Shown piece by piece: positions 1 to 64,000 of a stretch of DNA of 64,000 nucleotides. Every line of letters begins with the position of its first letter. Position 1 is the first letter of the stretch. Under the pieces are notes generated by a model. The model saw only the letters and a list, made by a program, of their open reading frames with translations, did not search any database and had not been told where the DNA came from. Both the position numbers and the translations under genes were made by a program. This DNA is from Pseudanabaena frigida. Lineage in GTDB: Bacteria > Cyanobacteriota > Cyanobacteriia > Pseudanabaenales > Pseudanabaenaceae. The DNA is taken from positions 1 through 64,000 of the forward strand of contig QBML01000027.1 of the NCBI GenBank assembly GCA_003242085.1, in the 5' to 3' direction.

Positions 1-423
1 GCGCCATTTGGTGATGTGACAACTCTTTCTGATACTTTTGGTACGCAGTTTGACTGGAGGATATTTCCTAAAGTTGGCTTGGGTGGTGGCTTCACGACTA
101 CTGCTGCAACTAACCTATCGGCTTCAGCCACTGGTACAAAAGCAACTGTATTCAGCGCTTCATTAAGCCTTGGATTCTTCGATCTATTTCAAGAAGGTAA
201 TCACGCAGGTATTCTCGCAGCAATTACTCCCTATGTGAGCAGCAATGATAATGCGGCTCGTAAAGATGCTCTTACACCTTGGCTATTTGAAGTTTTTTAT
301 ACCCATAGGTTTAATAAAAACGTCAGTATCACCCCTGATATTTTCCTAGTTCTCAATCCTGATAGAGGTACTACAGCCGCACCAATTTGGGGCTTCTCTG
401 TCCGTACTGTTTTTGCTTTCTAA
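1..423 (+). CDS. C-terminal part of an outer-membrane porin (OprB / cyanobacterial iron-uptake porin type), 5' end outside window
   Basis: The frame is open from base 1 (frame 1), so about 140 C-terminal residues are visible and the start lies upstream of the window. The segment alternates hydrophobic and polar residues in short strands, as in a beta-barrel, and ends in Phe after V-R-T-V-F-A, the aromatic C-terminal signal typical of outer-membrane barrels. The pattern of a final strand with SITPDIFLVLNP followed by a strand ending in F resembles cyanobacterial SLH-domain/OprB porins. Those proteins allow ion or sugar diffusion through the outer membrane. The SLH domain that would confirm the subfamily is outside the window, so the substrate cannot be stated. 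Confidence 0.72.
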   Translation, partial: APFGDVTTLSDTFGTQFDWRIFPKVGLGGGFTTTAATNLSASATGTKATVFSASLSLGFFDLFQEGNHAGILAAITPYVSSNDNAARKDALTPWLFEVFYTHRFNKNVSITPDIFLVLNPDRGTTAAPIWGFSVRTVFAF

Positions 424-492
424 AAATATGATTTAGGTTTATTAAAGCTGCGTATTGCAAGGCTTTAACTTGTGAAAAATTAGGTGCTACAA

Positions 493-1260
493 ATGACTCA
501 AAAATTAGTAGGTAAAGTTGCAATTATTACAGGTGCTTCCGCAGGCATCGGTGCGGCGACTTCGATCGCCTTAGCGGCTGAGGGTGCTTATGTAGCGATC
601 GCCGCTAGACGTGCAGACAAACTCAACGAAATTGCTCAACAAATCGAAGCATCGGGCGGCAAAGTTCTCCAAGTAATTACCGATGTTACTGATGAAGCAC
701 AAGTTCAAAACTTGATTGCGAAAACTAAAGAGACTTTTGGGCGTATCGATATTTTAGTGAACAATGCAGGGATTGCGATCGTCGGACAGATTGCCAATGC
801 AAATACCGATGATTGGCGCAAAACGATTAATGTCAATATTTTCGGTGTGTTATATGCCACTCACGCTGTTTTGCCAACGCTTTTAGAACAAAAATCTGGG
901 CATATTGTGAATGTCTCCTCCGTAGCAGGGCGCACCGTCCGTGCAGGTATTGGCATTTATAATTTGACGAAATGGGGCGTAAATGCCTTTTCGGAAGCCT
1001 TGCGTTTAGAACTAACACCACAAAATATTCGCGTCACCGTTGTGGAACCTGGAATGGTAAATACAGAAATCGATGAGCATAAGTTAGGAGTAAAACAAAT
1101 TTCCGATCCCGTTGCCTATGAAAAGAGTCAAGCCCTCCGCAAATCGATTACGTCACTAGAATCAGAAGATATTGCTAATGCGATCGTTTATGCAGTCACG
1201 CAACCAGAGCGAGTCGATGTGAATGAGATTATGATTCGTCCGACGACGCAGTTTTGGTAA
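493..1260 (+). CDS. SDR family NAD(P)-dependent oxidoreductase
   Basis: A classical short-chain dehydrogenase of 255 residues. The cofactor motif TGASAGIG is at residues 13-20, NNAG at 90-93, and the catalytic Ser143, Tyr156 and Lys160 have normal spacing. Its length and the NNAG motif fit the YdfG-like classical SDRs, which reduce or oxidise small hydroxy or keto compounds in the cytoplasm. The substrate cannot be told from sequence. I chose ATG 493 over the in-frame GTG 484 because the conserved fold begins immediately after it. The gene is followed after 6 bases by the formylglycine-generating enzyme gene, so the two may be co-transcribed. I see no link in function between them. Confidence 0.93.
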   Translation: MTQKLVGKVAIITGASAGIGAATSIALAAEGAYVAIAARRADKLNEIAQQIEASGGKVLQVITDVTDEAQVQNLIAKTKETFGRIDILVNNAGIAIVGQIANANTDDWRKTINVNIFGVLYATHAVLPTLLEQKSGHIVNVSSVAGRTVRAGIGIYNLTKWGVNAFSEALRLELTPQNIRVTVVEPGMVNTEIDEHKLGVKQISDPVAYEKSQALRKSITSLESEDIANAIVYAVTQPERVDVNEIMIRPTTQFW

Positions 1261-1266
1261 TCGATC

Positions 1267-2283
1267 ATGCAAAACAAGTTTTTCCTTTTGCCTTTTGCTT
1301 TTCTCTTTGTTTGCATTCTTTTCTTTCTTTTGCTTTTAGCGATCGTGCCGCCAGCTTTTGCTGCGAACTCTTGTCCTGAAGGGATGGTGTTTATTAATGG
1401 TGGGACTTTTCGGATGGGTGCTGATAGTTTGAAATTTCCTGAAGAAAGGTCAGCACCAAATGTCAGCGTGAGTAGTTTTTGTATTGATGCCCATGAAATT
1501 ACGAATGCTGAGTTTGCTAAATTTGTAAAGGCGACTGGTTACAAGACTGTTGCGGAACTTCCATTGTCTAAAGAAGATTTTCCCGATCTACCTGATGAGC
1601 AACGCTTGGCAGGTTCTTTAGTCTTTCAACCACCTAAGGAAGATGCTCAGCAAGTACCATTTCTGAGTTGGTGGAATTGGACAGTGGGCGCAAATTGGCA
1701 ACATCCTTTTGGGAAAGATAGTTCCATTCAGGGGAAAGATAATTATCCAGTTGTGCATATTGCTTATAAAGATGCAGAAGCCTATGCTAAGTGGATTGGG
1801 AAGTCTATTTCGACGGAAGCGCAATGGGAATATGCAGCACGAGGGGGCTTAGATGATGCGACCTATGCTTGGGGCGATCAATATTCAGAGAATAAAGCGA
1901 ATACTTGGCAGGGGATTTTTCCATTTTTTAATACTAAAGCTGATGGATATAAGGGTTTAGCTCCTGTTGGTTCATTCCCTCCTAATGGTTATGGACTCTA
2001 TGATATAACGGGCAATGTTTGGGAATGGACTGCTGATTTTTTTCAAGATGGACACGACCATCAAGCGCATCAATATAATCCGATAGTCTCAGATCGCACT
2101 GAAGGTTTCGACCCGAAAAAGCCTGATGAGTCAGTGTTACATGTCATCAAGGGTGGCTCCTATCTTTGCGCTCCCAATTATTGTAGTCGCTATCGTCCTG
2201 CGGCGCGGGAGTCGGAATCGCCCGACACGGGAACTACGCATATTGGGTTTCGCTTAGTCAAAAACTTGACTGACTCAAATTAA
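1267..2283 (+). CDS. Formylglycine-generating enzyme (sulfatase-activating, SUMF1/FGE family), secreted or membrane-anchored
   Basis: The 338-residue protein starts with a long hydrophobic signal or anchor (about residues 4-32, ending in PPAFAANSC), followed by an FGE-sulfatase domain. The C-terminal core GGSYLCAPNYCSRYR carries Cys301 and Cys306 with the same five-residue spacing as the catalytic cysteine pair of true FGEs, followed by a conserved GFRLV. Many FGE-fold proteins (EgtB-like and others) lack this pair, so I call it a genuine FGE that oxidises the sulfatase motif cysteine to formylglycine using oxygen. The obvious client is the Cys-type sulfatase at 3859-6276, two acetyltransferase genes downstream on the same strand. 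Export of the FGE is unusual: maturation would have to occur at or outside the membrane. Confidence 0.9.
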   Translation: MQNKFFLLPFAFLFVCILFFLLLLAIVPPAFAANSCPEGMVFINGGTFRMGADSLKFPEERSAPNVSVSSFCIDAHEITNAEFAKFVKATGYKTVAELPLSKEDFPDLPDEQRLAGSLVFQPPKEDAQQVPFLSWWNWTVGANWQHPFGKDSSIQGKDNYPVVHIAYKDAEAYAKWIGKSISTEAQWEYAARGGLDDATYAWGDQYSENKANTWQGIFPFFNTKADGYKGLAPVGSFPPNGYGLYDITGNVWEWTADFFQDGHDHQAHQYNPIVSDRTEGFDPKKPDESVLHVIKGGSYLCAPNYCSRYRPAARESESPDTGTTHIGFRLVKNLTDSN

Positions 2284-2301
2284 AAATAGCAATGATTGAA
2301 A

Positions 2302-3270
2302 ATGTCTAATTTGCAACTCAAACCTACTGAAGAAAATAAACTCGATTATGTTTTAGATGCAGAGAATGACGGTGAAAATCGTCAGTATATAATTCCTTGG
2401 TCGAGAGAACAACATCTTCAGTCAATTAGAGATTGTAATATTGCTCATTTAATAGTTTGGAGTGAAACTAGAGTTGGCTATGTAATTTTGGCGGGGCTAC
2501 TTGATGCTAATCAATCCGTAGAATTCCGTAGAATTGTTATTACTGACAAAGGTAAAGGCTATGGCAAACAAACTGTTGAACATGTCAAAAAGTTAGCATT
2601 TAAAAATTACAATGCCCATCGTTTATGGCTGGATGTAAAAGTTCAGAATCATCGCGCCCAAGCAATATATAAGGCAGCAGGTTTTGCGATCGAAGGAACA
2701 CTTCGTGAATGTATAAAATCTAAAAATGGATATGAATCTCTAGTAATTATGTCTATTTTACAAAGAGAATATCGAAATATTTCATTAATTATAGTGCGTC
2801 AAGCTACTCTAGAAGACTTGACGACAGTTGCAAATATTCTGTTTGAAGCGATTCTGTGGCTTGAGCAAAAAAATATGACATTCCTAAATAAAGATGAGGT
2901 GTCTATAGATTTGGTTCGCCCAGATATTGAAGCTGGCTTATTCTATATCGCTTTTTATGAGGGTGTTGCGGCTGGTGTCCTTAGATTCCAGACAGAAGAT
3001 TTAGTGTTTTGGGCAGACATTCCACAGGAGGACTCAGCATTTATTCAGAGGCTAGCAGTAAGGCGGAGTTTTGCAGGTGGAATAGTTTCATCAGCACTCA
3101 TGCAGTGGGCTGTCGATCAAAGCCGTAAGCTAGGCAAAAGCTATTTGCGTTTAGACTGTGCAGTAGATCGATCGCGGTTACGTGCAGTCTATGAAAATTT
3201 TGGATTTCAATACCATAGCGATAAGTTAGTTGAACCTTACTTTGTGGCACGTTATGAGTACAAGCTTTAA
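2302..3270 (+). CDS. Tandem two-domain GNAT N-acetyltransferase
   Basis: One open frame of 322 residues contains two GNAT acetyltransferase domains in series. The first (about 1-155) has the acetyl-CoA binding segment around DKGKGYGKQTVEHV and the C-terminal strand with YKAAGFAIEGTLR. The second (about 165-322) has the corresponding AVRRSFAGGIVSSALMQWA and YENFGFQYH segments. The second half looks like the stand-alone GNATs of cyanobacteria, so this may be a fusion of two neighbouring genes. The acetyl acceptor of either half is unknown. ATG 2302 is preferred to the in-frame TTG 2296. It lies 18 bases after the FGE gene and 15 bases before another GNAT gene. Confidence 0.82.
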   Translation: MSNLQLKPTEENKLDYVLDAENDGENRQYIIPWSREQHLQSIRDCNIAHLIVWSETRVGYVILAGLLDANQSVEFRRIVITDKGKGYGKQTVEHVKKLAFKNYNAHRLWLDVKVQNHRAQAIYKAAGFAIEGTLRECIKSKNGYESLVIMSILQREYRNISLIIVRQATLEDLTTVANILFEAILWLEQKNMTFLNKDEVSIDLVRPDIEAGLFYIAFYEGVAAGVLRFQTEDLVFWADIPQEDSAFIQRLAVRRSFAGGIVSSALMQWAVDQSRKLGKSYLRLDCAVDRSRLRAVYENFGFQYHSDKLVEPYFVARYEYKL

Positions 3271-3285
3271 TCCAGAAAATCAAAT

Positions 3286-3777
3286 ATGATAGAAACTTCG
3301 AGGCTATTTTTAAGACCATTTTTAGAAGAGGATGAATTTGATTTTATCCCAGCTTTAATGGATCGAGATTTTATGGCTTTTTCGCCTAGTGGAGCGCTAA
3401 ACCTCCAGCAAGCAAAAGTCCGTTTTCAAGAGCTTGTTGATGGTCATCGAAGGAATGGTTTCGGTAAAATCGCAATTATCGTCAAAGAGATCCAGCAAAT
3501 AATTGGATACTGTGGTATTGAACCCTGTGAAATTGATGGTATTCCTGAATTAGAACTTGGATATCGGTTGCTAAAAAGCTTTAGAGGTTTGGGTTATGCA
3601 ACAGAAGCGGCAAAAGCTTTGCTCAGCTTTGAATCTCAACGCGATCGCAATAATATAATCGCTTTTACAGAACCTACAAATCTGCTATCAATTAATGTAC
3701 TTCATAAACTTGGTTTCCAACAATATGGTGTATCTGTTTTTCACGATATGCCAGTGATTCTATTTAAAAAAACTTAA
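3286..3777 (+). CDS. GNAT family N-acetyltransferase (RimJ/RimL-like)
   Basis: A 163-residue single-domain GNAT of the RimJ/RimL type. It begins with the typical ETSRLFLRPF strand, has the acetyl-CoA loop LKSFRGLGYATEAAKALLSF, and ends with the NVLHKLGF segment. Such proteins acetylate N-terminal amines of proteins, small metabolites or antibiotics; nothing here identifies the acceptor. It follows the tandem GNAT gene by 15 bases and precedes the sulfatase leader, so three GNAT domains stand in a row between the FGE and its presumed sulfatase. Confidence 0.88.
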   Translation: MIETSRLFLRPFLEEDEFDFIPALMDRDFMAFSPSGALNLQQAKVRFQELVDGHRRNGFGKIAIIVKEIQQIIGYCGIEPCEIDGIPELELGYRLLKSFRGLGYATEAAKALLSFESQRDRNNIIAFTEPTNLLSINVLHKLGFQQYGVSVFHDMPVILFKKT

Positions 3778-3788
3778 TAAAATTAGAT

Positions 3789-3860
3789 GTCTTCAAGAAG
3801 ACCGACTTCCTAAAAATAGCGTGATAACAATAATTATTGGTCTTTGCTTTAGACAATAAT
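3789..3860 (+). repeat. Two inverted repeats in the sulfatase leader
   Basis: Bases 3789-3802 form a short palindrome (GTCTTC-AA-GAAGAC). A second inverted repeat has arms at 3833-3843 (ATTATTG plus TCT, one bulged base) and 3851-3860 (AGACAATAAT). Its right arm runs into the sulfatase start codon at 3859, so if it folds in the mRNA it would occlude initiation. No Shine-Dalgarno sequence is visible, so control at translation is possible but unproven. Confidence 0.4.
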
Positions 3861-6276
3861 GACAAAAGTTACAAATTCTTCAAAGAGAGATTTTTGGAAA
3901 ATCTCTCTTAAGTCTATTTTGCAATGGGAAACTAAAAAAGCGATCGCCCAAACAATCAGTTTTTTAAGTGCGATCGCCTTAATGTTTTCCAGCCTCCTCC
4001 CTTTACCAGCCTTTGCTGACTATGGCGACACCTTGCCATTACCGCAACCACCCTTTAAGGGCAAAATTGGGAATACTTATAAAGAGTCACAGCCCGACTT
4101 TCCCAAACCCATTCAAGCACCTGACAAAGCCCCTAATGTCTTATTGGTGTTGCTTGATGACGTAGGTTTTGCTCAAACTAGCACCTTCGGTGGATTGATT
4201 GAAACTCCTAACCTAGACCGCTTAGCGGCTAGTGGATTGCGCTATAACCAATTCCATACCACTGCACTTTGCTCTCCCACCAGAGCCGCCTTACTGACAG
4301 GACGCAATCATCACTCGGTTAACACGGGCGTAATCACCGAGTTAGCCACGGGATTCCCTGGCTATACCGCGATTCTCCCCCGTAGTGCGGCAACGATCGC
4401 CGAAGTATTACGCAGCAATGGTTATAATACCGCCGCCTTTGGAAAATGGCACAATACCCCCGCCAACGAAACCAGCGCGGTCGGTCCCTTCGATCGCTGG
4501 CCGACTCATTTGGGATTTGATTACTTCTATGGATTCTTAGGTGGTGAAGCCGATCAGTGGAATACATCGGTATTTGAAAACACTAAATATGTAGAAAAAT
4601 CTAGCGATCGCATCGATTATCACCTCACCGATGACCTCGCCGATCGCGCAATTAACTGGATTCGCACCCAGCAATCGATCGCTCCTGACAAGCCTTTCTT
4701 CACTTACTTTGCCACAGGTGCAACCCATGCGCCCCACCATGCCCCCAAGGAATGGATTGATAAATATAAGGGCAAATTCGATCGAGGCTGGGATAAAGTT
4801 CGCGAAGAAGTTTTTGCGCGTCAGATTGCTAATGGCATCATTCCCCCTGACACCAAACTCACACCTCGCCCTGCGGAAATTCCAGCATGGGATTCTCTCA
4901 GTCCAACGGAGCAGAAAATCTATGCCCGTCAAGCGGAAGTATTTGCAGGATTTCTCAGCCATACCGATGCTCAGGTTGGGCGCGTGATCGATGCGATCGC
5001 GCAGTTGGGTGAATTAGATAATACCTTAATCTTCTTCATTGCTGGTGATAATGGCGCGAGTGCCGAAGGTGGTTTGACTGGTGAATTGAACCAAATCAAA
5101 ACCTTTAATGGCGTTAAGGAAACCACTGAGGAATTTCTAGCGGCTCTCGATGATTTGGGTAGTCCCAAGACTTTCAATCACTACCACGCGGCATGGGCAT
5201 GGGCGGGTGACAGTCCCTTCCAATGGACTAAACAAATCGCCTCTCACTTTGGCGGCACTCGCAATGGACTCGTAGTTGCATGGGGCGATCGCATTAAGGA
5301 TAAAGGTGGCATTCGCAGTCAATTCCACCATGTTATCGATATTGCACCGACAATTATTGAAGCGGCAGGCATTGAAACTCCTGAAGTAGTCAATGGTGCA
5401 AAACAACAACCCATCGAAGGAACGAGTCTTGTTTACTCCTTTGACGAGCCTGCGATTCCTTCGCACCGCAAAACTCAATATTTTGAAATGCTGGGTAATC
5501 GCGCCATTTATGATAACGGCTGGGTTGCGGCGGCGCGTCACGGGCGCTTACCTTGGGAACGGGTTTCTACAACTACCTTTGATGAGGATCGGTGGGAACT
5601 ATACAACGTTGCTAATGACTTTAGTGAATCTCAGGATTTAGCAAAGGACAATCCTCAAAAGTTAGCAGAACTGCAAAGTCTCTTTCTAAAGGAAGCAAAA
5701 AAGCACAAAGTTCTGCCTCTCGACGATCGCCTTTATCAACGTTTTGATGTTGAAGGTCGCCCCAATATCAATGATGGACGCAATAGCTTTACCTACTATA
5801 CAGCCGTGAGTGGTATTCCTGAAACTAGCGCTCCGAATATTAAAAATCGTTCCTTTAGTATCACTGCCGATGTAGTTGCTAAAGCTGACACTGAAGGCGT
5901 GTTAGTCACTCAAGGCGGTCGTTTTGCGGGTTGGAGTTTCTTTTTGAAGGATAGTAAACCTACTTTTGTGTATAACTATCTCAATAGCGATCGCACGACG
6001 ATTCAAGCCTCGGAACCCTTAGCGATCGGCAAGTCGAAGATTCGCTTTGATTTTACTGCCGATGGTGGCGCGATCGGGGCTGGCGGTACGGGCAAGATCT
6101 TTGTCAATGACAAGCAGGTTGCCGAAAGTCGGATTGAGAAAACCGTAGCGGCTCGTTTTGGCATCGATGACACCTTTGATATTGGTCAAGATACGGGTAC
6201 ACCTGTAGTAGATAGCTATCAAGTCCCCTTTAAGTTCACTGGCAATTTAGAGCAGCTTAAGGTCGATTTGTTGTAA
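3859..6276 (+). CDS. Secreted Cys-type arylsulfatase (sulfatase family, long form with C-terminal beta-sandwich)
   Basis: The 805-residue protein has an N-terminal extension and a hydrophobic export segment ending near PAFADYG (about residues 36-55). The sulfatase domain follows, with metal-ligand aspartates at D100-D101 (LLDDVGF), the formylglycine motif Cys138-S-P-T-Arg142 inside [15 protein letters not shown], and a distal metal pair D397-N398 (AGDNG). Cys138 must be converted to formylglycine, which fits the FGE gene at 1267. Residues from about 660 to the end form a beta-rich domain typical of this long arylsulfatase subfamily. It would release sulfate from organic sulfate esters outside the cytoplasm. 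The substrate is unknown. Confidence 0.93.
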
Positions 6277-6291
6277 CTAAAAAACACTAAA

Positions 6292-6320
6292 TTAGGGAAT
6301 GAGCTTTGCTCATTCCCTAA
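6292..6320 (+). terminator. Hairpin after the sulfatase gene
   Basis: A perfect 13-bp stem (6292-6304 with 6308-6320, GAATGAGC core) with a 3-base TTT loop lies 16 bases after the sulfatase stop. There is no clear U-tract, so it may stabilise the 3' end or terminate weakly. It separates the sulfatase from the next gene. Confidence 0.55.
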
Positions 6321-6335
6321 ATCATATTTATTACT

Positions 6336-6725
6336 ATGACTAACCTAATCGAATACGAATCCGCTAGTGACGAAGTACGGGCAATTTATGATGATATTCG
6401 CACCACTCGCCAAACCGAATATATCAACAATTTCTGGAAAGCTCTTGCCAATCATCCCCCCACTCTCCGTCGCACATGGGAAACCCTCAAGGAAGTCATG
6501 GGTGGTGAAGGCGATATCGATCCCCTCACAAGGGAACTGATTTACATCGCCGTTAGCGTTACCAATGGCTGCGAATACTGTATAACATCCCATACCGCCG
6601 CCGCCCGTAACAAAGGCTTAACCGAAAAAGTGCGCGGTGAGTTACTAGCGATTGTGGCAGCCGCAAATTCCACTAATCGCCTTGCTAACGGTTATCAAAT
6701 TCCCATTGACGAGCAGTTTAGATAG
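6336..6725 (+). CDS. Carboxymuconolactone decarboxylase / AhpD-like protein
   Basis: A 129-residue all-helical CMD-family protein. The CEYC motif places Cys79 and Cys82 three residues apart, with His86 following, the arrangement used by AhpD-type alkylhydroperoxidases for thiol-based peroxide reduction. True muconolactone decarboxylases lack this cysteine pair, so an antioxidant role is more likely. It sits between the sulfatase and a membrane transporter. The stop codon at 6723-6725 touches the start of a strong downstream hairpin. Confidence 0.85.
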   Translation: MTNLIEYESASDEVRAIYDDIRTTRQTEYINNFWKALANHPPTLRRTWETLKEVMGGEGDIDPLTRELIYIAVSVTNGCEYCITSHTAAARNKGLTEKVRGELLAIVAAANSTNRLANGYQIPIDEQFR

Positions 6726-6761
6726 TTAGGATGGGCGGCGCAATGCGCCGCTCATCCTAAC
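6725..6761 (+). terminator. Strong hairpin at the end of the AhpD-like gene (dispersed palindrome type)
   Basis: A 17-bp stem with one G-U pair, arms 6725-6741 and 6745-6761, built around GTTAGGATG and GCGGCGC with a 3-base loop. It belongs to the GGATGGG...CATCC type of dispersed cyanobacterial intergenic palindromes, a looser relative of the one at 16535-16609. It probably works as a transcript end or barrier. Confidence 0.6.
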
Positions 6762-6802
6762 ATTTCCACCAGTTTAAAGTGTACAATCTTCTCAAATTCA
6801 CT

Positions 6803-7720
6803 ATGAATGAATTGTTATCCCATCTCAATCCTAATCTACTCCAACAACTAGACTTCTACTTCCACAAAATTGACTTTATCTTCCTCAATCGACTTTCCTT
6901 TTTGCTATTTATTCTAGCGATGTTACTAGCTACTGGATTAAGTCTCACCGTCCCGCAGATTATCGAGCCTCTTCGCAATTGGCGGTTAGTTATTCGCTCT
7001 CTGATAGCAAACCTTGTGGTTGTGCCGATTTTAGTTCTGGGACTACTGCACTTTGTACCCGTGAGTGAACCGATTAAGATTGGCTTTACAATCCTTGCGG
7101 TTGCGGCGGGTCCCCCTGTGTTACCGAAGTTAGCGCAAATGGTAAATGGGAACCTTGCCTTTGCCGCAGGATTGATGATGGTATTAATGCTTGCCTCCAC
7201 AATCTTTATGCCAATTGTCTTACCACTGGTTTTAGATGGTGTGCAGATTAGCCCTTGGCAAGTTGCGAAGCCCCTATTTGTGTCCCTATTACCTCCTTTA
7301 GCGATTGGGCTATTGATTAGATCACGCTTTGAGGCGATCGCCACCAATATCGTTCCATTCCTACGTCGAGTCACTAACTTTGCACTTATCTTGGGTTTAG
7401 CTTCATCACTCTCATTGCAATTCAATAGTCTGATTGTCCTAGCCAAAAGTGGTATCGTCTTGGCGATCGCTATTTTTATTATCGTCGCCTTTGCCGTAGG
7501 ATATCTGCTCGGTGGACCTAATCTCGACACAAGGTTAACCCTTGGCGTAGGCACGGCTCAGCGTAATATTGCAGGAGCATTAATCGTTGCTGGCACAAAC
7601 TTTGAAGATCCTGCAATTATCAGCGTGATTGTAGTAACGAGCTTATCTCTATTTGTAGTGATTCGCTTAATTGCTAGACAATCCTTTGTGAAACAAACTC
7701 CATCCACAGAACTTTCCTGA
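6803..7720 (+). CDS. Bile acid:sodium symporter (BASS) family transporter
   Basis: A polytopic membrane protein of 305 residues with about nine to ten hydrophobic helices. The family fold is recognisable from the crossover segments AVAAGPPVLPKLAQ and LGVGTAQRNIAGALI, which in BASS transporters line the sodium and substrate sites. Plant and cyanobacterial members move organic anions such as pyruvate and glucosinolate precursors. Given the surrounding sulfur genes, an organic sulfate or sulfonate is a possible cargo, but this is inference. ATG 6803 is preferred over GTG 6779, since the first predicted helix begins well after either start. Confidence 0.85.
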   Translation: MNELLSHLNPNLLQQLDFYFHKIDFIFLNRLSFLLFILAMLLATGLSLTVPQIIEPLRNWRLVIRSLIANLVVVPILVLGLLHFVPVSEPIKIGFTILAVAAGPPVLPKLAQMVNGNLAFAAGLMMVLMLASTIFMPIVLPLVLDGVQISPWQVAKPLFVSLLPPLAIGLLIRSRFEAIATNIVPFLRRVTNFALILGLASSLSLQFNSLIVLAKSGIVLAIAIFIIVAFAVGYLLGGPNLDTRLTLGVGTAQRNIAGALIVAGTNFEDPAIISVIVVTSLSLFVVIRLIARQSFVKQTPSTELS

Positions 7721-7744
7721 TTTTTCTAACTTGGCTAAATAGAT

Positions 7745-8401
7745 ATGAAATTTACTACTTTAAACGATCGCCTTCATAATTACCTTTTGTCAGTGACTTT
7801 GAGAGAAAATCCCATTCTCAAGGAACTACGGCATGAAACCGCGAACCATGCTAGAGGCAATATGCAAATTGCTCCAGAGCAGGGTCAGTTAATGGCTTTG
7901 TTGATTCAATTGATTGGAGCTAAGAAGACCTTAGAGGTGGGCGTATTTACAGGTTATAGTTCTCTTTCCGTTGCTCTCGCATTACCTGAAGATGGGAGAG
8001 TAATTGCCTGTGATGTTAGCGAAGAATATACCAGCATTGCCAGACGCTATTGGCAAAAAGCCGAAGTTGCTCATAAAATCGATTTGCATATCGCGCCTGC
8101 AATTCAGACCCTTGATCGCTTACTTGCCGAGGGTCAAGCAAACACCTTTGATTTTGCATTCATTGATGCGGATAAAGAGAATTATGACGGTTACTACGAG
8201 CGATCGCTGCAATTGGTGCGGAAAGGCGGCTTAATTGCGATCGATAATGTCTTGTGGAATGGAAGAGTAATCGATCCAGAGTTTCAAGATGCTGATACTT
8301 TAGCAATTCGCTCCCTAAATGAGAAGTTACATCAAGATCGACGGATTTCTCTATCGCTATTGCCTGTATCCGATGGTTTGACTCTTGCTTTAAAGCGTTA
8401 G
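7745..8401 (+). CDS. Class I SAM-dependent O-methyltransferase (caffeoyl-CoA/catechol type)
   Basis: The 218-residue protein matches the metal-dependent O-methyltransferase family. Features are the N-terminal APEQGQLMALLIQL lead, the SAM motif LEVGVFTGYSSL (about residues 63-74), the FDFAFIDADKENYDGYYE metal and SAM segment, and IDNVLWNGRV. These enzymes methylate vicinal hydroxyls of aromatic compounds in the cytoplasm. It lies 24 bases after the BASS transporter on the same strand and may be co-transcribed with it. The substrate is unknown. Confidence 0.93.
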   Translation: MKFTTLNDRLHNYLLSVTLRENPILKELRHETANHARGNMQIAPEQGQLMALLIQLIGAKKTLEVGVFTGYSSLSVALALPEDGRVIACDVSEEYTSIARRYWQKAEVAHKIDLHIAPAIQTLDRLLAEGQANTFDFAFIDADKENYDGYYERSLQLVRKGGLIAIDNVLWNGRVIDPEFQDADTLAIRSLNEKLHQDRRISLSLLPVSDGLTLALKR

Positions 8402-8526
8402 ATTTCAACGAAATAAGCGATCGCCTTTTGCTGTCATGAAGTGCGATCGCCATATACAGTTTCATGGTTTTCTTATTTCCAATTATTTCTGATTCTATTT
8501 TTAACGTAATGTGCAACTAGAAGATC

Positions 8527-8639
8527 TTAGGCAGAATTTTTCTGTATAATACGCCCTATAAGGTGATGAGGCAAAACCTTGACTTTCATCAGCCTATATC
8601 GCCTATAGTCAGTTTAGGCAGAAATTTTCCGTCTAATAC
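8527..8639. repeat. Pair of 26-bp direct repeats bracketing about 60 bp
   Basis: Bases 8527-8552 and 8614-8639 are 26-bp copies differing at three positions. Each starts TTAGGCAGAA and ends TAATAC, and each has a weakly self-complementary centre. The first contains TATAAT at 8545-8550. They lie in the 270-base gap between the methyltransferase and the HNH-like gene. They could be a duplicated promoter or operator, or the ends of a small element. Confidence 0.5.
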
Positions 8640-8670
8640 ATAGTTAGTTAGGTGTTTAATCCGAGTAGAT

Positions 8671-9405
8671 ATGATTTGCCAACTTTGCAGAAATGATAAG
8701 AAACTCATAAAAGCTCACATTATCCCAAAGGGCTTTTTTCGGCAGTTGCGTTCTGAGCGCAGATCCCCAGAAATTCACACGAACAAGGAGGGGGAACATC
8801 CTAAACGAGCTCCCATAGGAATTTATGATACGGGTATCTTATGTGCAGAGTGTGATAATAGACTCGCGCCTTGGGACAATCACGCACAACAGGTCTTGCT
8901 GCAAAATTTCTCTGAAGATCTTGCTATCTATCATAATCGGCAAAAGATAGCCTACAGAATTGCCGATTTTGACTATAAGCTACTGAAATTGTTCTTTATC
9001 TCTTTGCTCTGGCGTGCATCTATTTCAACGCACAAATTTTATCAGCGTGTATCTGCCGGTCCATTCGAGCAGCAGCTCAAGGAAATGATTTTAAGCGAAG
9101 ATCCAGGACCTCCTCTTATGTTCGCAGTGACTCTGGCAAGGTTTAGCGATCCTGTGGTCACGGGCGTTCTAGATCCGCATCGAGATAAGTTCGAGGGCAT
9201 TAACTATTGTCGCTTCTATTTAACTGGGTTTGTCGCTTACATTAAAGTTGATAGTCGTTCAGTTCCCGACTTCATGAAAGATCTCTATCTGCGTCCTGAC
9301 ACACCAATTAAAGTCATATTACGAGACTTCCATCATAGTAAAGATGGAGTAGTCATGAAGGACATACTCCGAAAGTCAGTGCGAACGCACTACACTAATG
9401 CATAG
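8671..9405 (+). CDS. Zinc-ribbon / HNH-like protein of unknown function
   Basis: The 244-residue protein opens with C3-Q-L-C6, then KAHIIPKGFF with His16, and GILCAECDN with Cys58 and Cys61. Two CxxC knuckles around an AHxIP segment form the outline of a treble-clef, HNH-nuclease-like zinc domain. The remaining 180 residues are unrecognised. Such proteins occur in accessory regions and are often annotated only as HNH-like or hypothetical. A nuclease role is possible, but I do not see a convincing full HNH catalytic set. The codon use and the repeats upstream suggest an insertion. Confidence 0.6.
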   Translation: MICQLCRNDKKLIKAHIIPKGFFRQLRSERRSPEIHTNKEGEHPKRAPIGIYDTGILCAECDNRLAPWDNHAQQVLLQNFSEDLAIYHNRQKIAYRIADFDYKLLKLFFISLLWRASISTHKFYQRVSAGPFEQQLKEMILSEDPGPPLMFAVTLARFSDPVVTGVLDPHRDKFEGINYCRFYLTGFVAYIKVDSRSVPDFMKDLYLRPDTPIKVILRDFHHSKDGVVMKDILRKSVRTHYTNA

Positions 9406-9437
9406 TTGGGCTTCCAGTTCTTTTTATCGGAGTAACA

Positions 9438-10193
9438 ATGAACAACATTCAAAGCTTTTCGCTCAATTCGGAACAATATGCCAAACATAGACCTCAATAC
9501 CCCGATGAGCTTTTTTTATATTTGAGCGAAATTTGCGAACATTGCGATCGTGCTTGGGATTGTGCAACTGGAAATGGGCAAGCAGCCATTTCATGTACAA
9601 AATTTTTTTCACATGTTGAAGCAACTGATATTAGTGTCGAGCAAATTCAACACTGCATCACACATCCTAAGATAAACTACAGTGTTTCTCCTGCTGAACA
9701 TACTCCATTTGAAAACCAGTCATTTGATTTGGTTACGGTAGCTTTGGCGATACACTGGTTTGACCAAGAAAAGTTTTTTCAAGAAGTAGAACGAGTACTA
9801 AAACCAAAAGGTATTTTAGCTGTTTGGGGTTATGGTCGGTTAGAAGTTGAACCCGAAATTGATGAAATTATTACTAAGAATTTACTTGAGCCGATCGACC
9901 GATTTTGGGCAAGCGGCAATCACCAACTAAGGAATCGCTATCGTGATTTAGTTCTTCCGTTTGATGAAATTAACATCCCAAAAATTTTTTCAATGAAGGT
10001 AGAATGGAATTTACAGCAATTATTAGGGTATTACCGTACTTGGTCTGGGGTGAAACGCTATTCAGCAGAACTTGGAAACGATCCAGTTGACCAACTGGAG
10101 CTAAAATTGAAAACAATCTGGAATGAGCCTGGTAAAACTAAATTAGTGCAATGGCCTTTGTTTTTAAAAGCCAGCAGAAAGCCTGCAAGTTAA
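9438..10193 (+). CDS. Class I SAM-dependent methyltransferase (type 11)
   Basis: A 251-residue methyltransferase with SAM motif I WDCATGNGQAA (about residues 39-49), acidic strand EATDIS and the FDLVTVALAIHWFD post-motif region. The family acts on small molecules or lipids. Start ATG 9438 is preceded by a GGAG-like sequence. It stands 32 bases after the HNH-like gene and is convergent with the glutathione transferase gene. The function is not otherwise resolvable. Confidence 0.9.
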   Translation: MNNIQSFSLNSEQYAKHRPQYPDELFLYLSEICEHCDRAWDCATGNGQAAISCTKFFSHVEATDISVEQIQHCITHPKINYSVSPAEHTPFENQSFDLVTVALAIHWFDQEKFFQEVERVLKPKGILAVWGYGRLEVEPEIDEIITKNLLEPIDRFWASGNHQLRNRYRDLVLPFDEINIPKIFSMKVEWNLQQLLGYYRTWSGVKRYSAELGNDPVDQLELKLKTIWNEPGKTKLVQWPLFLKASRKPAS

Positions 10194-10255
10194 AAAATTG
10201 ATAGGTCTAGAGACTTCACCTTCAACGAATTCTGAGTAGTGCTTTGCCCTGACTT

Positions 10256-10933
10256 CTACTTTGGCAAATTTAGAACAACACCAGCATCAGGATCTTTCTC
10301 TAACACCCGTCTCACCGCAGGGCGTTGAATTAGGCGATCTTTATGGGCGGTAAATGCTTGTAAATCATGGACGGGAAGCTTTTGGCGTACACCTGACCAG
10401 TAGAAAATTAGGGCGTATGGATCGGCGATCGTGTATTGATCGAATAGCCATTCTTTTCCTGTAAGTAGGCGATCGATTTCTTGCAGATAGTTCCAGAAGG
10501 TCTTACGCCCAATTGCTTGAATTTCCGCAAATGCAGATTCATCGGTGGTGTATTGATGAGGTTGTCTGATATGGCGATGGGCTACATGAACGCTAGAAGC
10601 GAAGAAGGCAGCGAGGGAAATAACTTGTGCTTTCGCAAAGGTATCAGTTGGCAGTAGTTTGGCTTCAGGGTACTGTTCGGCAAGATAGTAGAGAATCGCA
10701 ACATTCTCAGTCAATATAGGTTGATGATCGACTTTTAAGGCTGGCACTCTACCGCGTGGATTAATGGCAAGATAGGCTTCGGTTTTCTGTTCACCATTCG
10801 CTAAATCAACTCGTTGAGCTTGATATTCAATGCCTGTTTCCTCGATCGCAATGTGGGAAGCGATCAAACTCGATCCATAAGCGTAATAGAAAATTGTCAA
10901 GGCTTTATCCCTATTTACCAAATTATTAAACAA
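10256..10933 (-). CDS. Glutathione S-transferase family protein
   Basis: About 225 residues with an N-terminal thioredoxin-like domain (TIFYYAYGSSLIASHIAIEE) that includes the GSH-binding ENVAILYYLAEQ segment, and an all-helical C-terminal domain (FAKAQVISLAAFF onward). It conjugates or reduces electrophiles with glutathione in the cytoplasm. No ATG is available in frame: candidates are TTG at 10933, 10921 or 10900, and I give the longest. It lies 51 bases downstream of the TauD-like gene on the minus strand, so both probably share the operator at 12001-12028. This suggests a role in scavenging or detoxifying organosulfur products. Confidence 0.88.
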   Translation of the reverse strand: MFNNLVNRDKALTIFYYAYGSSLIASHIAIEETGIEYQAQRVDLANGEQKTEAYLAINPRGRVPALKVDHQPILTENVAILYYLAEQYPEAKLLPTDTFAKAQVISLAAFFASSVHVAHRHIRQPHQYTTDESAFAEIQAIGRKTFWNYLQEIDRLLTGKEWLFDQYTIADPYALIFYWSGVRQKLPVHDLQAFTAHKDRLIQRPAVRRVLEKDPDAGVVLNLPK

Positions 10934-10984
10934 TCAAAAGTAGAGACAATTCATGAATTGCCCCTGCTCTTGATTAATGAGATT

Positions 10985-11953
10985 TTAAGCAAGAACTGGT
11001 TCTGCTTTCAATTGCTCAGCTTTTTGCTTCAAAACACTAGGCAAATTGCTGTTAAATACTTCGCCTTCAACGATTTCCGAACGGAAGCCATCGGGACCGA
11101 CGGGAATATCGCCAGTGATCGTGGTGCGATAGAGAACGCGCTCAACTTCGATATGATCGAGATCTTGAGGAGCTAGGTGAGCAGTAGCGCGGTTATCCCA
11201 GAAAGCAATGTCGCCATTGTTCCAACGGAAGCGAGTGGTGTAGGCAGGTTTCTTGATTTGGTTGAAGAACAACTCTAGCAAGAGCTTGCTTTCTTTGCGA
11301 GAGAGTCCAATAATGTGGGAAGTGAATCCAGGATTGACGAATAGAGCCTTTTCGCCAGTTTCAGGATGCACACGCACAACAGGATGGATCGAAACAATTG
11401 GATTCTTCGCAATACGCTCAGCGAGTTTGCTGTTGCTAGGAATATTCAAACCAGCATTGAAGTGATGTTGCGCTTTGAGCTTGTCAGCTAGTTCACGGAT
11501 AGGAGCAGATAGTCCTTCGTAAGCAGCAACCAAATTAGTCCAAGTGGTATCACCACCAATACTAGGAACATTTACAGCACGTAAAATCGAACCTGCGGGA
11601 GGATTAACGGCGGCGGTGACATCGGTGTGCCAACGGCTTTCATAGCTGGAGCGTCGTAATCCATTACGGCGTTCGTAGCGGCTGCGATCGATGGGTAGGA
11701 TTTCAGGATGATCGGCGATCGGTTCGTCTTCGTGGGGATGTGCGAAGGTAACTTCGCCAAAGCGAGAAGTGAAGGCAACCTGACCTGCATGATCGAGATT
11801 TTGATTGCGGAAGAATACAACCTTCCATTTTAAAAGCGCACTACGAATATCTTTGATGGTTGCATCGGATAGAGGCTGAGACAAATCTACACCTTCAATT
11901 TCTGCGCCAGTGAAGGTAGAAGTTGGCTTAACGACAATGGACTGATTGCTCAT
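10985..11953 (-). CDS. TauD/TfdA family Fe(II)/2-oxoglutarate dioxygenase (taurine or alkylsulfate type)
   Basis: The 322-residue protein has the full iron site of the family: His109-x-Asp111 in WHTDVT and distal His259 in ATAHLAP. Arg272 and Arg276, four residues apart, bind 2-oxoglutarate and substrate. These dioxygenases hydroxylate the carbon next to sulfonate or sulfate, releasing sulfite or sulfate; taurine and alkyl sulfates are the known classes. Which one applies here cannot be told. A GGAG sequence precedes ATG 11953. The gene is transcribed away from the 12001-12028 operator and is followed by the glutathione transferase gene. Confidence 0.93.
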   Translation of the reverse strand: MSNQSIVVKPTSTFTGAEIEGVDLSQPLSDATIKDIRSALLKWKVVFFRNQNLDHAGQVAFTSRFGEVTFAHPHEDEPIADHPEILPIDRSRYERRNGLRRSSYESRWHTDVTAAVNPPAGSILRAVNVPSIGGDTTWTNLVAAYEGLSAPIRELADKLKAQHHFNAGLNIPSNSKLAERIAKNPIVSIHPVVRVHPETGEKALFVNPGFTSHIIGLSRKESKLLLELFFNQIKKPAYTTRFRWNNGDIAFWDNRATAHLAPQDLDHIEVERVLYRTTITGDIPVGPDGFRSEIVEGEVFNSNLPSVLKQKAEQLKAEPVLA

Positions 11954-12000
11954 GTAAATTCTCCAGAGTTATGTCTCTAATTTATTCGCGAATTAAAATA

Positions 12001-12028
12001 CTACGGTAAATCTATCGACAAGCCGTAG
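12001..12028. promoter_or_regulatory. 28-bp CTAC...CCGTAG operator-like element, copy 1 (tauD / hydrolase divergent promoter)
   Basis: The element begins CTACGG and ends CCGTAG, a 6-bp inverted repeat at its outer edges, with TATCGA in the centre. It lies 48 bases upstream of the TauD-like start on the minus strand and 163 bases upstream of the hydrolase start on the plus strand. Related 28-bp elements stand at 20331, 32323, 39712, 39861 (left half degenerate) and 39931, all next to sulfur-linked genes. The length and dyad symmetry suit a LysR-type or other dimeric regulator. Confidence 0.72.
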
Positions 12029-12071
12029 TATAGGGTTATCATATTTTTAGAGTCAAGTAATTAGTGATACT

Positions 12072-12124
12072 AAATATATGTATTCCTTAAAATTAGGTAA
12101 ACAAAATATATGTATACCTAATTT
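12072..12124 (+). repeat. 12-bp direct repeats plus 10-bp inverted repeat before the hydrolase gene
   Basis: AAATATATGTAT occurs at 12072-12083 and 12104-12115. An independent inverted repeat pairs 12090-12099 (AAATTAGGTA) with 12115-12124. This overlapping symmetry sits between the operator at 12001 and the hydrolase start and may be a second binding site for the divergent gene. Confidence 0.5.
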
Positions 12125-12190
12125 AACAAGTGCTTGGCTTGTCCAAATTCTCACCAGTCAATCATTAGCAAACCTATAGGAGTTAAGAAT

Positions 12191-12850
12191 ATGACCACCG
12201 AACAACGCTCTTACGACACTGCGAATGGGACTCTTCCCTACTTGTTTTCACCTGCGGCGGGTGAATCTGCGCCCTTGGTACTATTCCTGCATGGCGCACG
12301 CGATCGCGGGAATGATTTGAATGTTTTGCTGAAGTGGGGCTTACCACTGTTTGTAAATGAATCGCCATCACTGCCCTACTTTTTTGCAGCCCCTCAACTG
12401 CCTGCGGATCAAACTTGGGTAGAACGGGCTGAGGATGTGATTGCGTTTCTCGATCATTTGCTGGCAAATAATCCGATCAATCCAACGCAGGTAATCATTG
12501 CAGGGTTTAGCCTCGGTACAGCAGGTACATGGCATATTGCGACAACCTATAGCGATCGCTTTGCGGGTGTGGTTGCGGTATCGGGTCGTGTACCTCAAGC
12601 GATCGCTGAGACAGATCTTGCCAAACTCAAGGATATTCCTGTACAGGTTTTCCAAGGGGCAAAGGACGCTAATATCCCCATTGCCGATGTGGAGAAGTTT
12701 GTGGAGAATTTGCGCGGGCTTGGTGTATCCGTTAATTTGACGGTATTCCCTGAAGGCGATCACTTTATTGCCGATCAGGTATACAGCGCTCCAGATTTGC
12801 AGCAATGGTTTATCTCGCATACTCGCCGTGAATTAGCGATCGCGGCTTAA
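12191..12850 (+). CDS. Alpha/beta hydrolase (phospholipase/carboxylesterase or PHB-depolymerase type)
   Basis: A 219-residue cytoplasmic hydrolase with the oxyanion region LFLHGARDRG (about 31-40), nucleophile elbow GFSLG with Ser107, an acid in GAKDANIP and His in EGDHFIAD near the end. The fold matches small prokaryotic esterases. I chose ATG 12191 because AGGAG lies about eight bases upstream; a longer frame from 12134 has no such support. It is divergent from the TauD-like gene and may share its operator, which would make it an esterase of the same scavenging regulon. The substrate is unknown. Confidence 0.9.
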   Translation: MTTEQRSYDTANGTLPYLFSPAAGESAPLVLFLHGARDRGNDLNVLLKWGLPLFVNESPSLPYFFAAPQLPADQTWVERAEDVIAFLDHLLANNPINPTQVIIAGFSLGTAGTWHIATTYSDRFAGVVAVSGRVPQAIAETDLAKLKDIPVQVFQGAKDANIPIADVEKFVENLRGLGVSVNLTVFPEGDHFIADQVYSAPDLQQWFISHTRRELAIAA

Positions 12851-13038
12851 GAGCTTGCGGTCAATTTTCTATTTCTTACAGATGGCTGGTTCGGATTTCT
12901 GAGTCAGCCATTTTAGTTTTTGTCTAAGTGCGGCATTTGTAACGTAGCTAACTTGACTGAATCCCTAGCAATACCAGACAATGCCTCAATATTTATTATT
13001 TAGTCTATCTAACAATTAGTTTTGCAAATACTATCCGC

Positions 13039-14316
13039 ATGGCAAAAACATCAATGGGCTGGTTCAATTTTAATGTGGATCTGCCAGCATTTAGATCGCG
13101 CAACTATCGACTCTATTTTGCTGGTCAAAGCTTGTCGATGACGGGTAGCTTTATGACCCAAGTTGCCGTTCTCTGGCTGATTTACAAAGTCACAGATTCG
13201 GCACTGTTAATGGGTATATCAGGATTTTTTTGGCAGTTGCCCGTATTTTTACTCGCTCCCGTCTCAGGTATTCTCGCCGATCGCTACGATCGCAAATACT
13301 TGATGATTTTATTGCAAGTATTAGGGGTTTCAATCTCGATCGCCTTGATGATTACCAGCTTTTTCGGTTGGGCAAATTTCTGGGTGTTGCTATTTCTGGG
13401 AACTCTAGGCGGTGTGCTTAAGGGGTTGGATGTACCGATTCGCCATGCTTTTGTGACGGATATTGTCAATCGCGAAGAGATGAATAGCGCGATCTCTCTA
13501 AATTATGCGTTTCTGAATACCGCAAGGCTATTAGGCCCTGCGATGGGAGGAATTGCGATCGCTTCAATTGGTGCGGGGTTCTGTTTCCTCTATGACAGCG
13601 TCAGTTATATTGCCGTATTAGTTGCTCTATTTGCGATGCGGATCGCTCCTCGTAAAATCGAATCCTACAAAAAGCATCCTTGGCAAAATCTGAAGGAAGG
13701 ATTCAAATACGCCTACAAGGTTGTCCCCATTCGTTCCCTATTGCTATTGCTAGCTTTGGCAAGTCTGATCAATATGTCCTATGCTACTTTGCTACCAATT
13801 TTTTCAGTGCAAGTTTTTCAAGGTGATGCCGCAACTATGGGATTCTTAACTGCGGCTTCAGCTCTAGGTGCAGTCTTTGCCTGTCTCTATCTCAGCTTCC
13901 GTAAAGGGATTCAGGGACTACACCGATTAATTGCTTTCTGTCCTGCCAGTTTAGGCATTGCCATGATTGTCTTCTCACTTTCCCATGTGTTTTGGCTCTC
14001 AGTGACAGCATTAACAGTGGTGGGATTTAGTTCTACGCTTCAGGTTGCCGCTAGTAACACTGTCATTCAGCATGGTGTGGAAGAATCAAAGCGGGGAAGA
14101 GTGATGAGCTTCTATACGATGTGCTTTATGGGTATGTCACCTTTTGGGAACTTGATCTTGGGCACTTCCGCAAATGCGATTGGAGCGCAAAATACACTAA
14201 TTATTGGCGGTTCGGTTTGCATTGTCGGCTCTCTTTTATTTGTGCAGTTTTTACCTGCGATCGCCTCTTGGGTGAAATCAGGTGCAGAGCATTCAGTTTC
14301 CGCACAGGCACAATAG
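13039..14316 (+). CDS. MFS transporter (EntS-like), first of a tandem pair
   Basis: A 425-residue major-facilitator protein with about twelve hydrophobic helices and the family motif A-like loop ILADRYDRKYLM between helices 2 and 3. It resembles the EntS/enterobactin-exporter branch, whose members export siderophores and drugs. The next gene, 12 bases on, encodes a paralogue with the same layout (AFLNTARLLGPAMGG here, STMLACSRLMGPAIGG there). Whether they export products or import organosulfur compounds cannot be judged; exporter-type relatives make efflux more likely. Confidence 0.9.
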   Translation: MAKTSMGWFNFNVDLPAFRSRNYRLYFAGQSLSMTGSFMTQVAVLWLIYKVTDSALLMGISGFFWQLPVFLLAPVSGILADRYDRKYLMILLQVLGVSISIALMITSFFGWANFWVLLFLGTLGGVLKGLDVPIRHAFVTDIVNREEMNSAISLNYAFLNTARLLGPAMGGIAIASIGAGFCFLYDSVSYIAVLVALFAMRIAPRKIESYKKHPWQNLKEGFKYAYKVVPIRSLLLLLALASLINMSYATLLPIFSVQVFQGDAATMGFLTAASALGAVFACLYLSFRKGIQGLHRLIAFCPASLGIAMIVFSLSHVFWLSVTALTVVGFSSTLQVAASNTVIQHGVEESKRGRVMSFYTMCFMGMSPFGNLILGTSANAIGAQNTLIIGGSVCIVGSLLFVQFLPAIASWVKSGAEHSVSAQAQ

Positions 14317-14328
14317 GAGGTATAACAG

Positions 14329-15696
14329 ATGGATATGGAAAACCCCAAACGTCGATCGGTTCTACATAAGGTTGGTAATTTACCTACGGAATTAAGCGAT
14401 CGCAATTCCATCACTAATAAAATCACCAATAGCATTTACAAAAGCTTTCCTGCGTTTAAAGTTCGCAACTTCCGCCTCTATATCATCGGTCAGGTGTTCT
14501 CCCTATCGGGAACCTTTATGACCCAGATGGCGATCCCTTGGTTGATTTATGATCTAACGAAATCCCCTTGGTTGCTAGGTTTATCAGGCTTTTTAGGGTT
14601 TCTGCCATCTTTAATTCTGATTCCTTTTTCGGGAGTACTTAGCGATCGCTGGGATCGTAAATCTCTTTTAAAATTGGTGCAAATTCTTGGTATTAGCGTA
14701 TCGGCAACCCTGACCCTAGTTACTGCTTTGGATTTAGCCGAATTCTGGTCATTATTAATTCTCAGTATCCTCGGCGGTGTTCTCAAGGGGCTAGATATGC
14801 ATGTGCGTCATGCCTTTGTCTCGGAAATGGTGGAGGATCGGCGGGACTTGAGCAATGCGATCGCCATTAATTCGACGATGCTTGCCTGTTCGCGCTTAAT
14901 GGGGCCTGCGATCGGCGGGCTGCTACTTGCAACTGTGGGCGTGAAGTTCTGTTTTCTCTACGACACCCTTAGTTATGTTGCCGCAATTTGGGCGTTAGCA
15001 GTGATGACTCTTCCTGCCAGTCAGCCAATCCCAATCCCCAAAAATGTCAGTACTTGGCATCGCTTAAAGGAAGGATTTAATTATGTGGCTGACTTCCTGC
15101 CCGTAAAGGCGATTATCTTGCTACTAGCTTTGCAAGGAATCTTCGGATTTGCCTATGTGGTGTTATTACCAGTCTTTGCTGCCGAAATTCTCCAAGGTGG
15201 CGAAAAGATTTTGGGCTGGTTAAGCGCGGCTCCTGCTTTTGGAGCAGTTCTTTCATCGGTATATCTCAGCCAACGCCGTCAAGTGGCAGGTTTAGAGCGA
15301 TTGATCGCCCTTTGTCCATTTTCCATTGGTATCTGTGCGATCGCCTATGCCTTCTCGACCGTTCTCTGGATTTCGCTACCTTTACTCGTAATCATGGGAG
15401 GTATTTCCACTTTGCATATTTCCTGTAGCAATACTGTGATTCAAACTATTGTCGATGACAGTAAACGCGGCAGGGTGATGAGTTTCTATTCCCTCTCTTT
15501 GATTGGGATGTTGCCCATCTGTAATCTATTTACGGGAACTCTCGCCCATTGGCTAGGTGCGCCCCATACTTTGTTGGTCACGGGCAGTATTTGTGTTCTT
15601 GCTTCGGCTTGGTTTTGGCGACAGTTACCGCTAATTTCCAAGTCGATTTTGAATGCAATGCATTCGATTAATAGAGATGAGAAAGCTGTGGCTTAA
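14329..15696 (+). CDS. MFS transporter (EntS-like), second of a tandem pair
   Basis: A 455-residue MFS protein with an N-terminal cytoplasmic extension of about 40 residues, then twelve hydrophobic helices and the loop VLSDRWDRKSLL. It aligns along its whole length with the preceding transporter, so the pair arose by duplication. The start ATG 14329 has a strong AGGAGGT upstream. The 12-base spacing shows co-transcription, and the two may form a heterodimer or have diverged in cargo. Confidence 0.92.
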   Translation: MDMENPKRRSVLHKVGNLPTELSDRNSITNKITNSIYKSFPAFKVRNFRLYIIGQVFSLSGTFMTQMAIPWLIYDLTKSPWLLGLSGFLGFLPSLILIPFSGVLSDRWDRKSLLKLVQILGISVSATLTLVTALDLAEFWSLLILSILGGVLKGLDMHVRHAFVSEMVEDRRDLSNAIAINSTMLACSRLMGPAIGGLLLATVGVKFCFLYDTLSYVAAIWALAVMTLPASQPIPIPKNVSTWHRLKEGFNYVADFLPVKAIILLLALQGIFGFAYVVLLPVFAAEILQGGEKILGWLSAAPAFGAVLSSVYLSQRRQVAGLERLIALCPFSIGICAIAYAFSTVLWISLPLLVIMGGISTLHISCSNTVIQTIVDDSKRGRVMSFYSLSLIGMLPICNLFTGTLAHWLGAPHTLLVTGSICVLASAWFWRQLPLISKSILNAMHSINRDEKAVA

Positions 15697-15702
15697 TCGA
15701 AG

Positions 15703-15780
15703 AGATCCCCCTAAATCCCCCTTACAAAAGGGGGACTTAAATTCTTCTCCCCCCTTTACAAGGGGGGCTGGGGGGGATCT
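15703..15780. repeat. Nested C/G-rich double hairpin with 9-bp terminal inverted repeats
   Basis: The ends 15703-15711 and 15772-15780 are complementary (AGATCCCCC). Inside are two hairpins, 15717-15734 (CCCCCTT/AAGGGGG) and 15749-15767 (CCCCCCTT/AAGGGGGG). This is a common type of cyanobacterial intergenic repeat and probably ends the MFS transcript. Confidence 0.75.
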
Positions 15781-15828
15781 AAAACCTCTAACTTTTACCC
15801 ACATTTCAAAATTAACGGAACTAATATC

Positions 15829-16503
15829 ATGGCTAAGGACTGGTTTGCATGGCACGATCTTTATAACTCTCAGGAGCTTTTACAGCAACGATTAGCGATC
15901 GTTCAGAAATATATCTCTGATAGCCTCGATGCTGCCCCAGTAGGAACAATTCAAATTGTCAGTGCTTGTTCGGGTGATGGACGTGATTTATTAGGGGTTT
16001 TGGAAACCCATCCCCGTGCGAAAGATGTCAGAGCGCGGTTAGTGGAACTCGATCCTAAATTGGTAGAACGTGGCAAAGAGGCGATCGCTAAATTAGGACT
16101 AACCGAGCAAATTGAATTTATTCATGGTGATGCTACCCTTACCGCCAATTTTGCGGATCATGTTCCTGCCAATGTGATCATTGTCGCTGGCATTTTCGGC
16201 AATTTGCCCAATGAAGAAGTTCTCCAAAAACTGATTCGGAACCTTGCCTACTTTGCGAAAACGGGCGCTTTTGCGATCTGGACTAGAGGGGAGCGTGATG
16301 GATTTCGTTATTCAGAACAAGTGAGAGCTATTTTTCAAGAAAATAGTTTTTCTGAAGCAGATTTCCAATTAACCGCTACAGGCAATATGGCAGTTGGCAG
16401 ACATCGCTTTGATGGTCAAACCATTTCCGAACCTCTTGACAAGCATTTCTTTGAGTTTACTGGAACTCCTGAAAAAGCTGGTTTGCTCGTCTCCACGCCC
16501 TAG
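15829..16503 (+). CDS. Class I SAM-dependent methyltransferase-like protein
   Basis: A 224-residue protein with an N-terminal WFAWHDLYNS segment and a SAM-binding core IVSACSGDGRDLLGVL (about 44-59), then LVELDPKLVERG and FIHGDA. It follows the class I fold but has no domain that tells its substrate. Related proteins are widespread in cyanobacteria and actinobacteria. It lies between the MFS pair and the flavoprotein gene and is set off on both sides by repeats, so co-transcription is uncertain. Confidence 0.8.
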   Translation: MAKDWFAWHDLYNSQELLQQRLAIVQKYISDSLDAAPVGTIQIVSACSGDGRDLLGVLETHPRAKDVRARLVELDPKLVERGKEAIAKLGLTEQIEFIHGDATLTANFADHVPANVIIVAGIFGNLPNEEVLQKLIRNLAYFAKTGAFAIWTRGERDGFRYSEQVRAIFQENSFSEADFQLTATGNMAVGRHRFDGQTISEPLDKHFFEFTGTPEKAGLLVSTP

Positions 16504-16534
16504 ATTGTATTTTCAGTAAGCAAGGAAATTAAAC

Positions 16535-16735
16535 GTAGGATGGGTTAGCGATAGCGTAACCCATCATTGACAACTAACTTATGCGTTACGTTGCACTAAC
16601 GCATCCTACATTTACTCATCAATCAAGAACTAAAGTTCTTGGCTCAAAGCTAAAGTCAGTTAAAACTGACTAATTCTTGAAATTGAACCCGTTTCAACGG
16701 GTTTTAGCTTTCAGCCCGCAATTTATTGCAGGGTA
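16535..16735. repeat. Cluster of nested intergenic hairpins
   Basis: Outer arms GTAGGATG (16535-16542) and CATCCTAC (16602-16609) enclose two smaller hairpins, one around TGGGTTA/TAACCCA and one around ATGCGTTA/TAACGCAT. A second group follows: AAGAACT/AGTTCTT, GTCAGTT/AACTGAC and CCCGTT/AACGGG, enclosed by AAAGCTAAA/TTTAGCTTT. These are dispersed cyanobacterial repeats, lying directly before the flavoprotein gene. Confidence 0.7.
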
Positions 16736-16766
16736 TATCAATCCCCAAAATCAAAAAGGAAAAACA

Positions 16767-18428
16767 ATGTGTATTGAAAGAGAAACAGAACTTCAGTTAA
16801 CGGCTGATGTATTGGTGATTGGTGGTGGTCCCGCCGCCGCATGGTCGGCATGGTCAGCAGCTTTTCATGGCGCAAAGGTGATCATTGCCGACAAAGGTTT
16901 CTTAGGAACCAGTGGAGCCGCCGCCGCTAGTGGTAATGGCGTGATGGCTCCCACACCTGAAAATTGGGAAAAGGTCAAATGGAATCGCTATCACTCCACT
17001 CAAACCTTAGGTAATATTAACTGGATTGAGCGCGTCATTGAGAAAGCTTGGCTGAGTATGCCCTTTGTCGAAGAATGGGGATATAACTTTCCTAAAGAGA
17101 ATGGCGAATCGGTGCGCCAGAGCTACTATGGTCCCGAATATATGCGCGTCCTTCGCAAGAATCTTCTGAAAGTAGGCGTACAGATTCTCGATCAAAGCCC
17201 TGCCTTAGAACTGCTATTAGCGGAAGATGGTTCCGTTGCAGGAGCGAGAGGTGTACAGCGTCAACACAATCGCCATTACACCGTTCGCGCAGGAGCCGTC
17301 GTTCTCGCCAATGGTGGCTGTGCTTACTTGAGTAAAGTACTCGGCTGCAATACCAATACAGGCGATGGCTTATTAATGGCAGTGGAAGCTGGTGGCGAAC
17401 TCTCTAGCATGGAAGCTTCCAGTCATTACGCAATTTCTACCGCCTTCAATGCTACCGTCACCAGAGGCGTTCCCTTTGGTTGGGCAAGCTTTACCGATGA
17501 GGCGGGTAACGATCTAGGCGGTTATATCAACGGTCGCCGCGATCCCTTATTTCTGCCCACAGCGCTCCTGAAAGGTCCCGTCTACGCAAGACTCGATCGC
17601 GCTACCGATGAAGTAAAAGCAGTTATCGAGAAATCCCATTTCATCGCCTATTTACCCTACAAAAAAGCAGACATCGATCCCTATACGGAACGAGTGCCTG
17701 TGACCTTACTATTGGAAGGAACGGTACGCGGTACGGGCGGCATCCGACTCGTAGATGAGACCTGTGCCACCAAAGTCGCGGGACTCTACGCCGCAGGTGA
17801 TGCTGCTTCCCGTGAATTTCTGACAGGATTAGCCTCTGGTGGTGGTGGTCCCAATGCAGCTTGGGCAATTTCCACAGGGCAATGGGCCGGAGCAGGAGCC
17901 GCCGCCTTTGCTCTGAGTTTAGGCGCTCATGCTAACGAAAGAAAAGCTCATCCTGCGGGACAAGCAGGACTGCGATCGCATTCATCTTCTTCCGAAAAAT
18001 TTGATAGCGAGGCGATCGTCAAGGGTGTGCAAGATGAAGTATTTCCCCTCGATAAAAATTTCTTCCGTTCCGAACAGGGACTTTTAGATTCTCTTTCCAA
18101 ATTAGAGAAACTATGGGAACGGTTGCAAGCCAATCCCCAACAGGATACGGTGCGCGATGTGGAATTCTCGCGTCGAGCCGCTTCCCTCACCGCAGTAGCC
18201 AGATGGGGCTATTTCAGTGCTTTACATCGCAAAGAAACTCGTGGCGGACATATTCGCACCGACTATACGGAAACCGATCCCAATCAGCGCTATTACCAAG
18301 CTACGGGCGGTTTAGATCGCCTCTGGGTCAGACGTGACTGGATTACGGAAGCGATCGCATCTCCATCTAATGCAGCCCCATCTCCAACTACACCACTCGT
18401 AAAAATCCCTTCAGGAGCCGCGTCATGA
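16767..18428 (+). CDS. FAD-dependent oxidoreductase, AprA / fumarate-reductase flavoprotein-like
   Basis: A 553-residue flavoprotein. The N-terminal FAD motif is DVLVIGGGPAAAWSAWSAA. A middle region GAVVLANGGCAYLSKVLG and a C-terminal FAD segment GLYAAGDAASREFLTGLASG follow. The closest known architecture is the alpha subunit of adenylylsulfate reductase or fumarate reductase, but the host has no sign of sulfate respiration. ATG 16767 follows AAAAAGGA; an upstream in-frame extension runs through repeat DNA. Its stop overlaps the start of a two-cluster ferredoxin gene by four bases, so flavoprotein and ferredoxin form one complex. With the monooxygenase downstream this suggests electron delivery for organosulfur chemistry. 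Confidence 0.87.
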   Translation: MCIERETELQLTADVLVIGGGPAAAWSAWSAAFHGAKVIIADKGFLGTSGAAAASGNGVMAPTPENWEKVKWNRYHSTQTLGNINWIERVIEKAWLSMPFVEEWGYNFPKENGESVRQSYYGPEYMRVLRKNLLKVGVQILDQSPALELLLAEDGSVAGARGVQRQHNRHYTVRAGAVVLANGGCAYLSKVLGCNTNTGDGLLMAVEAGGELSSMEASSHYAISTAFNATVTRGVPFGWASFTDEAGNDLGGYINGRRDPLFLPTALLKGPVYARLDRATDEVKAVIEKSHFIAYLPYKKADIDPYTERVPVTLLLEGTVRGTGGIRLVDETCATKVAGLYAAGDAASREFLTGLASGGGGPNAAWAISTGQWAGAGAAAFALSLGAHANERKAHPAGQAGLRSHSSSSEKFDSEAIVKGVQDEVFPLDKNFFRSEQGLLDSLSKLEKLWERLQANPQQDTVRDVEFSRRAASLTAVARWGYFSALHRKETRGGHIRTDYTETDPNQRYYQATGGLDRLWVRRDWITEAIASPSNAAPSPTTPLVKIPSGAAS

Positions 18429-18766
18429 TCGAACTTGTCAGCCATAAACTCTGCATCAATTGCAATGTCTGCGTTCAAGTCTGTCCCACCAACGTCTTTG
18501 ACGCAGTTCCCAATCAACCACCTGCGATCGCTCGTCAGCAAGATTGCCAAACCTGTTTTATGTGTGAGGCATATTGTCCTGCGGATGCGCTCTATGTCGC
18601 GCCAGAGTCGCATACCAATGTGGCGGTGAATGAGGATGAGTTAATCGATCGCGGCATCATGGGTGAGTATCGGCGCACTCTTGGCTGGGGCTATGGTCGA
18701 AAGAACAATAGCGAACAGGATATGGCGCATCGGTTACGGTTACTTCCCCGTCCTTATCAGAGCTAA
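18425..18766 (+). CDS. Two-[4Fe-4S] ferredoxin, partner of the AprA-like flavoprotein
   Basis: A 113-residue iron-sulfur protein with two cluster motifs: C10-C13-C16-C20-P (CINCNVCVQVCP) and C41-C44-C47-C51-P (CQTCFMCEAYCP). It lacks membrane segments. The start codon overlaps the flavoprotein stop (ATGA), so translation is coupled. The arrangement matches AprA-AprB-type pairs, in which the small subunit passes electrons to the FAD. In this setting it probably feeds or drains the flavoprotein in the cytoplasm. The redox direction is unknown. Confidence 0.93.
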   Translation: MIELVSHKLCINCNVCVQVCPTNVFDAVPNQPPAIARQQDCQTCFMCEAYCPADALYVAPESHTNVAVNEDELIDRGIMGEYRRTLGWGYGRKNNSEQDMAHRLRLLPRPYQS

Positions 18767-18857
18767 GTGTGATTGACTTCAATGCAGTCTCTCTTAGCGC
18801 TGGTATTTGCAGCCATCATATTCAAGAGTAGGTAAAGAGCTAATAAAGGGAAAGATA

Positions 18858-20186
18858 ATGAGTAGATTGAAACAATTGAAATTGGGCGCATTTATGCGCC
18901 CCATCATCATCCATACAGGTGCATGGCGCTATCCCAATGCTTTGCCTGATGCTAATTTCAACTTTCCCGCGATTAAAAAGCTTATCCAAAAATTAGAGCA
19001 GGGAAAGTTCGATGCATTCTTCATGGCGGATCACTTGGCTTTATTGAATATGCCGATCACAGCGCTGAAACGTAGTCACACTGTTACCTCCTTTGAACCC
19101 TTCACCTTACTCTCAGCCCTTGCCACAGCCACCGAACATATTGGCTTAGTTGCCACAGCTTCGACCACCTATGATGCACCTTTCCATATTGCCCGTCGAT
19201 TTGCTTCCCTTGACCATATTAGCGAGGGTCGTGCAGGATGGAATATTGTCACTACTTCCAATCCCGATGCGGCGCTAAACTTTGGATTAGAAGAAGAACT
19301 AGAACATGATGAACGCTATCGCAGAGCGCGGGAATTCTATGATGTGGTGACGGGGCTATGGGATTCTTTTGCCGATGATGCTTTCATTCGTGATGTGGAA
19401 TCAGGTATTTATTTTGATCCTGATAAACTCCATGTACTGGATCATAAGAGCAAATATCTCTCCGTGAGAGGTCCTTTGAATATTGCTAGACCTGTGCAGG
19501 GATACCCCGTAATTGTTCAGGCTGGCGCATCGGATGCGGGGCGACAGCTTGCTGCGGAAACTGCGGAAGTTGTATTTGCTCCTGCTAGCAATCTGGAAGC
19601 AGGTAAGGCTCTTTTTGCTGACATTAAGGGAAGGGCTAAGGAGAGCGGACGAGATCCTGATTCAATCAAAATTCTGCCTGGGGTTTTGGTGATTGTGGGT
19701 GAAACTACCGAAGAAGCGATCGCTAAACGCGCTCATTTAGATAGTCTTGTCCATTACGATAGTGGCCTTGCCAGCCTAAATAGCGCCCTTGGTTATGATG
19801 TTTCCAGTTTCGATCCCGATGGAGCTTTACCCGAAATTCCCCAGTCTAATGCCAGTCGTAGCGCCCGCGATCGCATAATCTCCCTTGCCCAACGGGAAAA
19901 TCTCACCATTCGGCAGTTAGCGCAACGGGTTGGCAGTTATGGCGGTTTAGCCTTTGTCGGTACTGCTGAAGCGATCGCTGATCAGATGGAACAATGGCTG
20001 TTTGAAGAAGGTTCTGATGGTTTTAATATTATGTTCCCTTTTATACCTGAAGGACTCAATGATTTTGTGGGAAAGGTAGTGCCAGAACTGCAACGACGGG
20101 GAATTTTTCGGAAAGAGTACGAGGGCAAAACTCTACGCGAAAATCTGGGACTTTCCCGACCTCCTAACCAATTTTTTCAGAGCTAG
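18858..20186 (+). CDS. LLM-class flavin-dependent monooxygenase, NtaA/SnaA/DszA family
   Basis: A 442-residue TIM-barrel protein of the bacterial-luciferase superfamily. The segments KLGAFMRPIIIHTGAWRYP, FFMADHLALL, RFASLDHISEGRAGWNIVTT and PVIVQAGASDAGR are the usual NtaA/DszA signatures. Members use reduced FMN supplied by a separate reductase to oxidise aminocarboxylates, sulfones or sulfonates. No FMN reductase gene is adjacent; the flavoprotein-ferredoxin pair just upstream is the nearest electron source. ATG 18858 follows an AAGGGAAAG sequence. A 7-8 bp palindrome (18884-18901) lies inside the early coding region. Confidence 0.93.
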   Translation: MSRLKQLKLGAFMRPIIIHTGAWRYPNALPDANFNFPAIKKLIQKLEQGKFDAFFMADHLALLNMPITALKRSHTVTSFEPFTLLSALATATEHIGLVATASTTYDAPFHIARRFASLDHISEGRAGWNIVTTSNPDAALNFGLEEELEHDERYRRAREFYDVVTGLWDSFADDAFIRDVESGIYFDPDKLHVLDHKSKYLSVRGPLNIARPVQGYPVIVQAGASDAGRQLAAETAEVVFAPASNLEAGKALFADIKGRAKESGRDPDSIKILPGVLVIVGETTEEAIAKRAHLDSLVHYDSGLASLNSALGYDVSSFDPDGALPEIPQSNASRSARDRIISLAQRENLTIRQLAQRVGSYGGLAFVGTAEAIADQMEQWLFEEGSDGFNIMFPFIPEGLNDFVGKVVPELQRRGIFRKEYEGKTLRENLGLSRPPNQFFQS

Positions 20187-20215
20187 TAGAAGAGATTTTT
20201 GTGGATTTTCTTGTT

Positions 20216-20238
20216 CCCCTCTCACTTTTTGGGAGAGG
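20216..20238. terminator. Short C/G hairpin after the monooxygenase gene
   Basis: CCTCTC at 20218-20223 pairs with GAGAGG at 20233-20238 around an eight-to-nine base loop containing TTTTT. It resembles a worn version of the perfect CCCCTCTCC hairpin at 22212-22233 and probably marks the transcript end. Confidence 0.4.
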
Positions 20239-20330
20239 CGCTAGGGTGAGGTCTTAAATCATTGATTTTGGAATCGTGGAATACCTATTTTTTAGGTTAC
20301 TTCATGAGATAGTTTTGGCTATATACAAAT

Positions 20331-20358
20331 CTACTAAAATCCTATCGAGTTACCGTAG
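20331..20358 (+). promoter_or_regulatory. 28-bp CTAC...CCGTAG operator-like element, copy 2 (haloperoxidase-like gene)
   Basis: Begins CTAC, has TATCGA in the centre and ends TACCGTAG, in the same register as copies 1 and 3. It ends 27 bases before the start codon at 20386, with TTAGGAGAT between as the ribosome site. Spacing therefore places it over the promoter or just upstream of the transcript start. Confidence 0.72.
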
Positions 20359-20385
20359 ATTAAATGGCAAATTTAGGAGATATTT

Positions 20386-22188
20386 ATGTCGGTTGACTCT
20401 CAAGATTCGTCGCTACCATCTGATTATGTTCATGAACCAATTAAAAAAGCGCGATCGCCAAAAGAGCAGCTTGGTGCAAGTAGACGCAAATTTCTTGGTC
20501 GCGTTGGTCTATTTACTGCTTCCACAGCCGTCGCAGGCGTGGTTGCGCCATCACTATTCAAAAATAAAGAGAATGCTGCTAAAGCGGAGCCAATTTCTAA
20601 ATTTACAGGTAATGACTTCCCTGCTAGGGCTTATCAAGTGCGGATTAAAGCCGCAGAACGTCTCAAGCAGCCCGTTCCTAACCATCCCACCAATGGTGAT
20701 GAAGAGAAATATCCTAACAAAATCGCTACCGATAGTAGAGGCTTGCCCCATAACAAATTAGGCGAAGTTGATCTCAAGGCTTATCAATCTTTCATCGATG
20801 CTTTGCGATCGGGTGATCCAGATAAATTTGAGCAGATCATTCTTGGTGGTGGTCGCAAATTGGTACAGCCATTGCCCCCCTTGGCAGTCAGTTTGACTGG
20901 GCTGAATCCTGCCCTATTCCCAGTTCCCATTCCTCCTACCCTCGACAGTGCTGAGCAAGCCGCCGAATATGTGGAAATTGCTTGGCAAGGGCTATTGCAG
21001 GATGTTCCCTTTAGCGAATATCGTAATGACACAAATAATCCCCTGATTTTAGCAGCAGTTCAGGATCTCAATCGGTTATCTGGATTTAAAGGTCCCAAGG
21101 AAAATGGTCGAATTACGCCTGAACTTCTATTTAGAGGTTCCGCGTTCTATTCCGATGCCTCTGGAAATGCTATTTACTTCACGCTTCCAAGAGCCGATAC
21201 TGGTCCCTACGTGTCGCAGTTTCTATTGCGTCCTATTCCCGCAGGAACTCAGTCCTATGCTCAACTTCACCGTGTTCCTCTCGCCACTCCAGAGAATAGC
21301 TTCCAAATTAGTTATGATGAGTGGCTACTTGTGCAGAATGGAGGCAGTTCTGGACGTAAGATCAAATTTGACCCCGTGCGCCGCTACTTTATCAATGGAC
21401 GCGATCAAGGCGAAATTGCTCATACTCCTCCACCCGTTTATACTAACGCTGCTCAAATTTTATTGGGTAGCCCAGTTAAGGATAATCCTCTAGCAGGTGG
21501 TGTAGGCGCTCCTTACAACCCAAGCAATCCCTACAATAAATCGAAAACTCAAGTGGGTGGTTCAGGAACCTTTGGACCTGGTTACGCTCAAGGTTTGATT
21601 GCTGCGGTGGGTGCTCATGCAATTCGGGCGGCTTATTGGCAGAAATACTATGTCCATCGCCGTCTCCGAGCAGAATCCTTCGGTGGCTTGGTTCACAATA
21701 ATAAAGTGAATAAGACCGACTATCCCATTCATTCTGATGTATTCAATTCCGAAATTATTGATCGCCACTTTAGCAATAATAAGAGTTATCTGTTGCCTCA
21801 GTTCTTCCCAGAAGGATCGCCATTCCATTCTTCTTATTTAGGGGGTGCGTCGGTATCAGCAGGGGCAAGTGTGACGATCTTGAAAGCTCTATTTGATGGC
21901 AGCTATGTGATTCCCAATCCTGTAATACCCGATCCCAAAGATCCTACGAAATTGATTCCCTATCAAGGCGTACCGCTAACCGTAGAGGGTGAGTTGAATA
22001 AACTTGCCGCCAATATTGGTTTAGGTCGCAATAGTGCAGGTATTCACTGGCGCACTGATGCGGCGGCTTCGTTGGCGTTGGGTGAAGCTGTGGCGATCGC
22101 CATTCTCCGAGATGAAGGTTCAACCTTCTGTGAGAAGTTTGGTGGTTTCACTTTCACTAAGTTTGATGGAACTAAAGTCACGATTTAG
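20386..22188 (+). CDS. Vanadium-dependent haloperoxidase family protein, Tat-exported, acid-base His missing
   Basis: A 600-residue protein with a twin-arginine signal (SRRKFLGRVG, about residues 32-60) and the all-helical fold of algal-type vanadium bromoperoxidases. Conserved vanadate residues are visible: Lys420 and Arg428 in KYYVHRRLR, and Arg548 and His554 in GRNSAGIHWRTD, His554 being the vanadate ligand. His481 also matches. But the Ser-Gly-His triad of the family reads Gly486-Gly487-Ala488 here, within HSSYLGGAS, so the Ser and the acid-base His are gone. Normal halide oxidation is therefore doubtful. It may be a phosphatase-like, rearrangement or sulfur-oxidising relative acting outside the cytoplasm. 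It has its own operator copy at 20331. Confidence 0.88.
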   Translation: MSVDSQDSSLPSDYVHEPIKKARSPKEQLGASRRKFLGRVGLFTASTAVAGVVAPSLFKNKENAAKAEPISKFTGNDFPARAYQVRIKAAERLKQPVPNHPTNGDEEKYPNKIATDSRGLPHNKLGEVDLKAYQSFIDALRSGDPDKFEQIILGGGRKLVQPLPPLAVSLTGLNPALFPVPIPPTLDSAEQAAEYVEIAWQGLLQDVPFSEYRNDTNNPLILAAVQDLNRLSGFKGPKENGRITPELLFRGSAFYSDASGNAIYFTLPRADTGPYVSQFLLRPIPAGTQSYAQLHRVPLATPENSFQISYDEWLLVQNGGSSGRKIKFDPVRRYFINGRDQGEIAHTPPPVYTNAAQILLGSPVKDNPLAGGVGAPYNPSNPYNKSKTQVGGSGTFGPGYAQGLIAAVGAHAIRAAYWQKYYVHRRLRAESFGGLVHNNKVNKTDYPIHSDVFNSEIIDRHFSNNKSYLLPQFFPEGSPFHSSYLGGASVSAGASVTILKALFDGSYVIPNPVIPDPKDPTKLIPYQGVPLTVEGELNKLAANIGLGRNSAGIHWRTDAAASLALGEAVAIAILRDEGSTFCEKFGGFTFTKFDGTKVTI

Positions 22189-22211
22189 AGATTATTTCCC
22201 CTCACCCCTAG

Positions 22212-22233
22212 CCCCTCTCCCGCAGGAGAGGGG
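22212..22233. terminator. Perfect CCCCTCTCC hairpin after the haloperoxidase-like gene
   Basis: A 9-bp perfect stem (22212-22220 with 22225-22233) and a CGCA loop. It is a dispersed cyanobacterial intergenic hairpin and lies 23 bases after the stop codon. No U-tract follows. Confidence 0.6.
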
Positions 22234-22260
22234 AATTACTTTCCCACTCATCATTTAAAT

Positions 22261-23688
22261 ATGTCAGAAATAGCAGATTTAGCAGCAGCAGAGATTGTAT
22301 CGCGATATCGCCAAGGTGAACTGTCACCTGTGGAAGTGACGAAAGCGACCCTACAACGGATTGAGGACTACAACGATTTGGTGAATGCCTTTGCGATCGC
22401 CGTTGATCCTGAAATAGCGATCGCCGAAGCCCAAGCCTCTGAGAAACGTTGGCGCGAAGGTAATCCCCTTGGAGCATTGGATGGAATTCCATTTACGGCG
22501 AAGGATTTACTTTTAAGTAAAGGATTACCAACAAGGCGCGGAAGTAAAGCTGTTAATCCTGATCAAGCATGGGATGAAGATGCTCCTGCTATAGCTCGTC
22601 TCCGTGAACAAGGCGCGATCCTGCTTGGTAAAACTACTACTTCGGAATTTGGCTACAAAGGTGTCACCGACAGCCCCTTAACAGGAATCACCCGCAATCC
22701 TTGGAATCTCAACTTTACCCCTGGGGGAAGTAGTGGTGGCGCAGCAGTGGCGGCGGCTCTGGGATTTGGGATTCTCCATTTAGGAACCGATGGTGGTGGC
22801 TCGGTGAGAGCGCCTGCATCCTTAACGGGTGTGTTCGGGATTAAGCCGACGTTTGGTAGAGTGGCAAGTTATCCGATCGCCCATACGGGAACGGTTTTTC
22901 ATGTCGGGGTTCTCTCGCGTACTGTTGCTGATGCTGCCCTGACTTTAAATGCGATCGCCCATCCTGATGTACGCGATTGGTATGCTTTACCTGATCATAA
23001 TCTCGACTATACCGCTAATTTAGGTCAGGGTGTCGTAGGTTTACGCATTGCCTTTAGCGCTAATTTTGGCTATGCCCAAGTCGATTCTGAAGTTGCCGAT
23101 TTAGTCAAAAAAGCCGTTGCTGTATTTGCTCAATTAGGGGCGATCGTCGAAGAAGTAGATCCCAATTTTGAGAATCCTCGCAAGATTTCTCAAACCCTCT
23201 GGCAAGCGGGAGCCGCTAAATTATTACGGGGCTTCACCCCAGAGCAACGCGCCGTAGTTGAGGAAGGTTTGCAAGCGACAGCCGCAGCAGGCGATCGCGT
23301 CACTCTCGCGGAATATCTCAGCGCCCAAGATGCCCGTGAAGCTTTAGGACGACATTTGCAAAGATTCCACGAAAATTATGATTTGTTGCTGACCCCAACT
23401 GTGGAGATCGCTGCCTTCCCCGTAGGACAAAATAGACCACCCGCAATTTCTGAAAATATTGATAGCTCTCAAAGAGAATGGTCGCCTTTTACCTATCCTT
23501 TCAATCTCACTCAACAACCTGCGGCTTCTGTTCCCATTGGGTTTACTAAGGATGGTTTACCTGTGGGTCTGCAAATTGTGGCGGCAAAATATAATGATGC
23601 GCTAGTGCTAAGGGCGGCTCAAGCCTATGAAAATGTTTCTCCTTTTGTTTTACCATTACAATCAAATAAACATCTTTCTCACAAATAA
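22261..23688 (+). CDS. Amidase signature family protein
   Basis: A 475-residue amidase with the Ser-cisSer-Lys triad in place: Lys81 in FTAKD, cis-Ser157 in PGGSSGG (155-160), and nucleophile Ser181 in GTDGGGSVR. The family hydrolyses amide bonds of many compounds, including Glu-tRNA(Gln) in GatA, but the C-terminal half and the operon context do not resemble GatA. It lies between the haloperoxidase relative and the rhodanese. It could process amides or nitrile-derived products of the scavenging pathway, but this is inference. Confidence 0.9.
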   Translation: MSEIADLAAAEIVSRYRQGELSPVEVTKATLQRIEDYNDLVNAFAIAVDPEIAIAEAQASEKRWREGNPLGALDGIPFTAKDLLLSKGLPTRRGSKAVNPDQAWDEDAPAIARLREQGAILLGKTTTSEFGYKGVTDSPLTGITRNPWNLNFTPGGSSGGAAVAAALGFGILHLGTDGGGSVRAPASLTGVFGIKPTFGRVASYPIAHTGTVFHVGVLSRTVADAALTLNAIAHPDVRDWYALPDHNLDYTANLGQGVVGLRIAFSANFGYAQVDSEVADLVKKAVAVFAQLGAIVEEVDPNFENPRKISQTLWQAGAAKLLRGFTPEQRAVVEEGLQATAAAGDRVTLAEYLSAQDAREALGRHLQRFHENYDLLLTPTVEIAAFPVGQNRPPAISENIDSSQREWSPFTYPFNLTQQPAASVPIGFTKDGLPVGLQIVAAKYNDALVLRAAQAYENVSPFVLPLQSNKHLSHK

Positions 23689-23745
23689 ACCCTAGACTCT
23701 TTTCGCAAAATAAAAAGGCAGAATAATTAAAGATTGACCCTAGTT

Positions 23746-24288
23746 ATGACCAACCAAATCTCCAATACCCGTCTTCAAACAGTTGATGCTGCTACCCTCA
23801 AGCAGTGGTTAGACCATAACCAAGTAATCTTGATCGATGTACGCGAACCTTCAGAGTACGCAGCAGAAAGGATCGATGGAGCCAAATTAGTACCCTTGTC
23901 CAAGTTGGATATCAATCAAATTCCCTTTGGAGGAGACAAAGATATTGTTCTACAATGCCAAACTGGAAATCGCTCTGGACAGGCCGCACAGCAAATATTA
24001 GCTTCAGGAATAGAAACAGTTACCCATCTAGAAGGTGGGCTTAACGCATGGAAACAGCGTGGCTACCCAATCCGCTTTAATCGCAATGCACCGATTAGTA
24101 TCAATCGCCAAGTACAAATCGCTGCGGGATCGCTTACTTTTGTCAGTACTATTCTAGGAGCCTTTGTATCGCCATTATTTTTGATAATTAGTGGATTTGT
24201 TGGTGCAGGGCTAGTTTTTTCTGGCATAACCAATACCTGCGTGATGGGTACTTTATTATCAAAACTTCCCTATAACCAAGTCAGATAA
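23746..24288 (+). CDS. Membrane-anchored rhodanese (YgaP-like)
   Basis: Residues 1-110 form a single rhodanese domain with active-site Cys71 in CQTGNRSG. Residues about 118-175 hold two hydrophobic helices, the DUF2892 arrangement of YgaP. Such proteins transfer sulfane sulfur or handle thiosulfate and nitrosothiols at the inner face of the membrane. The short active-site loop (CQTGNR) is of the single-domain type. ATG 23746 is chosen over the in-frame TTG 23734. Its position before the ComB-family gene adds to the sulfur theme. Confidence 0.9.
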   Translation: MTNQISNTRLQTVDAATLKQWLDHNQVILIDVREPSEYAAERIDGAKLVPLSKLDINQIPFGGDKDIVLQCQTGNRSGQAAQQILASGIETVTHLEGGLNAWKQRGYPIRFNRNAPISINRQVQIAAGSLTFVSTILGAFVSPLFLIISGFVGAGLVFSGITNTCVMGTLLSKLPYNQVR

Positions 24289-24317
24289 GCTTTCACTACT
24301 TTTATCACTATCTAACG

Positions 24318-25040
24318 ATGACATTCAATCAACAAGAATTTGATATTCGCTGTGAATGGGGCGAGCAGGGTGTAGCGCACTTAGCTCCGATTAGTGATGT
24401 CTGCATCATTGTTGATATCCTTTCTTTCTCCACTTCTGTTGATATTGCCGTTAGTCGTGGGGCGATCGTCTTTCCCTATAGTTGGCGCGATCAAAGGGCG
24501 GCAGAATATGCGACTAAACTTGGTGCAGAATTAGCAGATTCAAGGCGTAGCAAATCCAAATATTCCCTCTCACCTGAATCGCTAACACATATCACTAAGG
24601 GAACCAAGATCGTCCTACCATCCCCTAACGGTTCCACCCTTACCCTAACGGCAAAACCCGCAACAATCATCGCAGGAAGCTTGCGAAATGCGCGAAGTGC
24701 AGCGCTAGCTGCTCAAAAATATGGTCAAAAGATCGCAGTGATTGCAGCGGGTGAACGCTGGCAAACTGACCACAGCTTACGTCCATCCTTCGAGGATTTA
24801 ATAGGTGCAGGAGCAATTATCAATTATCTAAAAGGAAGCCTGTCACCAGAATCTCTAGCCGCCAAGACTATATTTCAAGCTTTAGAATCAAAGCTTGAGG
24901 CTATTCTCAAACAATGTAGTTCAGGTAAGGAACTCATTGAAAAAGGCTTTGAGAATGATGTCATCTTAGCTTCACAACTAAATTCTAGCGATTCAGTTCC
25001 TATCTTAATTGATGATGTCTATATTGGAAACCAAAACTAG
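24318..25040 (+). CDS. 2-phosphosulfolactate phosphatase family protein (ComB-like)
   Basis: A 240-residue protein of the ComB family. Typical segments are CIIVDILSFSTSVDIAVSRGA, LPSPNGSTLTL and AGERW. In methanogens ComB removes phosphate from 2-phosphosulfolactate on the way to coenzyme M. Cyanobacteria have ComB-like genes without known coenzyme M, and the reaction in them is unknown. Sulfolactate is a sulfonate, so presence beside rhodanese, TauD-like and monooxygenase genes is in keeping with sulfonate metabolism. ATG 24318 follows the rhodanese stop after 29 bases. Confidence 0.85.
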   Translation: MTFNQQEFDIRCEWGEQGVAHLAPISDVCIIVDILSFSTSVDIAVSRGAIVFPYSWRDQRAAEYATKLGAELADSRRSKSKYSLSPESLTHITKGTKIVLPSPNGSTLTLTAKPATIIAGSLRNARSAALAAQKYGQKIAVIAAGERWQTDHSLRPSFEDLIGAGAIINYLKGSLSPESLAAKTIFQALESKLEAILKQCSSGKELIEKGFENDVILASQLNSSDSVPILIDDVYIGNQN

Positions 25041-25058
25041 CAAAGAGGTGTTTACCAA

Positions 25059-25754
25059 ATGACCACTGATATTCTTCAAGAACAAATTCAATATTATCGT
25101 GATCGCGCTTCAGAGTATGACGAATGGTTCTTTCGTCAAGGACGTTATGATCGCGGTGAGCCACATCGACAACTATGGTTTTCTGAAGTTGCCGATGTCG
25201 AGGTTGCTCTTGGAGAATCTAAGCCATCGGGGGATATTTTAGAGCTTGCTAGTGGGACAGGACTATGGACTCAACATCTAGCCGATTTTGCCACAACTCT
25301 TACTGCCGTAGATGCCTCTCCCGAAGTCATTGCTTTAAATAAACAGCGTCTTAATTCTACGTCCAGCAAATATTCCATCAAATATATTATTGCTGATTTG
25401 TTTAACTGGACTCCTTCCCAACAATATGATTTTATCTTCTTTGGATTTTGGCTATCCCATGTCCATCCAGATCGATTTACTGATTTTTGGCAAACAGTGA
25501 AAAATGCTTTAAAACCTGATGGGTGCGTCTTTTTTGTCGATAGTTTATTCAATCCAGAGTCCACAGCAAATAATCATACCAAGCTTGATCGTCAAGGATA
25601 TTCTGAAAGAAAGTTAAATGATGGTAAGACATATCGCATAGTCAAGATTTTTCATGAACCACTTCAGCTAAAGGAATCTTTACAACAATTAGGATGGTCA
25701 GGGAATGTTCATTCTACTACCAACTTTTTTCTGCATGGTTTAGTCCATTTGTAG
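25059..25754 (+). CDS. Class I SAM-dependent methyltransferase
   Basis: A 231-residue methyltransferase with motif I DILELASGTGLWTQHLA (about 48-64), acidic TAVDASPEVI and the FDFIFFGFWLSHV post-motif. The start at 25059 has an AGAGGTG upstream. It is the last gene of the plus-strand run before the frameshifted NUDIX gene. The substrate is unknown; similar proteins methylate small organic acids or thiols. Confidence 0.9.
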   Translation: MTTDILQEQIQYYRDRASEYDEWFFRQGRYDRGEPHRQLWFSEVADVEVALGESKPSGDILELASGTGLWTQHLADFATTLTAVDASPEVIALNKQRLNSTSSKYSIKYIIADLFNWTPSQQYDFIFFGFWLSHVHPDRFTDFWQTVKNALKPDGCVFFVDSLFNPESTANNHTKLDRQGYSERKLNDGKTYRIVKIFHEPLQLKESLQQLGWSGNVHSTTNFFLHGLVHL

Positions 25755-25798
25755 ATTAATGATTTACTACTGATGTTACGTGAAACCTTTACCTCAAA

Positions 25799-25820
25799 CC
25801 ATTCTCCCACAGGAGAATGG
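25799..25820. repeat. Perfect 9-bp intergenic hairpin
   Basis: CCATTCTCC (25799-25807) pairs with GGAGAATGG (25812-25820) around CACA. Same loop style as the hairpin at 22212. It probably ends the methyltransferase transcript. Confidence 0.55.
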
Positions 25821-25857
25821 GAGAAAAACCCACATTATTTTCTTAAAGAGATTCAAA

Positions 25858-26402
25858 ATGCGATCGCAGATTCGAGACGAACTCATAGCTATCAAACCCC
25901 TTGATGATCTAGAGCGTGAGCTCTTCTGGATGCATTAGTATGGGTTGATTCAGGGGCAGAGCTATTCCGAGTCGCAAAACCAGCTATACCACCAAAGCAT
26001 TTGGTATCTTATTTTGCGATCGTTGACGATGACCACATTCTCCTTGTCGATCATAAAAATGCTCAGTTATGGTTACCTGCTGGCGGTCATGTCGAGTATG
26101 GAGAACATCCAAGACTAACGGTAGTTCGTGAACTAGAAGAGGAACTGGGCATCAAAATAGATGCACATTCTATTCAGGCTCCATTGATGGTCACTTGCAC
26201 AACGACAGTTGGACTTACGGCTGGACATACAGATGTCTCACTCTGGTATATTGTTCAATCAAGCCGTGCTCAAGAATTGCGATACGATGCAACCGAATTT
26301 AATTCTATTCGATGGTTTGCTTTCTCTGAAGCTCCACTTCATCGCAGCGATCCCCATCTTGGTCGCTTTATCCAGAAACTTAGTTCTACGCCTTTATCTT
26401 AA
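25858..26402 (+). pseudogene. NUDIX hydrolase gene interrupted by a frameshift
   Basis: ATG 25858 opens a frame of 26 codons (MRSQIRDELIAIKPLDDLER...) that hits TAG at 25936. The same protein continues in another frame from about 25932: ALVWVDSGAELFRVAKP, then the NUDIX domain with AGGHVEYGEHPRLTVVRELEEELGI. One missing base after GTGAG near 25920 would restore a single 180-residue protein in which LLDALVW joins LEREx. The NUDIX box itself (G-x5-E-x7-REx2EE) is intact. An alternative is a sequencing or assembly error. Confidence 0.75.
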
Positions 26403-26431
26403 CTTTAATTACTCAGCCCATAGGTGATATT

Positions 26432-26914
26432 ATGCCCCTCCGTTTTGCCACAACCCGACGACGTTTGCTTTTTTTGGGTGCAAGCATTGCTTCCACTTTT
26501 GGTACGGCGATCGCTGCTTTTGGGCAGCAACCCACGAGCGCTCCTAAGCCGCCAGCACCCCAGCCACCAAAACCGAGAGCCGATGGATTTGTACCTGTGG
26601 TTGGTCCCGCTAGTATTTTAGAAAAGAATGGTAAAGTTCTGACCGATAAGGTGCTTATTGTCCGCAATAGTGTTGACAATAAGCTGGTCGCCGTTAGTCC
26701 TCTCTGTCCACATCGCAATTGTGTAGTTGACTGGAAACAAGACACACAGAAATTTGTCTGTCCTTGTCATGCATCGGAATTTGGAGTTGATGGTAAAGTT
26801 CTCAAAGGTCCTTCTGAAAAAGGTCTAATTGCCTTTGATGTGAAGATTGAAGAAAATCGCTTTTTCATAAAACCTCGTGCCACAGACAAATCTAGCAAGA
26901 CTATCTCAGGCTAA
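26432..26914 (+). CDS. Rieske [2Fe-2S] protein with Tat signal
   Basis: A 160-residue protein with a twin-arginine-type N-terminus (TTRRRLLFLG) and hydrophobic segment (about 11-31). A proline-rich linker follows, then a Rieske domain. Ligands Cys92 and His94 (CPHRNC) and Cys110 and His113 (CPCH) are present. Cys97 and Cys112 could form the stabilising disulfide of high-potential Rieske proteins. It lacks a cytochrome b partner nearby. It resembles small cyanobacterial Rieske proteins of unknown electron partner, located outside the cytoplasm. Confidence 0.9.
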   Translation: MPLRFATTRRRLLFLGASIASTFGTAIAAFGQQPTSAPKPPAPQPPKPRADGFVPVVGPASILEKNGKVLTDKVLIVRNSVDNKLVAVSPLCPHRNCVVDWKQDTQKFVCPCHASEFGVDGKVLKGPSEKGLIAFDVKIEENRFFIKPRATDKSSKTISG

Positions 26915-26959
26915 GTCTCTAGAAGCACCGACCATAGAAATTTGCAATAGAAAGTTGAA

Positions 26960-26979
26960 AAATGATCGGGTGATCATTT
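26960..26979. promoter_or_regulatory. 8-bp dyad upstream of the PRTase gene
   Basis: AAATGATC (26960-26967) and GATCATTT (26972-26979) form a perfect dyad around GGGT, 59 bases upstream of ATG 27039. It may be an operator or a small hairpin in the leader. Confidence 0.4.
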
Positions 26980-27038
26980 GCTAGTGATGCGATTGCCCGA
27001 TCTTGTAATGTAAGAATAATGTGTTTCCCGTTCATAAT

Positions 27039-27575
27039 ATGACCCAAGATTTTAAAATCCAAATTGCTAGAGACATCCATAGGCATTGCTACTTGACTGG
27101 CTCATTTACTTTGCGATCGGGAAGAATCGCTACAGAATATTTTGATAAATATCAGTTTGAAGCTTTGCCTAGCTTGTTAAAAGAAGTGACAAAGCACATG
27201 GTAGATCTAATTCCCAGTGATACGGAAGTATTAGCAGGTCTGGAAATGGGGGGCATTCCTGTGGTTACGATGTTGTCCTATCATTCAGGGATTCCCGCAG
27301 CATATGTACGCAAAAAGGCGAAGGAATACGGAACTGCAAGACTAGCTGAAGGTTCGGAAGTACGTGGGAAAAAAGTATTGCTAGTTGAAGATGTGGTCAC
27401 TTCTGGTGGGCAAATATCGCTATCGGCGCACGACTTGAGACAGATTGGTGCTTCTATAGACTACGCCCTATGTGTCATCGATCGCCAAGAAGGTGGAACA
27501 GAATCTCTTCAACAAAATCAAATCCAACTTCTTTCTTTCCTTACGAGAGAGGATATTTCTAGTGCGATAACATGA
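27039..27575 (+). CDS. Orotate phosphoribosyltransferase-like PRTase
   Basis: A 178-residue type I phosphoribosyltransferase. The PRPP motif is VLLVEDVVTSGGQI, and the leading part GSFTLRSGRIATEYFDKYQ and YVRKKAKEYGTA match the OPRTase family. Cyanobacteria usually have a separate housekeeping pyrE, sometimes fused to pyrF, so this may be a paralogue with another base as substrate. It is 7 bases before the HAD gene, suggesting an operon. ATG 27039 is preferred because the conserved region begins soon after it. Confidence 0.85.
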   Translation: MTQDFKIQIARDIHRHCYLTGSFTLRSGRIATEYFDKYQFEALPSLLKEVTKHMVDLIPSDTEVLAGLEMGGIPVVTMLSYHSGIPAAYVRKKAKEYGTARLAEGSEVRGKKVLLVEDVVTSGGQISLSAHDLRQIGASIDYALCVIDRQEGGTESLQQNQIQLLSFLTREDISSAIT

Positions 27576-27582
27576 CATAAAC

Positions 27583-28203
27583 ATGATTAAGTGCGTTATT
27601 TTCGACTGTGATGGAACCTTAGTTGATAGCGAGTATTTATGCAATCTCGCGCTTGAAATCAACTTGGCACAATTGGACATTCAAGAAAGCGCCATTAGCC
27701 TAATGGAGAGATATAGAGGTTGGAAATTATCTAAGATTTTTGATGAGATAGAAACAATTCACAAAGTTAAACTCGATGAGTCTATATATCGGAGTCTCGT
27801 TGCGGAGCTTTTTGATCGGGAGCTTAAACCCATAGAGGGCGTAAATGAAGCTTTATCGAAAATTCAACAGGTTAAATGTGTAGCTTCGAGCGCACCACTA
27901 GCCAAGATCGAGCAAGCTCTCAGAGTCACAAATCTAAGCAGTTTCTTTGGTTCACATATTTTTAGTTCATACATCGTGAAAAGCTGGAAACCTGATCCTC
28001 ATTTATTTCTCTATGCTGCTCAGGCGATGAATTTTCATCCAGAGGAATGTGCTGTGATTGAAGATAGTGAAGTTGGATTGATTGCTGCAACTAAGGCAGG
28101 GATGCCAACCTATTTTTTTAATCCTCAAAATTTAGAATGCAAAATCAATAATGTTATTTCCTTCGATCGCATGATTGAATTACCATCATTTTTCTATACT
28201 TAG
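27583..28203 (+). CDS. HAD family hydrolase (beta-phosphoglucomutase/phosphatase type)
   Basis: A 206-residue HAD hydrolase with motif I FDCDGTLVDSE (residues 7-17), a helical cap (about 20-80), motif II VASSAP, motif III K in VKSWKPDP and motif IV IEDSEVG. Likely a small phosphatase acting on sugar or nucleotide phosphates; motif I has the Asp-x-Asp nucleophile pair. It follows the PRTase gene after 7 bases and is 2 bases before the phosphotransferase gene, so the three form a compact operon. Confidence 0.92.
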   Translation: MIKCVIFDCDGTLVDSEYLCNLALEINLAQLDIQESAISLMERYRGWKLSKIFDEIETIHKVKLDESIYRSLVAELFDRELKPIEGVNEALSKIQQVKCVASSAPLAKIEQALRVTNLSSFFGSHIFSSYIVKSWKPDPHLFLYAAQAMNFHPEECAVIEDSEVGLIAATKAGMPTYFFNPQNLECKINNVISFDRMIELPSFFYT

Positions 28204-28205
28204 CC

Positions 28206-29063
28206 ATGATTGATATTCCCCTTGTTTACAAGCTGCTAAAAGAACAACATCCCGATCTTGCCGATCTGCCGATTCAGTTTGTAGATGCGGGTTTAGACAA
28301 TGCCATGTTTCGCCTTGGCGATCGCTTATCGATAAGGCTACCGCGCCGCGAAATCGCCGCGAAATTAATTGAGAATGAACAAACTTGGCTACCAATCATC
28401 GCCGATCGCTTACCCATTTCGATTCCCAATCCCTATAGAATCGGACAACCAAATCAAGATTATCCCTATCGCTGGAGTGTGCTGCCTTGGCTAGATGGCA
28501 TCCCTGCTGATCAAGAGGAACCTGACCCCAATCAAGCCAAAATCTTGGCTACATTTTTGCGATCGCTCCATATTCCCGCACCAGACAATGCGCCCGAAAA
28601 TATCTTTCGTAGTGTGCCCTTGACTCAACGGGCGGCGGTTATAGAAGAGAGAATGCAAAGACTGGAATTACAGACAGAGCTAATTACATCAGATATCAAA
28701 CAAGCTTGGCAGATGGCTCTGAATGCTCCCATTGATGTTGAGGCAACATGGATACATGGCGACCTCCATTCACGCAATATCCTTGTAAAAAGCGGCGCGA
28801 TCGCAGGAATCATTGATTGGGGTGACATAACATCAGGGGATATTGCTACCGATCTGGCTTCAATCTGGATGCTCTTTGGCGATCTCGATGCACGTCAACA
28901 AGCGATCGCTACCTATGCCAATATTTCTGAGGCAACATTGCAACGGGCAAATGGATGGGCGATCGCTTTTGGGGTAATGTTGCTAGACTTAGGACTAACA
29001 AACGATCCAAGATATACAGTGATGGGGAAAAGAGCATTACAGCGCGTGACTGAGGATATATGA
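28206..29063 (+). CDS. Aminoglycoside phosphotransferase (APH) family kinase
   Basis: A 285-residue protein kinase-like fold of the APH family. The catalytic loop is WIHGDLHSRNIL and the metal-binding segment GIIDWGDITSGD. The family phosphorylates aminoglycosides, macrolides, choline or other small hydroxyls, and most environmental members have unknown substrates. It lies 2 bases after the HAD gene. A kinase and a HAD phosphatase side by side could work on the same metabolite, but the sequence does not tell. Confidence 0.9.
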   Translation: MIDIPLVYKLLKEQHPDLADLPIQFVDAGLDNAMFRLGDRLSIRLPRREIAAKLIENEQTWLPIIADRLPISIPNPYRIGQPNQDYPYRWSVLPWLDGIPADQEEPDPNQAKILATFLRSLHIPAPDNAPENIFRSVPLTQRAAVIEERMQRLELQTELITSDIKQAWQMALNAPIDVEATWIHGDLHSRNILVKSGAIAGIIDWGDITSGDIATDLASIWMLFGDLDARQQAIATYANISEATLQRANGWAIAFGVMLLDLGLTNDPRYTVMGKRALQRVTEDI

Positions 29064-29112
29064 ATATGTGAGTGAGAGTTCCCAATGATTTTACAAGATG
29101 TAAAGGTTAATT

Positions 29113-29646
29113 ATGTTATTTCGCGTTTTTATTAGAAAACCAACCGAAGAGGATTGTCAAGAATTGCTATCTCTTCACCAAAAAAGCAAGGAGTTCCATT
29201 TTCCTTGGGCTTTTCCTCCACTCACTGAGCAAGCGTGCATAAACTACATCAATCGTTGCAAAAATAAGGACTTTGAAGGTTTATTGATTTGCCGTTCGAC
29301 TGACGATAAAATTATTGGAGTAGCAAATTTCAGTCAAATCTTCTATCGAGCATTTCAAAATGCTTATCTTGGTTATTATGTTGGTGTAGATTTTGCAGGT
29401 CAGGGATTGATGACGGAGGGTGTACGTTTATCGATCAATTACGCTTTTGGGACACTTGGTTTACATCGAGTTGAAGCCAATATCCAGCCTGAGAACGTTG
29501 CCTCCATTAAGTTGGTAACGCGATTAGGTTTCACTCAAGAAGGTTTTTCCCTCCGATACCTAAAAATCAATGAACAATGGCGAGACCATGAACGATGGGC
29601 TTTGACAGTGGAAGATTGGGAGATCGCAATACCGCAAACCCTTTAG
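29113..29646 (+). CDS. GNAT family N-acetyltransferase (RimJ/RimL-like)
   Basis: A 177-residue GNAT with the acetyl-CoA region DFAGQGLMTEGVRLSINYAF and the NVASIKLVTRLGF segment, closest in style to ribosomal-protein alanine acetyltransferases. It lies 49 bases after the APH gene and opens the stretch of small accessory genes. The 206 bases after it hold only HIP1 sites and a short hairpin around CTCTCATTACAAGAG. Confidence 0.9.
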   Translation: MLFRVFIRKPTEEDCQELLSLHQKSKEFHFPWAFPPLTEQACINYINRCKNKDFEGLLICRSTDDKIIGVANFSQIFYRAFQNAYLGYYVGVDFAGQGLMTEGVRLSINYAFGTLGLHRVEANIQPENVASIKLVTRLGFTQEGFSLRYLKINEQWRDHERWALTVEDWEIAIPQTL

Positions 29647-29852
29647 CAGATAGAGAATTGAGGCGATCGCGACCTAACTCTCTCATTACAAGAGTTGGGG
29701 GTCTGTGGAGGATGTTACCCTACAAAAATCTTGTTATTAAACTTATTGGTTACTTTATCCGACAATTTGTGAAATATTTACGCTGTATAAGTATTTATCA
29801 TGTGTTCTACAGATAATATAGACTTAGAGCCTTTATTTTTAAATGGTATTTT

Positions 29853-30077
29853 ATGCTCAAATTCTCAATCAGTTTTGTTGATGGTTCTTACCAAGAGTTT
29901 GAAGAATCTGATTCGATTTTTGTCAAATTGAAAACACTTCAGAAATCAGGTCTAGAGGGTAAAGAGCTAGTACATGAACTACTTACTGATGACTGGGGCG
30001 CACCTCCAGTTATCGTAAAACTTACAGGAGTCTTGGAGGACGCTACCGTAGTCGATGAAAATATTCGATATAATTAA
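29853..30077 (+). CDS. Small protein of unknown function, 74 residues
   Basis: A short open frame beginning MLKFSISFVDGSYQEFEE and ending VVDENIRYN, mostly soluble and acidic. I recognise no family. It lies in the accessory stretch about 95 bases before an attC-like site, which is the usual place for an integron cassette gene. Codon use is AT-rich like its neighbours. No clear Shine-Dalgarno sequence precedes ATG 29853. Confidence 0.5.
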   Translation: MLKFSISFVDGSYQEFEESDSIFVKLKTLQKSGLEGKELVHELLTDDWGAPPVIVKLTGVLEDATVVDENIRYN

Positions 30078-30172
30078 CATCATGAAGATTTGAATCGTAT
30101 GTCTAACCCGTCATCGTAATGGAATCACTAAAGTAGTACAATATTTTCGGTTCAAGTTGCTTTACTCTTTGT

Positions 30173-30260
30173 GTCTAACTACGCATTCGAGCGGATAGAC
30201 GGCACACACGGGCTGAGATACTTATTTTACAATCCACTACTCAATTTGTGGGCGTTATGA
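30173..30260 (+). other. attC-like recombination site, 88 bases
   Basis: Starts with GTCTAAC (fits the R'' consensus RYYYAAC) and ends with GTTATGA (R' core GTT kept). Inside, ATTCGAG near the left end pairs with CTCAAT near the right, leaving one extrahelical C, which is the bulge pattern attC sites use for strand choice. Between them lies a variable loop. The next small gene begins directly after it, as in a cassette. Confidence 0.45.
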
Positions 30261-30263
30261 TCT

Positions 30264-30683
30264 TTGGAGTGCAACGTGGAAACTGAGATTGACAAGGCAA
30301 TTGAGGAGATTAAATCGGTTATTAAATCTCATTCTAAAATGTTAGATGAGCTGTATTTATCACATGAAGTCAATGTGAGTGAAAATTACTTATCTTTGGT
30401 CTGTTGCTGCAAAAGTGGTGATACTTTAGAACTAAGAGTTATCGAGGATAACGAACGAAGGAATCTAAGAGTCCCAATGACTTCTCGAGATTATCAAAAA
30501 CAAGGCGGTCATCGAGAGTTACAAAATAAGTTCGACCGCCACAATCCAATTGCATGGAAAATTGAAGTTAAAAGAAAAAGTACGAAATCAAACTATGAAA
30601 TTGGCTTTGGCGGTAGTGAACGTAATTGGGATATAAAAAGTTTTGAAGCAAGTTTTATTCACACTTTTTGCCTCAAAAAATAA
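30264..30683 (+). CDS. Cassette-like small protein of unknown function, about 135 residues
   Basis: The frame can start at TTG 30264 or GTG 30276, 4 or 16 bases after an attC-like site, and no ATG lies before residue 60. The protein begins ETEIDKAIEEIKSVIKSH (likely helix) and has a beta-rich middle (YLSLVCCCKSGDTLELRVIE). I do not recognise a family. It is flanked by 88-base and 86-base attC-like sites (30173-30260 and 30697-30782). It may be a host-accessory or immunity-type protein of the kind found in cassettes, but there is no direct evidence. Confidence 0.55.
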   Translation: MECNVETEIDKAIEEIKSVIKSHSKMLDELYLSHEVNVSENYLSLVCCCKSGDTLELRVIEDNERRNLRVPMTSRDYQKQGGHRELQNKFDRHNPIAWKIEVKRKSTKSNYEIGFGGSERNWDIKSFEASFIHTFCLKK

Positions 30684-30696
30684 TAAGCCTGTCATG

Positions 30697-30782
30697 TCGT
30701 AACTCCTTTCCAAGGCTTTGCGTTTCCACTGCGTCCGTATATACGGAAGTGCGATCCGCCGATCTTGCAAGGTACGTTAAAA
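30697..30782 (+). other. Second attC-like recombination site, 86 bases
   Basis: The left end TCGTAAC then CCTT and CAAG can pair with the right end CTTG, AAGG and GTTAAAA. The spacers are unequal (T against TAC, TC against C), again giving bulged bases. The length is within 2 bases of the first site. Its R'' box is imperfect (TCGTAAC against RYYYAAC), so it may be a decayed attC. Confidence 0.35.
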
Positions 30783-30789
30783 AAATATA

Positions 30790-30876
30790 AATCGCCTTGA
30801 TGATTTAGAACTATTTATTTGTTGTAGCGAACCTGAAGAATATGAAGGTCAAGTTCTTTTTATACCTTTCTCCTAA
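30790..30876 (+). pseudogene. Remnant of a small coding sequence without a start codon
   Basis: Twenty-eight codons in one frame (NRLDDLELFICC then SEPEEYEGQVLFIP) end at TAA 30874-30876. The amino acid composition looks coding but no ATG, GTG or TTG stands upstream in frame. It begins just after the second attC-like site, where the next cassette gene would start, so it may be a truncated cassette gene. No family recognised. Confidence 0.35.
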
Positions 30877-31118
30877 TGTAATAATCGTCATCTTATAACT
30901 TAAACCGAGCACTGTACTGGAGTTGACCGCGATCGCCTAGAAATCACGACTCATAGTAATAGCGATCGCCTTTAGAAGATAGATGTTGATGCGATCGCTG
31001 CAAAAAATGTGTGGAATGATTGGAGTTTGGCTAGATCGTACTAGCAATTGTGGTAATTCAAACAAGATTTGTATCAACAGTCTCACTGAAATTAGAATGC
31101 TATTATCAAAATTCTCCC
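30877..31118. other. Non-coding stretch between the cassette remnant and the next GNAT gene
   Basis: About 240 bases with at least three HIP1-type GCGATCGC sites and no convincing open frame, hairpin or promoter. I see nothing further in it. Confidence 0.5.
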
Positions 31119-31706
31119 ATGAAACTTATTAGACCAACTGAAGAACATCTCCCTAGCTTGACTGCTGCCCTTGAGCAAGGCTGGTCGCCTAACAATACAC
31201 GCGACGTATCCCAAGAAGAATTAGAAGCTGTGCGGCAAAACCCCAGTCTTTACCTCGAAAACCTCATCGATCGCGAAGCAAAGGGAAACCCAATTACACT
31301 TCCCGATCGTTCCATCGTTCTACGCCTTCCTGGCTATCGTCTATGGTTATGGGATGGAAACTTTTGCGGAATCATTGGGTTTCGATGGCAGCATTGTACA
31401 CCAGACTTACCGCCCTATTGTCTGGGTCACATTGGTTATGCGGTAGTACCTTGGAAGCGTCGCAGAGGTTACGCAACACAGGCACTTCAGCAGTTATTAC
31501 CAATAGTCAAACTAGAAGGACTTCCCTACGTTGAAATTACCACCGATCCTGATAACTATCCTTCACGGCGTGTGATTGAGGCTAATGGAGGTATTCTTGT
31601 GGGAGAGTTTATTAAGGCTGCTGTCTATGGAGGTTCTACTAGTTTGCGATATCGAATCTTCACCGACAACATCCAGCCCAAAGCTTTGGATGGTTTAGGA
31701 ATTTAG
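31119..31706 (+). CDS. GNAT family N-acetyltransferase
   Basis: A 195-residue GNAT with the PTEEHLPSLTAALEQGW opening, GHIGYAVVPWKRRRGYATQAL as the acetyl-CoA segment and SRRVIEANGG near the end. The pattern is common in cyanobacteria and proteobacteria, with unknown acceptor. I chose ATG 31119 because a longer frame from 31050 has no support. It ends 5 bases before the broken P-loop gene start. Confidence 0.88.
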   Translation: MKLIRPTEEHLPSLTAALEQGWSPNNTRDVSQEELEAVRQNPSLYLENLIDREAKGNPITLPDRSIVLRLPGYRLWLWDGNFCGIIGFRWQHCTPDLPPYCLGHIGYAVVPWKRRRGYATQALQQLLPIVKLEGLPYVEITTDPDNYPSRRVIEANGGILVGEFIKAAVYGGSTSLRYRIFTDNIQPKALDGLGI

Positions 31707-31710
31707 GAAT

Positions 31711-32256
31711 ATGGAAGCAAAATTTCAAAATTGTGGTCATAGGATTTCGATTGTTGGCACTTAAAGCTCAGGGAAAACCACTTTGGCAAAAAATATTTCC
31801 CAACAACTCCAGATACCACATATCGAATTAGATGCATTACATTGGGAGCCAAATTGGACTGAGGCTACCGATCGAGTATTTTGCGATCGCATATCAGATG
31901 CTTTAAAAGGCGATCGCTGGGTAGTTGATGGCAATTACAGCAAAGTGCGTGACCTTGTTTGGAGTAGAGCCGATACAGGGGTATTTCTCGATTATCCGTT
32001 TTTGACTGTACTGGGGCAACTTTTGCGCCGAACCATTAGGCGATCGTTCAAACAAGAAGAACTTTGGAGTGGCAATCGTGAAAGTATCCGTAAGGCATTT
32101 TTTAGCCAAGATTCTATTTTGATGTGGATGTTAAAAACCTATTCTAAAAATCGTAGGAAATATCCAGAACTTTTGCAGCAGTCAGAATATAAGCACCTAT
32201 CTTTTGTACATTTGCGATCGCCCGAAATTACAAAACAATGGTTAATCGGACTATAA
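31711..32256 (+). pseudogene. P-loop kinase-like gene with a stop codon inside Walker A
   Basis: From ATG 31711 the frame reads MEAKFQNCGHRISIVGT, then TAA at 31762-31764, then SSGKTTLAKN and on to 32256. The stop replaces the third residue of the Walker A motif G-T-x-S-S-G-K-T. The rest looks like an adenylate-kinase-fold ATPase (IPHIELDALHWEPNWT, then GDRWVVDGNYSKV). Restart at TTG 31783 would omit the P-loop, so the product would be inactive. It is a pseudogene unless a base error or readthrough applies. Confidence 0.75.
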
Positions 32257-32322
32257 CTCTTTCGGTTATAGGAGACGCACATTTACTTAACTTAATATAA
32301 CGCAATAAAAGCAATCACAAAT

Positions 32323-32350
32323 CTACGGTAAGTCGATAGGTTTAAAGTAG
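32323..32350 (+). promoter_or_regulatory. 28-bp CTAC...GTAG operator-like element, copy 3 (sulfate-binding gene)
   Basis: On the plus strand it begins CTACGGTA and ends AAAGTAG; on the minus strand it reads CTAC...TACCGTAG and matches copy 2 closely, including CCTATCGA in the middle. A TATAAT at 32359-32364 follows after 8 bases, so the element occupies the -35 region. This is the best-resolved promoter of the set. Confidence 0.75.
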
Positions 32351-32405
32351 ATTTAATGTATAATGCCAAAAAAGTTTTAACTTTCCTTGCAATAATGGTG
32401 TGCTG

Positions 32406-33479
32406 ATGTCCCAAAGCAAAAACTATTTGAATCTTGGCAAACTAAAAATACAGAGAATCTCTTGGACTAATCTGGCAGCTGTGGCGGCTGTTGTTCTTTC
32501 AGTTACTTTGGTTGTAGTCAAAAATGTAGAAAGTAGTAATACGTCAAGTCAATTATTTAACGTATCCTACGACCCTACTAGAGAACTTTACGTTAGTTTA
32601 AATGAACAATTTATTGCCAAGTATGAGAAAGAAACTGGCAAGTATCTGAAGATTAAGCAATCCCATGCGGGTTCTTCCCATCAAAGCCGTGCAGTGATCG
32701 ATGGTAGTGAACCTGCGGACGTGGTGACTTTAGGACTCTATACAGATGTTGATGCACTCCGCAAACAGAATCTCATTCCCGAAGCTTGGTCAAAAAGACT
32801 GCCCAACGATTCCCAACCCTATTCTTCCACGATCGTTTTTGTTGTTCGCAAGGGCAATCCCAAAAATATTCAAGATTGGCAAGATCTGATTCAACCTAAT
32901 GTAGAAATTGTCACTCCCGATCCTAAAAGCTCTGGCAATGGGAAACTAAGCGCTTTATCAGCTTGGGGTTCAGTAATTAAGCGTGGTGGTAGTGAAGCTG
33001 ACGCACTTGCTTTTCTCAAGGCTTTTTACGAACATACAACGACACTTGATGCGGGTGCAAGAGCTTCAGCGATCAACTTTGCTGTCGAAAAAGTTGGTGA
33101 TGTGCATCTAACTTGGGAGAACGAGGCGATTCGAGAAGTTGCCGAATCCAAGGGTGAATTACAAATTGTTTATCCATCTGTCAGTATTCTCGCTCAGCCA
33201 TACGTGGCATGGGTTGATAAGAATACTGCACAGCATAAGAATGCAACTGAAGCGGAAGCTTATTTAAAATTTCTATTTACCGATCAGGCGCAGGAAACGA
33301 TCGCTAAGTTTGGCTATCGTCCGATTAATCAAGAAATTCTGAATAAATACAGTAGTCAGTTTTGTCAAATCGATCTCTTCCCAATCACACTTATTGCCAA
33401 GGATTGGGACGATGCTAAGCAGAAGTTTTTTGGTGATAACGGCATTATCGATCGCGTTTATAAGCCAAAGGCTAAATAG
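32406..33479 (+). CDS. sbpA: Sulfate (thiosulfate) ABC transporter substrate-binding protein
   Basis: A 357-residue periplasmic-binding protein of the Sbp/CysP family, with an N-terminal hydrophobic signal (about 20-45). Family segments are FNVSYDPTRELY, KQSHAGSSHQSRAVIDG and VTPDPKSSGNGKLSALSAWG. It binds sulfate or thiosulfate in the periplasm for the CysTWA permease, whose genes are not nearby. GTG 32400 two codons earlier is also possible. The operator at 32323 lies upstream, which fits induction under sulfur limitation. A SulP permease gene follows after 53 bases. Confidence 0.93.
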   Translation: MSQSKNYLNLGKLKIQRISWTNLAAVAAVVLSVTLVVVKNVESSNTSSQLFNVSYDPTRELYVSLNEQFIAKYEKETGKYLKIKQSHAGSSHQSRAVIDGSEPADVVTLGLYTDVDALRKQNLIPEAWSKRLPNDSQPYSSTIVFVVRKGNPKNIQDWQDLIQPNVEIVTPDPKSSGNGKLSALSAWGSVIKRGGSEADALAFLKAFYEHTTTLDAGARASAINFAVEKVGDVHLTWENEAIREVAESKGELQIVYPSVSILAQPYVAWVDKNTAQHKNATEAEAYLKFLFTDQAQETIAKFGYRPINQEILNKYSSQFCQIDLFPITLIAKDWDDAKQKFFGDNGIIDRVYKPKAK

Positions 33480-33532
33480 AGAATATAAACAATTAAAAAA
33501 AGGCAAAGCATAGCTTGCTTAATGGAACTAAA

Positions 33533-35320
33533 ATGAGTTATTTAAAACATTTAAACTACAACTTGGGTAAAGGTCGTGCGGATGTGATTGCCGCCTTAAC
33601 CGTTGCCGCGATCGCCTTACCACAGGGCATCGCCTATGCGCTCATTGCAGGGGTAGATCCTCGCTTCGGGCTATATTCTGCAATTTTTGTAACGGCGATC
33701 GCTTCAGTTTTCGGCTCATCTTCTCATTTGATTAATGGTCCAACGAGTGCCATTTCTCTTGTGGTATTTAGTACTTTGGGATTTTTTGAACCTGATGCTC
33801 GCCTTGATGCATATGAAGGGATGTTTCTCCTAGGGATCATGGTTGGCAGCATCCAGATTTTGATTGCTGTGTTCAAACTGGGCGACTTGACGCGCTACAT
33901 TTCTGAGTCGGTAATTCTGGGCTTTATGACAGGAGCCTCGGTGCTGTTGGCGATCGGGCAAATAGGAAACGCCCTCGGTATTCGCGAAAAAGGAACTGCC
34001 CACGATCAAGTTTTCTATCGCCTCTGGCTCACCCTGACAGGAGGCAGTCCAAATTATCAGGCTTTGGGAATAACGGTTATCACGATTGTGTTGGCTTTGG
34101 CTTTAAGGCAAGTGGTGCGTAAGTACGGACTACCTCAATTTGATATGTTATTTGTGTTAATCTTCATATCCGTTGGTGCTTATCTCTTAGGCTGGACTGT
34201 TCCTAATGGCGGCAAAACTTTGGTAGCGGTATCGGCTTCAGTGCCTGCAAGCTTGCCTCTACCCCATATTCCTGAAATTAAATTTGCTTGGGTTGGTCAA
34301 CTTTCCCGTGGTGCTTTTGCGATCGCCTTCCTTGGTTTATTAGAAGCATTAGCGATCGCAAAATCCATTGCCAATCAAACTGGACAAGTACTCGACTACA
34401 ACCAGCAATGTCTTGCGGAAGGATTTGCCAATCTAGGCGGAGGTTTCCTGCAAAGTTTACCAGGATCGGGTTCCTTGAGCCGTTCCGCGATCAATTTCCA
34501 AGCAGGTGCAAGGACTCGCTTTTCGGGTGTAATCGCGGCAACAGTTGTAGCAGTAGCAATTCTGACCCTAGCCCCTTTAACAAAATTTATTCCCAAAGCT
34601 GCCTTGGCGGGTTTACTAATCATTACAGCAGCCCGCTTAATTGACCTAAAGCGGTTGCGCTATACCTTTAAAGCTTCACTATTTGATGCTGGTTTAGTGC
34701 TGATCACCGTTTTTACAGCCATCTTTGTGGATATTGAATACTCAATTTTGACTGGAGTAGCTCTTTCCATTCTCCTATTCGTTCCCCGTGCTGCCAAACT
34801 AAAGGGAGCAGAGCTGGTAATTAATAATGAAGGAATCGTGCGTGAGAAAATTTCTATCGATCCGCCTTGCACTTCTGTTCTTCTCTTTGACCTTGAAGGT
34901 GAAATTTTCTTTGGCGCTGCCCCTGACTTAGACCGCTATCTCGAAGAACTCACGAATAGAGCTATCAGTTCTGATATCCGTTTTATAGTTCTGCGCCTCA
35001 AGCGTGTTCGCAATTCAGATATTGTCTGCCTTGAACGCATCGAACATTTTCTTCATCAAGCTCACAAACGCGGCATCACTGTGGTACTCGCAGGTGTCCG
35101 CCCTGAATTAAATCAAGCCTTTGTTCGAGCTGGCTTTAGAGATTGGTTTCCCGAAAATCAGATTTTCATAGAACAAGAGAATGACGATACGGATTCGGCA
35201 ACTCTTAAAGCCGTGCGATTTGCCTATGAACTGCTAGGCGATAACGCTAACAATTGCGAACATTGCGCCGCGATCAAAACTCAAGAAGATCGGAGAGCAT
35301 CGCTTTATTATCTGGTTTGA
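33533..35320 (+). CDS. SulP family anion (sulfate) permease with STAS domain
   Basis: A 595-residue transporter. The membrane domain (about 1-410, roughly ten to fourteen helices) has ALPQGIAYALIAGVDPRFGLYSA and LPGSGSLSRSAINFQAGARTRFSG. The C-terminal STAS domain (about 440-560) shows SVLLFDLEGEIFFG. SulP members carry sulfate or bicarbonate. In the company of a sulfate-binding protein a sulfate role is more likely, but BicA-type bicarbonate transport cannot be excluded. ATG 33533 is chosen; it probably shares the promoter of the gene before it. Confidence 0.92.
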   Translation: MSYLKHLNYNLGKGRADVIAALTVAAIALPQGIAYALIAGVDPRFGLYSAIFVTAIASVFGSSSHLINGPTSAISLVVFSTLGFFEPDARLDAYEGMFLLGIMVGSIQILIAVFKLGDLTRYISESVILGFMTGASVLLAIGQIGNALGIREKGTAHDQVFYRLWLTLTGGSPNYQALGITVITIVLALALRQVVRKYGLPQFDMLFVLIFISVGAYLLGWTVPNGGKTLVAVSASVPASLPLPHIPEIKFAWVGQLSRGAFAIAFLGLLEALAIAKSIANQTGQVLDYNQQCLAEGFANLGGGFLQSLPGSGSLSRSAINFQAGARTRFSGVIAATVVAVAILTLAPLTKFIPKAALAGLLIITAARLIDLKRLRYTFKASLFDAGLVLITVFTAIFVDIEYSILTGVALSILLFVPRAAKLKGAELVINNEGIVREKISIDPPCTSVLLFDLEGEIFFGAAPDLDRYLEELTNRAISSDIRFIVLRLKRVRNSDIVCLERIEHFLHQAHKRGITVVLAGVRPELNQAFVRAGFRDWFPENQIFIEQENDDTDSATLKAVRFAYELLGDNANNCEHCAAIKTQEDRRASLYYLV

Positions 35321-35344
35321 CATCAAATTAAATAGGAGTTCTTT

Positions 35345-36220
35345 ATGAAAGTAAAACAGTTTTTGCCATCCTTATTTCGACCTACATTGTTGAAGATTTT
35401 AACAATCGTCTTTCTGATCGCAGTCAGTTTAACGACCTCTTGGGACTTTGCTAATGCCACTCAAAAAGACACATCCTTAAATAACCCTACTTTGCAAAAA
35501 GTTATTGCCAGTTCCCATCGTTCTGCAAAAAATCGCGCCCGCGATCGCGATCGCCATCCCCTTGAAACCCTAGAATTTTTTGGTGTAAGCCCCACTCAAA
35601 CAGTAGTTGAGCTATGGCCAGGGAACGGTTGGTATACAGAGATTCTCGCTCCATTCTTGCGCGATCGCGGACAGCTAATTGTGACAAATTTCGATCCGAT
35701 AAAAAGTAAACCAGCCAAGACTTTACAGGATAAGTTAGCGGCTAATTCGCCAATTTTTGGCAATGTGAAAGTTGCCACAATCGATCCACCGCAAAAATTA
35801 ATTCTGGCTCCAAATAGTTCTGTTGATGTAGTTCTTACATTCCGTAATATCCATAATTGGATTACTGGCGGATATGCTGATAAAGTTTATGCTGCTGCTT
35901 TTCAGGCTCTCAAGCCCAATGGCATTTTGGGAGTGGAAGAACATCGCGCTAAAGCTGGGACAAGTTTACAGGATAGCGCCAAGACTGGATACATTGACGA
36001 GAAGGCTGTAATTGCAGATATTGAAAAAGTGGGTTTTAAGTTTATTGGGAAGTCAGAAATTAACGCTAATCCCAAAGATACTAAGGACTATCCTGAAGGA
36101 GTTTGGACACTTCCACCGACATTAAGACTAGGAGAGAAAAACAAGGAACGCTATCTTGCCATTGGTGAAAGCGATCGCATGACCTTGAAATTCATTAAGC
36201 CTTCTAAAATAGGGCTTTGA
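35345..36220 (+). CDS. Secreted methyltransferase-like protein (COG4798 type)
   Basis: A 291-residue protein with an N-terminal signal (about 1-38, ending at NATQ). A SAM-methyltransferase-like core follows: ETLEFFGVSPTQTVVELWPGNGWYTEILAPF. SHRSAKNRARDRDRHP before the core is typical of this family, which is often annotated as a predicted methyltransferase. An exported SAM-dependent enzyme is odd, since SAM is cytoplasmic. The gene follows sulP by 24 bases and is the last of the sulfate transcript. A 55-base perfect palindrome ends it. Confidence 0.85.
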   Translation: MKVKQFLPSLFRPTLLKILTIVFLIAVSLTTSWDFANATQKDTSLNNPTLQKVIASSHRSAKNRARDRDRHPLETLEFFGVSPTQTVVELWPGNGWYTEILAPFLRDRGQLIVTNFDPIKSKPAKTLQDKLAANSPIFGNVKVATIDPPQKLILAPNSSVDVVLTFRNIHNWITGGYADKVYAAAFQALKPNGILGVEEHRAKAGTSLQDSAKTGYIDEKAVIADIEKVGFKFIGKSEINANPKDTKDYPEGVWTLPPTLRLGEKNKERYLAIGESDRMTLKFIKPSKIGL

Positions 36221-36275
36221 CTATAGCAAATAAATAAAGATGGCGCGAAGCGCCATCTTTATTTATTTGCTATAG
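36221..36275. terminator. 55-base perfect palindromic hairpin (26-bp stem)
   Basis: Arms 36221-36246 and 36250-36275 are exact reverse complements with a 3-base GAA loop. The sequence is AT-rich at the outside and GGCGC at the tip. It begins immediately after the stop codon at 36218-36220, between the sulfate operon and the convergent metX. It can act as a bidirectional terminator, and its perfection suggests a mobile palindrome. Confidence 0.75.
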
Positions 36276-36339
36276 ATAATTTTTGAGAGACTTCAACTTC
36301 GCCCAGCTATCGGTCTATGGTGGTTAAGTTAATCTGTAA

Positions 36340-37386
36340 TTAGTCTTTGCAAAAATCAACAAGTAGATGGTTAAGATTTTCCAAATCGAGTAAAAAAGTA
36401 TCATGTCCTTGAGTAGATTGTAATTGTACAATTTCTGAGTTAGGAATAAACTTTGCTAGTTCCTGTTGTTCTTCAGGGAAATAGAGCAAATCAGAGCCGA
36501 TCGCTACAACTAAGGTTGGCTGGTGAATACTTGCTAAAACTGAATGATAATCCCCTCGATTACGACCTAAATCGTGGCTATCCATGGCTTTGCTCAGTGA
36601 CACGTAAACATTAGCATCAAAGCGTTTTAAAAACTTCTCGCCTTCATCATGTAGATAGTTAGCGATCGCAAAGTTATTAAATTGATTTTGTTGACGAGGG
36701 AATCTTTGTTCAAAATCTGGACGACTGTAATAGGAACAAGTAGCAATCATTCTGGCGATCGCTAGTCCTTGGTGTGGCGGTAAATCCTGATCGTAGTTTC
36801 CATTTTGCCAATAGGGATCGGCATAAATTGCTTGGCGTTGGGCTTCAGCAAGAGCAATACTCCAAGCGGAATGTCTCCCTGATGCGGCGATAGGTGCGAT
36901 CGCCTTGACAAGTTCTGGATATGTCAAAGCCCATTCTAAAGTTTGCATTCCACCAAGAGAACCGCCTATAACTAATTTCCATTTAGGAATTCCCAATCCT
37001 TGCATTAACTCATATTGCGATCGCACCATATCCCTAATCGTAATTGCAGGAAAGTCAGATCCGTAAGGCTTACTAGTTTCGGGATTAATAGAAGTTGCCC
37101 CTGTGGAACCGTAACAACTTCCTAAAATATTGCTACAGACAATAAAATCTAGATTCGGATCAAAGGTTTTCCCTTCTCCAAATAGTGCACTCCACCAAAC
37201 TTCAGCATCAGCATTTGCCGTAAATCCATGACAGATAAGAATGGCATTATCACCTTTCGTATTCAGAGTTCCCCAAGTGCGATAGGCGATTTGGACATGA
37301 TTGAGAGTTTCGCCTAACTCTAAGTTTAATGGATAGAGGAGTTGATAAAACTGTGTGCGATCGGAGATAAATTTCTGATACTTCAT
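36340..37386 (-). CDS. metX: Homoserine O-acetyltransferase
   Basis: A 348-residue alpha/beta-hydrolase-fold enzyme. The nucleophile is Ser143 in GGSLGGMQTLEWA, with HGFTANADAEVWW and the C-terminal QGHDTFLLD supplying the His and Asp. It acetylates homoserine with acetyl-CoA for methionine synthesis. It lies downstream of metY on the same strand with a 152-base gap that holds an inverted repeat. Start ATG 37386. Confidence 0.94.
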   Translation of the reverse strand: MKYQKFISDRTQFYQLLYPLNLELGETLNHVQIAYRTWGTLNTKGDNAILICHGFTANADAEVWWSALFGEGKTFDPNLDFIVCSNILGSCYGSTGATSINPETSKPYGSDFPAITIRDMVRSQYELMQGLGIPKWKLVIGGSLGGMQTLEWALTYPELVKAIAPIAASGRHSAWSIALAEAQRQAIYADPYWQNGNYDQDLPPHQGLAIARMIATCSYYSRPDFEQRFPRQQNQFNNFAIANYLHDEGEKFLKRFDANVYVSLSKAMDSHDLGRNRGDYHSVLASIHQPTLVVAIGSDLLYFPEEQQELAKFIPNSEIVQLQSTQGHDTFLLDLENLNHLLVDFCKD

Positions 37387-37434
37387 AAGCTGTGCTGGAA
37401 ACTCTTAAGTGGAAAACTTAAAGCGCATAAGTTA

Positions 37435-37500
37435 AGATTCCCGACTTTTTTTACGCAATCACAAAGAATTTGCAAGGTTACGCAAAAAGTCGAGGATTCT
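37435..37500 (-). repeat. Inverted repeat in the metY-metX gap
   Basis: CGACTTTTT at 37442-37450 pairs exactly with AAAAAGTCG at 37484-37492, and partial pairing extends outward to 37435 and 37500. On the minus strand this lies about 50-115 bases before the metX start. It could be an attenuator or processing site. No known riboswitch consensus is visible. Confidence 0.45.
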
Positions 37501-37538
37501 GTACCTTGAGATAAGGTAAGGGATACTATCCCAACAAA

Positions 37539-38888
<1,350 letters not shown>

Positions 38889-38930
38889 TTATAGGACTAG
38901 GGGAGAGGTGAGAAGCATCTCCCACATTTA

Positions 38931-38974
38931 CATCAGTTCATCGGCTGATACTCATTGGCTGATATGAACTGATG
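38931..38974 (-). repeat. 11-bp inverted repeat in the metY leader
   Basis: CATCAGTTCAT (38931-38941) and ATGAACTGATG (38964-38974) are perfect reverse complements with a 22-base loop that contains GGCTGATA twice. It lies about 105 bases before the metY start and between it and the small open frame at 39003-39053. It may be an attenuator, terminator or operator. Confidence 0.5.
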
Positions 38975-39002
38975 CAGATAAAATAGATGGCTTATCTATG
39001 GT

Positions 39003-39053
39003 CTAAGCTTCATTAGCTAGTTTGTAAAAAGCTTCACCTTGATTACCTGCCAT
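39003..39053 (-). CDS. Candidate 16-residue leader peptide between the carbonic-anhydrase homologue and metY
   Basis: ATG 39053 opens a frame MAGNQGEAFYKLANEA ending TAG at 39003-39005. AGGGGAT stands about 7 bases before the ATG, a good ribosome site. It begins 17 bases after the stop of the carbonic-anhydrase homologue and ends about 28 bases before the inverted repeat at 38931-38974. It could be a leader peptide, a small protein or chance. I recognise no family. Confidence 0.35.
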   Translation of the reverse strand: MAGNQGEAFYKLANEA

Positions 39054-39070
39054 ATTCTTATCCCCTATAG

Positions 39071-39652
39071 TTAGAATGCCTTACCAACTTTAGTTGCTTC
39101 AGGAACTTCAATCAATTTGCCAGTCTTGACATCATAGATATAGCCATAAATAGGAATCTCATGAGGAACGAGAGGATGATTGCGAATCCGCTTCACATCT
39201 ATAGCAACACTTTCCGCCAAGTCTGAAAAGGTTAGCCAATCAATAAATTCGCCTTCATTAGAGCCTTCGCCCTCACCTGAGTCATGCCAACCTTTTTCAT
39301 TAATAGAAGCCGTTTTGAGACTACTCACCAGCAACCCTCGAATTGTCTGATCGGTAAATAACTGCATTCCACAATCGGTGTGGTGAATCACAAACCATTC
39401 CTTTGTACCGAGCAGCTTGTAAGAAATAACTAGCGATCGAATCGCGTCATCACTAGCTCGTCCACCTGCATTCCGAATTACATGGGCATCACCTTCTGCA
39501 AGTCCAGCATATTTTGCTGGATCGAGACGGGCATCCATACAGGTCAAGATGGCAAAGTGGCGGCTTGGCGGTAAAGGTAAATCACCTTTATTGCCAAAAT
39601 TCTCAGCGTAGGATTGGTTTGCTGATAATACCTCTTCCGAAATCTGGCTCAT
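39071..39652 (-). CDS. Beta-carbonic-anhydrase family protein (possible COS or CS2 hydrolase)
   Basis: A 193-residue beta-CA fold protein. The zinc ligands are Cys38 (with Asp40 and Arg42 in CMDARLD), His91 and Cys94 (HHTDCG). Carbonic anhydrase in general hydrates CO2. In this family some short members hydrolyse carbonyl sulfide or carbon disulfide to release sulfide. The gene has an operator of the sulfur set at 39712 and lies directly upstream of metY and metX on the same strand, which use sulfide. I infer that a sulfur substrate is at least as likely as CO2. Confidence 0.87.
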
Positions 39653-39711
39653 AATCTCTATAACCTTAAATTGGTTTCTTATTTAGTTTGGGATTTAACC
39701 ATCTATAAAAA

Positions 39712-39739
39712 CTACGATAACCCGATATAAATACCGTAG
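39712..39739 (-). promoter_or_regulatory. 28-bp CTAC...TACCGTAG operator-like element, copy 4 (carbonic-anhydrase homologue)
   Basis: Begins CTAC and ends TACCGTAG on the plus strand; it stands 59 bases before the minus-strand start at 39652. In the direction of the gene, a TATAGA-like -10 sequence follows about four bases after the element. The central TATCGA of copies 1-3 is not kept here. Confidence 0.65.
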
Positions 39740-39860
39740 ATTAATAGATAGACGTTAGCATTTTAAAAATACAAAAGCAAGCTCTTAATTTCATTAATTG
39801 TGATTTTTTGATGACTTGATTGAGCTGTAAATCCCTTGAAAATATTGATTTAGAATTAAA

Positions 39861-39958
39861 ATACTTAATTATCACGGACAAGCCGTAGATTTATTGATCT
39901 CAAGTAATCATCTATGTAATAGCAACTAAACTACTGTTTTATCAAGTATCTACCGTAG
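39861..39958. promoter_or_regulatory. Two further operator-like elements (39861-39888 and 39931-39958)
   Basis: The second, 39931-39958, is a full match (CTAC start, TACCGTAG end). The first, 39861-39888, keeps only the right half, sharing the 12-base GACAAGCCGTAG with copy 1. Together with copy 4, three elements lie in 250 bases of otherwise gene-free DNA (39653-40211). They may control the carbonic-anhydrase homologue from a distance or be left from a lost divergent gene. I see no open frame in the stretch. Confidence 0.6.
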
Positions 39959-40132
39959 TTTAACCGTAATATATTGACCTCAAAAAGGGGTGAAATGAGT
40001 GGTTGAGCAGAAACTTACGCTAAAGATAAACGACTTGTTTTCAATATCTAGATTTTCCGTCAAAAAACTGTACCAATTGAACCCTCTCAGATTTAGGTGA
40101 TTGAAACACTTACTATGCCGTACTCATTTTCA

Positions 40133-40162
40133 GTACCAATTAACCTAGAGATTAATTGGTAC
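40133..40162. other. 11-8-11 inverted repeat, possible recombinase core site
   Basis: GTACCAATTAA (40133-40143), 8-base spacer CCTAGAGA, then TTAATTGGTAC (40152-40162). Two perfect 11-bp arms with a short spacer is the layout of core sites for tyrosine recombinases. It is 50 bases before the recombinase remnant. A half copy, GTACCAATT, also occurs near 40068. Confidence 0.45.
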
Positions 40163-40211
40163 GCCTAGAATCCTAACTCTCTTCGTTTTTGAAGTTCAAG
40201 AATACTTGTAA

Positions 40212-40670
40212 CTGAAACGTTTACTCAGCAACGTTTTCAACCTTGGCGTAACTTTCAGTACAGATGCTCATTTGCCCCCAGATAGTACGGGAGAAGTACC
40301 TTTGACGAAGTTGGGTATTCAGGATTTGGATGCTTATTTAGTTTGGATGCGGGAGCAAGAAGGAGAGTTATCGCCTGAAATCCCTTTATTTGTATCTTGT
40401 TCTAATCGTAGTCAGGGTAAGCGGTTGACATATTGGGGGATTCGGCATGTGATGGATGATTTGGCGGAGAAGACGCGGATTGATTTGCACTCGCATCGGG
40501 GGCGGCATACGTTTGCCGCGAATTTGATTGTGAAGTATGAGTTAGATCCATCTTTGGCGATGGAACTGACGAGGCATCGAGATGTTAGGAGTTTTAGGCG
40601 ATATACGAATCGCAAAAATAAGATTGTGGCGAAGCGAGCTTTTTTGAAAGCAGCAGAGCGGTTAGATTAG
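40212..40670 (+). pseudogene. C-terminal remnant of a tyrosine recombinase/integrase
   Basis: About 150 codons in one frame after a TAA at 40209-40211. The C-terminal catalytic domain is visible: HSHRGRHTFAANL (His-x-x-Arg box), LTRHRDVRSFRRYTNRK with the nucleophile Tyr in RRYT. The first catalytic Arg box and the N-terminal domain are absent, and no start codon with a ribosome site is seen (TTG 40272 is the first candidate). It resembles XerC/D-like phage integrases and marks an old insertion or excision. Confidence 0.8.
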
Positions 40671-40715
40671 ACTCGATGAAAGCAAGTTGAGTTAAATCCA
40701 ATCGGAGAAAGATCG

Positions 40716-41807
40716 ATGTCTAGAAAAATCAACTATCAACGCCGCCGCTTTTTGGGCACTGCGGCGTTGACCATTGCTGCCACTCAGTTCGGCATGTTCG
40801 GCTGCACCGTACAGCCCGTTACGCCAGTAAAGGCGGAGTTACCTATTGAAGGCGAACTGCCTTCTCTTTTGGGCGCGATCGCATGGCTCAATTCGCGACC
40901 ATTGATGGTTGACGAACTGCACGGAAAAGTTGTGCTCATCAACTTTTGGACTTATACCTGCATCAATTGGATGCGCCAACTGCCTTATGTTCGCGCGTGG
41001 GCAGAGAAGTATAAGACTCAGGGGCTAACTGTAATTGGTGTGCACACGCCCGAGTTCGAATTCGAGAAGAATATCGATAACGTCCGCCGTGCCTCGACGA
41101 AGATGAGAATTGACTATCCGATCGCAATGGATAGTGATTATGATGTGTGGCAGGCTTTCGGGAACCATTATTGGCCAGCCCTTTATTTTATAGACAGGCA
41201 AGGACGCATTCGTCATCACCAATTTGGCGAGGGTAATTACGAGCAATCGGAAAAGGTAATTCAACAGCTACTCTCAGAGTCCAAAGATATCCGCGTTGGT
41301 GAAGAAATGACCAAAGTCGATGCTCGCGGATTTGAGGCTGCCGCCGATTGGGACAGCCTCAAATCGCCTGAAAACTACCTCGGCTACGAAAGAACGGAGA
41401 ATTTTGCTTCTCCCAGCGGCACAGTACTAAACAAGCGTCGCTTATATACTGCCCCCGCGCAATTAGAACTTAATCAATGGGCACTTGCGGGCGATTGGAC
41501 AATCGAAAGACAAGTCATTGTACTGAACAAGCCTAGTGGGCGGATCGCGTCCCGCTTCCACGCACGCGACCTTCATCTCGTCATGGGGCCAGCCGAGCGA
41601 GGAACGTCCGTGCGGTTTCGCGTGTTCGTAGACGGGCAGCCAGCAGTCGCGGAGCGCGGACTTGATGTTGATATACGAGGCGAAGGCACGGCTACAGAAC
41701 AGCGGTTGTACCAATTGATCCGACAGCCGAAACCCATCACCGATCGACAGTTTGAGATCGAGTTTCTAGATCCTGGGATTGAGGCTTTTGCGTTCACATT
41801 CGGTTGA
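40716..41807 (+). CDS. Redoxin / TlpA-like protein with C-terminal beta domain (DipZ C-terminal type)
   Basis: A 363-residue exported protein with a Tat-like signal (YQRRRFLGTAALTIAATQ, about 7-30) followed by Cys30. A thioredoxin-fold domain (about 55-190) and a C-terminal beta domain (about 210-363) follow, as in the soluble part of DipZ. The active-site loop is TCINWMRQ: only Cys82 remains and Trp85 takes the place of the second Cys. A single-Cys redoxin would act more like a peroxidatic or thiol-binding site than a dithiol reductase. It is the first gene after the recombinase remnant. Confidence 0.85.
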   Translation: MSRKINYQRRRFLGTAALTIAATQFGMFGCTVQPVTPVKAELPIEGELPSLLGAIAWLNSRPLMVDELHGKVVLINFWTYTCINWMRQLPYVRAWAEKYKTQGLTVIGVHTPEFEFEKNIDNVRRASTKMRIDYPIAMDSDYDVWQAFGNHYWPALYFIDRQGRIRHHQFGEGNYEQSEKVIQQLLSESKDIRVGEEMTKVDARGFEAAADWDSLKSPENYLGYERTENFASPSGTVLNKRRLYTAPAQLELNQWALAGDWTIERQVIVLNKPSGRIASRFHARDLHLVMGPAERGTSVRFRVFVDGQPAVAERGLDVDIRGEGTATEQRLYQLIRQPKPITDRQFEIEFLDPGIEAFAFTFG

Positions 41808-42026
41808 TACCGCAGTTACACCTTCGCAACAAGCGACAGGAAGCCACAGTCAACATCGCCGCAGTAGAGCGCCATCTGAATTTACAGACAAGCAAAAAAC
41901 TGAGGTAGTTTAGATTATCTGCTACCTTTTTGAAGTCAGGTAGGGAGAGCGTCTGTGAGTAAACCATGACGAATGACCACATAATAATTGCTAATATGGC
42001 TCAAGACACTCATCTAGAAAATCTCC

Positions 42027-45000
42027 ATGATTACCCTACCTGGAATTGTCATCCAAAGCAAAATATATGAGAGTTCAGCCTCAGCAGTTTATCGGGGCAT
42101 CGGAGATGATGGAAGAGCGATCGTCGTCAAAATGCTCAAGCAAGACTACCCCTCTCCCCAAGAACTGACTCGCTACAGGCAGGAATATGAAATTACCAGT
42201 TTCCTCAATCTGGAAGGAGTGATCAAGGCATCTAGTCAGCAGGACTATCAACGCACGCTCGTCATTTTCTTAGAAGATTTTGGTGGAGAGTCTCTAGAGC
42301 AATGGATGCGATCGCACCCAGAGACCTTCTGCCCGATGGAATTATCGACTTTTCTCCGTCTTGCTACAAAGCTGACAGATATTCTAGGTAAAATCCATGC
42401 CGCCCACGTCATTCATAAGGATATCAACCCTGGAAATATTGTCCTTAATCTAGAGACTGGCATTGTCAAAATTATCGACTTCGGGATTGCCACCCAATTT
42501 AGCCTCACGAATCCGACTTTCAGGAGTCCTCATGTTTTAGAAGGGACACTCGCATACTTATCTCCAGAGCAAACCGGGCGGATGAACCGATCGCTCGATT
42601 ACCGCACCGATTTTTACTCGCTTGGTGTGACGTTTTACCAACTTGTTACTGGACACCTACCATTTCCTACAACAAATATCCTGGAACTAGTCCATTGTCA
42701 TATTGCTAAACAACCTGTACTGCCACATGAACTGAATGCGACGGTTCCTAGAGCCATTTCAGACATTGTGATGAAGCTGATGGCGAAAAATGCAGAGGAT
42801 CGCTATCAGAGTGCTTGGGGCATCAAAGCAGATTTGGAACGCTGTGCTCATCAATTAGAAGCAAGCGATCGAATTGATTCCTTTCAACTTGGGTTGCATG
42901 ATGCTTCTAATCAGTTTCAAATTCCCCAGAAGTTATACGGACGAGATACAGAGATTGCAACATTATTGGCGGCGTTTGAGAGAGTAGTAGGGGGAGACTC
43001 GGAGTTACGGGGACAAGAAGTTGAGGAGAATGATAATATATCTGCGTCTTCTGCAATGATGTTGGTTTCTGGCTACGCAGGCATAGGTAAATCAGCGTTA
43101 GTGCAGGAACTCTACAAACCTATCACGGCAAAGCGCGGGTACTTTATCTCTGGTAAGTTTGACCAATTTCAGCGCAATATTCCCTACAGGGCGATCGCGG
43201 ATGCCCTGCAAAAATTGGTGCGACAACTGCTCAGTGAGCCAGATGAACAGGTCGAGCAGTGGCGATCGCTTCTCCAAACTGCCTTGGGAAGCAACGGACA
43301 ACTGATCGTTGATGTGATTCCCGAAGTAGAACTCATTATCGGCAAACAGTCATCCGTACCAGAGGTGGGAGCCACGGAAGCTCAGAATCGCTTCAATCGC
43401 GTCTTCCAGCAGTTTATCCGAGTATTCTGCTCAAAAGACCGTCCGCTCGCGATCTTTCTTGACGATTTACAGTGGGTAGATTCGGCAACACTCAAATTAA
43501 TTGAGCTAATCATGCTCGACGAGCAAATCCAATCCCTATTTCTGATTGGAGCCTATCGAGATAATGAAGTAAATCCAACGCAACCATTGGTATTAACGCT
43601 GGAGCGATTACGGAAACAAGGAGCAGTACTTCAGGAAATTGTTCTAGCACCCTTAACATTGGAACCGTTGAGTCAGTTGCTTGCTGAAACGCTATATCAA
43701 AATTCAGCCACCGTTCGTTCCTTGGCTGAGTTAGTGCTGCGTAAAACTGAAGGAAATCCTTTCTTTGTTAACGAATTTTTGAGATTTCTATATAGTGAGA
43801 ACCTATTGAGCTTTGACGCAGAACGTCTAAGCTGGCAATGGAATATTGACCAAATTCAAGCCCAAGATATCACCGATAATGTAGTGGATCTGATGCTTCT
43901 CAAGTTAAAGAAGTTGCCTAAGGTGACGCAGCAAATGCTCTGCTTAGCTGCTTGTGTGGGGGCTGAATTTAATTTGGAGACGTTGGTGATTGTTTGTGAG
44001 CAGTCTCCTCAAGCAATTTCTTTGGATTTGCTCGCAGCGGTACAAGCTGGATTAATTCAACCCCAGTCAGAATTAGACGAAAACTTATTAGTACAAGAAT
44101 ATAAGTTCTTGCACGATCGCGTGCAGCAAGCTGCCTATGCCTTGATTGATGAAGCACAGAAACAAGTGGTTCATCTCCAAATTGGTCGCAATCTACTCGA
44201 AAAAACTTTGCCAGAGAGATTGTCAGAGCGGCTGTTTGAAATTGTCGATCATCTTAATCATAGTAACGATCTTGTTACAGATGAAGTAGAACGAAATGAA
44301 ATTGCACGATTAAATTTAATCGCAGGTCAGAAAGCCAAGGCAGCGATCGCCTATAGAGTATCTGGAAAATATTTGACCGCAGCGAGAGCATGGCTGGTAG
44401 CGTCTAGCTGGCAAACAAACTATGACCTGACCTTAGAGTTATATCAAGAAACAACAGAAGTCAACTATTTGTGCGGCGATTTTGAGCAGGTAGAATACTG
44501 GGCAGAGATCGTTCTACAAGAAGCCAAAACAGTTCTCGATACTGTGAAAGTTTACGAAGTTACAATTCAAACTAACATCTCACAGAATCAGCCGCTGAAA
44601 GCAATCAATATAGCATTGCAAGTTTTGCAACAACTGGGAATCGATTTCCAACAAATGCCTAGTCAATCGGATATTCGCCTTGAAATAGATACAATCACTG
44701 CTCTCTTCAATGAGAAAGAGGTTGAAAGCTTGATCTATTTACCAGAAATGACTGAACCGGACAAGCTAGCGGCGATGCGAATCTTATCCAGCATTACGAT
44801 CGCTGCCTATGTTGCGGCTCCTGATTTGATGCCTCTGCTTGTGTCTAAACAAGTAAACTTATCAATTCAATCTGGTAATGCTGTTGTATCTCCCTTTGCC
44901 TATGCATTTTACGGATTAATTCTTTGTGGAACGATTGGGAACATTGAGATTGGGTACGAGTTTGGACAACTTGCGCTAAATCTATTGTCACACCTTAATG

Positions 45001-48000
45001 TTCATTCTCTTAGAGCTAGAACATTACTTATTGTGAATAACTTTATTATTCATTGGAAAGAGCATATTAGAAACACAACCCAGCCCTTGCTAGAAGCCTA
45101 CCAAAGAGGTTTAGAAGTTGGAGATTTAGAGTTTGCTGCTTATTCCGCTCATTGTTATTGCTTCCAATTCTACGCAGTTGGAAAGGAACTTGTAGAAGTT
45201 GACCGCGAGATGACGAAATACAATGAAGCAATTCGTCAAATCAAACAGAAAACGGTGCTAACCTGGAACCAAATATATCACCAGGCGATCGCAAATTTGA
45301 TGGGCTTTTCGGTTAGCCTAACTCGCCTAGTTGGCGAATTCTACAATGAAGAAAATGGATTGCCACAACATGAAGTAACAAATGATGGAACGGCAATGTT
45401 TATTGTCTTTTTCCATAAACTTTTCCTGTGCTACCTATTTTCTGAGTATGCTCAGGCAGTTAAAAACTCAACCATAGCAGAACGTTATTTAATCGGAATA
45501 ACAGGCACACCTCTTGGTCCCTTTTACTATTTATATGATTCACTGGCAAGACTCGCCATATACTCTGAAAGCGCCACTCAAGTACAGGAGGAACTCCTTA
45601 AAAAAGTTAAGGTTAGTCAGGAGAAAATGAAGCAATGGGCACAGTATGCGCCAATGAATTGTTTGCATAAATATTATCTGGTGCAAGCAGAGATTGCACG
45701 AGTTCTAAGTCAGTGGTTTGAAGCAGAGGAATTCTATGAACAAGCAATTCAAGGAGCGAGGGAAAATGAATATATCCAGGAAGAGGCGTTAGCTTATGAA
45801 TTAGCCGCCAAACATTACTTATCCCGTGGTAGAGAAAAGTTTGCCCAACTCTACATGAAAGAAGCCCACTACTGCTATGAGCGATGGGGTGCAACAGCAA
45901 AGGTCAAAGATTTAGAAACTCGCTATCCACAGTTTTTCCCTCAGTCGTCCAGTGTGACTTCCACGCCAATCCGCACTACTGCTGGAACTACCTCGAATAC
46001 CCAAAATATCGCTTTCGATTTAGCGACGGTGATGAAAGCATCTCAAGCAATTTCGAGTGAAATTGAACTGGAGCAGTTGCTCAGTTCTCTAATGCAGACT
46101 CTAATTGAAAATGCGGGGGCACAAACTGGATGCCTGCTTTTAGAGAACGCAGGCGAATGGAGAATCGACGCAGATTGTGAACTACTTGAAGGGGAACGTG
46201 TCTGCACTACTCAAGTGCTGCAATCATCTCCAATCACGAATCGCTTACCTGAATCAGTCATTCAATATGTGATCCGAACTCATGAATCGGTCATCCTCAA
46301 TGATGCAACTCGTGAAGGTCATTTCATCAACGATCCATACATTCAACGCAACCAAACTCAGTCACTGCTCTGTTTGCCACTGCTGAATCAAAGCAAGCTC
46401 GTTGGCGTGTTGTATCTAGAAAATCAATTAGCGGCTGGAGCCTTTACACCAGAGCGATCGCAAGTCTTAAATCTGCTATCCACTCAGGCAGCGATCGCGA
46501 TCGAAAAAGCCAAACTTTACTCAAAGCTCCGCGCTAGCGAAAGTCAGATGACTCAATTTCTCGAAGCGATTCCCGTAGGTATCGGCATTATTGACGCGAT
46601 GGGTCGCCCTTACTATGTCAATCAGCGGGGCATTGAGCTTATGGGTAAAGGCGTTGATCCTGCTGCCACACCGGAGCAGCTTTCAGAGATTTATCAACTA
46701 TATGTGACGGGAACGAATCAAATCTATCCAACAGAGAGAATGCCAATCATTCGGGCGTTGAGTGGTGAGCGCACGAGGGCTGATGATGCAGATATTCACC
46801 AAAATAACTTAACCATTCCAGTTGAGGCATGGGGTACTCCCGTCTTTGATGAACAAGGGAATGTAGTGTATGCGATCGCTGCTTTTCAAGACATCACCGA
46901 GCGCAAACAAGCCGAGAAACTGTTAGCTGACTACAACCATGTCTTAGAGCAACAAGTAACTGAGCGGACATTGCTCCTTTCACAGGAGATTGAAGAACGC
47001 CAACGAGTCGAAAACGCTCTGCGACAGAGTGAAGATTACCGCAGGCTGACGATGGACTTTACTCACATCGGTAGTTGGAACTGGAATATCGTGGAGAATA
47101 AAACGGACTGGAACGATAACCACGCTCGATTACTGGGATTAGTTCCTGATGAAGTTGAGAGCAGCTATCAGGCATGGCGCGATCGCGTACATCCAGAAGA
47201 TATCGATCGGATTGAGCAAGCTGTTACAGCAGCATTGACAACTCATACCGATTTTGAAGCCGAATATCGAGTTATTTATCCAGATGGCAACATCCGATGG
47301 CTTGTCGGCAGAGGTCGAGGCATATATAACGCAGATGGACAGCCTGTGCAAATGTTGGGTGTGATTCTCGACATTAGCGAACAGCGAGACGCTGCACTGC
47401 TCGAACGCAAGCGAGCTGAGGAAGCTTCAATCTTGGAAGAGCGCAACCGTATGGCGCGAGAAATTCACGATACGCTAGCGCAAGCTTTTACTGGAATCCT
47501 GCTGCATATTGGAGCAGCGACGGAGCAGATTACAAAGAGCCCAGAGAGGGCACAGGCTCACATGGAAACAATCGATGAATTAGCACGCACTGGACTGGCT
47601 GAAGCTCGGAGATCGGTGACCACGCTCCGACCAAAACTGTTAGAGGAGGGAGACTTATATCGTGCCCTCAATCGCCTAACTGCTCAAATGAAATCTTCTA
47701 CAAATACTCATATCACCTGTGAAATCATCGGTGTCGTCTATGCTTTATCGCCCGATGTTGAAAATAACCTATTACGTATTGGGCAAGAAGCATTAACCAA
47801 CGCCATTAAATATGCCCGCGCTACGGTAATTCAAGTTGAATTAGTCTATGGGGAGACGCAATGTCTTTTGCGGATTAAAGATGATGGACAGGGATTTGAA
47901 GTTGACCAAGTGTACCCAACGAAGGGATTTGGTTTATTGGGGATGAGCGAACGGGTTGAACAGATTGGAGGTGAATTAATCATCCGCAGTCAGCCCGATC

Positions 48001-48038
48001 GAGGTACAGAGATTATTGTAATCGTGAATCGGGAGTAA
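42027..48038 (+). CDS. Giant multidomain Ser/Thr kinase - AAA ATPase - GAF - PAS - sensor histidine kinase
   Basis: A 2003-residue protein with, in order: Ser/Thr protein kinase (about 1-270; Lys35, HKDINPGNIVLN loop, DFGIAT); AAA-type ATPase (about 300-620; P-loop GYAGIGKS at 349-356); helical TPR-like repeats (about 690-1290); GAF (about 1340-1500); two PAS domains (about 1506-1624 and 1668-1790); HisKA_3 dimerisation helix with His1814 in REIHDTL; and HATPase (about 1900-2003). This is the known cyanobacterial trifunctional kinase layout. The response regulator gene starts 3 bases later, so they are one two-component system. The signal is unknown. Confidence 0.93.
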   Translation: MITLPGIVIQSKIYESSASAVYRGIGDDGRAIVVKMLKQDYPSPQELTRYRQEYEITSFLNLEGVIKASSQQDYQRTLVIFLEDFGGESLEQWMRSHPETFCPMELSTFLRLATKLTDILGKIHAAHVIHKDINPGNIVLNLETGIVKIIDFGIATQFSLTNPTFRSPHVLEGTLAYLSPEQTGRMNRSLDYRTDFYSLGVTFYQLVTGHLPFPTTNILELVHCHIAKQPVLPHELNATVPRAISDIVMKLMAKNAEDRYQSAWGIKADLERCAHQLEASDRIDSFQLGLHDASNQFQIPQKLYGRDTEIATLLAAFERVVGGDSELRGQEVEENDNISASSAMMLVSGYAGIGKSALVQELYKPITAKRGYFISGKFDQFQRNIPYRAIADALQKLVRQLLSEPDEQVEQWRSLLQTALGSNGQLIVDVIPEVELIIGKQSSVPEVGATEAQNRFNRVFQQFIRVFCSKDRPLAIFLDDLQWVDSATLKLIELIMLDEQIQSLFLIGAYRDNEVNPTQPLVLTLERLRKQGAVLQEIVLAPLTLEPLSQLLAETLYQNSATVRSLAELVLRKTEGNPFFVNEFLRFLYSENLLSFDAERLSWQWNIDQIQAQDITDNVVDLMLLKLKKLPKVTQQMLCLAACVGAEFNLETLVIVCEQSPQAISLDLLAAVQAGLIQPQSELDENLLVQEYKFLHDRVQQAAYALIDEAQKQVVHLQIGRNLLEKTLPERLSERLFEIVDHLNHSNDLVTDEVERNEIARLNLIAGQKAKAAIAYRVSGKYLTAARAWLVASSWQTNYDLTLELYQETTEVNYLCGDFEQVEYWAEIVLQEAKTVLDTVKVYEVTIQTNISQNQPLKAINIALQVLQQLGIDFQQMPSQSDIRLEIDTITALFNEKEVESLIYLPEMTEPDKLAAMRILSSITIAAYVAAPDLMPLLVSKQVNLSIQSGNAVVSPFAYAFYGLILCGTIGNIEIGYEFGQLALNLLSHLNVHSLRARTLLIVNNFIIHWKEHIRNTTQPLLEAYQRGLEVGDLEFAAYSAHCYCFQFYAVGKELVEVDREMTKYNEAIRQIKQKTVLTWNQIYHQAIANLMGFSVSLTRLVGEFYNEENGLPQHEVTNDGTAMFIVFFHKLFLCYLFSEYAQAVKNSTIAERYLIGITGTPLGPFYYLYDSLARLAIYSESATQVQEELLKKVKVSQEKMKQWAQYAPMNCLHKYYLVQAEIARVLSQWFEAEEFYEQAIQGARENEYIQEEALAYELAAKHYLSRGREKFAQLYMKEAHYCYERWGATAKVKDLETRYPQFFPQSSSVTSTPIRTTAGTTSNTQNIAFDLATVMKASQAISSEIELEQLLSSLMQTLIENAGAQTGCLLLENAGEWRIDADCELLEGERVCTTQVLQSSPITNRLPESVIQYVIRTHESVILNDATREGHFINDPYIQRNQTQSLLCLPLLNQSKLVGVLYLENQLAAGAFTPERSQVLNLLSTQAAIAIEKAKLYSKLRASESQMTQFLEAIPVGIGIIDAMGRPYYVNQRGIELMGKGVDPAATPEQLSEIYQLYVTGTNQIYPTERMPIIRALSGERTRADDADIHQNNLTIPVEAWGTPVFDEQGNVVYAIAAFQDITERKQAEKLLADYNHVLEQQVTERTLLLSQEIEERQRVENALRQSEDYRRLTMDFTHIGSWNWNIVENKTDWNDNHARLLGLVPDEVESSYQAWRDRVHPEDIDRIEQAVTAALTTHTDFEAEYRVIYPDGNIRWLVGRGRGIYNADGQPVQMLGVILDISEQRDAALLERKRAEEASILEERNRMAREIHDTLAQAFTGILLHIGAATEQITKSPERAQAHMETIDELARTGLAEARRSVTTLRPKLLEEGDLYRALNRLTAQMKSSTNTHITCEIIGVVYALSPDVENNLLRIGQEALTNAIKYARATVIQVELVYGETQCLLRIKDDGQGFEVDQVYPTKGFGLLGMSERVEQIGGELIIRSQPDRGTEIIVIVNRE

Positions 48039-48041
48039 GTC

Positions 48042-48671
48042 ATGAGCCAAACATCAGCTATTCGGATTCTGATTGTGGACGATCATGCCATTGTCCAGCA
48101 AGGATTAGCAGCCATCATCAATGAAGAAGCAGATATGACTGTGATTGGATGTGCCAAAGACGGTATTGAAGCGATCCAGTTGTTCCGTCAAGTGCAACCT
48201 GACGTGACCTTAATGGACTTACGGATGCCAAAAATGGGAGGAGTGGAAGCGATTACTGCGATTTGTGCTGAGTTTAACACGGCTCGCATCATTGTGTTGA
48301 CGACATATGATGGAGATGAAGATATTTATCGGGGACTACGAGCAGGTTCAAAGGGTTATCTACTCAAAGACTGTAAGCCCAACGAACTGCGAACTGCTAT
48401 TCGCAACGTTCACAATGGGCAGCAGTATATCCCACCTCACGTTGGTGCTAAGTTAGCACAGCGAATGACCAATCCAGAGTTAACCGATCGCGAATTAGAA
48501 GTGCTGCGATTGGTGGCACAGGGGATGAACAATCTGGAAATCGGTGCTGCCTTAAGTATTACGGAAAGCACCGTCAAATCGAATATCAATCGCATTTTAA
48601 GTAAGCTGGGAGCTAAAGATCGCACGCAGGCAACTATTATTGCCTTAAAGCGAGGGATTGCTAGCCTATAA
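48042..48671 (+). CDS. NarL/FixJ-type response regulator
   Basis: A 209-residue two-domain regulator. The receiver domain has acidic pair D13-D14, phospho-acceptor Asp59 (TLMDLRMPK) and the Lys in GYLLKDCKP. The C-terminal LuxR-type HTH is TDRELEVLRLVAQGMNN. It follows the giant kinase by 3 bases and is the natural target of its HisKA_3 output. The long run of plus-strand redox genes downstream is the nearest candidate regulon. Confidence 0.95.
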   Translation: MSQTSAIRILIVDDHAIVQQGLAAIINEEADMTVIGCAKDGIEAIQLFRQVQPDVTLMDLRMPKMGGVEAITAICAEFNTARIIVLTTYDGDEDIYRGLRAGSKGYLLKDCKPNELRTAIRNVHNGQQYIPPHVGAKLAQRMTNPELTDRELEVLRLVAQGMNNLEIGAALSITESTVKSNINRILSKLGAKDRTQATIIALKRGIASL

Positions 48672-48752
48672 GAATGCTATATGAACTTAAGTTTGCTATA
48701 AATCCAATACCTAAGGTTACCTAAATAATTGATCGATTTGTTGATTTAAATA

Positions 48753-48802
48753 TAGCCCCTGAATTGACGACAGATTTGAGTTAGTCCCCTAAATTAAGGA
48801 CA
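48753..48802. promoter_or_regulatory. Two near-identical 20-bp direct repeats before the DsbA-like gene
   Basis: TAGCCCCTGAATTGACGACA (48753-48772) and its 21-base variant with TCCCCTAAATTAAGGACA (48782-48802) are spaced about 29 bases apart, nearly three helical turns. They lie in the 210-base gap after the response regulator gene and before the DsbA-like start. They may be binding sites for that regulator. Confidence 0.4.
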
Positions 48803-48881
48803 TCAAAATAATTGTAGGAGTAAGAAAAATATTTCACAGTGCTACTTGCACGATGAACGCTCTTTCATTTAGAGGTTAAGC

Positions 48882-49460
48882 ATGAGTCACGATCTTTCTA
48901 TTGAAGCATCGGGCGATCGCAACCAGTTAGTTTTACCACCTTCCAATCGAGACTATCGACAAGGCTCGCTTAATGCCAAAGTTGTTCTAGTTGAGTATGG
49001 AGATTATCAATGTCCTCAATGTGGCGAACTCCACGCCTTAATTAAGACCATTCACGAGCAGCTCGATGTAACATTCCCTGAGGAAAATCATCTCTGCTTT
49101 GTGTTTCGACAGTTCCCTCAACCTCAAGTCTATCCTCAAGCTCAAAAGGCAGCAGAGGCAGCACTAGCAGCAGGGGCACAGGGTCAGTTTTGGCAGATGC
49201 ATAACATACTGTTCGACCATCAACAAGATTTAGGAAACGGCTATTTGGTGGAGTATGCCAATCGTCTAGGACTCAATATTCCCCAATTTCTCCGAGAGAT
49301 GACTAGAGATGTGCATGTCGATCGCATCAATCAAGATATTGAAAGTGGCTTACGCAGTGGAGTAACGACTGCCCCTGCACTGTTTATTAACGGAGATCGG
49401 TATACCAGTCGCTGGAATATGGATCGGTTGATGGCAGTTATTACCACTGCAAATTCTTAA
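48882..49460 (+). CDS. DsbA-family thioredoxin-fold oxidoreductase
   Basis: A 192-residue DsbA-like protein with the active site Cys44-Pro-Gln-Cys47 (YQCPQCGE), thioredoxin helix insertion and TTAPALFING with the cis-Pro loop. There is no signal peptide, so it is more like the cytoplasmic DSBA-like or FrnE group than a periplasmic oxidase. It begins the plus-strand redox gene run. GAGGTTAAGC stands before ATG 48882. Confidence 0.92.
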   Translation: MSHDLSIEASGDRNQLVLPPSNRDYRQGSLNAKVVLVEYGDYQCPQCGELHALIKTIHEQLDVTFPEENHLCFVFRQFPQPQVYPQAQKAAEAALAAGAQGQFWQMHNILFDHQQDLGNGYLVEYANRLGLNIPQFLREMTRDVHVDRINQDIESGLRSGVTTAPALFINGDRYTSRWNMDRLMAVITTANS

Positions 49461-49542
49461 ATTTTCTGATTCCTAGTCCCAAACAACAGGTCACTAAAGA
49501 TAGTTCTACGCAGTTTTATCAACTTACTTTTGGCAGCTAAAA

Positions 49543-50181
49543 ATGAAACTCGTCTCTGTCAACGTCGGACTTCCCCGTGAAGCGATCTGGAATGGAAGAC
49601 CAGTGAGAACTGGAATTTTCAAAGAGCCTATTAACGAGCGGGTGATGGTGCGATCGCTCAATTTAGACGGTGACGGACAAGCCGATCTAACCGTTCATGG
49701 CGGATTAGAAAAAGCAGTCTATGTCTATCCGTTTGAGCATTACGATTACTGGCGACGTGAATTACCTGACACAGAGTTGACTCTGGGCAACTTCGGTGAA
49801 AATTTCACCACCACTGGGCTGAGAGAAGAGGAATTGAATATTGGCGATCGCTTTCAGATCGGCAATGTCAAACTGATGGTGACGCAGCCGCGCCTACCTT
49901 GCTACAAACTAGTGATTCGGTTTGGGCGATCGGATATGGTGAAACGCTTTCTTGCCAGTCGTCGGACAGGATTTTACTTCTCCGTTTTGCAAGAGGGCGA
50001 AGTCGGAACTGGAGACACTCTCGAGTTGGTTAGCCGGGATGAGAACCATATTACGGTTGCCGATATTACTCAACTATATACCCGCGAGCAGAACAATCCA
50101 GAGTTACTTCACCGTGCTGCTCAATTAGAAGCATTACCCGCCAGTTGGCGCGACTACTTTCAGCAACAGAGCCTTCGTTAG
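49543..50181 (+). CDS. MOSC-domain protein (YiiM-like)
   Basis: A 212-residue MOSC protein. [18 protein letters not shown] and GNFGENFTT are the signature parts, and RLPCYKL carries the conserved Cys that binds sulfur or molybdenum cofactor sulfur in MOSC domains. YiiM-like members reduce N-hydroxylated compounds with molybdenum cofactor and so help detoxify. That role would suit the neighbours. No other molybdenum gene is close. Confidence 0.9.
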
Positions 50182-50218
50182 GCTTAGAAATTACGATAAG
50201 TTCATAAGGAGTAATCTC

Positions 50219-51088
50219 ATGACCGCATTTCGTACCGTTTCGATCGATGGTTTAGATATTTTCTACCGCGAAGCTGGTTCCCGCAGCAATCCAACGATTC
50301 TGCTATTGCACGGCTTTCCAACCTCCTCTCACATGTTCCGCAATCTGATTCCTGCACTTGCCGATCGCTTCCATCTCGTTGCCCCTGACTATCCCGGCTA
50401 CGGCAACAGCTCGATGCCAAGCGTGAATGAGTTTGACTACACGTTCGATCGCCTAGCTGAGATTGTGGAGAAATTCATTACTGCGATCGATCTCAAGAAA
50501 TACAGCCTTTACGTGATGGATTATGGTGCGCCTATTGGCTACCGCATTGCGGCTAAATATCCAGAGCGAGTAGAAGCGTTGATTGTACAAAATGGAAATG
50601 CTTACGAGGAAGGTTTGCGCGAATTTTGGGATCCAATCAAGGCTTACTGGCAAGTCCGCTCGCCTGAGAATGCTGACAAGCTTAGACACCTTTTTACATT
50701 AGAAGCAACTAAGTGGCAATATACCAATGGCGTTCGCAATCTTGAAGCGATCTCCCCTGATACTTGGAATATGGATCAGCCATTCCTCGATCGTTCTGGC
50801 AATGAGGAGATTCAACTGGCGTTGTTTTATAGCTATGGCACGAATCCACCTTTGTACCCGCAGTGGCAAGAGTATTTCCGCAGACATCAACCTCCAACCC
50901 TAATTGTTTGGGGTCAGAACGACTACATATTCCCATCTGACGGGGCTTATCCCTACAAGAGCGACCTGAAAGACGTTGAGTTCCATTTACTCGATACTGG
51001 ACATTTTGCTTTGGAGGAGGAGGGCGATGCGATCGCAAGCTACATCGGTCAATTTCTTGCGTCACGACTGCAACCTGTCCCTGCCTAA
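50219..51088 (+). CDS. Alpha/beta hydrolase with Asp nucleophile (epoxide hydrolase / haloalkane dehalogenase-like), copy 1
   Basis: A 289-residue hydrolase with the oxyanion segment [19 protein letters not shown] and the nucleophile elbow VMDYGAPIG, where Asp101 replaces Ser. An Asp nucleophile is diagnostic of epoxide hydrolases and haloalkane dehalogenases, and His in [15 protein letters not shown] is the base. A near-identical second copy lies at 51889, and a dienelactone hydrolase gene lies between. ATG 50219 follows AAGGAGTAATCTC. Confidence 0.9.
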
Positions 51089-51163
51089 TCAACGCAACAA
51101 GGCTTGGTCGTTGACTGGACAATAATTGGACGCAATAAGTACACATCCCCGCAAGAGGAAATT

Positions 51164-51892
51164 ATGACAAATCAAAATGTAACCATTTCAGCCTTGTCTG
51201 GAGGCAGTTTTAACGCCTATTTAGCTGTACCCAGTACTCAGCCTTATGCCGCGATTGTGTTGATTCAGGAAATTCTCGGAGTCAATCAAAATATGCGCCA
51301 GACGGCTGATGATTATGCCAAAGAAGGCTATTTGGTGCTCGTGCCAGATTTGTATTGGCGGTTAGAACCTGGTGTGCAGCTTGATTCTGAAGTTAAGGCG
51401 CAGTTTGATAAAGGCTTTGAGCTACTCCAAGCCTTTGATGTGGATAGTGGCATAGAAGATTTGAAGGCAAGTCTATCTTTTCTGCGGCAGTATCCCAGCC
51501 GTACAGGCAAGGTCGGCAGTCTGGGCTTCTGTTTGGGTGGCAAGCTAGCCTATCTCATGGCAATACGCACCGATGCCGATGCCAACGTGAGTTACTACGG
51601 TGTTGACATTGAAAAGAATTTAGCAGAGGCGACAAAGATTCAGAAACCGCTGATATTGCATATGGATGAAAATGACGAGTATGTGTCGCCCACCGCTCAA
51701 GCGTCCATTCAGCAAGGATTAAAGAACAACCCCCTAGTAACGATCTATCGCTATGAAGGAGTGAGCCACGGATTTAGTCGCGCGGGCAGTTCCGCTTATC
51801 GCAAAGAAGCCGCAGAATTAGCGCGCGATCGCACGTTGGCGTTTTTTAAACAGAATTTAGGCAGCGCTGTCATGCAAGGAGTAACCTCATGA
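51164..51892 (+). CDS. Dienelactone hydrolase family protein
   Basis: A 242-residue hydrolase of the DLH family. The catalytic Cys123 in [11 protein letters not shown] replaces Ser, with Asp in [11 protein letters not shown] and His in GVSHGFSR. Dienelactone hydrolases open lactones from catechol breakdown; related members act on many esters. ATG 51164 follows AGAGGAAATT. Its stop overlaps the start of the next hydrolase by 4 bases (ATGA), so translation is coupled. Confidence 0.92.
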
Positions 51893-52758
51893 TCAGATAT
51901 CGCACAGTCTCGATTGATGGTTTGGATATTTTTTATCGTGAAGCGGGTTCCCATGATCATCCAACAATTTTGCTGTTGCATGGCTACCCAACGTCATCTC
52001 ATATGTTCCGCAATTTAATTCCTGCGCTTGCTGATCAATTCCATTTGGTTGCCCCTGACTACCCTGGCTTTGGCTATAGTTCTATGCCCAGCGTGGATGA
52101 GTTTGATTATACATTCGATCGTCTTGCCGAAGTCATGGCAGACTTTATCACCGCGATCGGATTGAAACGCTACAGCCTTTACCTGATGGATTATGGCGCT
52201 CCCATTGGTTATCGCCTTGCAACACTTTATCCAGAGCGGGTAGAGTCGTTGATTGTGCAAAATGGCAATGCCTACGAGGATGGGTTAGGCGATTTCTGGA
52301 AGCCGATGAGAGCCTATTGGCAGGACAAGACCCCCGAAAATGCCGATCGGGTGCGCCAGACTATGACCGTAGATGCCACGAAACGGTATTACACCACTGG
52401 AGTCAGAAATCTAGAAAATCTCAGTCCCGATACTTGGACTCTGGATCAATCCCTCCTCAATCGCCCTGGCAACCTTGAGATTCAACTGGCGCTGAAGTAC
52501 GACTATCAATCCAATGTGTTGCTGTATCCACAATGGCAAGCCTACCTTCGTCAATATCAACCACCCACACTAATGGTATGGGGCAAAAATGATCGGGGCT
52601 TTTTAGTTGAAGGAGCCTATGCCTACAAACGCGACTTGCAGAACCTTGAGTTCCATTTACTCGACACAGGACATTTTGCCTTGGAAGAGGAGGGGGATGC
52701 GATCGCAAGCTACATAGGTCAATTTCTAGCGTCACGACTGCAACCCATCCCTGCCTAA
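51889..52758 (+). CDS. Alpha/beta hydrolase with Asp nucleophile, copy 2
   Basis: A 289-residue paralogue of the protein at 50219, with the same length, the same elbow [11 protein letters not shown] (Asp101) and nearly identical C-terminus [18 protein letters not shown]. The DNA near the 3' ends is also very similar, so the duplication is recent compared with the rest of the block. It starts within the dienelactone hydrolase stop. The two copies probably differ in substrate range. Confidence 0.9.
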
Positions 52759-52826
52759 TCAGGGCAAAGGTTGTTTGGCGATCGCACCATTACAAATCAA
52801 ACCGTGAACATGGAGCAAGCAGAAAC

Positions 52827-53474
52827 ATGAACATCAACAAAAATGACACCGCGATCGTCGTGATCGATCCACAGAATGATGTCTTAAGTGAAACAGGGGT
52901 TTCTTGGGATTTGGTCGGTGACAGCGTCAAGGACAATCACACCATTGAGAATATTGAGCGCATCTTCAAAGCTGGGAAGCAGAACGACTTTGAGGTATTC
53001 ATCTCCCCCCACTATTACTACCCTACCGACTATGCCTGGAAATTTTTTGGAACAGTAGAGCAAATGATGCTCAAGTCCAAGGAGTTCGATCGCAGGGGGG
53101 CGTTAAGCCTTGATGGATTCTTGGGATCGGGTGCTGACTGGCTCGATCGCTACAAGCCCTTCATTGAAGATGGCAGGACGATCGTGGTCAGTCCTCACAA
53201 AGCCTATGGACCGCAGAGTAACGACCTCGTTTTGCAATTGCGTAAGCGCAATATTAGCAAAGTCATTCTGCTCGGAATGCTAGCAAATATTTGTGTGGAA
53301 GCTCACCTGCGCGACCTGATTGAGCAGGGATTTGAGGTACTCGTCGTCAAGGACGCAACAGCTGCCCCTCAACATCCAGAGTTGGGCGACGGCTACAAGG
53401 CAGCCTTGATTAACTTTGGGTATATCGCCAACGCCGTTATGTCTACAGATGATGCTGTAGAGGCAATGAAATAA
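52827..53474 (+). CDS. Isochorismatase-family cysteine hydrolase
   Basis: A 215-residue hydrolase. The catalytic triad members are Asp14 (VVIDPQND), Lys near RTIVVSPHKAYG, and Cys156 in GMLANICVEAHLRD, the usual Cys nucleophile of the nicotinamidase and N-carbamoylsarcosine amidase group. The substrate is not deducible. It fits in the series of hydrolases. Start ATG 52827. Confidence 0.92.
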   Translation: MNINKNDTAIVVIDPQNDVLSETGVSWDLVGDSVKDNHTIENIERIFKAGKQNDFEVFISPHYYYPTDYAWKFFGTVEQMMLKSKEFDRRGALSLDGFLGSGADWLDRYKPFIEDGRTIVVSPHKAYGPQSNDLVLQLRKRNISKVILLGMLANICVEAHLRDLIEQGFEVLVVKDATAAPQHPELGDGYKAALINFGYIANAVMSTDDAVEAMK

Positions 53475-53534
53475 CAACGTGACAAAGACGAGATCCCAAG
53501 ATTGTTTACTATTCATTCACAAAAGGAGAACACA

Positions 53535-54533
53535 ATGATTGCTCAAGCAACCTCGCAAGCGACAAAAGTTTTGGAAGTCGCAACTGATCCACGTCTTTCC
53601 AGAGAAGTGAAGACATTTTTGGCATTACTGAATTCAGGAGATGGTGAGCCTTTAGAGACATTAACTCCACTCGCAGCGCGTCAAGTGCTCGTGGATGCAC
53701 AGGCTTCCGTTAAAGTGGATCTTTCAGGTATTGACGAGTCTGAGAAGACAATTACCGCTGACGGTTATACGATCGCGCTAAACATCGTACGACCTGAGGG
53801 TGTCGAAGGCACGTTACCTGTTTTCATATTTATTCATGGCGGCGGTTGGGTACTGGGCGATTACCCAACTCACAAGCGCATGGTTCGCGATCTCGTCGTG
53901 CTTTCAGGTTTTGCGGCTGTCTTTGTCAACTACACGCGTACCCCAGATGCTCAGTATCCGCAGGCTGTCAATGAGATCTATGCCGCTACCAAATGGGTTG
54001 CCGAACATGGTGAAGAGATTGGTGTCGATGGCAAAAATCTGGCTGTCATCGGCAATAGTGTGGGAGGGAACATGACGGCTGTCACTACGTTGCTGGCAAA
54101 AGCGAAAGGGGGACCGCACATTAAGTTGCAAATCTTGATGTGGCCGATCGTAGACGCTAATTTTGCCACGGAGTCATATCAACAATTTGGTGAGAAACGA
54201 TTCCTCACGACACCGTTGATGAAATGGATGTATAACCTGTACATTGCAGACCCAGAAAAACGCAAAGACATCTATGCTTCTCCGCTCCAGGCGACGGTTG
54301 AGCAACTGAAAGGATTGCCTCCGGCGTTAATTCAGGTGGCAGAAAGCGATATTTTGCGGGATGAGGGAGAAGCCTATGGACGCAAGCTCGATGAAGCAGG
54401 GGTAAACGTGACAACTGTGCGTTACAACGGCATGATTCATGATTTCGGACTGCTAAATGGTTTAGCCGAGATTCCATCAGTTCGTTCTCTTTTTATTCAA
54501 GCAGCCGCTGAACTGAAGAAGCATCTGCAATAG
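53535..54533 (+). CDS. Alpha/beta hydrolase, hormone-sensitive-lipase type
   Basis: A 332-residue esterase with the HGGGW oxyanion motif (101-105), nucleophile Ser175 in GNSVGG, Asp in VAESDILRDEGEAY and His in IHDFGLLN. These enzymes split short acyl esters in the cytoplasm. ATG 53535 has AAGGAGAAC upstream, better than the frame start at 53502. It ends the hydrolase series; 253 bases with a weak TCAAAAA/TTTTTGA hairpin follow before the Dps gene. Confidence 0.93.
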   Translation: MIAQATSQATKVLEVATDPRLSREVKTFLALLNSGDGEPLETLTPLAARQVLVDAQASVKVDLSGIDESEKTITADGYTIALNIVRPEGVEGTLPVFIFIHGGGWVLGDYPTHKRMVRDLVVLSGFAAVFVNYTRTPDAQYPQAVNEIYAATKWVAEHGEEIGVDGKNLAVIGNSVGGNMTAVTTLLAKAKGGPHIKLQILMWPIVDANFATESYQQFGEKRFLTTPLMKWMYNLYIADPEKRKDIYASPLQATVEQLKGLPPALIQVAESDILRDEGEAYGRKLDEAGVNVTTVRYNGMIHDFGLLNGLAEIPSVRSLFIQAAAELKKHLQ

Positions 54534-54786
54534 GAAGCGATTGTTCCTTTGACCGCCCATTGCCATAAATCCTCGTTCTTGTCGGGTTTTGGCAATTGCG
54601 GACTTGAGACTGCTCTAACTTATCCAATCTTTGTTGGGTAAGTCAGGGATTGCTTAACGATTAGCGCTCAACTTCTCAAAAAACGTTGATGTTTTTGAAG
54701 TGATTCGCTTCTTTTTAGTTCAAATATTTACTTTTGATACTCCATTCTGATACTTACAAACCTGACTTACCCTAGGAGATAGGATC

Positions 54787-55377
54787 GTGGTTACTCAAAA
54801 TACCAATAAAATTAATAAAGTTGATGGCAGTCAGCCTTTGCTACATCAGCACGGACACGAAATTCAGCAGTACGGCAAACTGCGAGATATGCCGATCGCC
54901 CTCAACCCTGATGCTCGTAGTGAAAGCTGCGCTTTAGTCAATCAGATTCTGGCAGATACCATCATTCTCTATCACCTCTATAAAAAGCACCATTGGATGA
55001 TGCGCGGCAGTATATTCTATCAATTACATCTGTTGCTCGACAAACATGCTAGTGAACAGCTTGAATTGATCGATGCAATGGGTGAGCGCGTGCAAACACT
55101 AGGAGGTGTGGCGATCTCTGACCCACGCCATGTCGCAGAAGTCACCAAAATTCAGCGTCCTCCCAATGGCGTTGAAGAAGTACCTGTAATGCTGTCGCGC
55201 TTGCTGGAAGCCCACGAGTTGATTATTGCGGAATTGAGAGTAGCGATCGACAAAACAGCAGCGAATCAAGATAGCGGCACGAATGATTTGTTAGTAAGCC
55301 AAGCATTGCGAACAAATGAGACGCAAGTTTGGTTTCTAGCAGAACATTTAGTGGATACACCACTGGTACGTAGCTAG
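54787..55377 (+). CDS. Dps/ferritin-like DNA-protection protein
   Basis: A 196-residue four-helix protein of the Dps family. The ferroxidase residues are in YKKHHWMMRG and LLLDKHASEQLELIDAMGER. Dps oxidises iron with peroxide, stores it and shields DNA. GTG 54787 is the likely start, with GGAGATAGGATC just before it. The gene follows a 253-base gap and is probably expressed on its own or with the cupin gene 40 bases after it. It agrees with an oxidative-stress role for the block. Confidence 0.92.
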   Translation: MVTQNTNKINKVDGSQPLLHQHGHEIQQYGKLRDMPIALNPDARSESCALVNQILADTIILYHLYKKHHWMMRGSIFYQLHLLLDKHASEQLELIDAMGERVQTLGGVAISDPRHVAEVTKIQRPPNGVEEVPVMLSRLLEAHELIIAELRVAIDKTAANQDSGTNDLLVSQALRTNETQVWFLAEHLVDTPLVRS

Positions 55378-55417
55378 CTTCAATCATTCAGGATCTTTTA
55401 TTAACAGGAGCGAACTC

Positions 55418-55855
55418 ATGACACAACCTCTCTGGTTACTTGGCACTCGCGTCCGCATTGTTGCCGATCACACCACAACTGGTGGTCGATACGATTTGGT
55501 TGAGGGCTATTTTTCTCCTGGTATGCAAACCCCTCTTCATCGGCATACGCGATATTCCGAAGAGCTTTACGTGGTAGAAGGAGAGTTTACGGTTTGGGCA
55601 GGTGCACACAAAGCTGTGCTCACTGCTGGAGAAAACTTTTACATCGCTCCTGGCACACCTCACACCATTGGGGTATTCAGCGATCGCCCCGCCCGTGGGT
55701 TGGTCGTTGCGTCACCTAGCAGTTTTGCTCGATTGATTGCGGCAGTCGGCACGGTGAATGAGTCAGATACTCCAGACATGGCGCTGCTTGAGCAAATTTC
55801 TGCTGAGATTGGTGACGAATTTCTGGGTCCACCTGGAACGCTACCCTCTACTTAA
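55418..55855 (+). CDS. Cupin-domain protein
   Basis: A 145-residue single cupin with the metal-binding HRHTRYSEELYVVEGEFTVW motif and the second half FYIAPGTPHTIGVF. The function is open: such cupins are dioxygenases, isomerases or sensors. AACAGGAGCGAACTC precedes ATG 55418. Confidence 0.88.
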   Translation: MTQPLWLLGTRVRIVADHTTTGGRYDLVEGYFSPGMQTPLHRHTRYSEELYVVEGEFTVWAGAHKAVLTAGENFYIAPGTPHTIGVFSDRPARGLVVASPSSFARLIAAVGTVNESDTPDMALLEQISAEIGDEFLGPPGTLPST

Positions 55856-56015
55856 TCATCCCTTGGCATCGATCGCAGAGGTTTCCAATGAGGTGTTCTT
55901 ATGATGCTACGAGAACGAATGAATCAGTAGTGTTTTAGCAGTCGATTTGTACATCAATCCATTCTCGTTCGTGCCTGACTCCGTTCATCCATTACAGACA
56001 GTGCAGGAAAATTTT

Positions 56016-57593
56016 ATGACTCACTATGATTACATTGTGATTGGTGCGGGTTCAGCGGGCTGCGTCGTCGCCAACCGTTTGACCGAAGATAGCGACACAA
56101 CTGTGTTACTCCTCGAAGCGGGGAACCCGGATACGAAACCAGAGATTCATATTCCGTCAGCATGTGTCAGCCTACTTGGCTCTGAGGTTGATTGGAGCTA
56201 TTTCTCCGAACCAGAACCCTACCTCCGCGATCGCAAAATGTTTTGTTCCCGAGGGAAAGTCCTAGGGGGCAGTAGTTCGATTAATTTCATGATGTATATC
56301 CGAGGCAACCCTCACGATTATGATCGCTGGCGATCGTTAGGAAATTACAGTTGGAGTTACCAAGATGTCTTACCCTATTTCAAAAAATCAGAGCACCAGC
56401 AAAGAGGAGCCTCTGAGTATCACGGGATCGATGGAGAACTGAGCGTCACCGATATAAAGTCTTCTGCTGTAATATCTCAGCGCTTTATCGATGCTTGTGT
56501 GGCAATGGGATACGACGTTAATCCTGATTTCAATGGTATCCAGCAGGAAGGAGTGGGTCCTTATCAGTTAACGGTCAAGGATGGTAAACGGCACAGTGCG
56601 GCGGCGGCTTTTCTCTTGCCTATTCTTAAGCGTCCTAATTTGACCACGATGACTGGAGCATTGGTGACTCGGTTGCTGTTTGAGGGAACTCGCGCCATTG
56701 GGGTTGAGTATCTACAGGAAGGAACACTCCACCAAGTTCGAGTCAATCAAGAGGTGATTTTAAGCGCAGGTGCATTTGATTCGCCCAAGTTACTGATGCT
56801 TTCTGGCATTGGGAATGCAGAATATCTGCAAGCAATGGAAATTCCATTAGTGGCTGATTTGCCGGGGGTCGGTCAAAACCTCCAGGATCATGTTCTTGTC
56901 ACTGTCGTTCAAGAATCCATTCAAGCCGTACAGCCTGCCAGCACCAGTAATGGAATTGAAGCTGGATTATTTTTGCATAGCGAGCAGAATCTTGACGTTG
57001 CACCCGATTTACAGTGTTTCTTCGGTCCCATTCAATTCTTATCGCCTGGTTATGTTCCTGCTGTTTACGGATTTACAGGTGCAGTCTCTTTAACCCGTCT
57101 CCAAAACATGGGTAGTGTCCGTTTGCATTCTCGCGATCCCAAAGATGCACCAATACTTCAGATGAATTATCTGCAAAGTCAAGCCGATGTGCAAAAGCTC
57201 GTTGCTGGTATTAAATTAATCCGCCAATTATTTCAGTCTAGTGCTTTTGATGAGTTTCGCGGTCAGGAAATCGCTCCTAGTGCCAACGTTCGGAGTGATG
57301 AGGCGCTCGAAACTTACGTTAGGGATACTTGCAGTACTGTGTGGCATTCAGTTGGCACCTGCAAAATGGGCATTGACCCAATGGCGGTAGTAGACCCAGA
57401 ACTACGAGTGCATGGGGTTGAGGGCTTGCGTGTCGTGGATGCGTCCATCATGCCAACCATCACCACAGGCAATACAAACGCGCCAACCATCATGATTGGT
57501 GAAAAGGCGGCAGATTTCATTAAATCCAGTCGCGCTCGACAAACCATGATGACCGAGTACAACGTCAAAAATCCAGCCACTTATGCTACCTAG
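56016..57593 (+). CDS. GMC-family FAD oxidoreductase (choline dehydrogenase-like)
   Basis: A 525-residue GMC flavoprotein. FAD-binding [15 protein letters not shown] is near the start. The middle GMC signature reads [20 protein letters not shown], and the active-site His in [10 protein letters not shown] and the C-terminal [15 protein letters not shown] are kept. These enzymes oxidise alcohols such as choline, glucose or aryl alcohols and pass electrons to quinones or oxygen. ATG 56016 follows a weak AGGAAAA. The substrate is unknown. Confidence 0.93.
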
Positions 57594-57665
57594 GAGTTGG
57601 AGATCGTAAGGTTCATGCACAGATGTGGGTGGACAACGAAGATAACACTATCCATCAAGGAGAAC

Positions 57666-58583
57666 ATGATGACACAGATTAAGACACCCTTTGGTCGGCA
57701 TTCCACCGCTGCTGAGGTCGTCACGGGCATCGATCTTTTTGGCAAACGGGCGATTGTCACTGGAGGATCATCGGGTATCGGCATCGAAACGTCACGGGCA
57801 TTAGCTCTCGCAGGAGCTGAGGTGACATTAGCGGTGCGTAACGTTGATGCCGGAAAACAAACAGCAACTAACATTACTGCGACTACTGGAAATAGAAATA
57901 TTCACGTAGCCCCACTTGATTTGACCGATCGCGCCTCGATCTCCACATTCGTCGCCGCATGGGATAAACCATTACATATCCTTGTCAACAACGCAGGCGT
58001 GATGGCATTACCCGAACAGCACACGCCTGAAGGCTGGGAAATGCAGTTTGCCACCAACTATCTTGGGCATTTTGCCCTAGCACTTGGACTCCACGATGCA
58101 CTGAAGACAGATGGTGCGGCGCGCATTGTCTCCGTCAGTTCTAGCGGGCATATGCTCTCGCCCGTTGTCTTCGATGATATCCACTTCGCGTTTCGCCGTT
58201 ACGATCCGTGGCTTGCCTACGGGCAGTCCAAGACCGCCAATATCCTCTTTACTGTCGGTGTTACCAAACGCTGGTTCAGGGATGGTATTACGGCTAATGC
58301 CTTGATGCCTGGAGCGATCGAGACCAACCTTCAGCGCTATGTCGGTAGTATTCAAACTCCGGCTGAGTTGCGGAAGACACCGCAACAGGGTGCTGCCACC
58401 TCAGTTTTGCTGGCGACATCCCCATTGCTGGATGGCATCGGCGGTCGTTACTTCGAGGATTGTAATGAAGCCGCGATCGTGACTAAGCGCGCTGAAGACT
58501 ACAGTGGCGTTGCTCCCTATGCCATCGATCCAGATAACGCTGATCGGCTTTGGGAGGAGTCGTTGCGTTTATTCTGTCAGTAA
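57666..58583 (+). CDS. SDR family oxidoreductase (retinol-dehydrogenase/WW-oxidoreductase type)
   Basis: A 305-residue extended-length SDR. VTGGSSGIGIETSRALA is the cofactor site, LVNNAGVMALP follows, and Ser and the YGQSKTAN (Tyr-x3-Lys) form the catalytic set. The form resembles retinol dehydrogenase-like SDRs that reduce aldehydes and ketones. AAGGAGAAC precedes ATG 57666 or 57669. It is followed by an exported alpha/beta hydrolase. Confidence 0.93.
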   Translation: MMTQIKTPFGRHSTAAEVVTGIDLFGKRAIVTGGSSGIGIETSRALALAGAEVTLAVRNVDAGKQTATNITATTGNRNIHVAPLDLTDRASISTFVAAWDKPLHILVNNAGVMALPEQHTPEGWEMQFATNYLGHFALALGLHDALKTDGAARIVSVSSSGHMLSPVVFDDIHFAFRRYDPWLAYGQSKTANILFTVGVTKRWFRDGITANALMPGAIETNLQRYVGSIQTPAELRKTPQQGAATSVLLATSPLLDGIGGRYFEDCNEAAIVTKRAEDYSGVAPYAIDPDNADRLWEESLRLFCQ

Positions 58584-58692
58584 ATTTTATGGGATAACTT
58601 CTGGGCGCAGGGCATCGCGCCCTATTGAATCGGCTTTGGGAACTGTTTCTTCGCAGCCCAACAATATAAACAAACATATAGGAGATCGCAAC

Positions 58693-59514
58693 ATGAACAT
58701 GCTCACTCGCAGGAACGGTATCCATCTACTTTTGATTGCCGCACTTTCCCTCGGAGTTATTCTTACCACTTCATTAGGAGCTATTATGAACCCTACCAGC
58801 GCACAAGACATCAAGCCCACAATCGTTCTCGTTCACGGTGCATTCGCCGAGTCTTCCAGTTGGAACGGCGTATTGACTAAGTTGATTACAAAAGGTTACC
58901 CAGTGGTCGCTGCCGCCAATCCCCTACGAGGTGTCAAGAGTGACGCGGATTATGTCTCCAGCATCCTTAACGGCATTGAAGGTCCCATCGTGCTGGTCGG
59001 ACACTCTTACGGAGGCTCGGTAATCAGCAATGCAGTCAAAGACAACAAGAATGTGAAGGCGCTGGTCTACGTTGCTGCCTTCGCTCCCGAGGCAGGTGAG
59101 ACTGCTGTCGAACTCTCTGGTCGTTACCCAGGAAGTACACTCGGCCCGACACTTGCACCTCCAGTCGCACTGCCCGACGGCGGTAAGGATCTCTACATCC
59201 AACAGTCCAAGTTCCACGCGCAGTTTGCTGCGGATGTGTCAATCGCAGAGGCAAAGCTGATGGCCGGCACCCAGCGACCAATCACGGAAGCTGCACTTAA
59301 CGAGGCATCTGGTGCGCCTGCATGGAAGTCTACTCCGTCTTGGTTCATCTATGGCAGCCGCGACTTGAATATTCCAGCGGCGGTACACGCTTTCATGGCA
59401 AAGCGCGCTAACTCAAAGGAAACGATCGCTGTAAATGGTGCATCTCATGTGGTGATGATTTCCCATGCGGATTCCGTTGCCACGCTCATCGAACACGCCG
59501 CAACTACAAAATAG
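58693..59514 (+). CDS. Exported alpha/beta hydrolase (esterase)
   Basis: A 273-residue hydrolase. It has an N-terminal hydrophobic signal (about 8-37, ending TSAQD), then LVHGAFAESSSWNGV and the elbow GHSYGG with Ser105, and the His in ASHVVMISHADSV. It resembles pyrethroid hydrolase and salicylate-ester hydrolase-like proteins. ATG 58693 follows ATAGGAGATCGCAAC. Its location would be periplasmic, unlike the other hydrolases of the block. Confidence 0.92.
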   Translation: MNMLTRRNGIHLLLIAALSLGVILTTSLGAIMNPTSAQDIKPTIVLVHGAFAESSSWNGVLTKLITKGYPVVAAANPLRGVKSDADYVSSILNGIEGPIVLVGHSYGGSVISNAVKDNKNVKALVYVAAFAPEAGETAVELSGRYPGSTLGPTLAPPVALPDGGKDLYIQQSKFHAQFAADVSIAEAKLMAGTQRPITEAALNEASGAPAWKSTPSWFIYGSRDLNIPAAVHAFMAKRANSKETIAVNGASHVVMISHADSVATLIEHAATTK

Positions 59515-59554
59515 AGAAGTATCAACATCATAAATAGAGAGGTATTAACATCAT
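59511..59554 (+). repeat. 21-bp direct duplication of the stop/ribosome-site region
   Basis: Bases 59511-59531 and 59534-59554 are 21-bp copies with two mismatches (ATAGAGA start, AACATCAT end). The first contains the stop codon of the hydrolase and the second ends in the start of the SDR at 59553. It looks like a short slippage or insertion that duplicated the ribosome-site area. Confidence 0.6.
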
Positions 59555-60302
59555 GCGTAAACTAGATAGAAAAATCGCGCTTGTCACAGGTGGCACCAGC
59601 GGAATCGGTCTTGCCACTGCCAAACGCTTTGTTGCTGAGGGTGCCTATGTCTTCATCACGGGTCGTCGCCAGCCTGAACTGGATGCTGCTGTGGAAGCGA
59701 TCGGCAAAAATGTCACAGGTGTACAGAGCGATGTCTCCAAGTTGACAGACCTCGATCGCCTTTTTGCCACAATCAAGCAAGAGCAGGGACACCTCGACGT
59801 GGTCTTTGCTAATGCTGGCGGTGGAGAAATTGCTCCCCTCGGATCGATCACCGAAGAACACTTTGACAAAACGTTTAACACGAACGTCAAAGGGTTACTG
59901 TTCACCGTACAGAAGGCACTGCCTCTAATGCCAGATGGAGCTTCCATCATCCTGAACGCATCAATCACTTCAATAAAAGGCACCCCAGCCTTCAGCGTTT
60001 ACAGTGCCACCAAAGCCGCCGTGCGATCGTTTGCCCGTAATTGGACACTCGACCTCAAAGATCGCCAGATCCGAGTCAACGCTATCAGTCCTGGCGTGGT
60101 CCCAACTCCTGGTTACGATCTTTTGGGACTGAGTGACGAGCAGTTGCAGGCATTTGTGGACAGCCAAGCCGTCACCATCCCACTAGGAAGAGTCGGCACA
60201 CCCGATGAGATTGCCAAAGCCGTAGTCTTTCTTGCGTCGGACGATAGCAGTTTTGTGAATGGCATCGAGTTATTTGTCGATGGCGGTATGGCACAAATTT
60301 GA
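59553..60302 (+). CDS. SDR family NAD(P)-dependent oxidoreductase
   Basis: A 249-residue classical SDR with [29 protein letters not shown], the Ser of NASITSIKG and [11 protein letters not shown] (Tyr-x3-Lys), and the [16 protein letters not shown] end. The family is broad and the substrate unknown. GAGAGGTATTAACATC, the duplicated element, leads to the ATG. A possible 38-codon frame overlaps its stop. Confidence 0.93.
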
Positions 60303-60415
60303 AGCACCTCAGGAGAGCGATCGCAAATGCCACTGGATACTGGGTCGCCGTCCCGACAATCGTTCCGGATTGTCCGACCTCAATCTTTGAGAAGCCGGAG
60401 CAAGAGCATTTATAG
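60299..60415 (+). other. Short coding-like frame after the SDR gene (possible remnant)
   Basis: A TTG at 60299 overlaps the SDR stop and starts 38 codons in another frame, ending TAG at 60413-60415. The peptide has a coding-like composition (GYWVAVPTIVPDCPTSIFEK) but no family I know. A 7-bp hairpin (60355-60361 with 60368-60374) lies inside it, so a terminator with chance coding is an alternative. Confidence 0.3.
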
Positions 60416-60459
60416 TTTCTCGCAATCACTTAAGTTTTTGTCCTGCAAGGAGTCCAGCT

Positions 60460-60855
60460 ATGAATGAAAACAACGGCATTATCAGCCAGCCCAGCTCGTA
60501 TCCAGTGGCCGAAACCATCGATCGCTTAATAGCTGTCCTTCAGGCTAAAAGCATTACCATTTTTGCCCGTATCGATCAACAAGCCGAAGCCGAAAGAGTC
60601 GGACTAAGGCTGCTGCCAACGCAACTATTGCTATTTGGGAAACCAGAAGCTGGAACGCCGCTCATGGTGGCAGAACCAACGATCGCCTTAGATTTACCGC
60701 TGAAAGTACTGGCTTGGGAAGCGACTGATGGACAAGTATGGCTGAGTTACAACGATCCCGATTACTTAAAACAGCGGTTCTCACTCTCTGATGAATTGGT
60801 GAAGAACATCAATGTCATTGAACCGCTGATCCATCAGGCATTCTCCTCAAAGTAA
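60460..60855 (+). CDS. DUF302-domain protein
   Basis: A 131-residue protein carrying the DUF302 domain: SYPVAETIDRLIAVLQAKSITIFARIDQQ and LLLFGKPEAGTPLMVAEP are its marks. Function is not established; DUF302 proteins often stand beside redox genes. AAGGAGTCCAGCT precedes ATG 60460. Confidence 0.9.
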   Translation: MNENNGIISQPSSYPVAETIDRLIAVLQAKSITIFARIDQQAEAERVGLRLLPTQLLLFGKPEAGTPLMVAEPTIALDLPLKVLAWEATDGQVWLSYNDPDYLKQRFSLSDELVKNINVIEPLIHQAFSSK

Positions 60856-60890
60856 TCATTACATACATTACTCTCAGGAATCTAATTGCT

Positions 60891-61304
60891 ATGACTGAAC
60901 GCACCTCATTCACTACCAGTATCTCCGCCCAGAGTTCCACAGACATTGGTGTTCCATCACCGTTGATTGAGATCGAACATGAAGCGTCACCCAAGCTGAT
61001 TGTCGATCCCCCGCTTCCTGAACCGCTAGCTCAGGGTCGTGTCTTCATCCAGTACCGAACGGAAAACTTGCGCTTGTTGCCAGTATTCGGCAAAGGTGCT
61101 CTCGGAGTATCGCCGCGCATTGGTCATATCCACATCACCGTCGATGACGCGCCGTGGCACTTTATCGATGCCAGCGGCGAAACCATCGTCCTGGTTGGTC
61201 TGGAACCTGGTTCGCACAAGGTGCTGATCGAACTAGCTGACCCTACGCATAAAGTTATCACCAGTAGAACGGTGATGTTTACACTGCCAGAGCCTAAACA
61301 ATGA
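60891..61304 (+). CDS. Small conserved protein (DUF6130-like)
   Basis: A 137-residue protein with a single beta-rich domain: GRVFIQYRTENLRLLPVFG, then IGHIHITVDDAPWHF and LEPGSHKVLIELADPTHK. The HxH...H pattern suggests metal binding. It resembles a family of unknown function that often accompanies DUF302 or Dps genes. It has no signal peptide. Confidence 0.72.
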   Translation: MTERTSFTTSISAQSSTDIGVPSPLIEIEHEASPKLIVDPPLPEPLAQGRVFIQYRTENLRLLPVFGKGALGVSPRIGHIHITVDDAPWHFIDASGETIVLVGLEPGSHKVLIELADPTHKVITSRTVMFTLPEPKQ

Positions 61305-61394
61305 GTAGGCGTTCTTGTGACGACTCTACGAATGTAGGGTGAAGTTGCGTCATCGATTGTTTGCATCTCTCGATAACTGTTAGGAAGTTAGACT

Positions 61395-62444
61395 ATGAGA
61401 AAATCACGTCTGAAATTTGCCATCTTAAAGGTATCTCGCATCGCTGTTCCTGCCTCCTTTTTTGGCATAATTCTGGGTCTAGTAGGGCTGGGAAGCTGCT
61501 GGCGAGTGGCTGCCAAGATCTGGAACCTACCAGTTTTGATTGGCGAAATCATTATGCTAATTGCGGTTGTAGTCTGGCTTGTGTTGCTGCTGCTTTACGT
61601 CAGCAAATGGCTTTGGGCGCGCGAAGATGCTCTGGCGGAGTTCGAGCATCCTGTTTTGTGTTGCTTTATCGGATTAGTACCTGTGTCTACGGTGCTGGTG
61701 GCAATGGCGATCGCGCCCTATTCCCATACGATCGCCTTCGTGTTATTCGCGATTGGTGCGATCGGTCAATTGAGCTTTGGCGTGTATCGTTCTGGTCGCC
61801 TATGGATGGGAGGACGCAATCCCGAAACCACAACTCCTGTGCTTTATCTACCCACAGTCGCGGGCGGCTTTGTCAGTGCGATCGTGGCAAGTGCTCTCGG
61901 CTATCGAGATTGGGGCGTTTTGTTTTTTGGAGCGGGGATGTTTTCGTGGTTGGCGTTGGAGTCCATTATCATGCAGCGACTGTTTCTATTGGAAGCTTTA
62001 CCTAAACCCCTGCGCCCAACTCTAGGCATTCAACTCGCGCCTCCTGTGGTTGGCTGTGTTGCTTACCTAGGTATTACCAATGGTCAGCCTGACGCTTTTG
62101 CTATGATTCTCTTCGGCTATGGATTGTTGCAGGCATTGATTCTTCTACGGTTGCTACCGTGGGTGTTCCAACAACCCTTTGCCGCATCCTACTGGGCATT
62201 TACTTTCGGCATTGCCGCCCTAGCACTGTCGTCTTTGCGCCTTGTCGAACGTGGCACAACTGGGGCGATGGAAGGGTTAGCAGTGCTGCTATTCATTGGC
62301 GCAAATATTGCGATTGGCAGCACTGCCCTAGGAACATTAAGACTGTTACTGCTGGGAAAATTACTACCGCCATCGGCACTTGCAAAAGCTCCCCATAATA
62401 TCGCACCTTCCCCAGACATCCCCAGATCAACGCGATCGCTCTAA
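61395..62444 (+). CDS. TDT/SLAC1-family transporter (tellurite-resistance / dicarboxylate type)
   Basis: A 349-residue membrane protein with about ten hydrophobic helices. VPASFFGIILGLVGLGSCWR at the start is the family mark. Members conduct anions (SLAC1), transport malate or give tellurite resistance (TehA). The cargo here is unknown. AAGTTAGACT precedes ATG 61395. A short coding remnant follows it. Confidence 0.85.
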   Translation: MRKSRLKFAILKVSRIAVPASFFGIILGLVGLGSCWRVAAKIWNLPVLIGEIIMLIAVVVWLVLLLLYVSKWLWAREDALAEFEHPVLCCFIGLVPVSTVLVAMAIAPYSHTIAFVLFAIGAIGQLSFGVYRSGRLWMGGRNPETTTPVLYLPTVAGGFVSAIVASALGYRDWGVLFFGAGMFSWLALESIIMQRLFLLEALPKPLRPTLGIQLAPPVVGCVAYLGITNGQPDAFAMILFGYGLLQALILLRLLPWVFQQPFAASYWAFTFGIAALALSSLRLVERGTTGAMEGLAVLLFIGANIAIGSTALGTLRLLLLGKLLPPSALAKAPHNIAPSPDIPRSTRSL

Positions 62445-62542
62445 GACTGCCTGCCCCTGTACCACCACTAGGGTTGATTGGTTCCACAGGAGTGTTGTTG
62501 GGAGGCTATTGTTTTGAATTGATAAAGCTTTTGTTTCGTTAA
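62399..62542 (+). pseudogene. XapX-domain-like remnant
   Basis: A frame with no start codon overlaps the end of the transporter gene and reads LRLPAPVPPLGLIGSTGV then LLGGYCFELIKLLF, ending TAA at 62540-62542. This resembles the C-terminal half of small XapX-domain membrane proteins (a PAPP followed by a hydrophobic helix). The N-terminal half is missing, so it is a likely remnant. Confidence 0.35.
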
Positions 62543-62578
62543 TGAATCAGTTTTTTTATTTAAAAATGAGGTAATCCT

Positions 62579-63187
62579 ATGCTCGAAAACCTAGCTGAGA
62601 CTGAGTACACAGTTCATGACCTAATTCGTGGACGCTGGAGTCCTCGTGCTTTTTCAGATCGCACTGTGGAACGAGATAAACTGTTGATTCTGCTAGAAGC
62701 CTGTCGTTGGGCAGCATCTTCCTACAACGAGCAGCCGTGGAGCTTGATTGTTGCAACTAAAGAACAGCCCTCTGAGTATGCTCGTCTACTCAGTTGCCTC
62801 ATCGAATTCAATCAATCCTGGGCACACAGCGCTCCTGTGCTGATACTATCAGTTGCCAAACTAAACTTCGATCGCGATGGTAGAGAAAATCGTCATGCTT
62901 TCCATGATGTGGGCGCCGCCGCCAGCAATCTCACGACCCAAGCAATCGCACTGGATCTATTCGTTCATCAAATGGCAGGGTTTGATGCGGAAAAAGCCCG
63001 ATCGCAGTTCGGCATTCCGAGCGGCTACGAACCAGTTGCTGTAATCGCGATCGGATATCTGGGCGATCCGCTGGGCTTACCAACAGCATTGCAAGCCCAG
63101 GAGCTTACACCTAGAACTCGCAAACCACTGACTGAGTTTGTTTTCACTGGAGGCTGGGGGCAGCCATCCGATCTGGTCATTGACTGA
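62579..63187 (+). CDS. Nitroreductase family protein
   Basis: A 202-residue FMN-dependent nitroreductase fold. RGRWSPRAFSDRTVERDKL at the start is the FMN-phosphate segment, CRWAASSYNEQPWSLIVAT follows, and GAAASNLTTQAIALDLFVHQ is the dimer helix. It reduces nitro compounds, quinones or flavins with NAD(P)H. ATG 62579 has GAGGTAATCCT before it. Confidence 0.94.
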   Translation: MLENLAETEYTVHDLIRGRWSPRAFSDRTVERDKLLILLEACRWAASSYNEQPWSLIVATKEQPSEYARLLSCLIEFNQSWAHSAPVLILSVAKLNFDRDGRENRHAFHDVGAAASNLTTQAIALDLFVHQMAGFDAEKARSQFGIPSGYEPVAVIAIGYLGDPLGLPTALQAQELTPRTRKPLTEFVFTGGWGQPSDLVID

Positions 63188-63224
63188 GTTTTAGCAAGTC
63201 TACTAATACAAGGAGGTACAGAAG

Positions 63225-63938
63225 ATGGTAACCACTGCCGTACATACTATTCACGATCGCAATTCCCGAGGACATACCAAAATTGGCTGGCTTGATAGCA
63301 GCCATACGTTTTCATTTGGCAGCTTTCAAGATCCCAATCGCATGGGGTTTCGATCGCTGCGGGTGATTAACGACGATCGGGTTATCCCAGGAGCTGGTTT
63401 TGGCACTCACGGACACCGCGACATGGAAATTCTCACCTATGTTTTGGAGGGAGAATTAGCGCATAAAGATAGCTTGGGAACTGGCTCTGTAATTCGTCCT
63501 GGTGATGTGCAAATCATGAGTGCAGGGACGGGCATTCAACACAGCGAATTTAATAACTCAGAATCGGAAGCCGTGCATTTTCTCCAAATTTGGATGCTGC
63601 CCGATCGGCAAAACATCCCTCCTCGCTACGACCAACGGGATTTCCCTCTAGCCGAAAAGCAGGGCAAACTAAGGCTCGTGGCTTCAAAAGACGGAAGAGA
63701 TGGTTCGGTAGTAATTCATCAAGACATCGATCTGTATGTTTCAAATCTGTCATCGAGCGATCGCATTACATTTGAAATGGAGAGTGATCGTTTTGCTTGG
63801 ATTCAAGTGGCAAGAGGTATCGTGACGCTCAATGGTGAATCGCTGCGAGAAGGAGATGGTATGCAAATTAACAGTCCAGAATTGCTAGAACTGACAACCG
63901 AAACCAGCGCAGAAATCTTATTGTTCGACCTCGCCTAA
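63225..63938 (+). CDS. Pirin family bicupin protein
   Basis: A 237-residue pirin with the usual opening WLDSSHTFSFGSFQDP, metal ligands in GTHGHRDMEILTYVLEGEL and GTGIQHSEFNNSE, and a second cupin domain in the C-terminal half. Bacterial pirins may act as quercetinases or redox regulators. AAGGAGGTACAGAAG is a strong ribosome site before ATG 63225. The last 62 bases of the window hold no gene. Confidence 0.94.
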   Translation: MVTTAVHTIHDRNSRGHTKIGWLDSSHTFSFGSFQDPNRMGFRSLRVINDDRVIPGAGFGTHGHRDMEILTYVLEGELAHKDSLGTGSVIRPGDVQIMSAGTGIQHSEFNNSESEAVHFLQIWMLPDRQNIPPRYDQRDFPLAEKQGKLRLVASKDGRDGSVVIHQDIDLYVSNLSSSDRITFEMESDRFAWIQVARGIVTLNGESLREGDGMQINSPELLELTTETSAEILLFDLA

Positions 63939-64000
63939 TTTGACCACGCTATTTATCGCTCCCATTTGCCGAAACATCCGATTGAAGCTTGAGGCTCGGG

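Follow-up and report, generated by a model that had tools for sequence, protein, structure and literature searches.

What does a vanadium haloperoxidase (VHPO) homologue do once the acid-base histidine of its family is gone, and why does its gene carry an operator that also precedes genes for sulfur uptake? The question is raised by one gene in the window, as we call the 64,000-nucleotide stretch of Pseudanabaena frigida DNA analysed here (Table 1). Searching its product against the PDB with phmmer revealed matches to the algal enzymes 1qi9 (Ascophyllum, 1.6e-57) and 1qhb (Corallina, 1.1e-56); Pfam gave a sub-threshold PAP2 match over residues 540-575 (18.2 bits against a cut-off of 27.2 bits), and an NCBIfam search gave nothing useful. 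An AlphaFold2 model (56-sequence alignment as input, pLDDT 82) matched 1qi9 best in Foldseek (E 5.7e-33, TM 0.76/0.82), followed by other algal and Acaryochloris enzymes, with acid phosphatases and NapH3 (8cxl, E 0.01) as remote matches only. The protein thus matches solved VHPOs significantly and over its full length, in both sequence and fold, and is a full-length relative of the algal bromoperoxidases.

For non-halogenating chemistry on this fold there is precedent in NapH3 and MarH2 of Streptomyces, accepted VHPO homologues (PMC12871659); the kind is therefore already known, and the His-less, sulfur-associated clade described below is a variant of it. A non-redox isomerase or rearrangement catalyst analogous to NapH3 is nevertheless very improbable here: NapH3 lies on a distant actinobacterial branch, both Streptomyces proteins differ in substitution and gene context, no full-length relation to them was detected, and the locus offers no substrate pathway. 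With a weak fold match as the only connection, membership of the window protein in the NapH3 group was rejected.

Table 1. Features of the window, by position from its first nucleotide
Feature	Position	Strand	Remark
Formylglycine-generating enzyme and type I sulfatase pair	1267-6276		
TauD-type dioxygenase	10985-11953	-	operator copy 11998-12031 in its upstream region
FAD-binding (fumarate-reductase/AprA-like) protein	16677-18428	+	conserved GGA neighbour
4Fe-4S ferredoxin-like partner of the FAD protein	18425-18766	+	conserved GGA neighbour
NtaA/DmoA-family FMN-dependent monooxygenase	18807-20186	+	immediately upstream of the VHPO gene; TIGR03860 557.8 bits, cut-off 279.7
Interspersed hairpin repeat CCTCACCCCTAGCCCCTCTCCC, inverted copies	20215-20250, 22198-22235		flank the VHPO gene
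Palindromic 34-bp putative sulfur operator AATCTACTAAAATCCTATCGAGTTACCGTAGATT	20328-20361	.	24 bp upstream of the ATG of the VHPO gene
GGA-type VHPO homologue	20386-22188	+	600 aa, ATG start; phmmer, AlphaFold2/Foldseek
Twin-arginine (Tat) type export signal, S32-R33-R34-K-F-L	20479-20556	+	
Y417	21634-21636	+	equivalent of Ascophyllum W338/Corallina R395; halide-selectivity/sulfide-pocket position
K420 and R428	21643-21669	+	vanadate pocket; invariant
H481 (kept) to G486-G487-A488 (in place of Ser-Gly-His)	21826-21849	+	
R548 and axial H554	22027-22047	+	vanadate pocket; invariant
Operator copies in the window	11998-12031, 20328-20361, 32320-32353, 39709-39742, 39928-39961		
Operator copy, sulfate ABC-transporter substrate-binding protein (32400-33479), SulP sulfate permease (33515-35320)	32320-35320	+	
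Beta-carbonic-anhydrase-like protein	39071-39652		two operator copies upstream

Aligning the active site with that of the Corallina enzyme (SPFHPSYGSGHAVVAGACVTILKA, against SPFHSSYLGGASVSAGASVTILKA in the window) revealed three features: firstly, Ser-Gly-His is replaced by Gly486-Gly487-Ala488 (GGA) while His481 is kept, in a stretch that is ungapped against the solved algal enzymes, which excludes an alignment artefact; secondly, the vanadate ligands Lys420, Arg428, Arg548 and His554 are in register, and invariant in 35 GGA proteins and 21 canonical relatives; thirdly, position 417, assigned by alignment with the algal PDB enzymes, is Tyr in 35/35 GGA proteins and Trp in 21/21 canonical ones, one among other clade-specific changes. 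The ligands and the altered motif are thus where the original prediction had placed them, and GGA (SGA in two) stands in all 35 proteins where a functional haloperoxidase has Ser-Gly-His with its acid-base histidine. An acid-base histidine elsewhere in the alignment, the escape that the prediction had allowed for, was not found in register in the window protein; the candidate H550 was rejected, this position being His in 10 of the 35 aligned proteins, Ser, Ala, Asn or Trp in others, and Ser in the window.

From the PAP2 acid phosphatase signature (KX6RP - PSGH - SRX5HX3D) the protein has K420/R428 and R548/H554/D558, with LGGA in place of PSGH. PAP2 and class A acid phosphatases share the anion cage with the GGA protein but need the PSGH histidine that it lacks. 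Because this same histidine is the general acid both in PAP2 acid phosphatases and in dephosphorylation by apo-VHPO, the phosphatase-like substrate that had been suggested for the protein is less likely.

With every residue of the anion cage in place, the pocket should remain able to bind vanadate or another tetrahedral oxyanion. Halide oxidation is disfavoured by the missing acid-base histidine and by the changed residue in the halide pocket. An enzyme that still oxidises iodide or bromide, with H481 or water doing the proton transfer and with sulfur control incidental, could draw on the retained H481 and full set of vanadate ligands, and on Streptomyces enzymes (chloroperoxidases, NapH1) that reportedly work with Ser at the acid-base position; the parallel change at position 417, together with a sulfur operator and gene neighbourhood that run through the clade and that canonical relatives lack, makes it quite unlikely. 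It would nonetheless be too strong to say, as the earlier premise implied, that loss of the histidine must end halide oxidation, because of these serine enzymes and because an H404A chloroperoxidase binds vanadate. The H404A crystal with vanadate bound is PDB 1VNG (listed in PMC8407142).

A search for other GGA variants, as the original prediction had advised, revealed a homologue in 22 of 386 cyanobacterial genomes; the ten nearest to the window gene are all GGA and the more distant ones [AS]GH. Scanning 84,980 genomes gave 80 loci, about 60 of them GGA (two SGA), held mostly by Nostocales, with Pseudanabaena biceps (91%), Phormidium and the proteobacteria Acidovorax, Mesorhizobium, a Polaromonas MAG and a Moraxellaceae MAG; a Microvirga plasmid has one further GGA homologue. 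In a maximum-likelihood tree computed with the motif columns blanked, 35/35 sampled GGA/SGA proteins fell on one side of one branch (support 100/99), with a single GGA change in 100% of bootstrap trees, and outgroup rooting nested this clade within canonical [ASG]GH enzymes, beside a Gloeobacterales MAG. Because the GGA proteins are monophyletic and nested among canonical enzymes, the acid-base histidine was lost once in their lineage and the loss then kept. Codons GCG, GCA, GCT and GCC are all used for A488 with no amino-acid change within the clade; G487, H481, K420, R428, R548, H554 and D558 are likewise invariant despite synonymous codon turnover, and the window gene differs from that of P. 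biceps by dN 0.04 and dS 0.42 (dN/dS about 0.1). The clade is under purifying selection, and dN/dS and codon turnover exclude a decaying gene or pseudogene; broken frames occur singly, in G352 and in Phormidium tanganyikae (L109). A clade-wide, selected loss of the histidine and a W to Y417 change in the halide pocket support the changed chemistry that was first proposed.

This His-less VHPO branch is previously unremarked: in a search restricted to open-licence papers, neither this clade nor a part for any VHPO in sulfonate assimilation was found described. A separate, independent loss of the acid-base histidine, without sulfur neighbours, was seen on the Polymorphobacter plasmid p29334-1 (L155, match 8001-9611), in a VHPO-like protein with Ala-Gly-Leu at the motif and W at 417.

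The element upstream of the window gene is a perfect inverted repeat, AATCTAC-N20-GTAGATT, which the 5.39 Mb genome contains only three times in exact form, the second time before the sulfate-binding-protein and SulP genes; it is kept at the orthologous place in P. biceps (L053). Pooling 100 distinct sites from GGA cyanobacterial loci and the window gave the consensus AAACTACGGTAAATCGATCGATTTACCGTAGTTT. More copies in the same genome precede a TauD/hydrolase pair, two sulfate-binding-protein genes, three SsuA genes and SsuD, and the operator also stands before genes for a PLP-dependent enzyme reading as cysteine synthase, for rhodanese and for beta-carbonic-anhydrase-like proteins. Around cyanobacterial GGA genes it occurs 9.0 times per 100 kb, as compared to about 1 in reversed-sequence controls; these controls and the canonical loci exclude chance. 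An operator common to the window gene and to sulfate and sulfonate uptake genes bears out the sulfur set originally proposed, and the 34-bp palindrome appears to mark out a sulfur-limitation regulon of cyanobacteria, with SsuA, SsuD, TauD, sulfate-binding proteins, the cysteine-synthase-like gene, rhodanese and the carbonic-anhydrase-like protein as apparent members. The last of these, as encoded in the window, could, speculatively, be a COS/CS2 hydrolase instead of a carbonic anhydrase.

Among the neighbours of GGA genes are SsuA, which scores above cut-off with both the SsuA-family and the PRK11553 models, SsuD, likewise above its cut-off, TauD, NtaA/DmoA monooxygenases and the FAD and 4Fe-4S pair. 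At least one ssu, tau, FAD-Fer4 or FMN-monooxygenase neighbour is present at 42/59 GGA loci but 0/16 canonical ones (p 1.4e-7), and in a separate whole-genome set organosulfur neighbours are present at 8/9 against 0/12 (p 4e-5), p-values that overstate the evidence because loci from the same clade are only partly independent of each other; within cyanobacteria the counts are 37/54 and 0/12, which excludes confounding by phylum. None of the listed sulfur genes was found within about 10 kb at 17/59 GGA loci and at the Microvirga plasmid locus. The stronger point is recurrence in distant bacteria with differing gene order: FAD-Fer4-LLM-VHPO in the window, FAD-Fer4-TauD-LLM-VHPO in Rhizonema and Scytonema, VHPO-LLM-TauD-FAD in Acidovorax sp. 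Leaf78, and, in Mesorhizobium, a VHPO gene directly after SsuA-SsuD-permease-ATPase genes. Operon-like arrays thus recur around GGA-VHPO genes across phyla and, with the shared operator, uphold the proposed link to sulfur. In genes, order and operator the window locus matches ssu/tau/dmo loci for sulfonate and organosulfur assimilation, none of which, to our knowledge, has been described with a VHPO-fold member.

Other features of these loci were observed. The FAD-binding (fumarate-reductase/APS-reductase-like) and ferredoxin pair stands beside TauD, LLM and GGA-VHPO genes across phyla (the window, L072, L083, L110, L113, L115 and L116). A 360-residue protein without a Pfam match (cluster c17; L062, 11790-12884) is encoded at nine other GGA loci, and its gene lies directly downstream of the GGA-VHPO in several (L059, L062, L065, L072, L083). 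The small hairpin repeat that flanks the window gene has 11 near matches in the genome and also surrounds the P. biceps copy.

The gene neighbourhood does not point to oxidation alone, because sulfatase genes and those of the formylglycine-generating enzyme occur both in the window and downstream of the GGA-VHPO in three Nostocales loci (L057, L059, L062). The main rival to organosulfur oxygenation is a sulfatase-like or oxyanion-binding role. In the former, the pocket would hold a sulfate ester in place of vanadate, H554 would act as nucleophile to form a sulfo-histidine, and good leaving groups, as in aryl sulfates, would depart without a general acid; activated leaving groups are also the only plausible ones, and we know of no sulfatase with a PAP2/VHPO fold. 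The operator shared with sulfur-uptake genes fits such a hydrolase, as do the formylglycine-type sulfatase and activating enzyme encoded in the same island, and a less charged sulfate ester could suit the loss of a histidine, but Y417, the position that changed, belongs to the halide/substrate pocket and not to the anion cage. The VHPO pocket is homologous to that of phosphatases, apo-VCPO being a phosphatase (PMC4859513), and a sulfate-bound VHPO crystal, 1VNS, exists (PMC8407142). We consider a sulfatase-like hydrolase unlikely.

The GGA proteins also differ from canonical ones in their N-termini. A twin-arginine motif, with the arginine pair (RR) invariant in A1 and placed ahead of a hydrophobic stretch, occurs in 55/62 GGA ORFs as compared to 1/21 canonical, so that GGA proteins are predicted to be exported by the Tat pathway. 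Their immediate relatives in the tree, [AS]GH VHPO-like proteins of Firmicutes, Gloeobacterales, Planctomycetes and Nostocales (43-48% identity), keep the acid-base histidine and W417, mostly lack the Tat motif and have organosulfur neighbours at none of the examined loci. An exported protein that binds sulfate, sulfonate or vanadate, non-catalytically or with different catalysis, would explain why the catalytic His and Ser were lost and the anion cage retained, and why the genes often come after SsuA substrate-binding proteins; since the axial histidine and full ligand set exceed the needs of anion binding, and a large dimer- or dodecamer-type fold is an odd scavenger, we find this improbable.

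That the window protein belongs to sulfur assimilation and has a changed active-site function we hold, for these two points by themselves, with considerable confidence. The loss of a key residue, the export mark and the place among sulfur-scavenging genes suggest that the clade was probably repurposed from halogen to sulfur chemistry. Our preferred reading, to which we give a probability of roughly 40%, is a Tat-exported VHPO-fold enzyme of sulfur limitation that transfers peroxo-vanadate oxygen to reduced organosulfur. The clade gave up the general acid-base histidine and the canonical halide-pocket residue and kept the vanadate/oxyanion pocket; without the histidine, halides would be activated less readily and the pocket would gain room for an organic substrate. 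Synthesised under sulfur limitation, the protein would, outside the cytoplasm, bind vanadate through axial H554, K420, R428, R548 and the G487 backbone; hydrogen peroxide would convert this to peroxo-vanadate, and oxygen would pass directly to a thioether or thiol. SsuABC/TauABC-type transporters could import the oxidised product, and SsuD, TauD or DmoA-type monooxygenases could cleave it.

Direct transfer of peroxide oxygen to sulfides is described for AnVBPO, in a pocket where an active-site His and the residues at the Trp350 position (CpVBPO Arg396), equivalent to Y417, surround the bound sulfide (PMC11433219). Such a transfer would fit sulfur scavenging, because Ssu/Tau systems take up oxidised organosulfur; sulfoxidation is a promiscuous VHPO reaction and hence weak evidence for a natural role. 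Algae lend the link no support, since VHPO transcripts of Gracilaria mostly fall under sulfate deprivation (PMC5402284). More broadly, and still more tentatively, we put forward the possibility that sulfur assimilation has a vanadium enzyme of its own, a VHPO whose histidine was removed under selection, which acts as an exported organosulfur oxygenase or sulfate-ester hydrolase and has been dispersed with ssu/tau islands through cyanobacteria and proteobacteria.

The GGA protein shares with the algal enzymes (Ascophyllum 1qi9, Corallina 1qhb/1up8) and cyanobacterial AmVHPO (5lpc) the whole-chain fold, the K/R/R/H vanadate set and the second active-site histidine (H481) in its SPxHxxY context; it is unlike them in GGA for SGH, Y for W/R in the halide pocket, the Tat signal, and the sulfur operator and neighbours. 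In database annotation GGA proteins would be taken for haloperoxidases, and halogenated products would be predicted from this; GGA with Y417 and Tat gives annotators a signature that separates the clade from true haloperoxidases. The clade is a natural test of the role of the acid-base histidine in vanadium enzymes, and ties a conserved rewiring of the active site to sulfur scavenging in two phyla. If it does represent a dedicated enzyme of sulfur assimilation, vanadium, or the VHPO fold, would have a biological role in sulfur scavenging and, if vanadium is used, this would be a new nutritional role for the metal.
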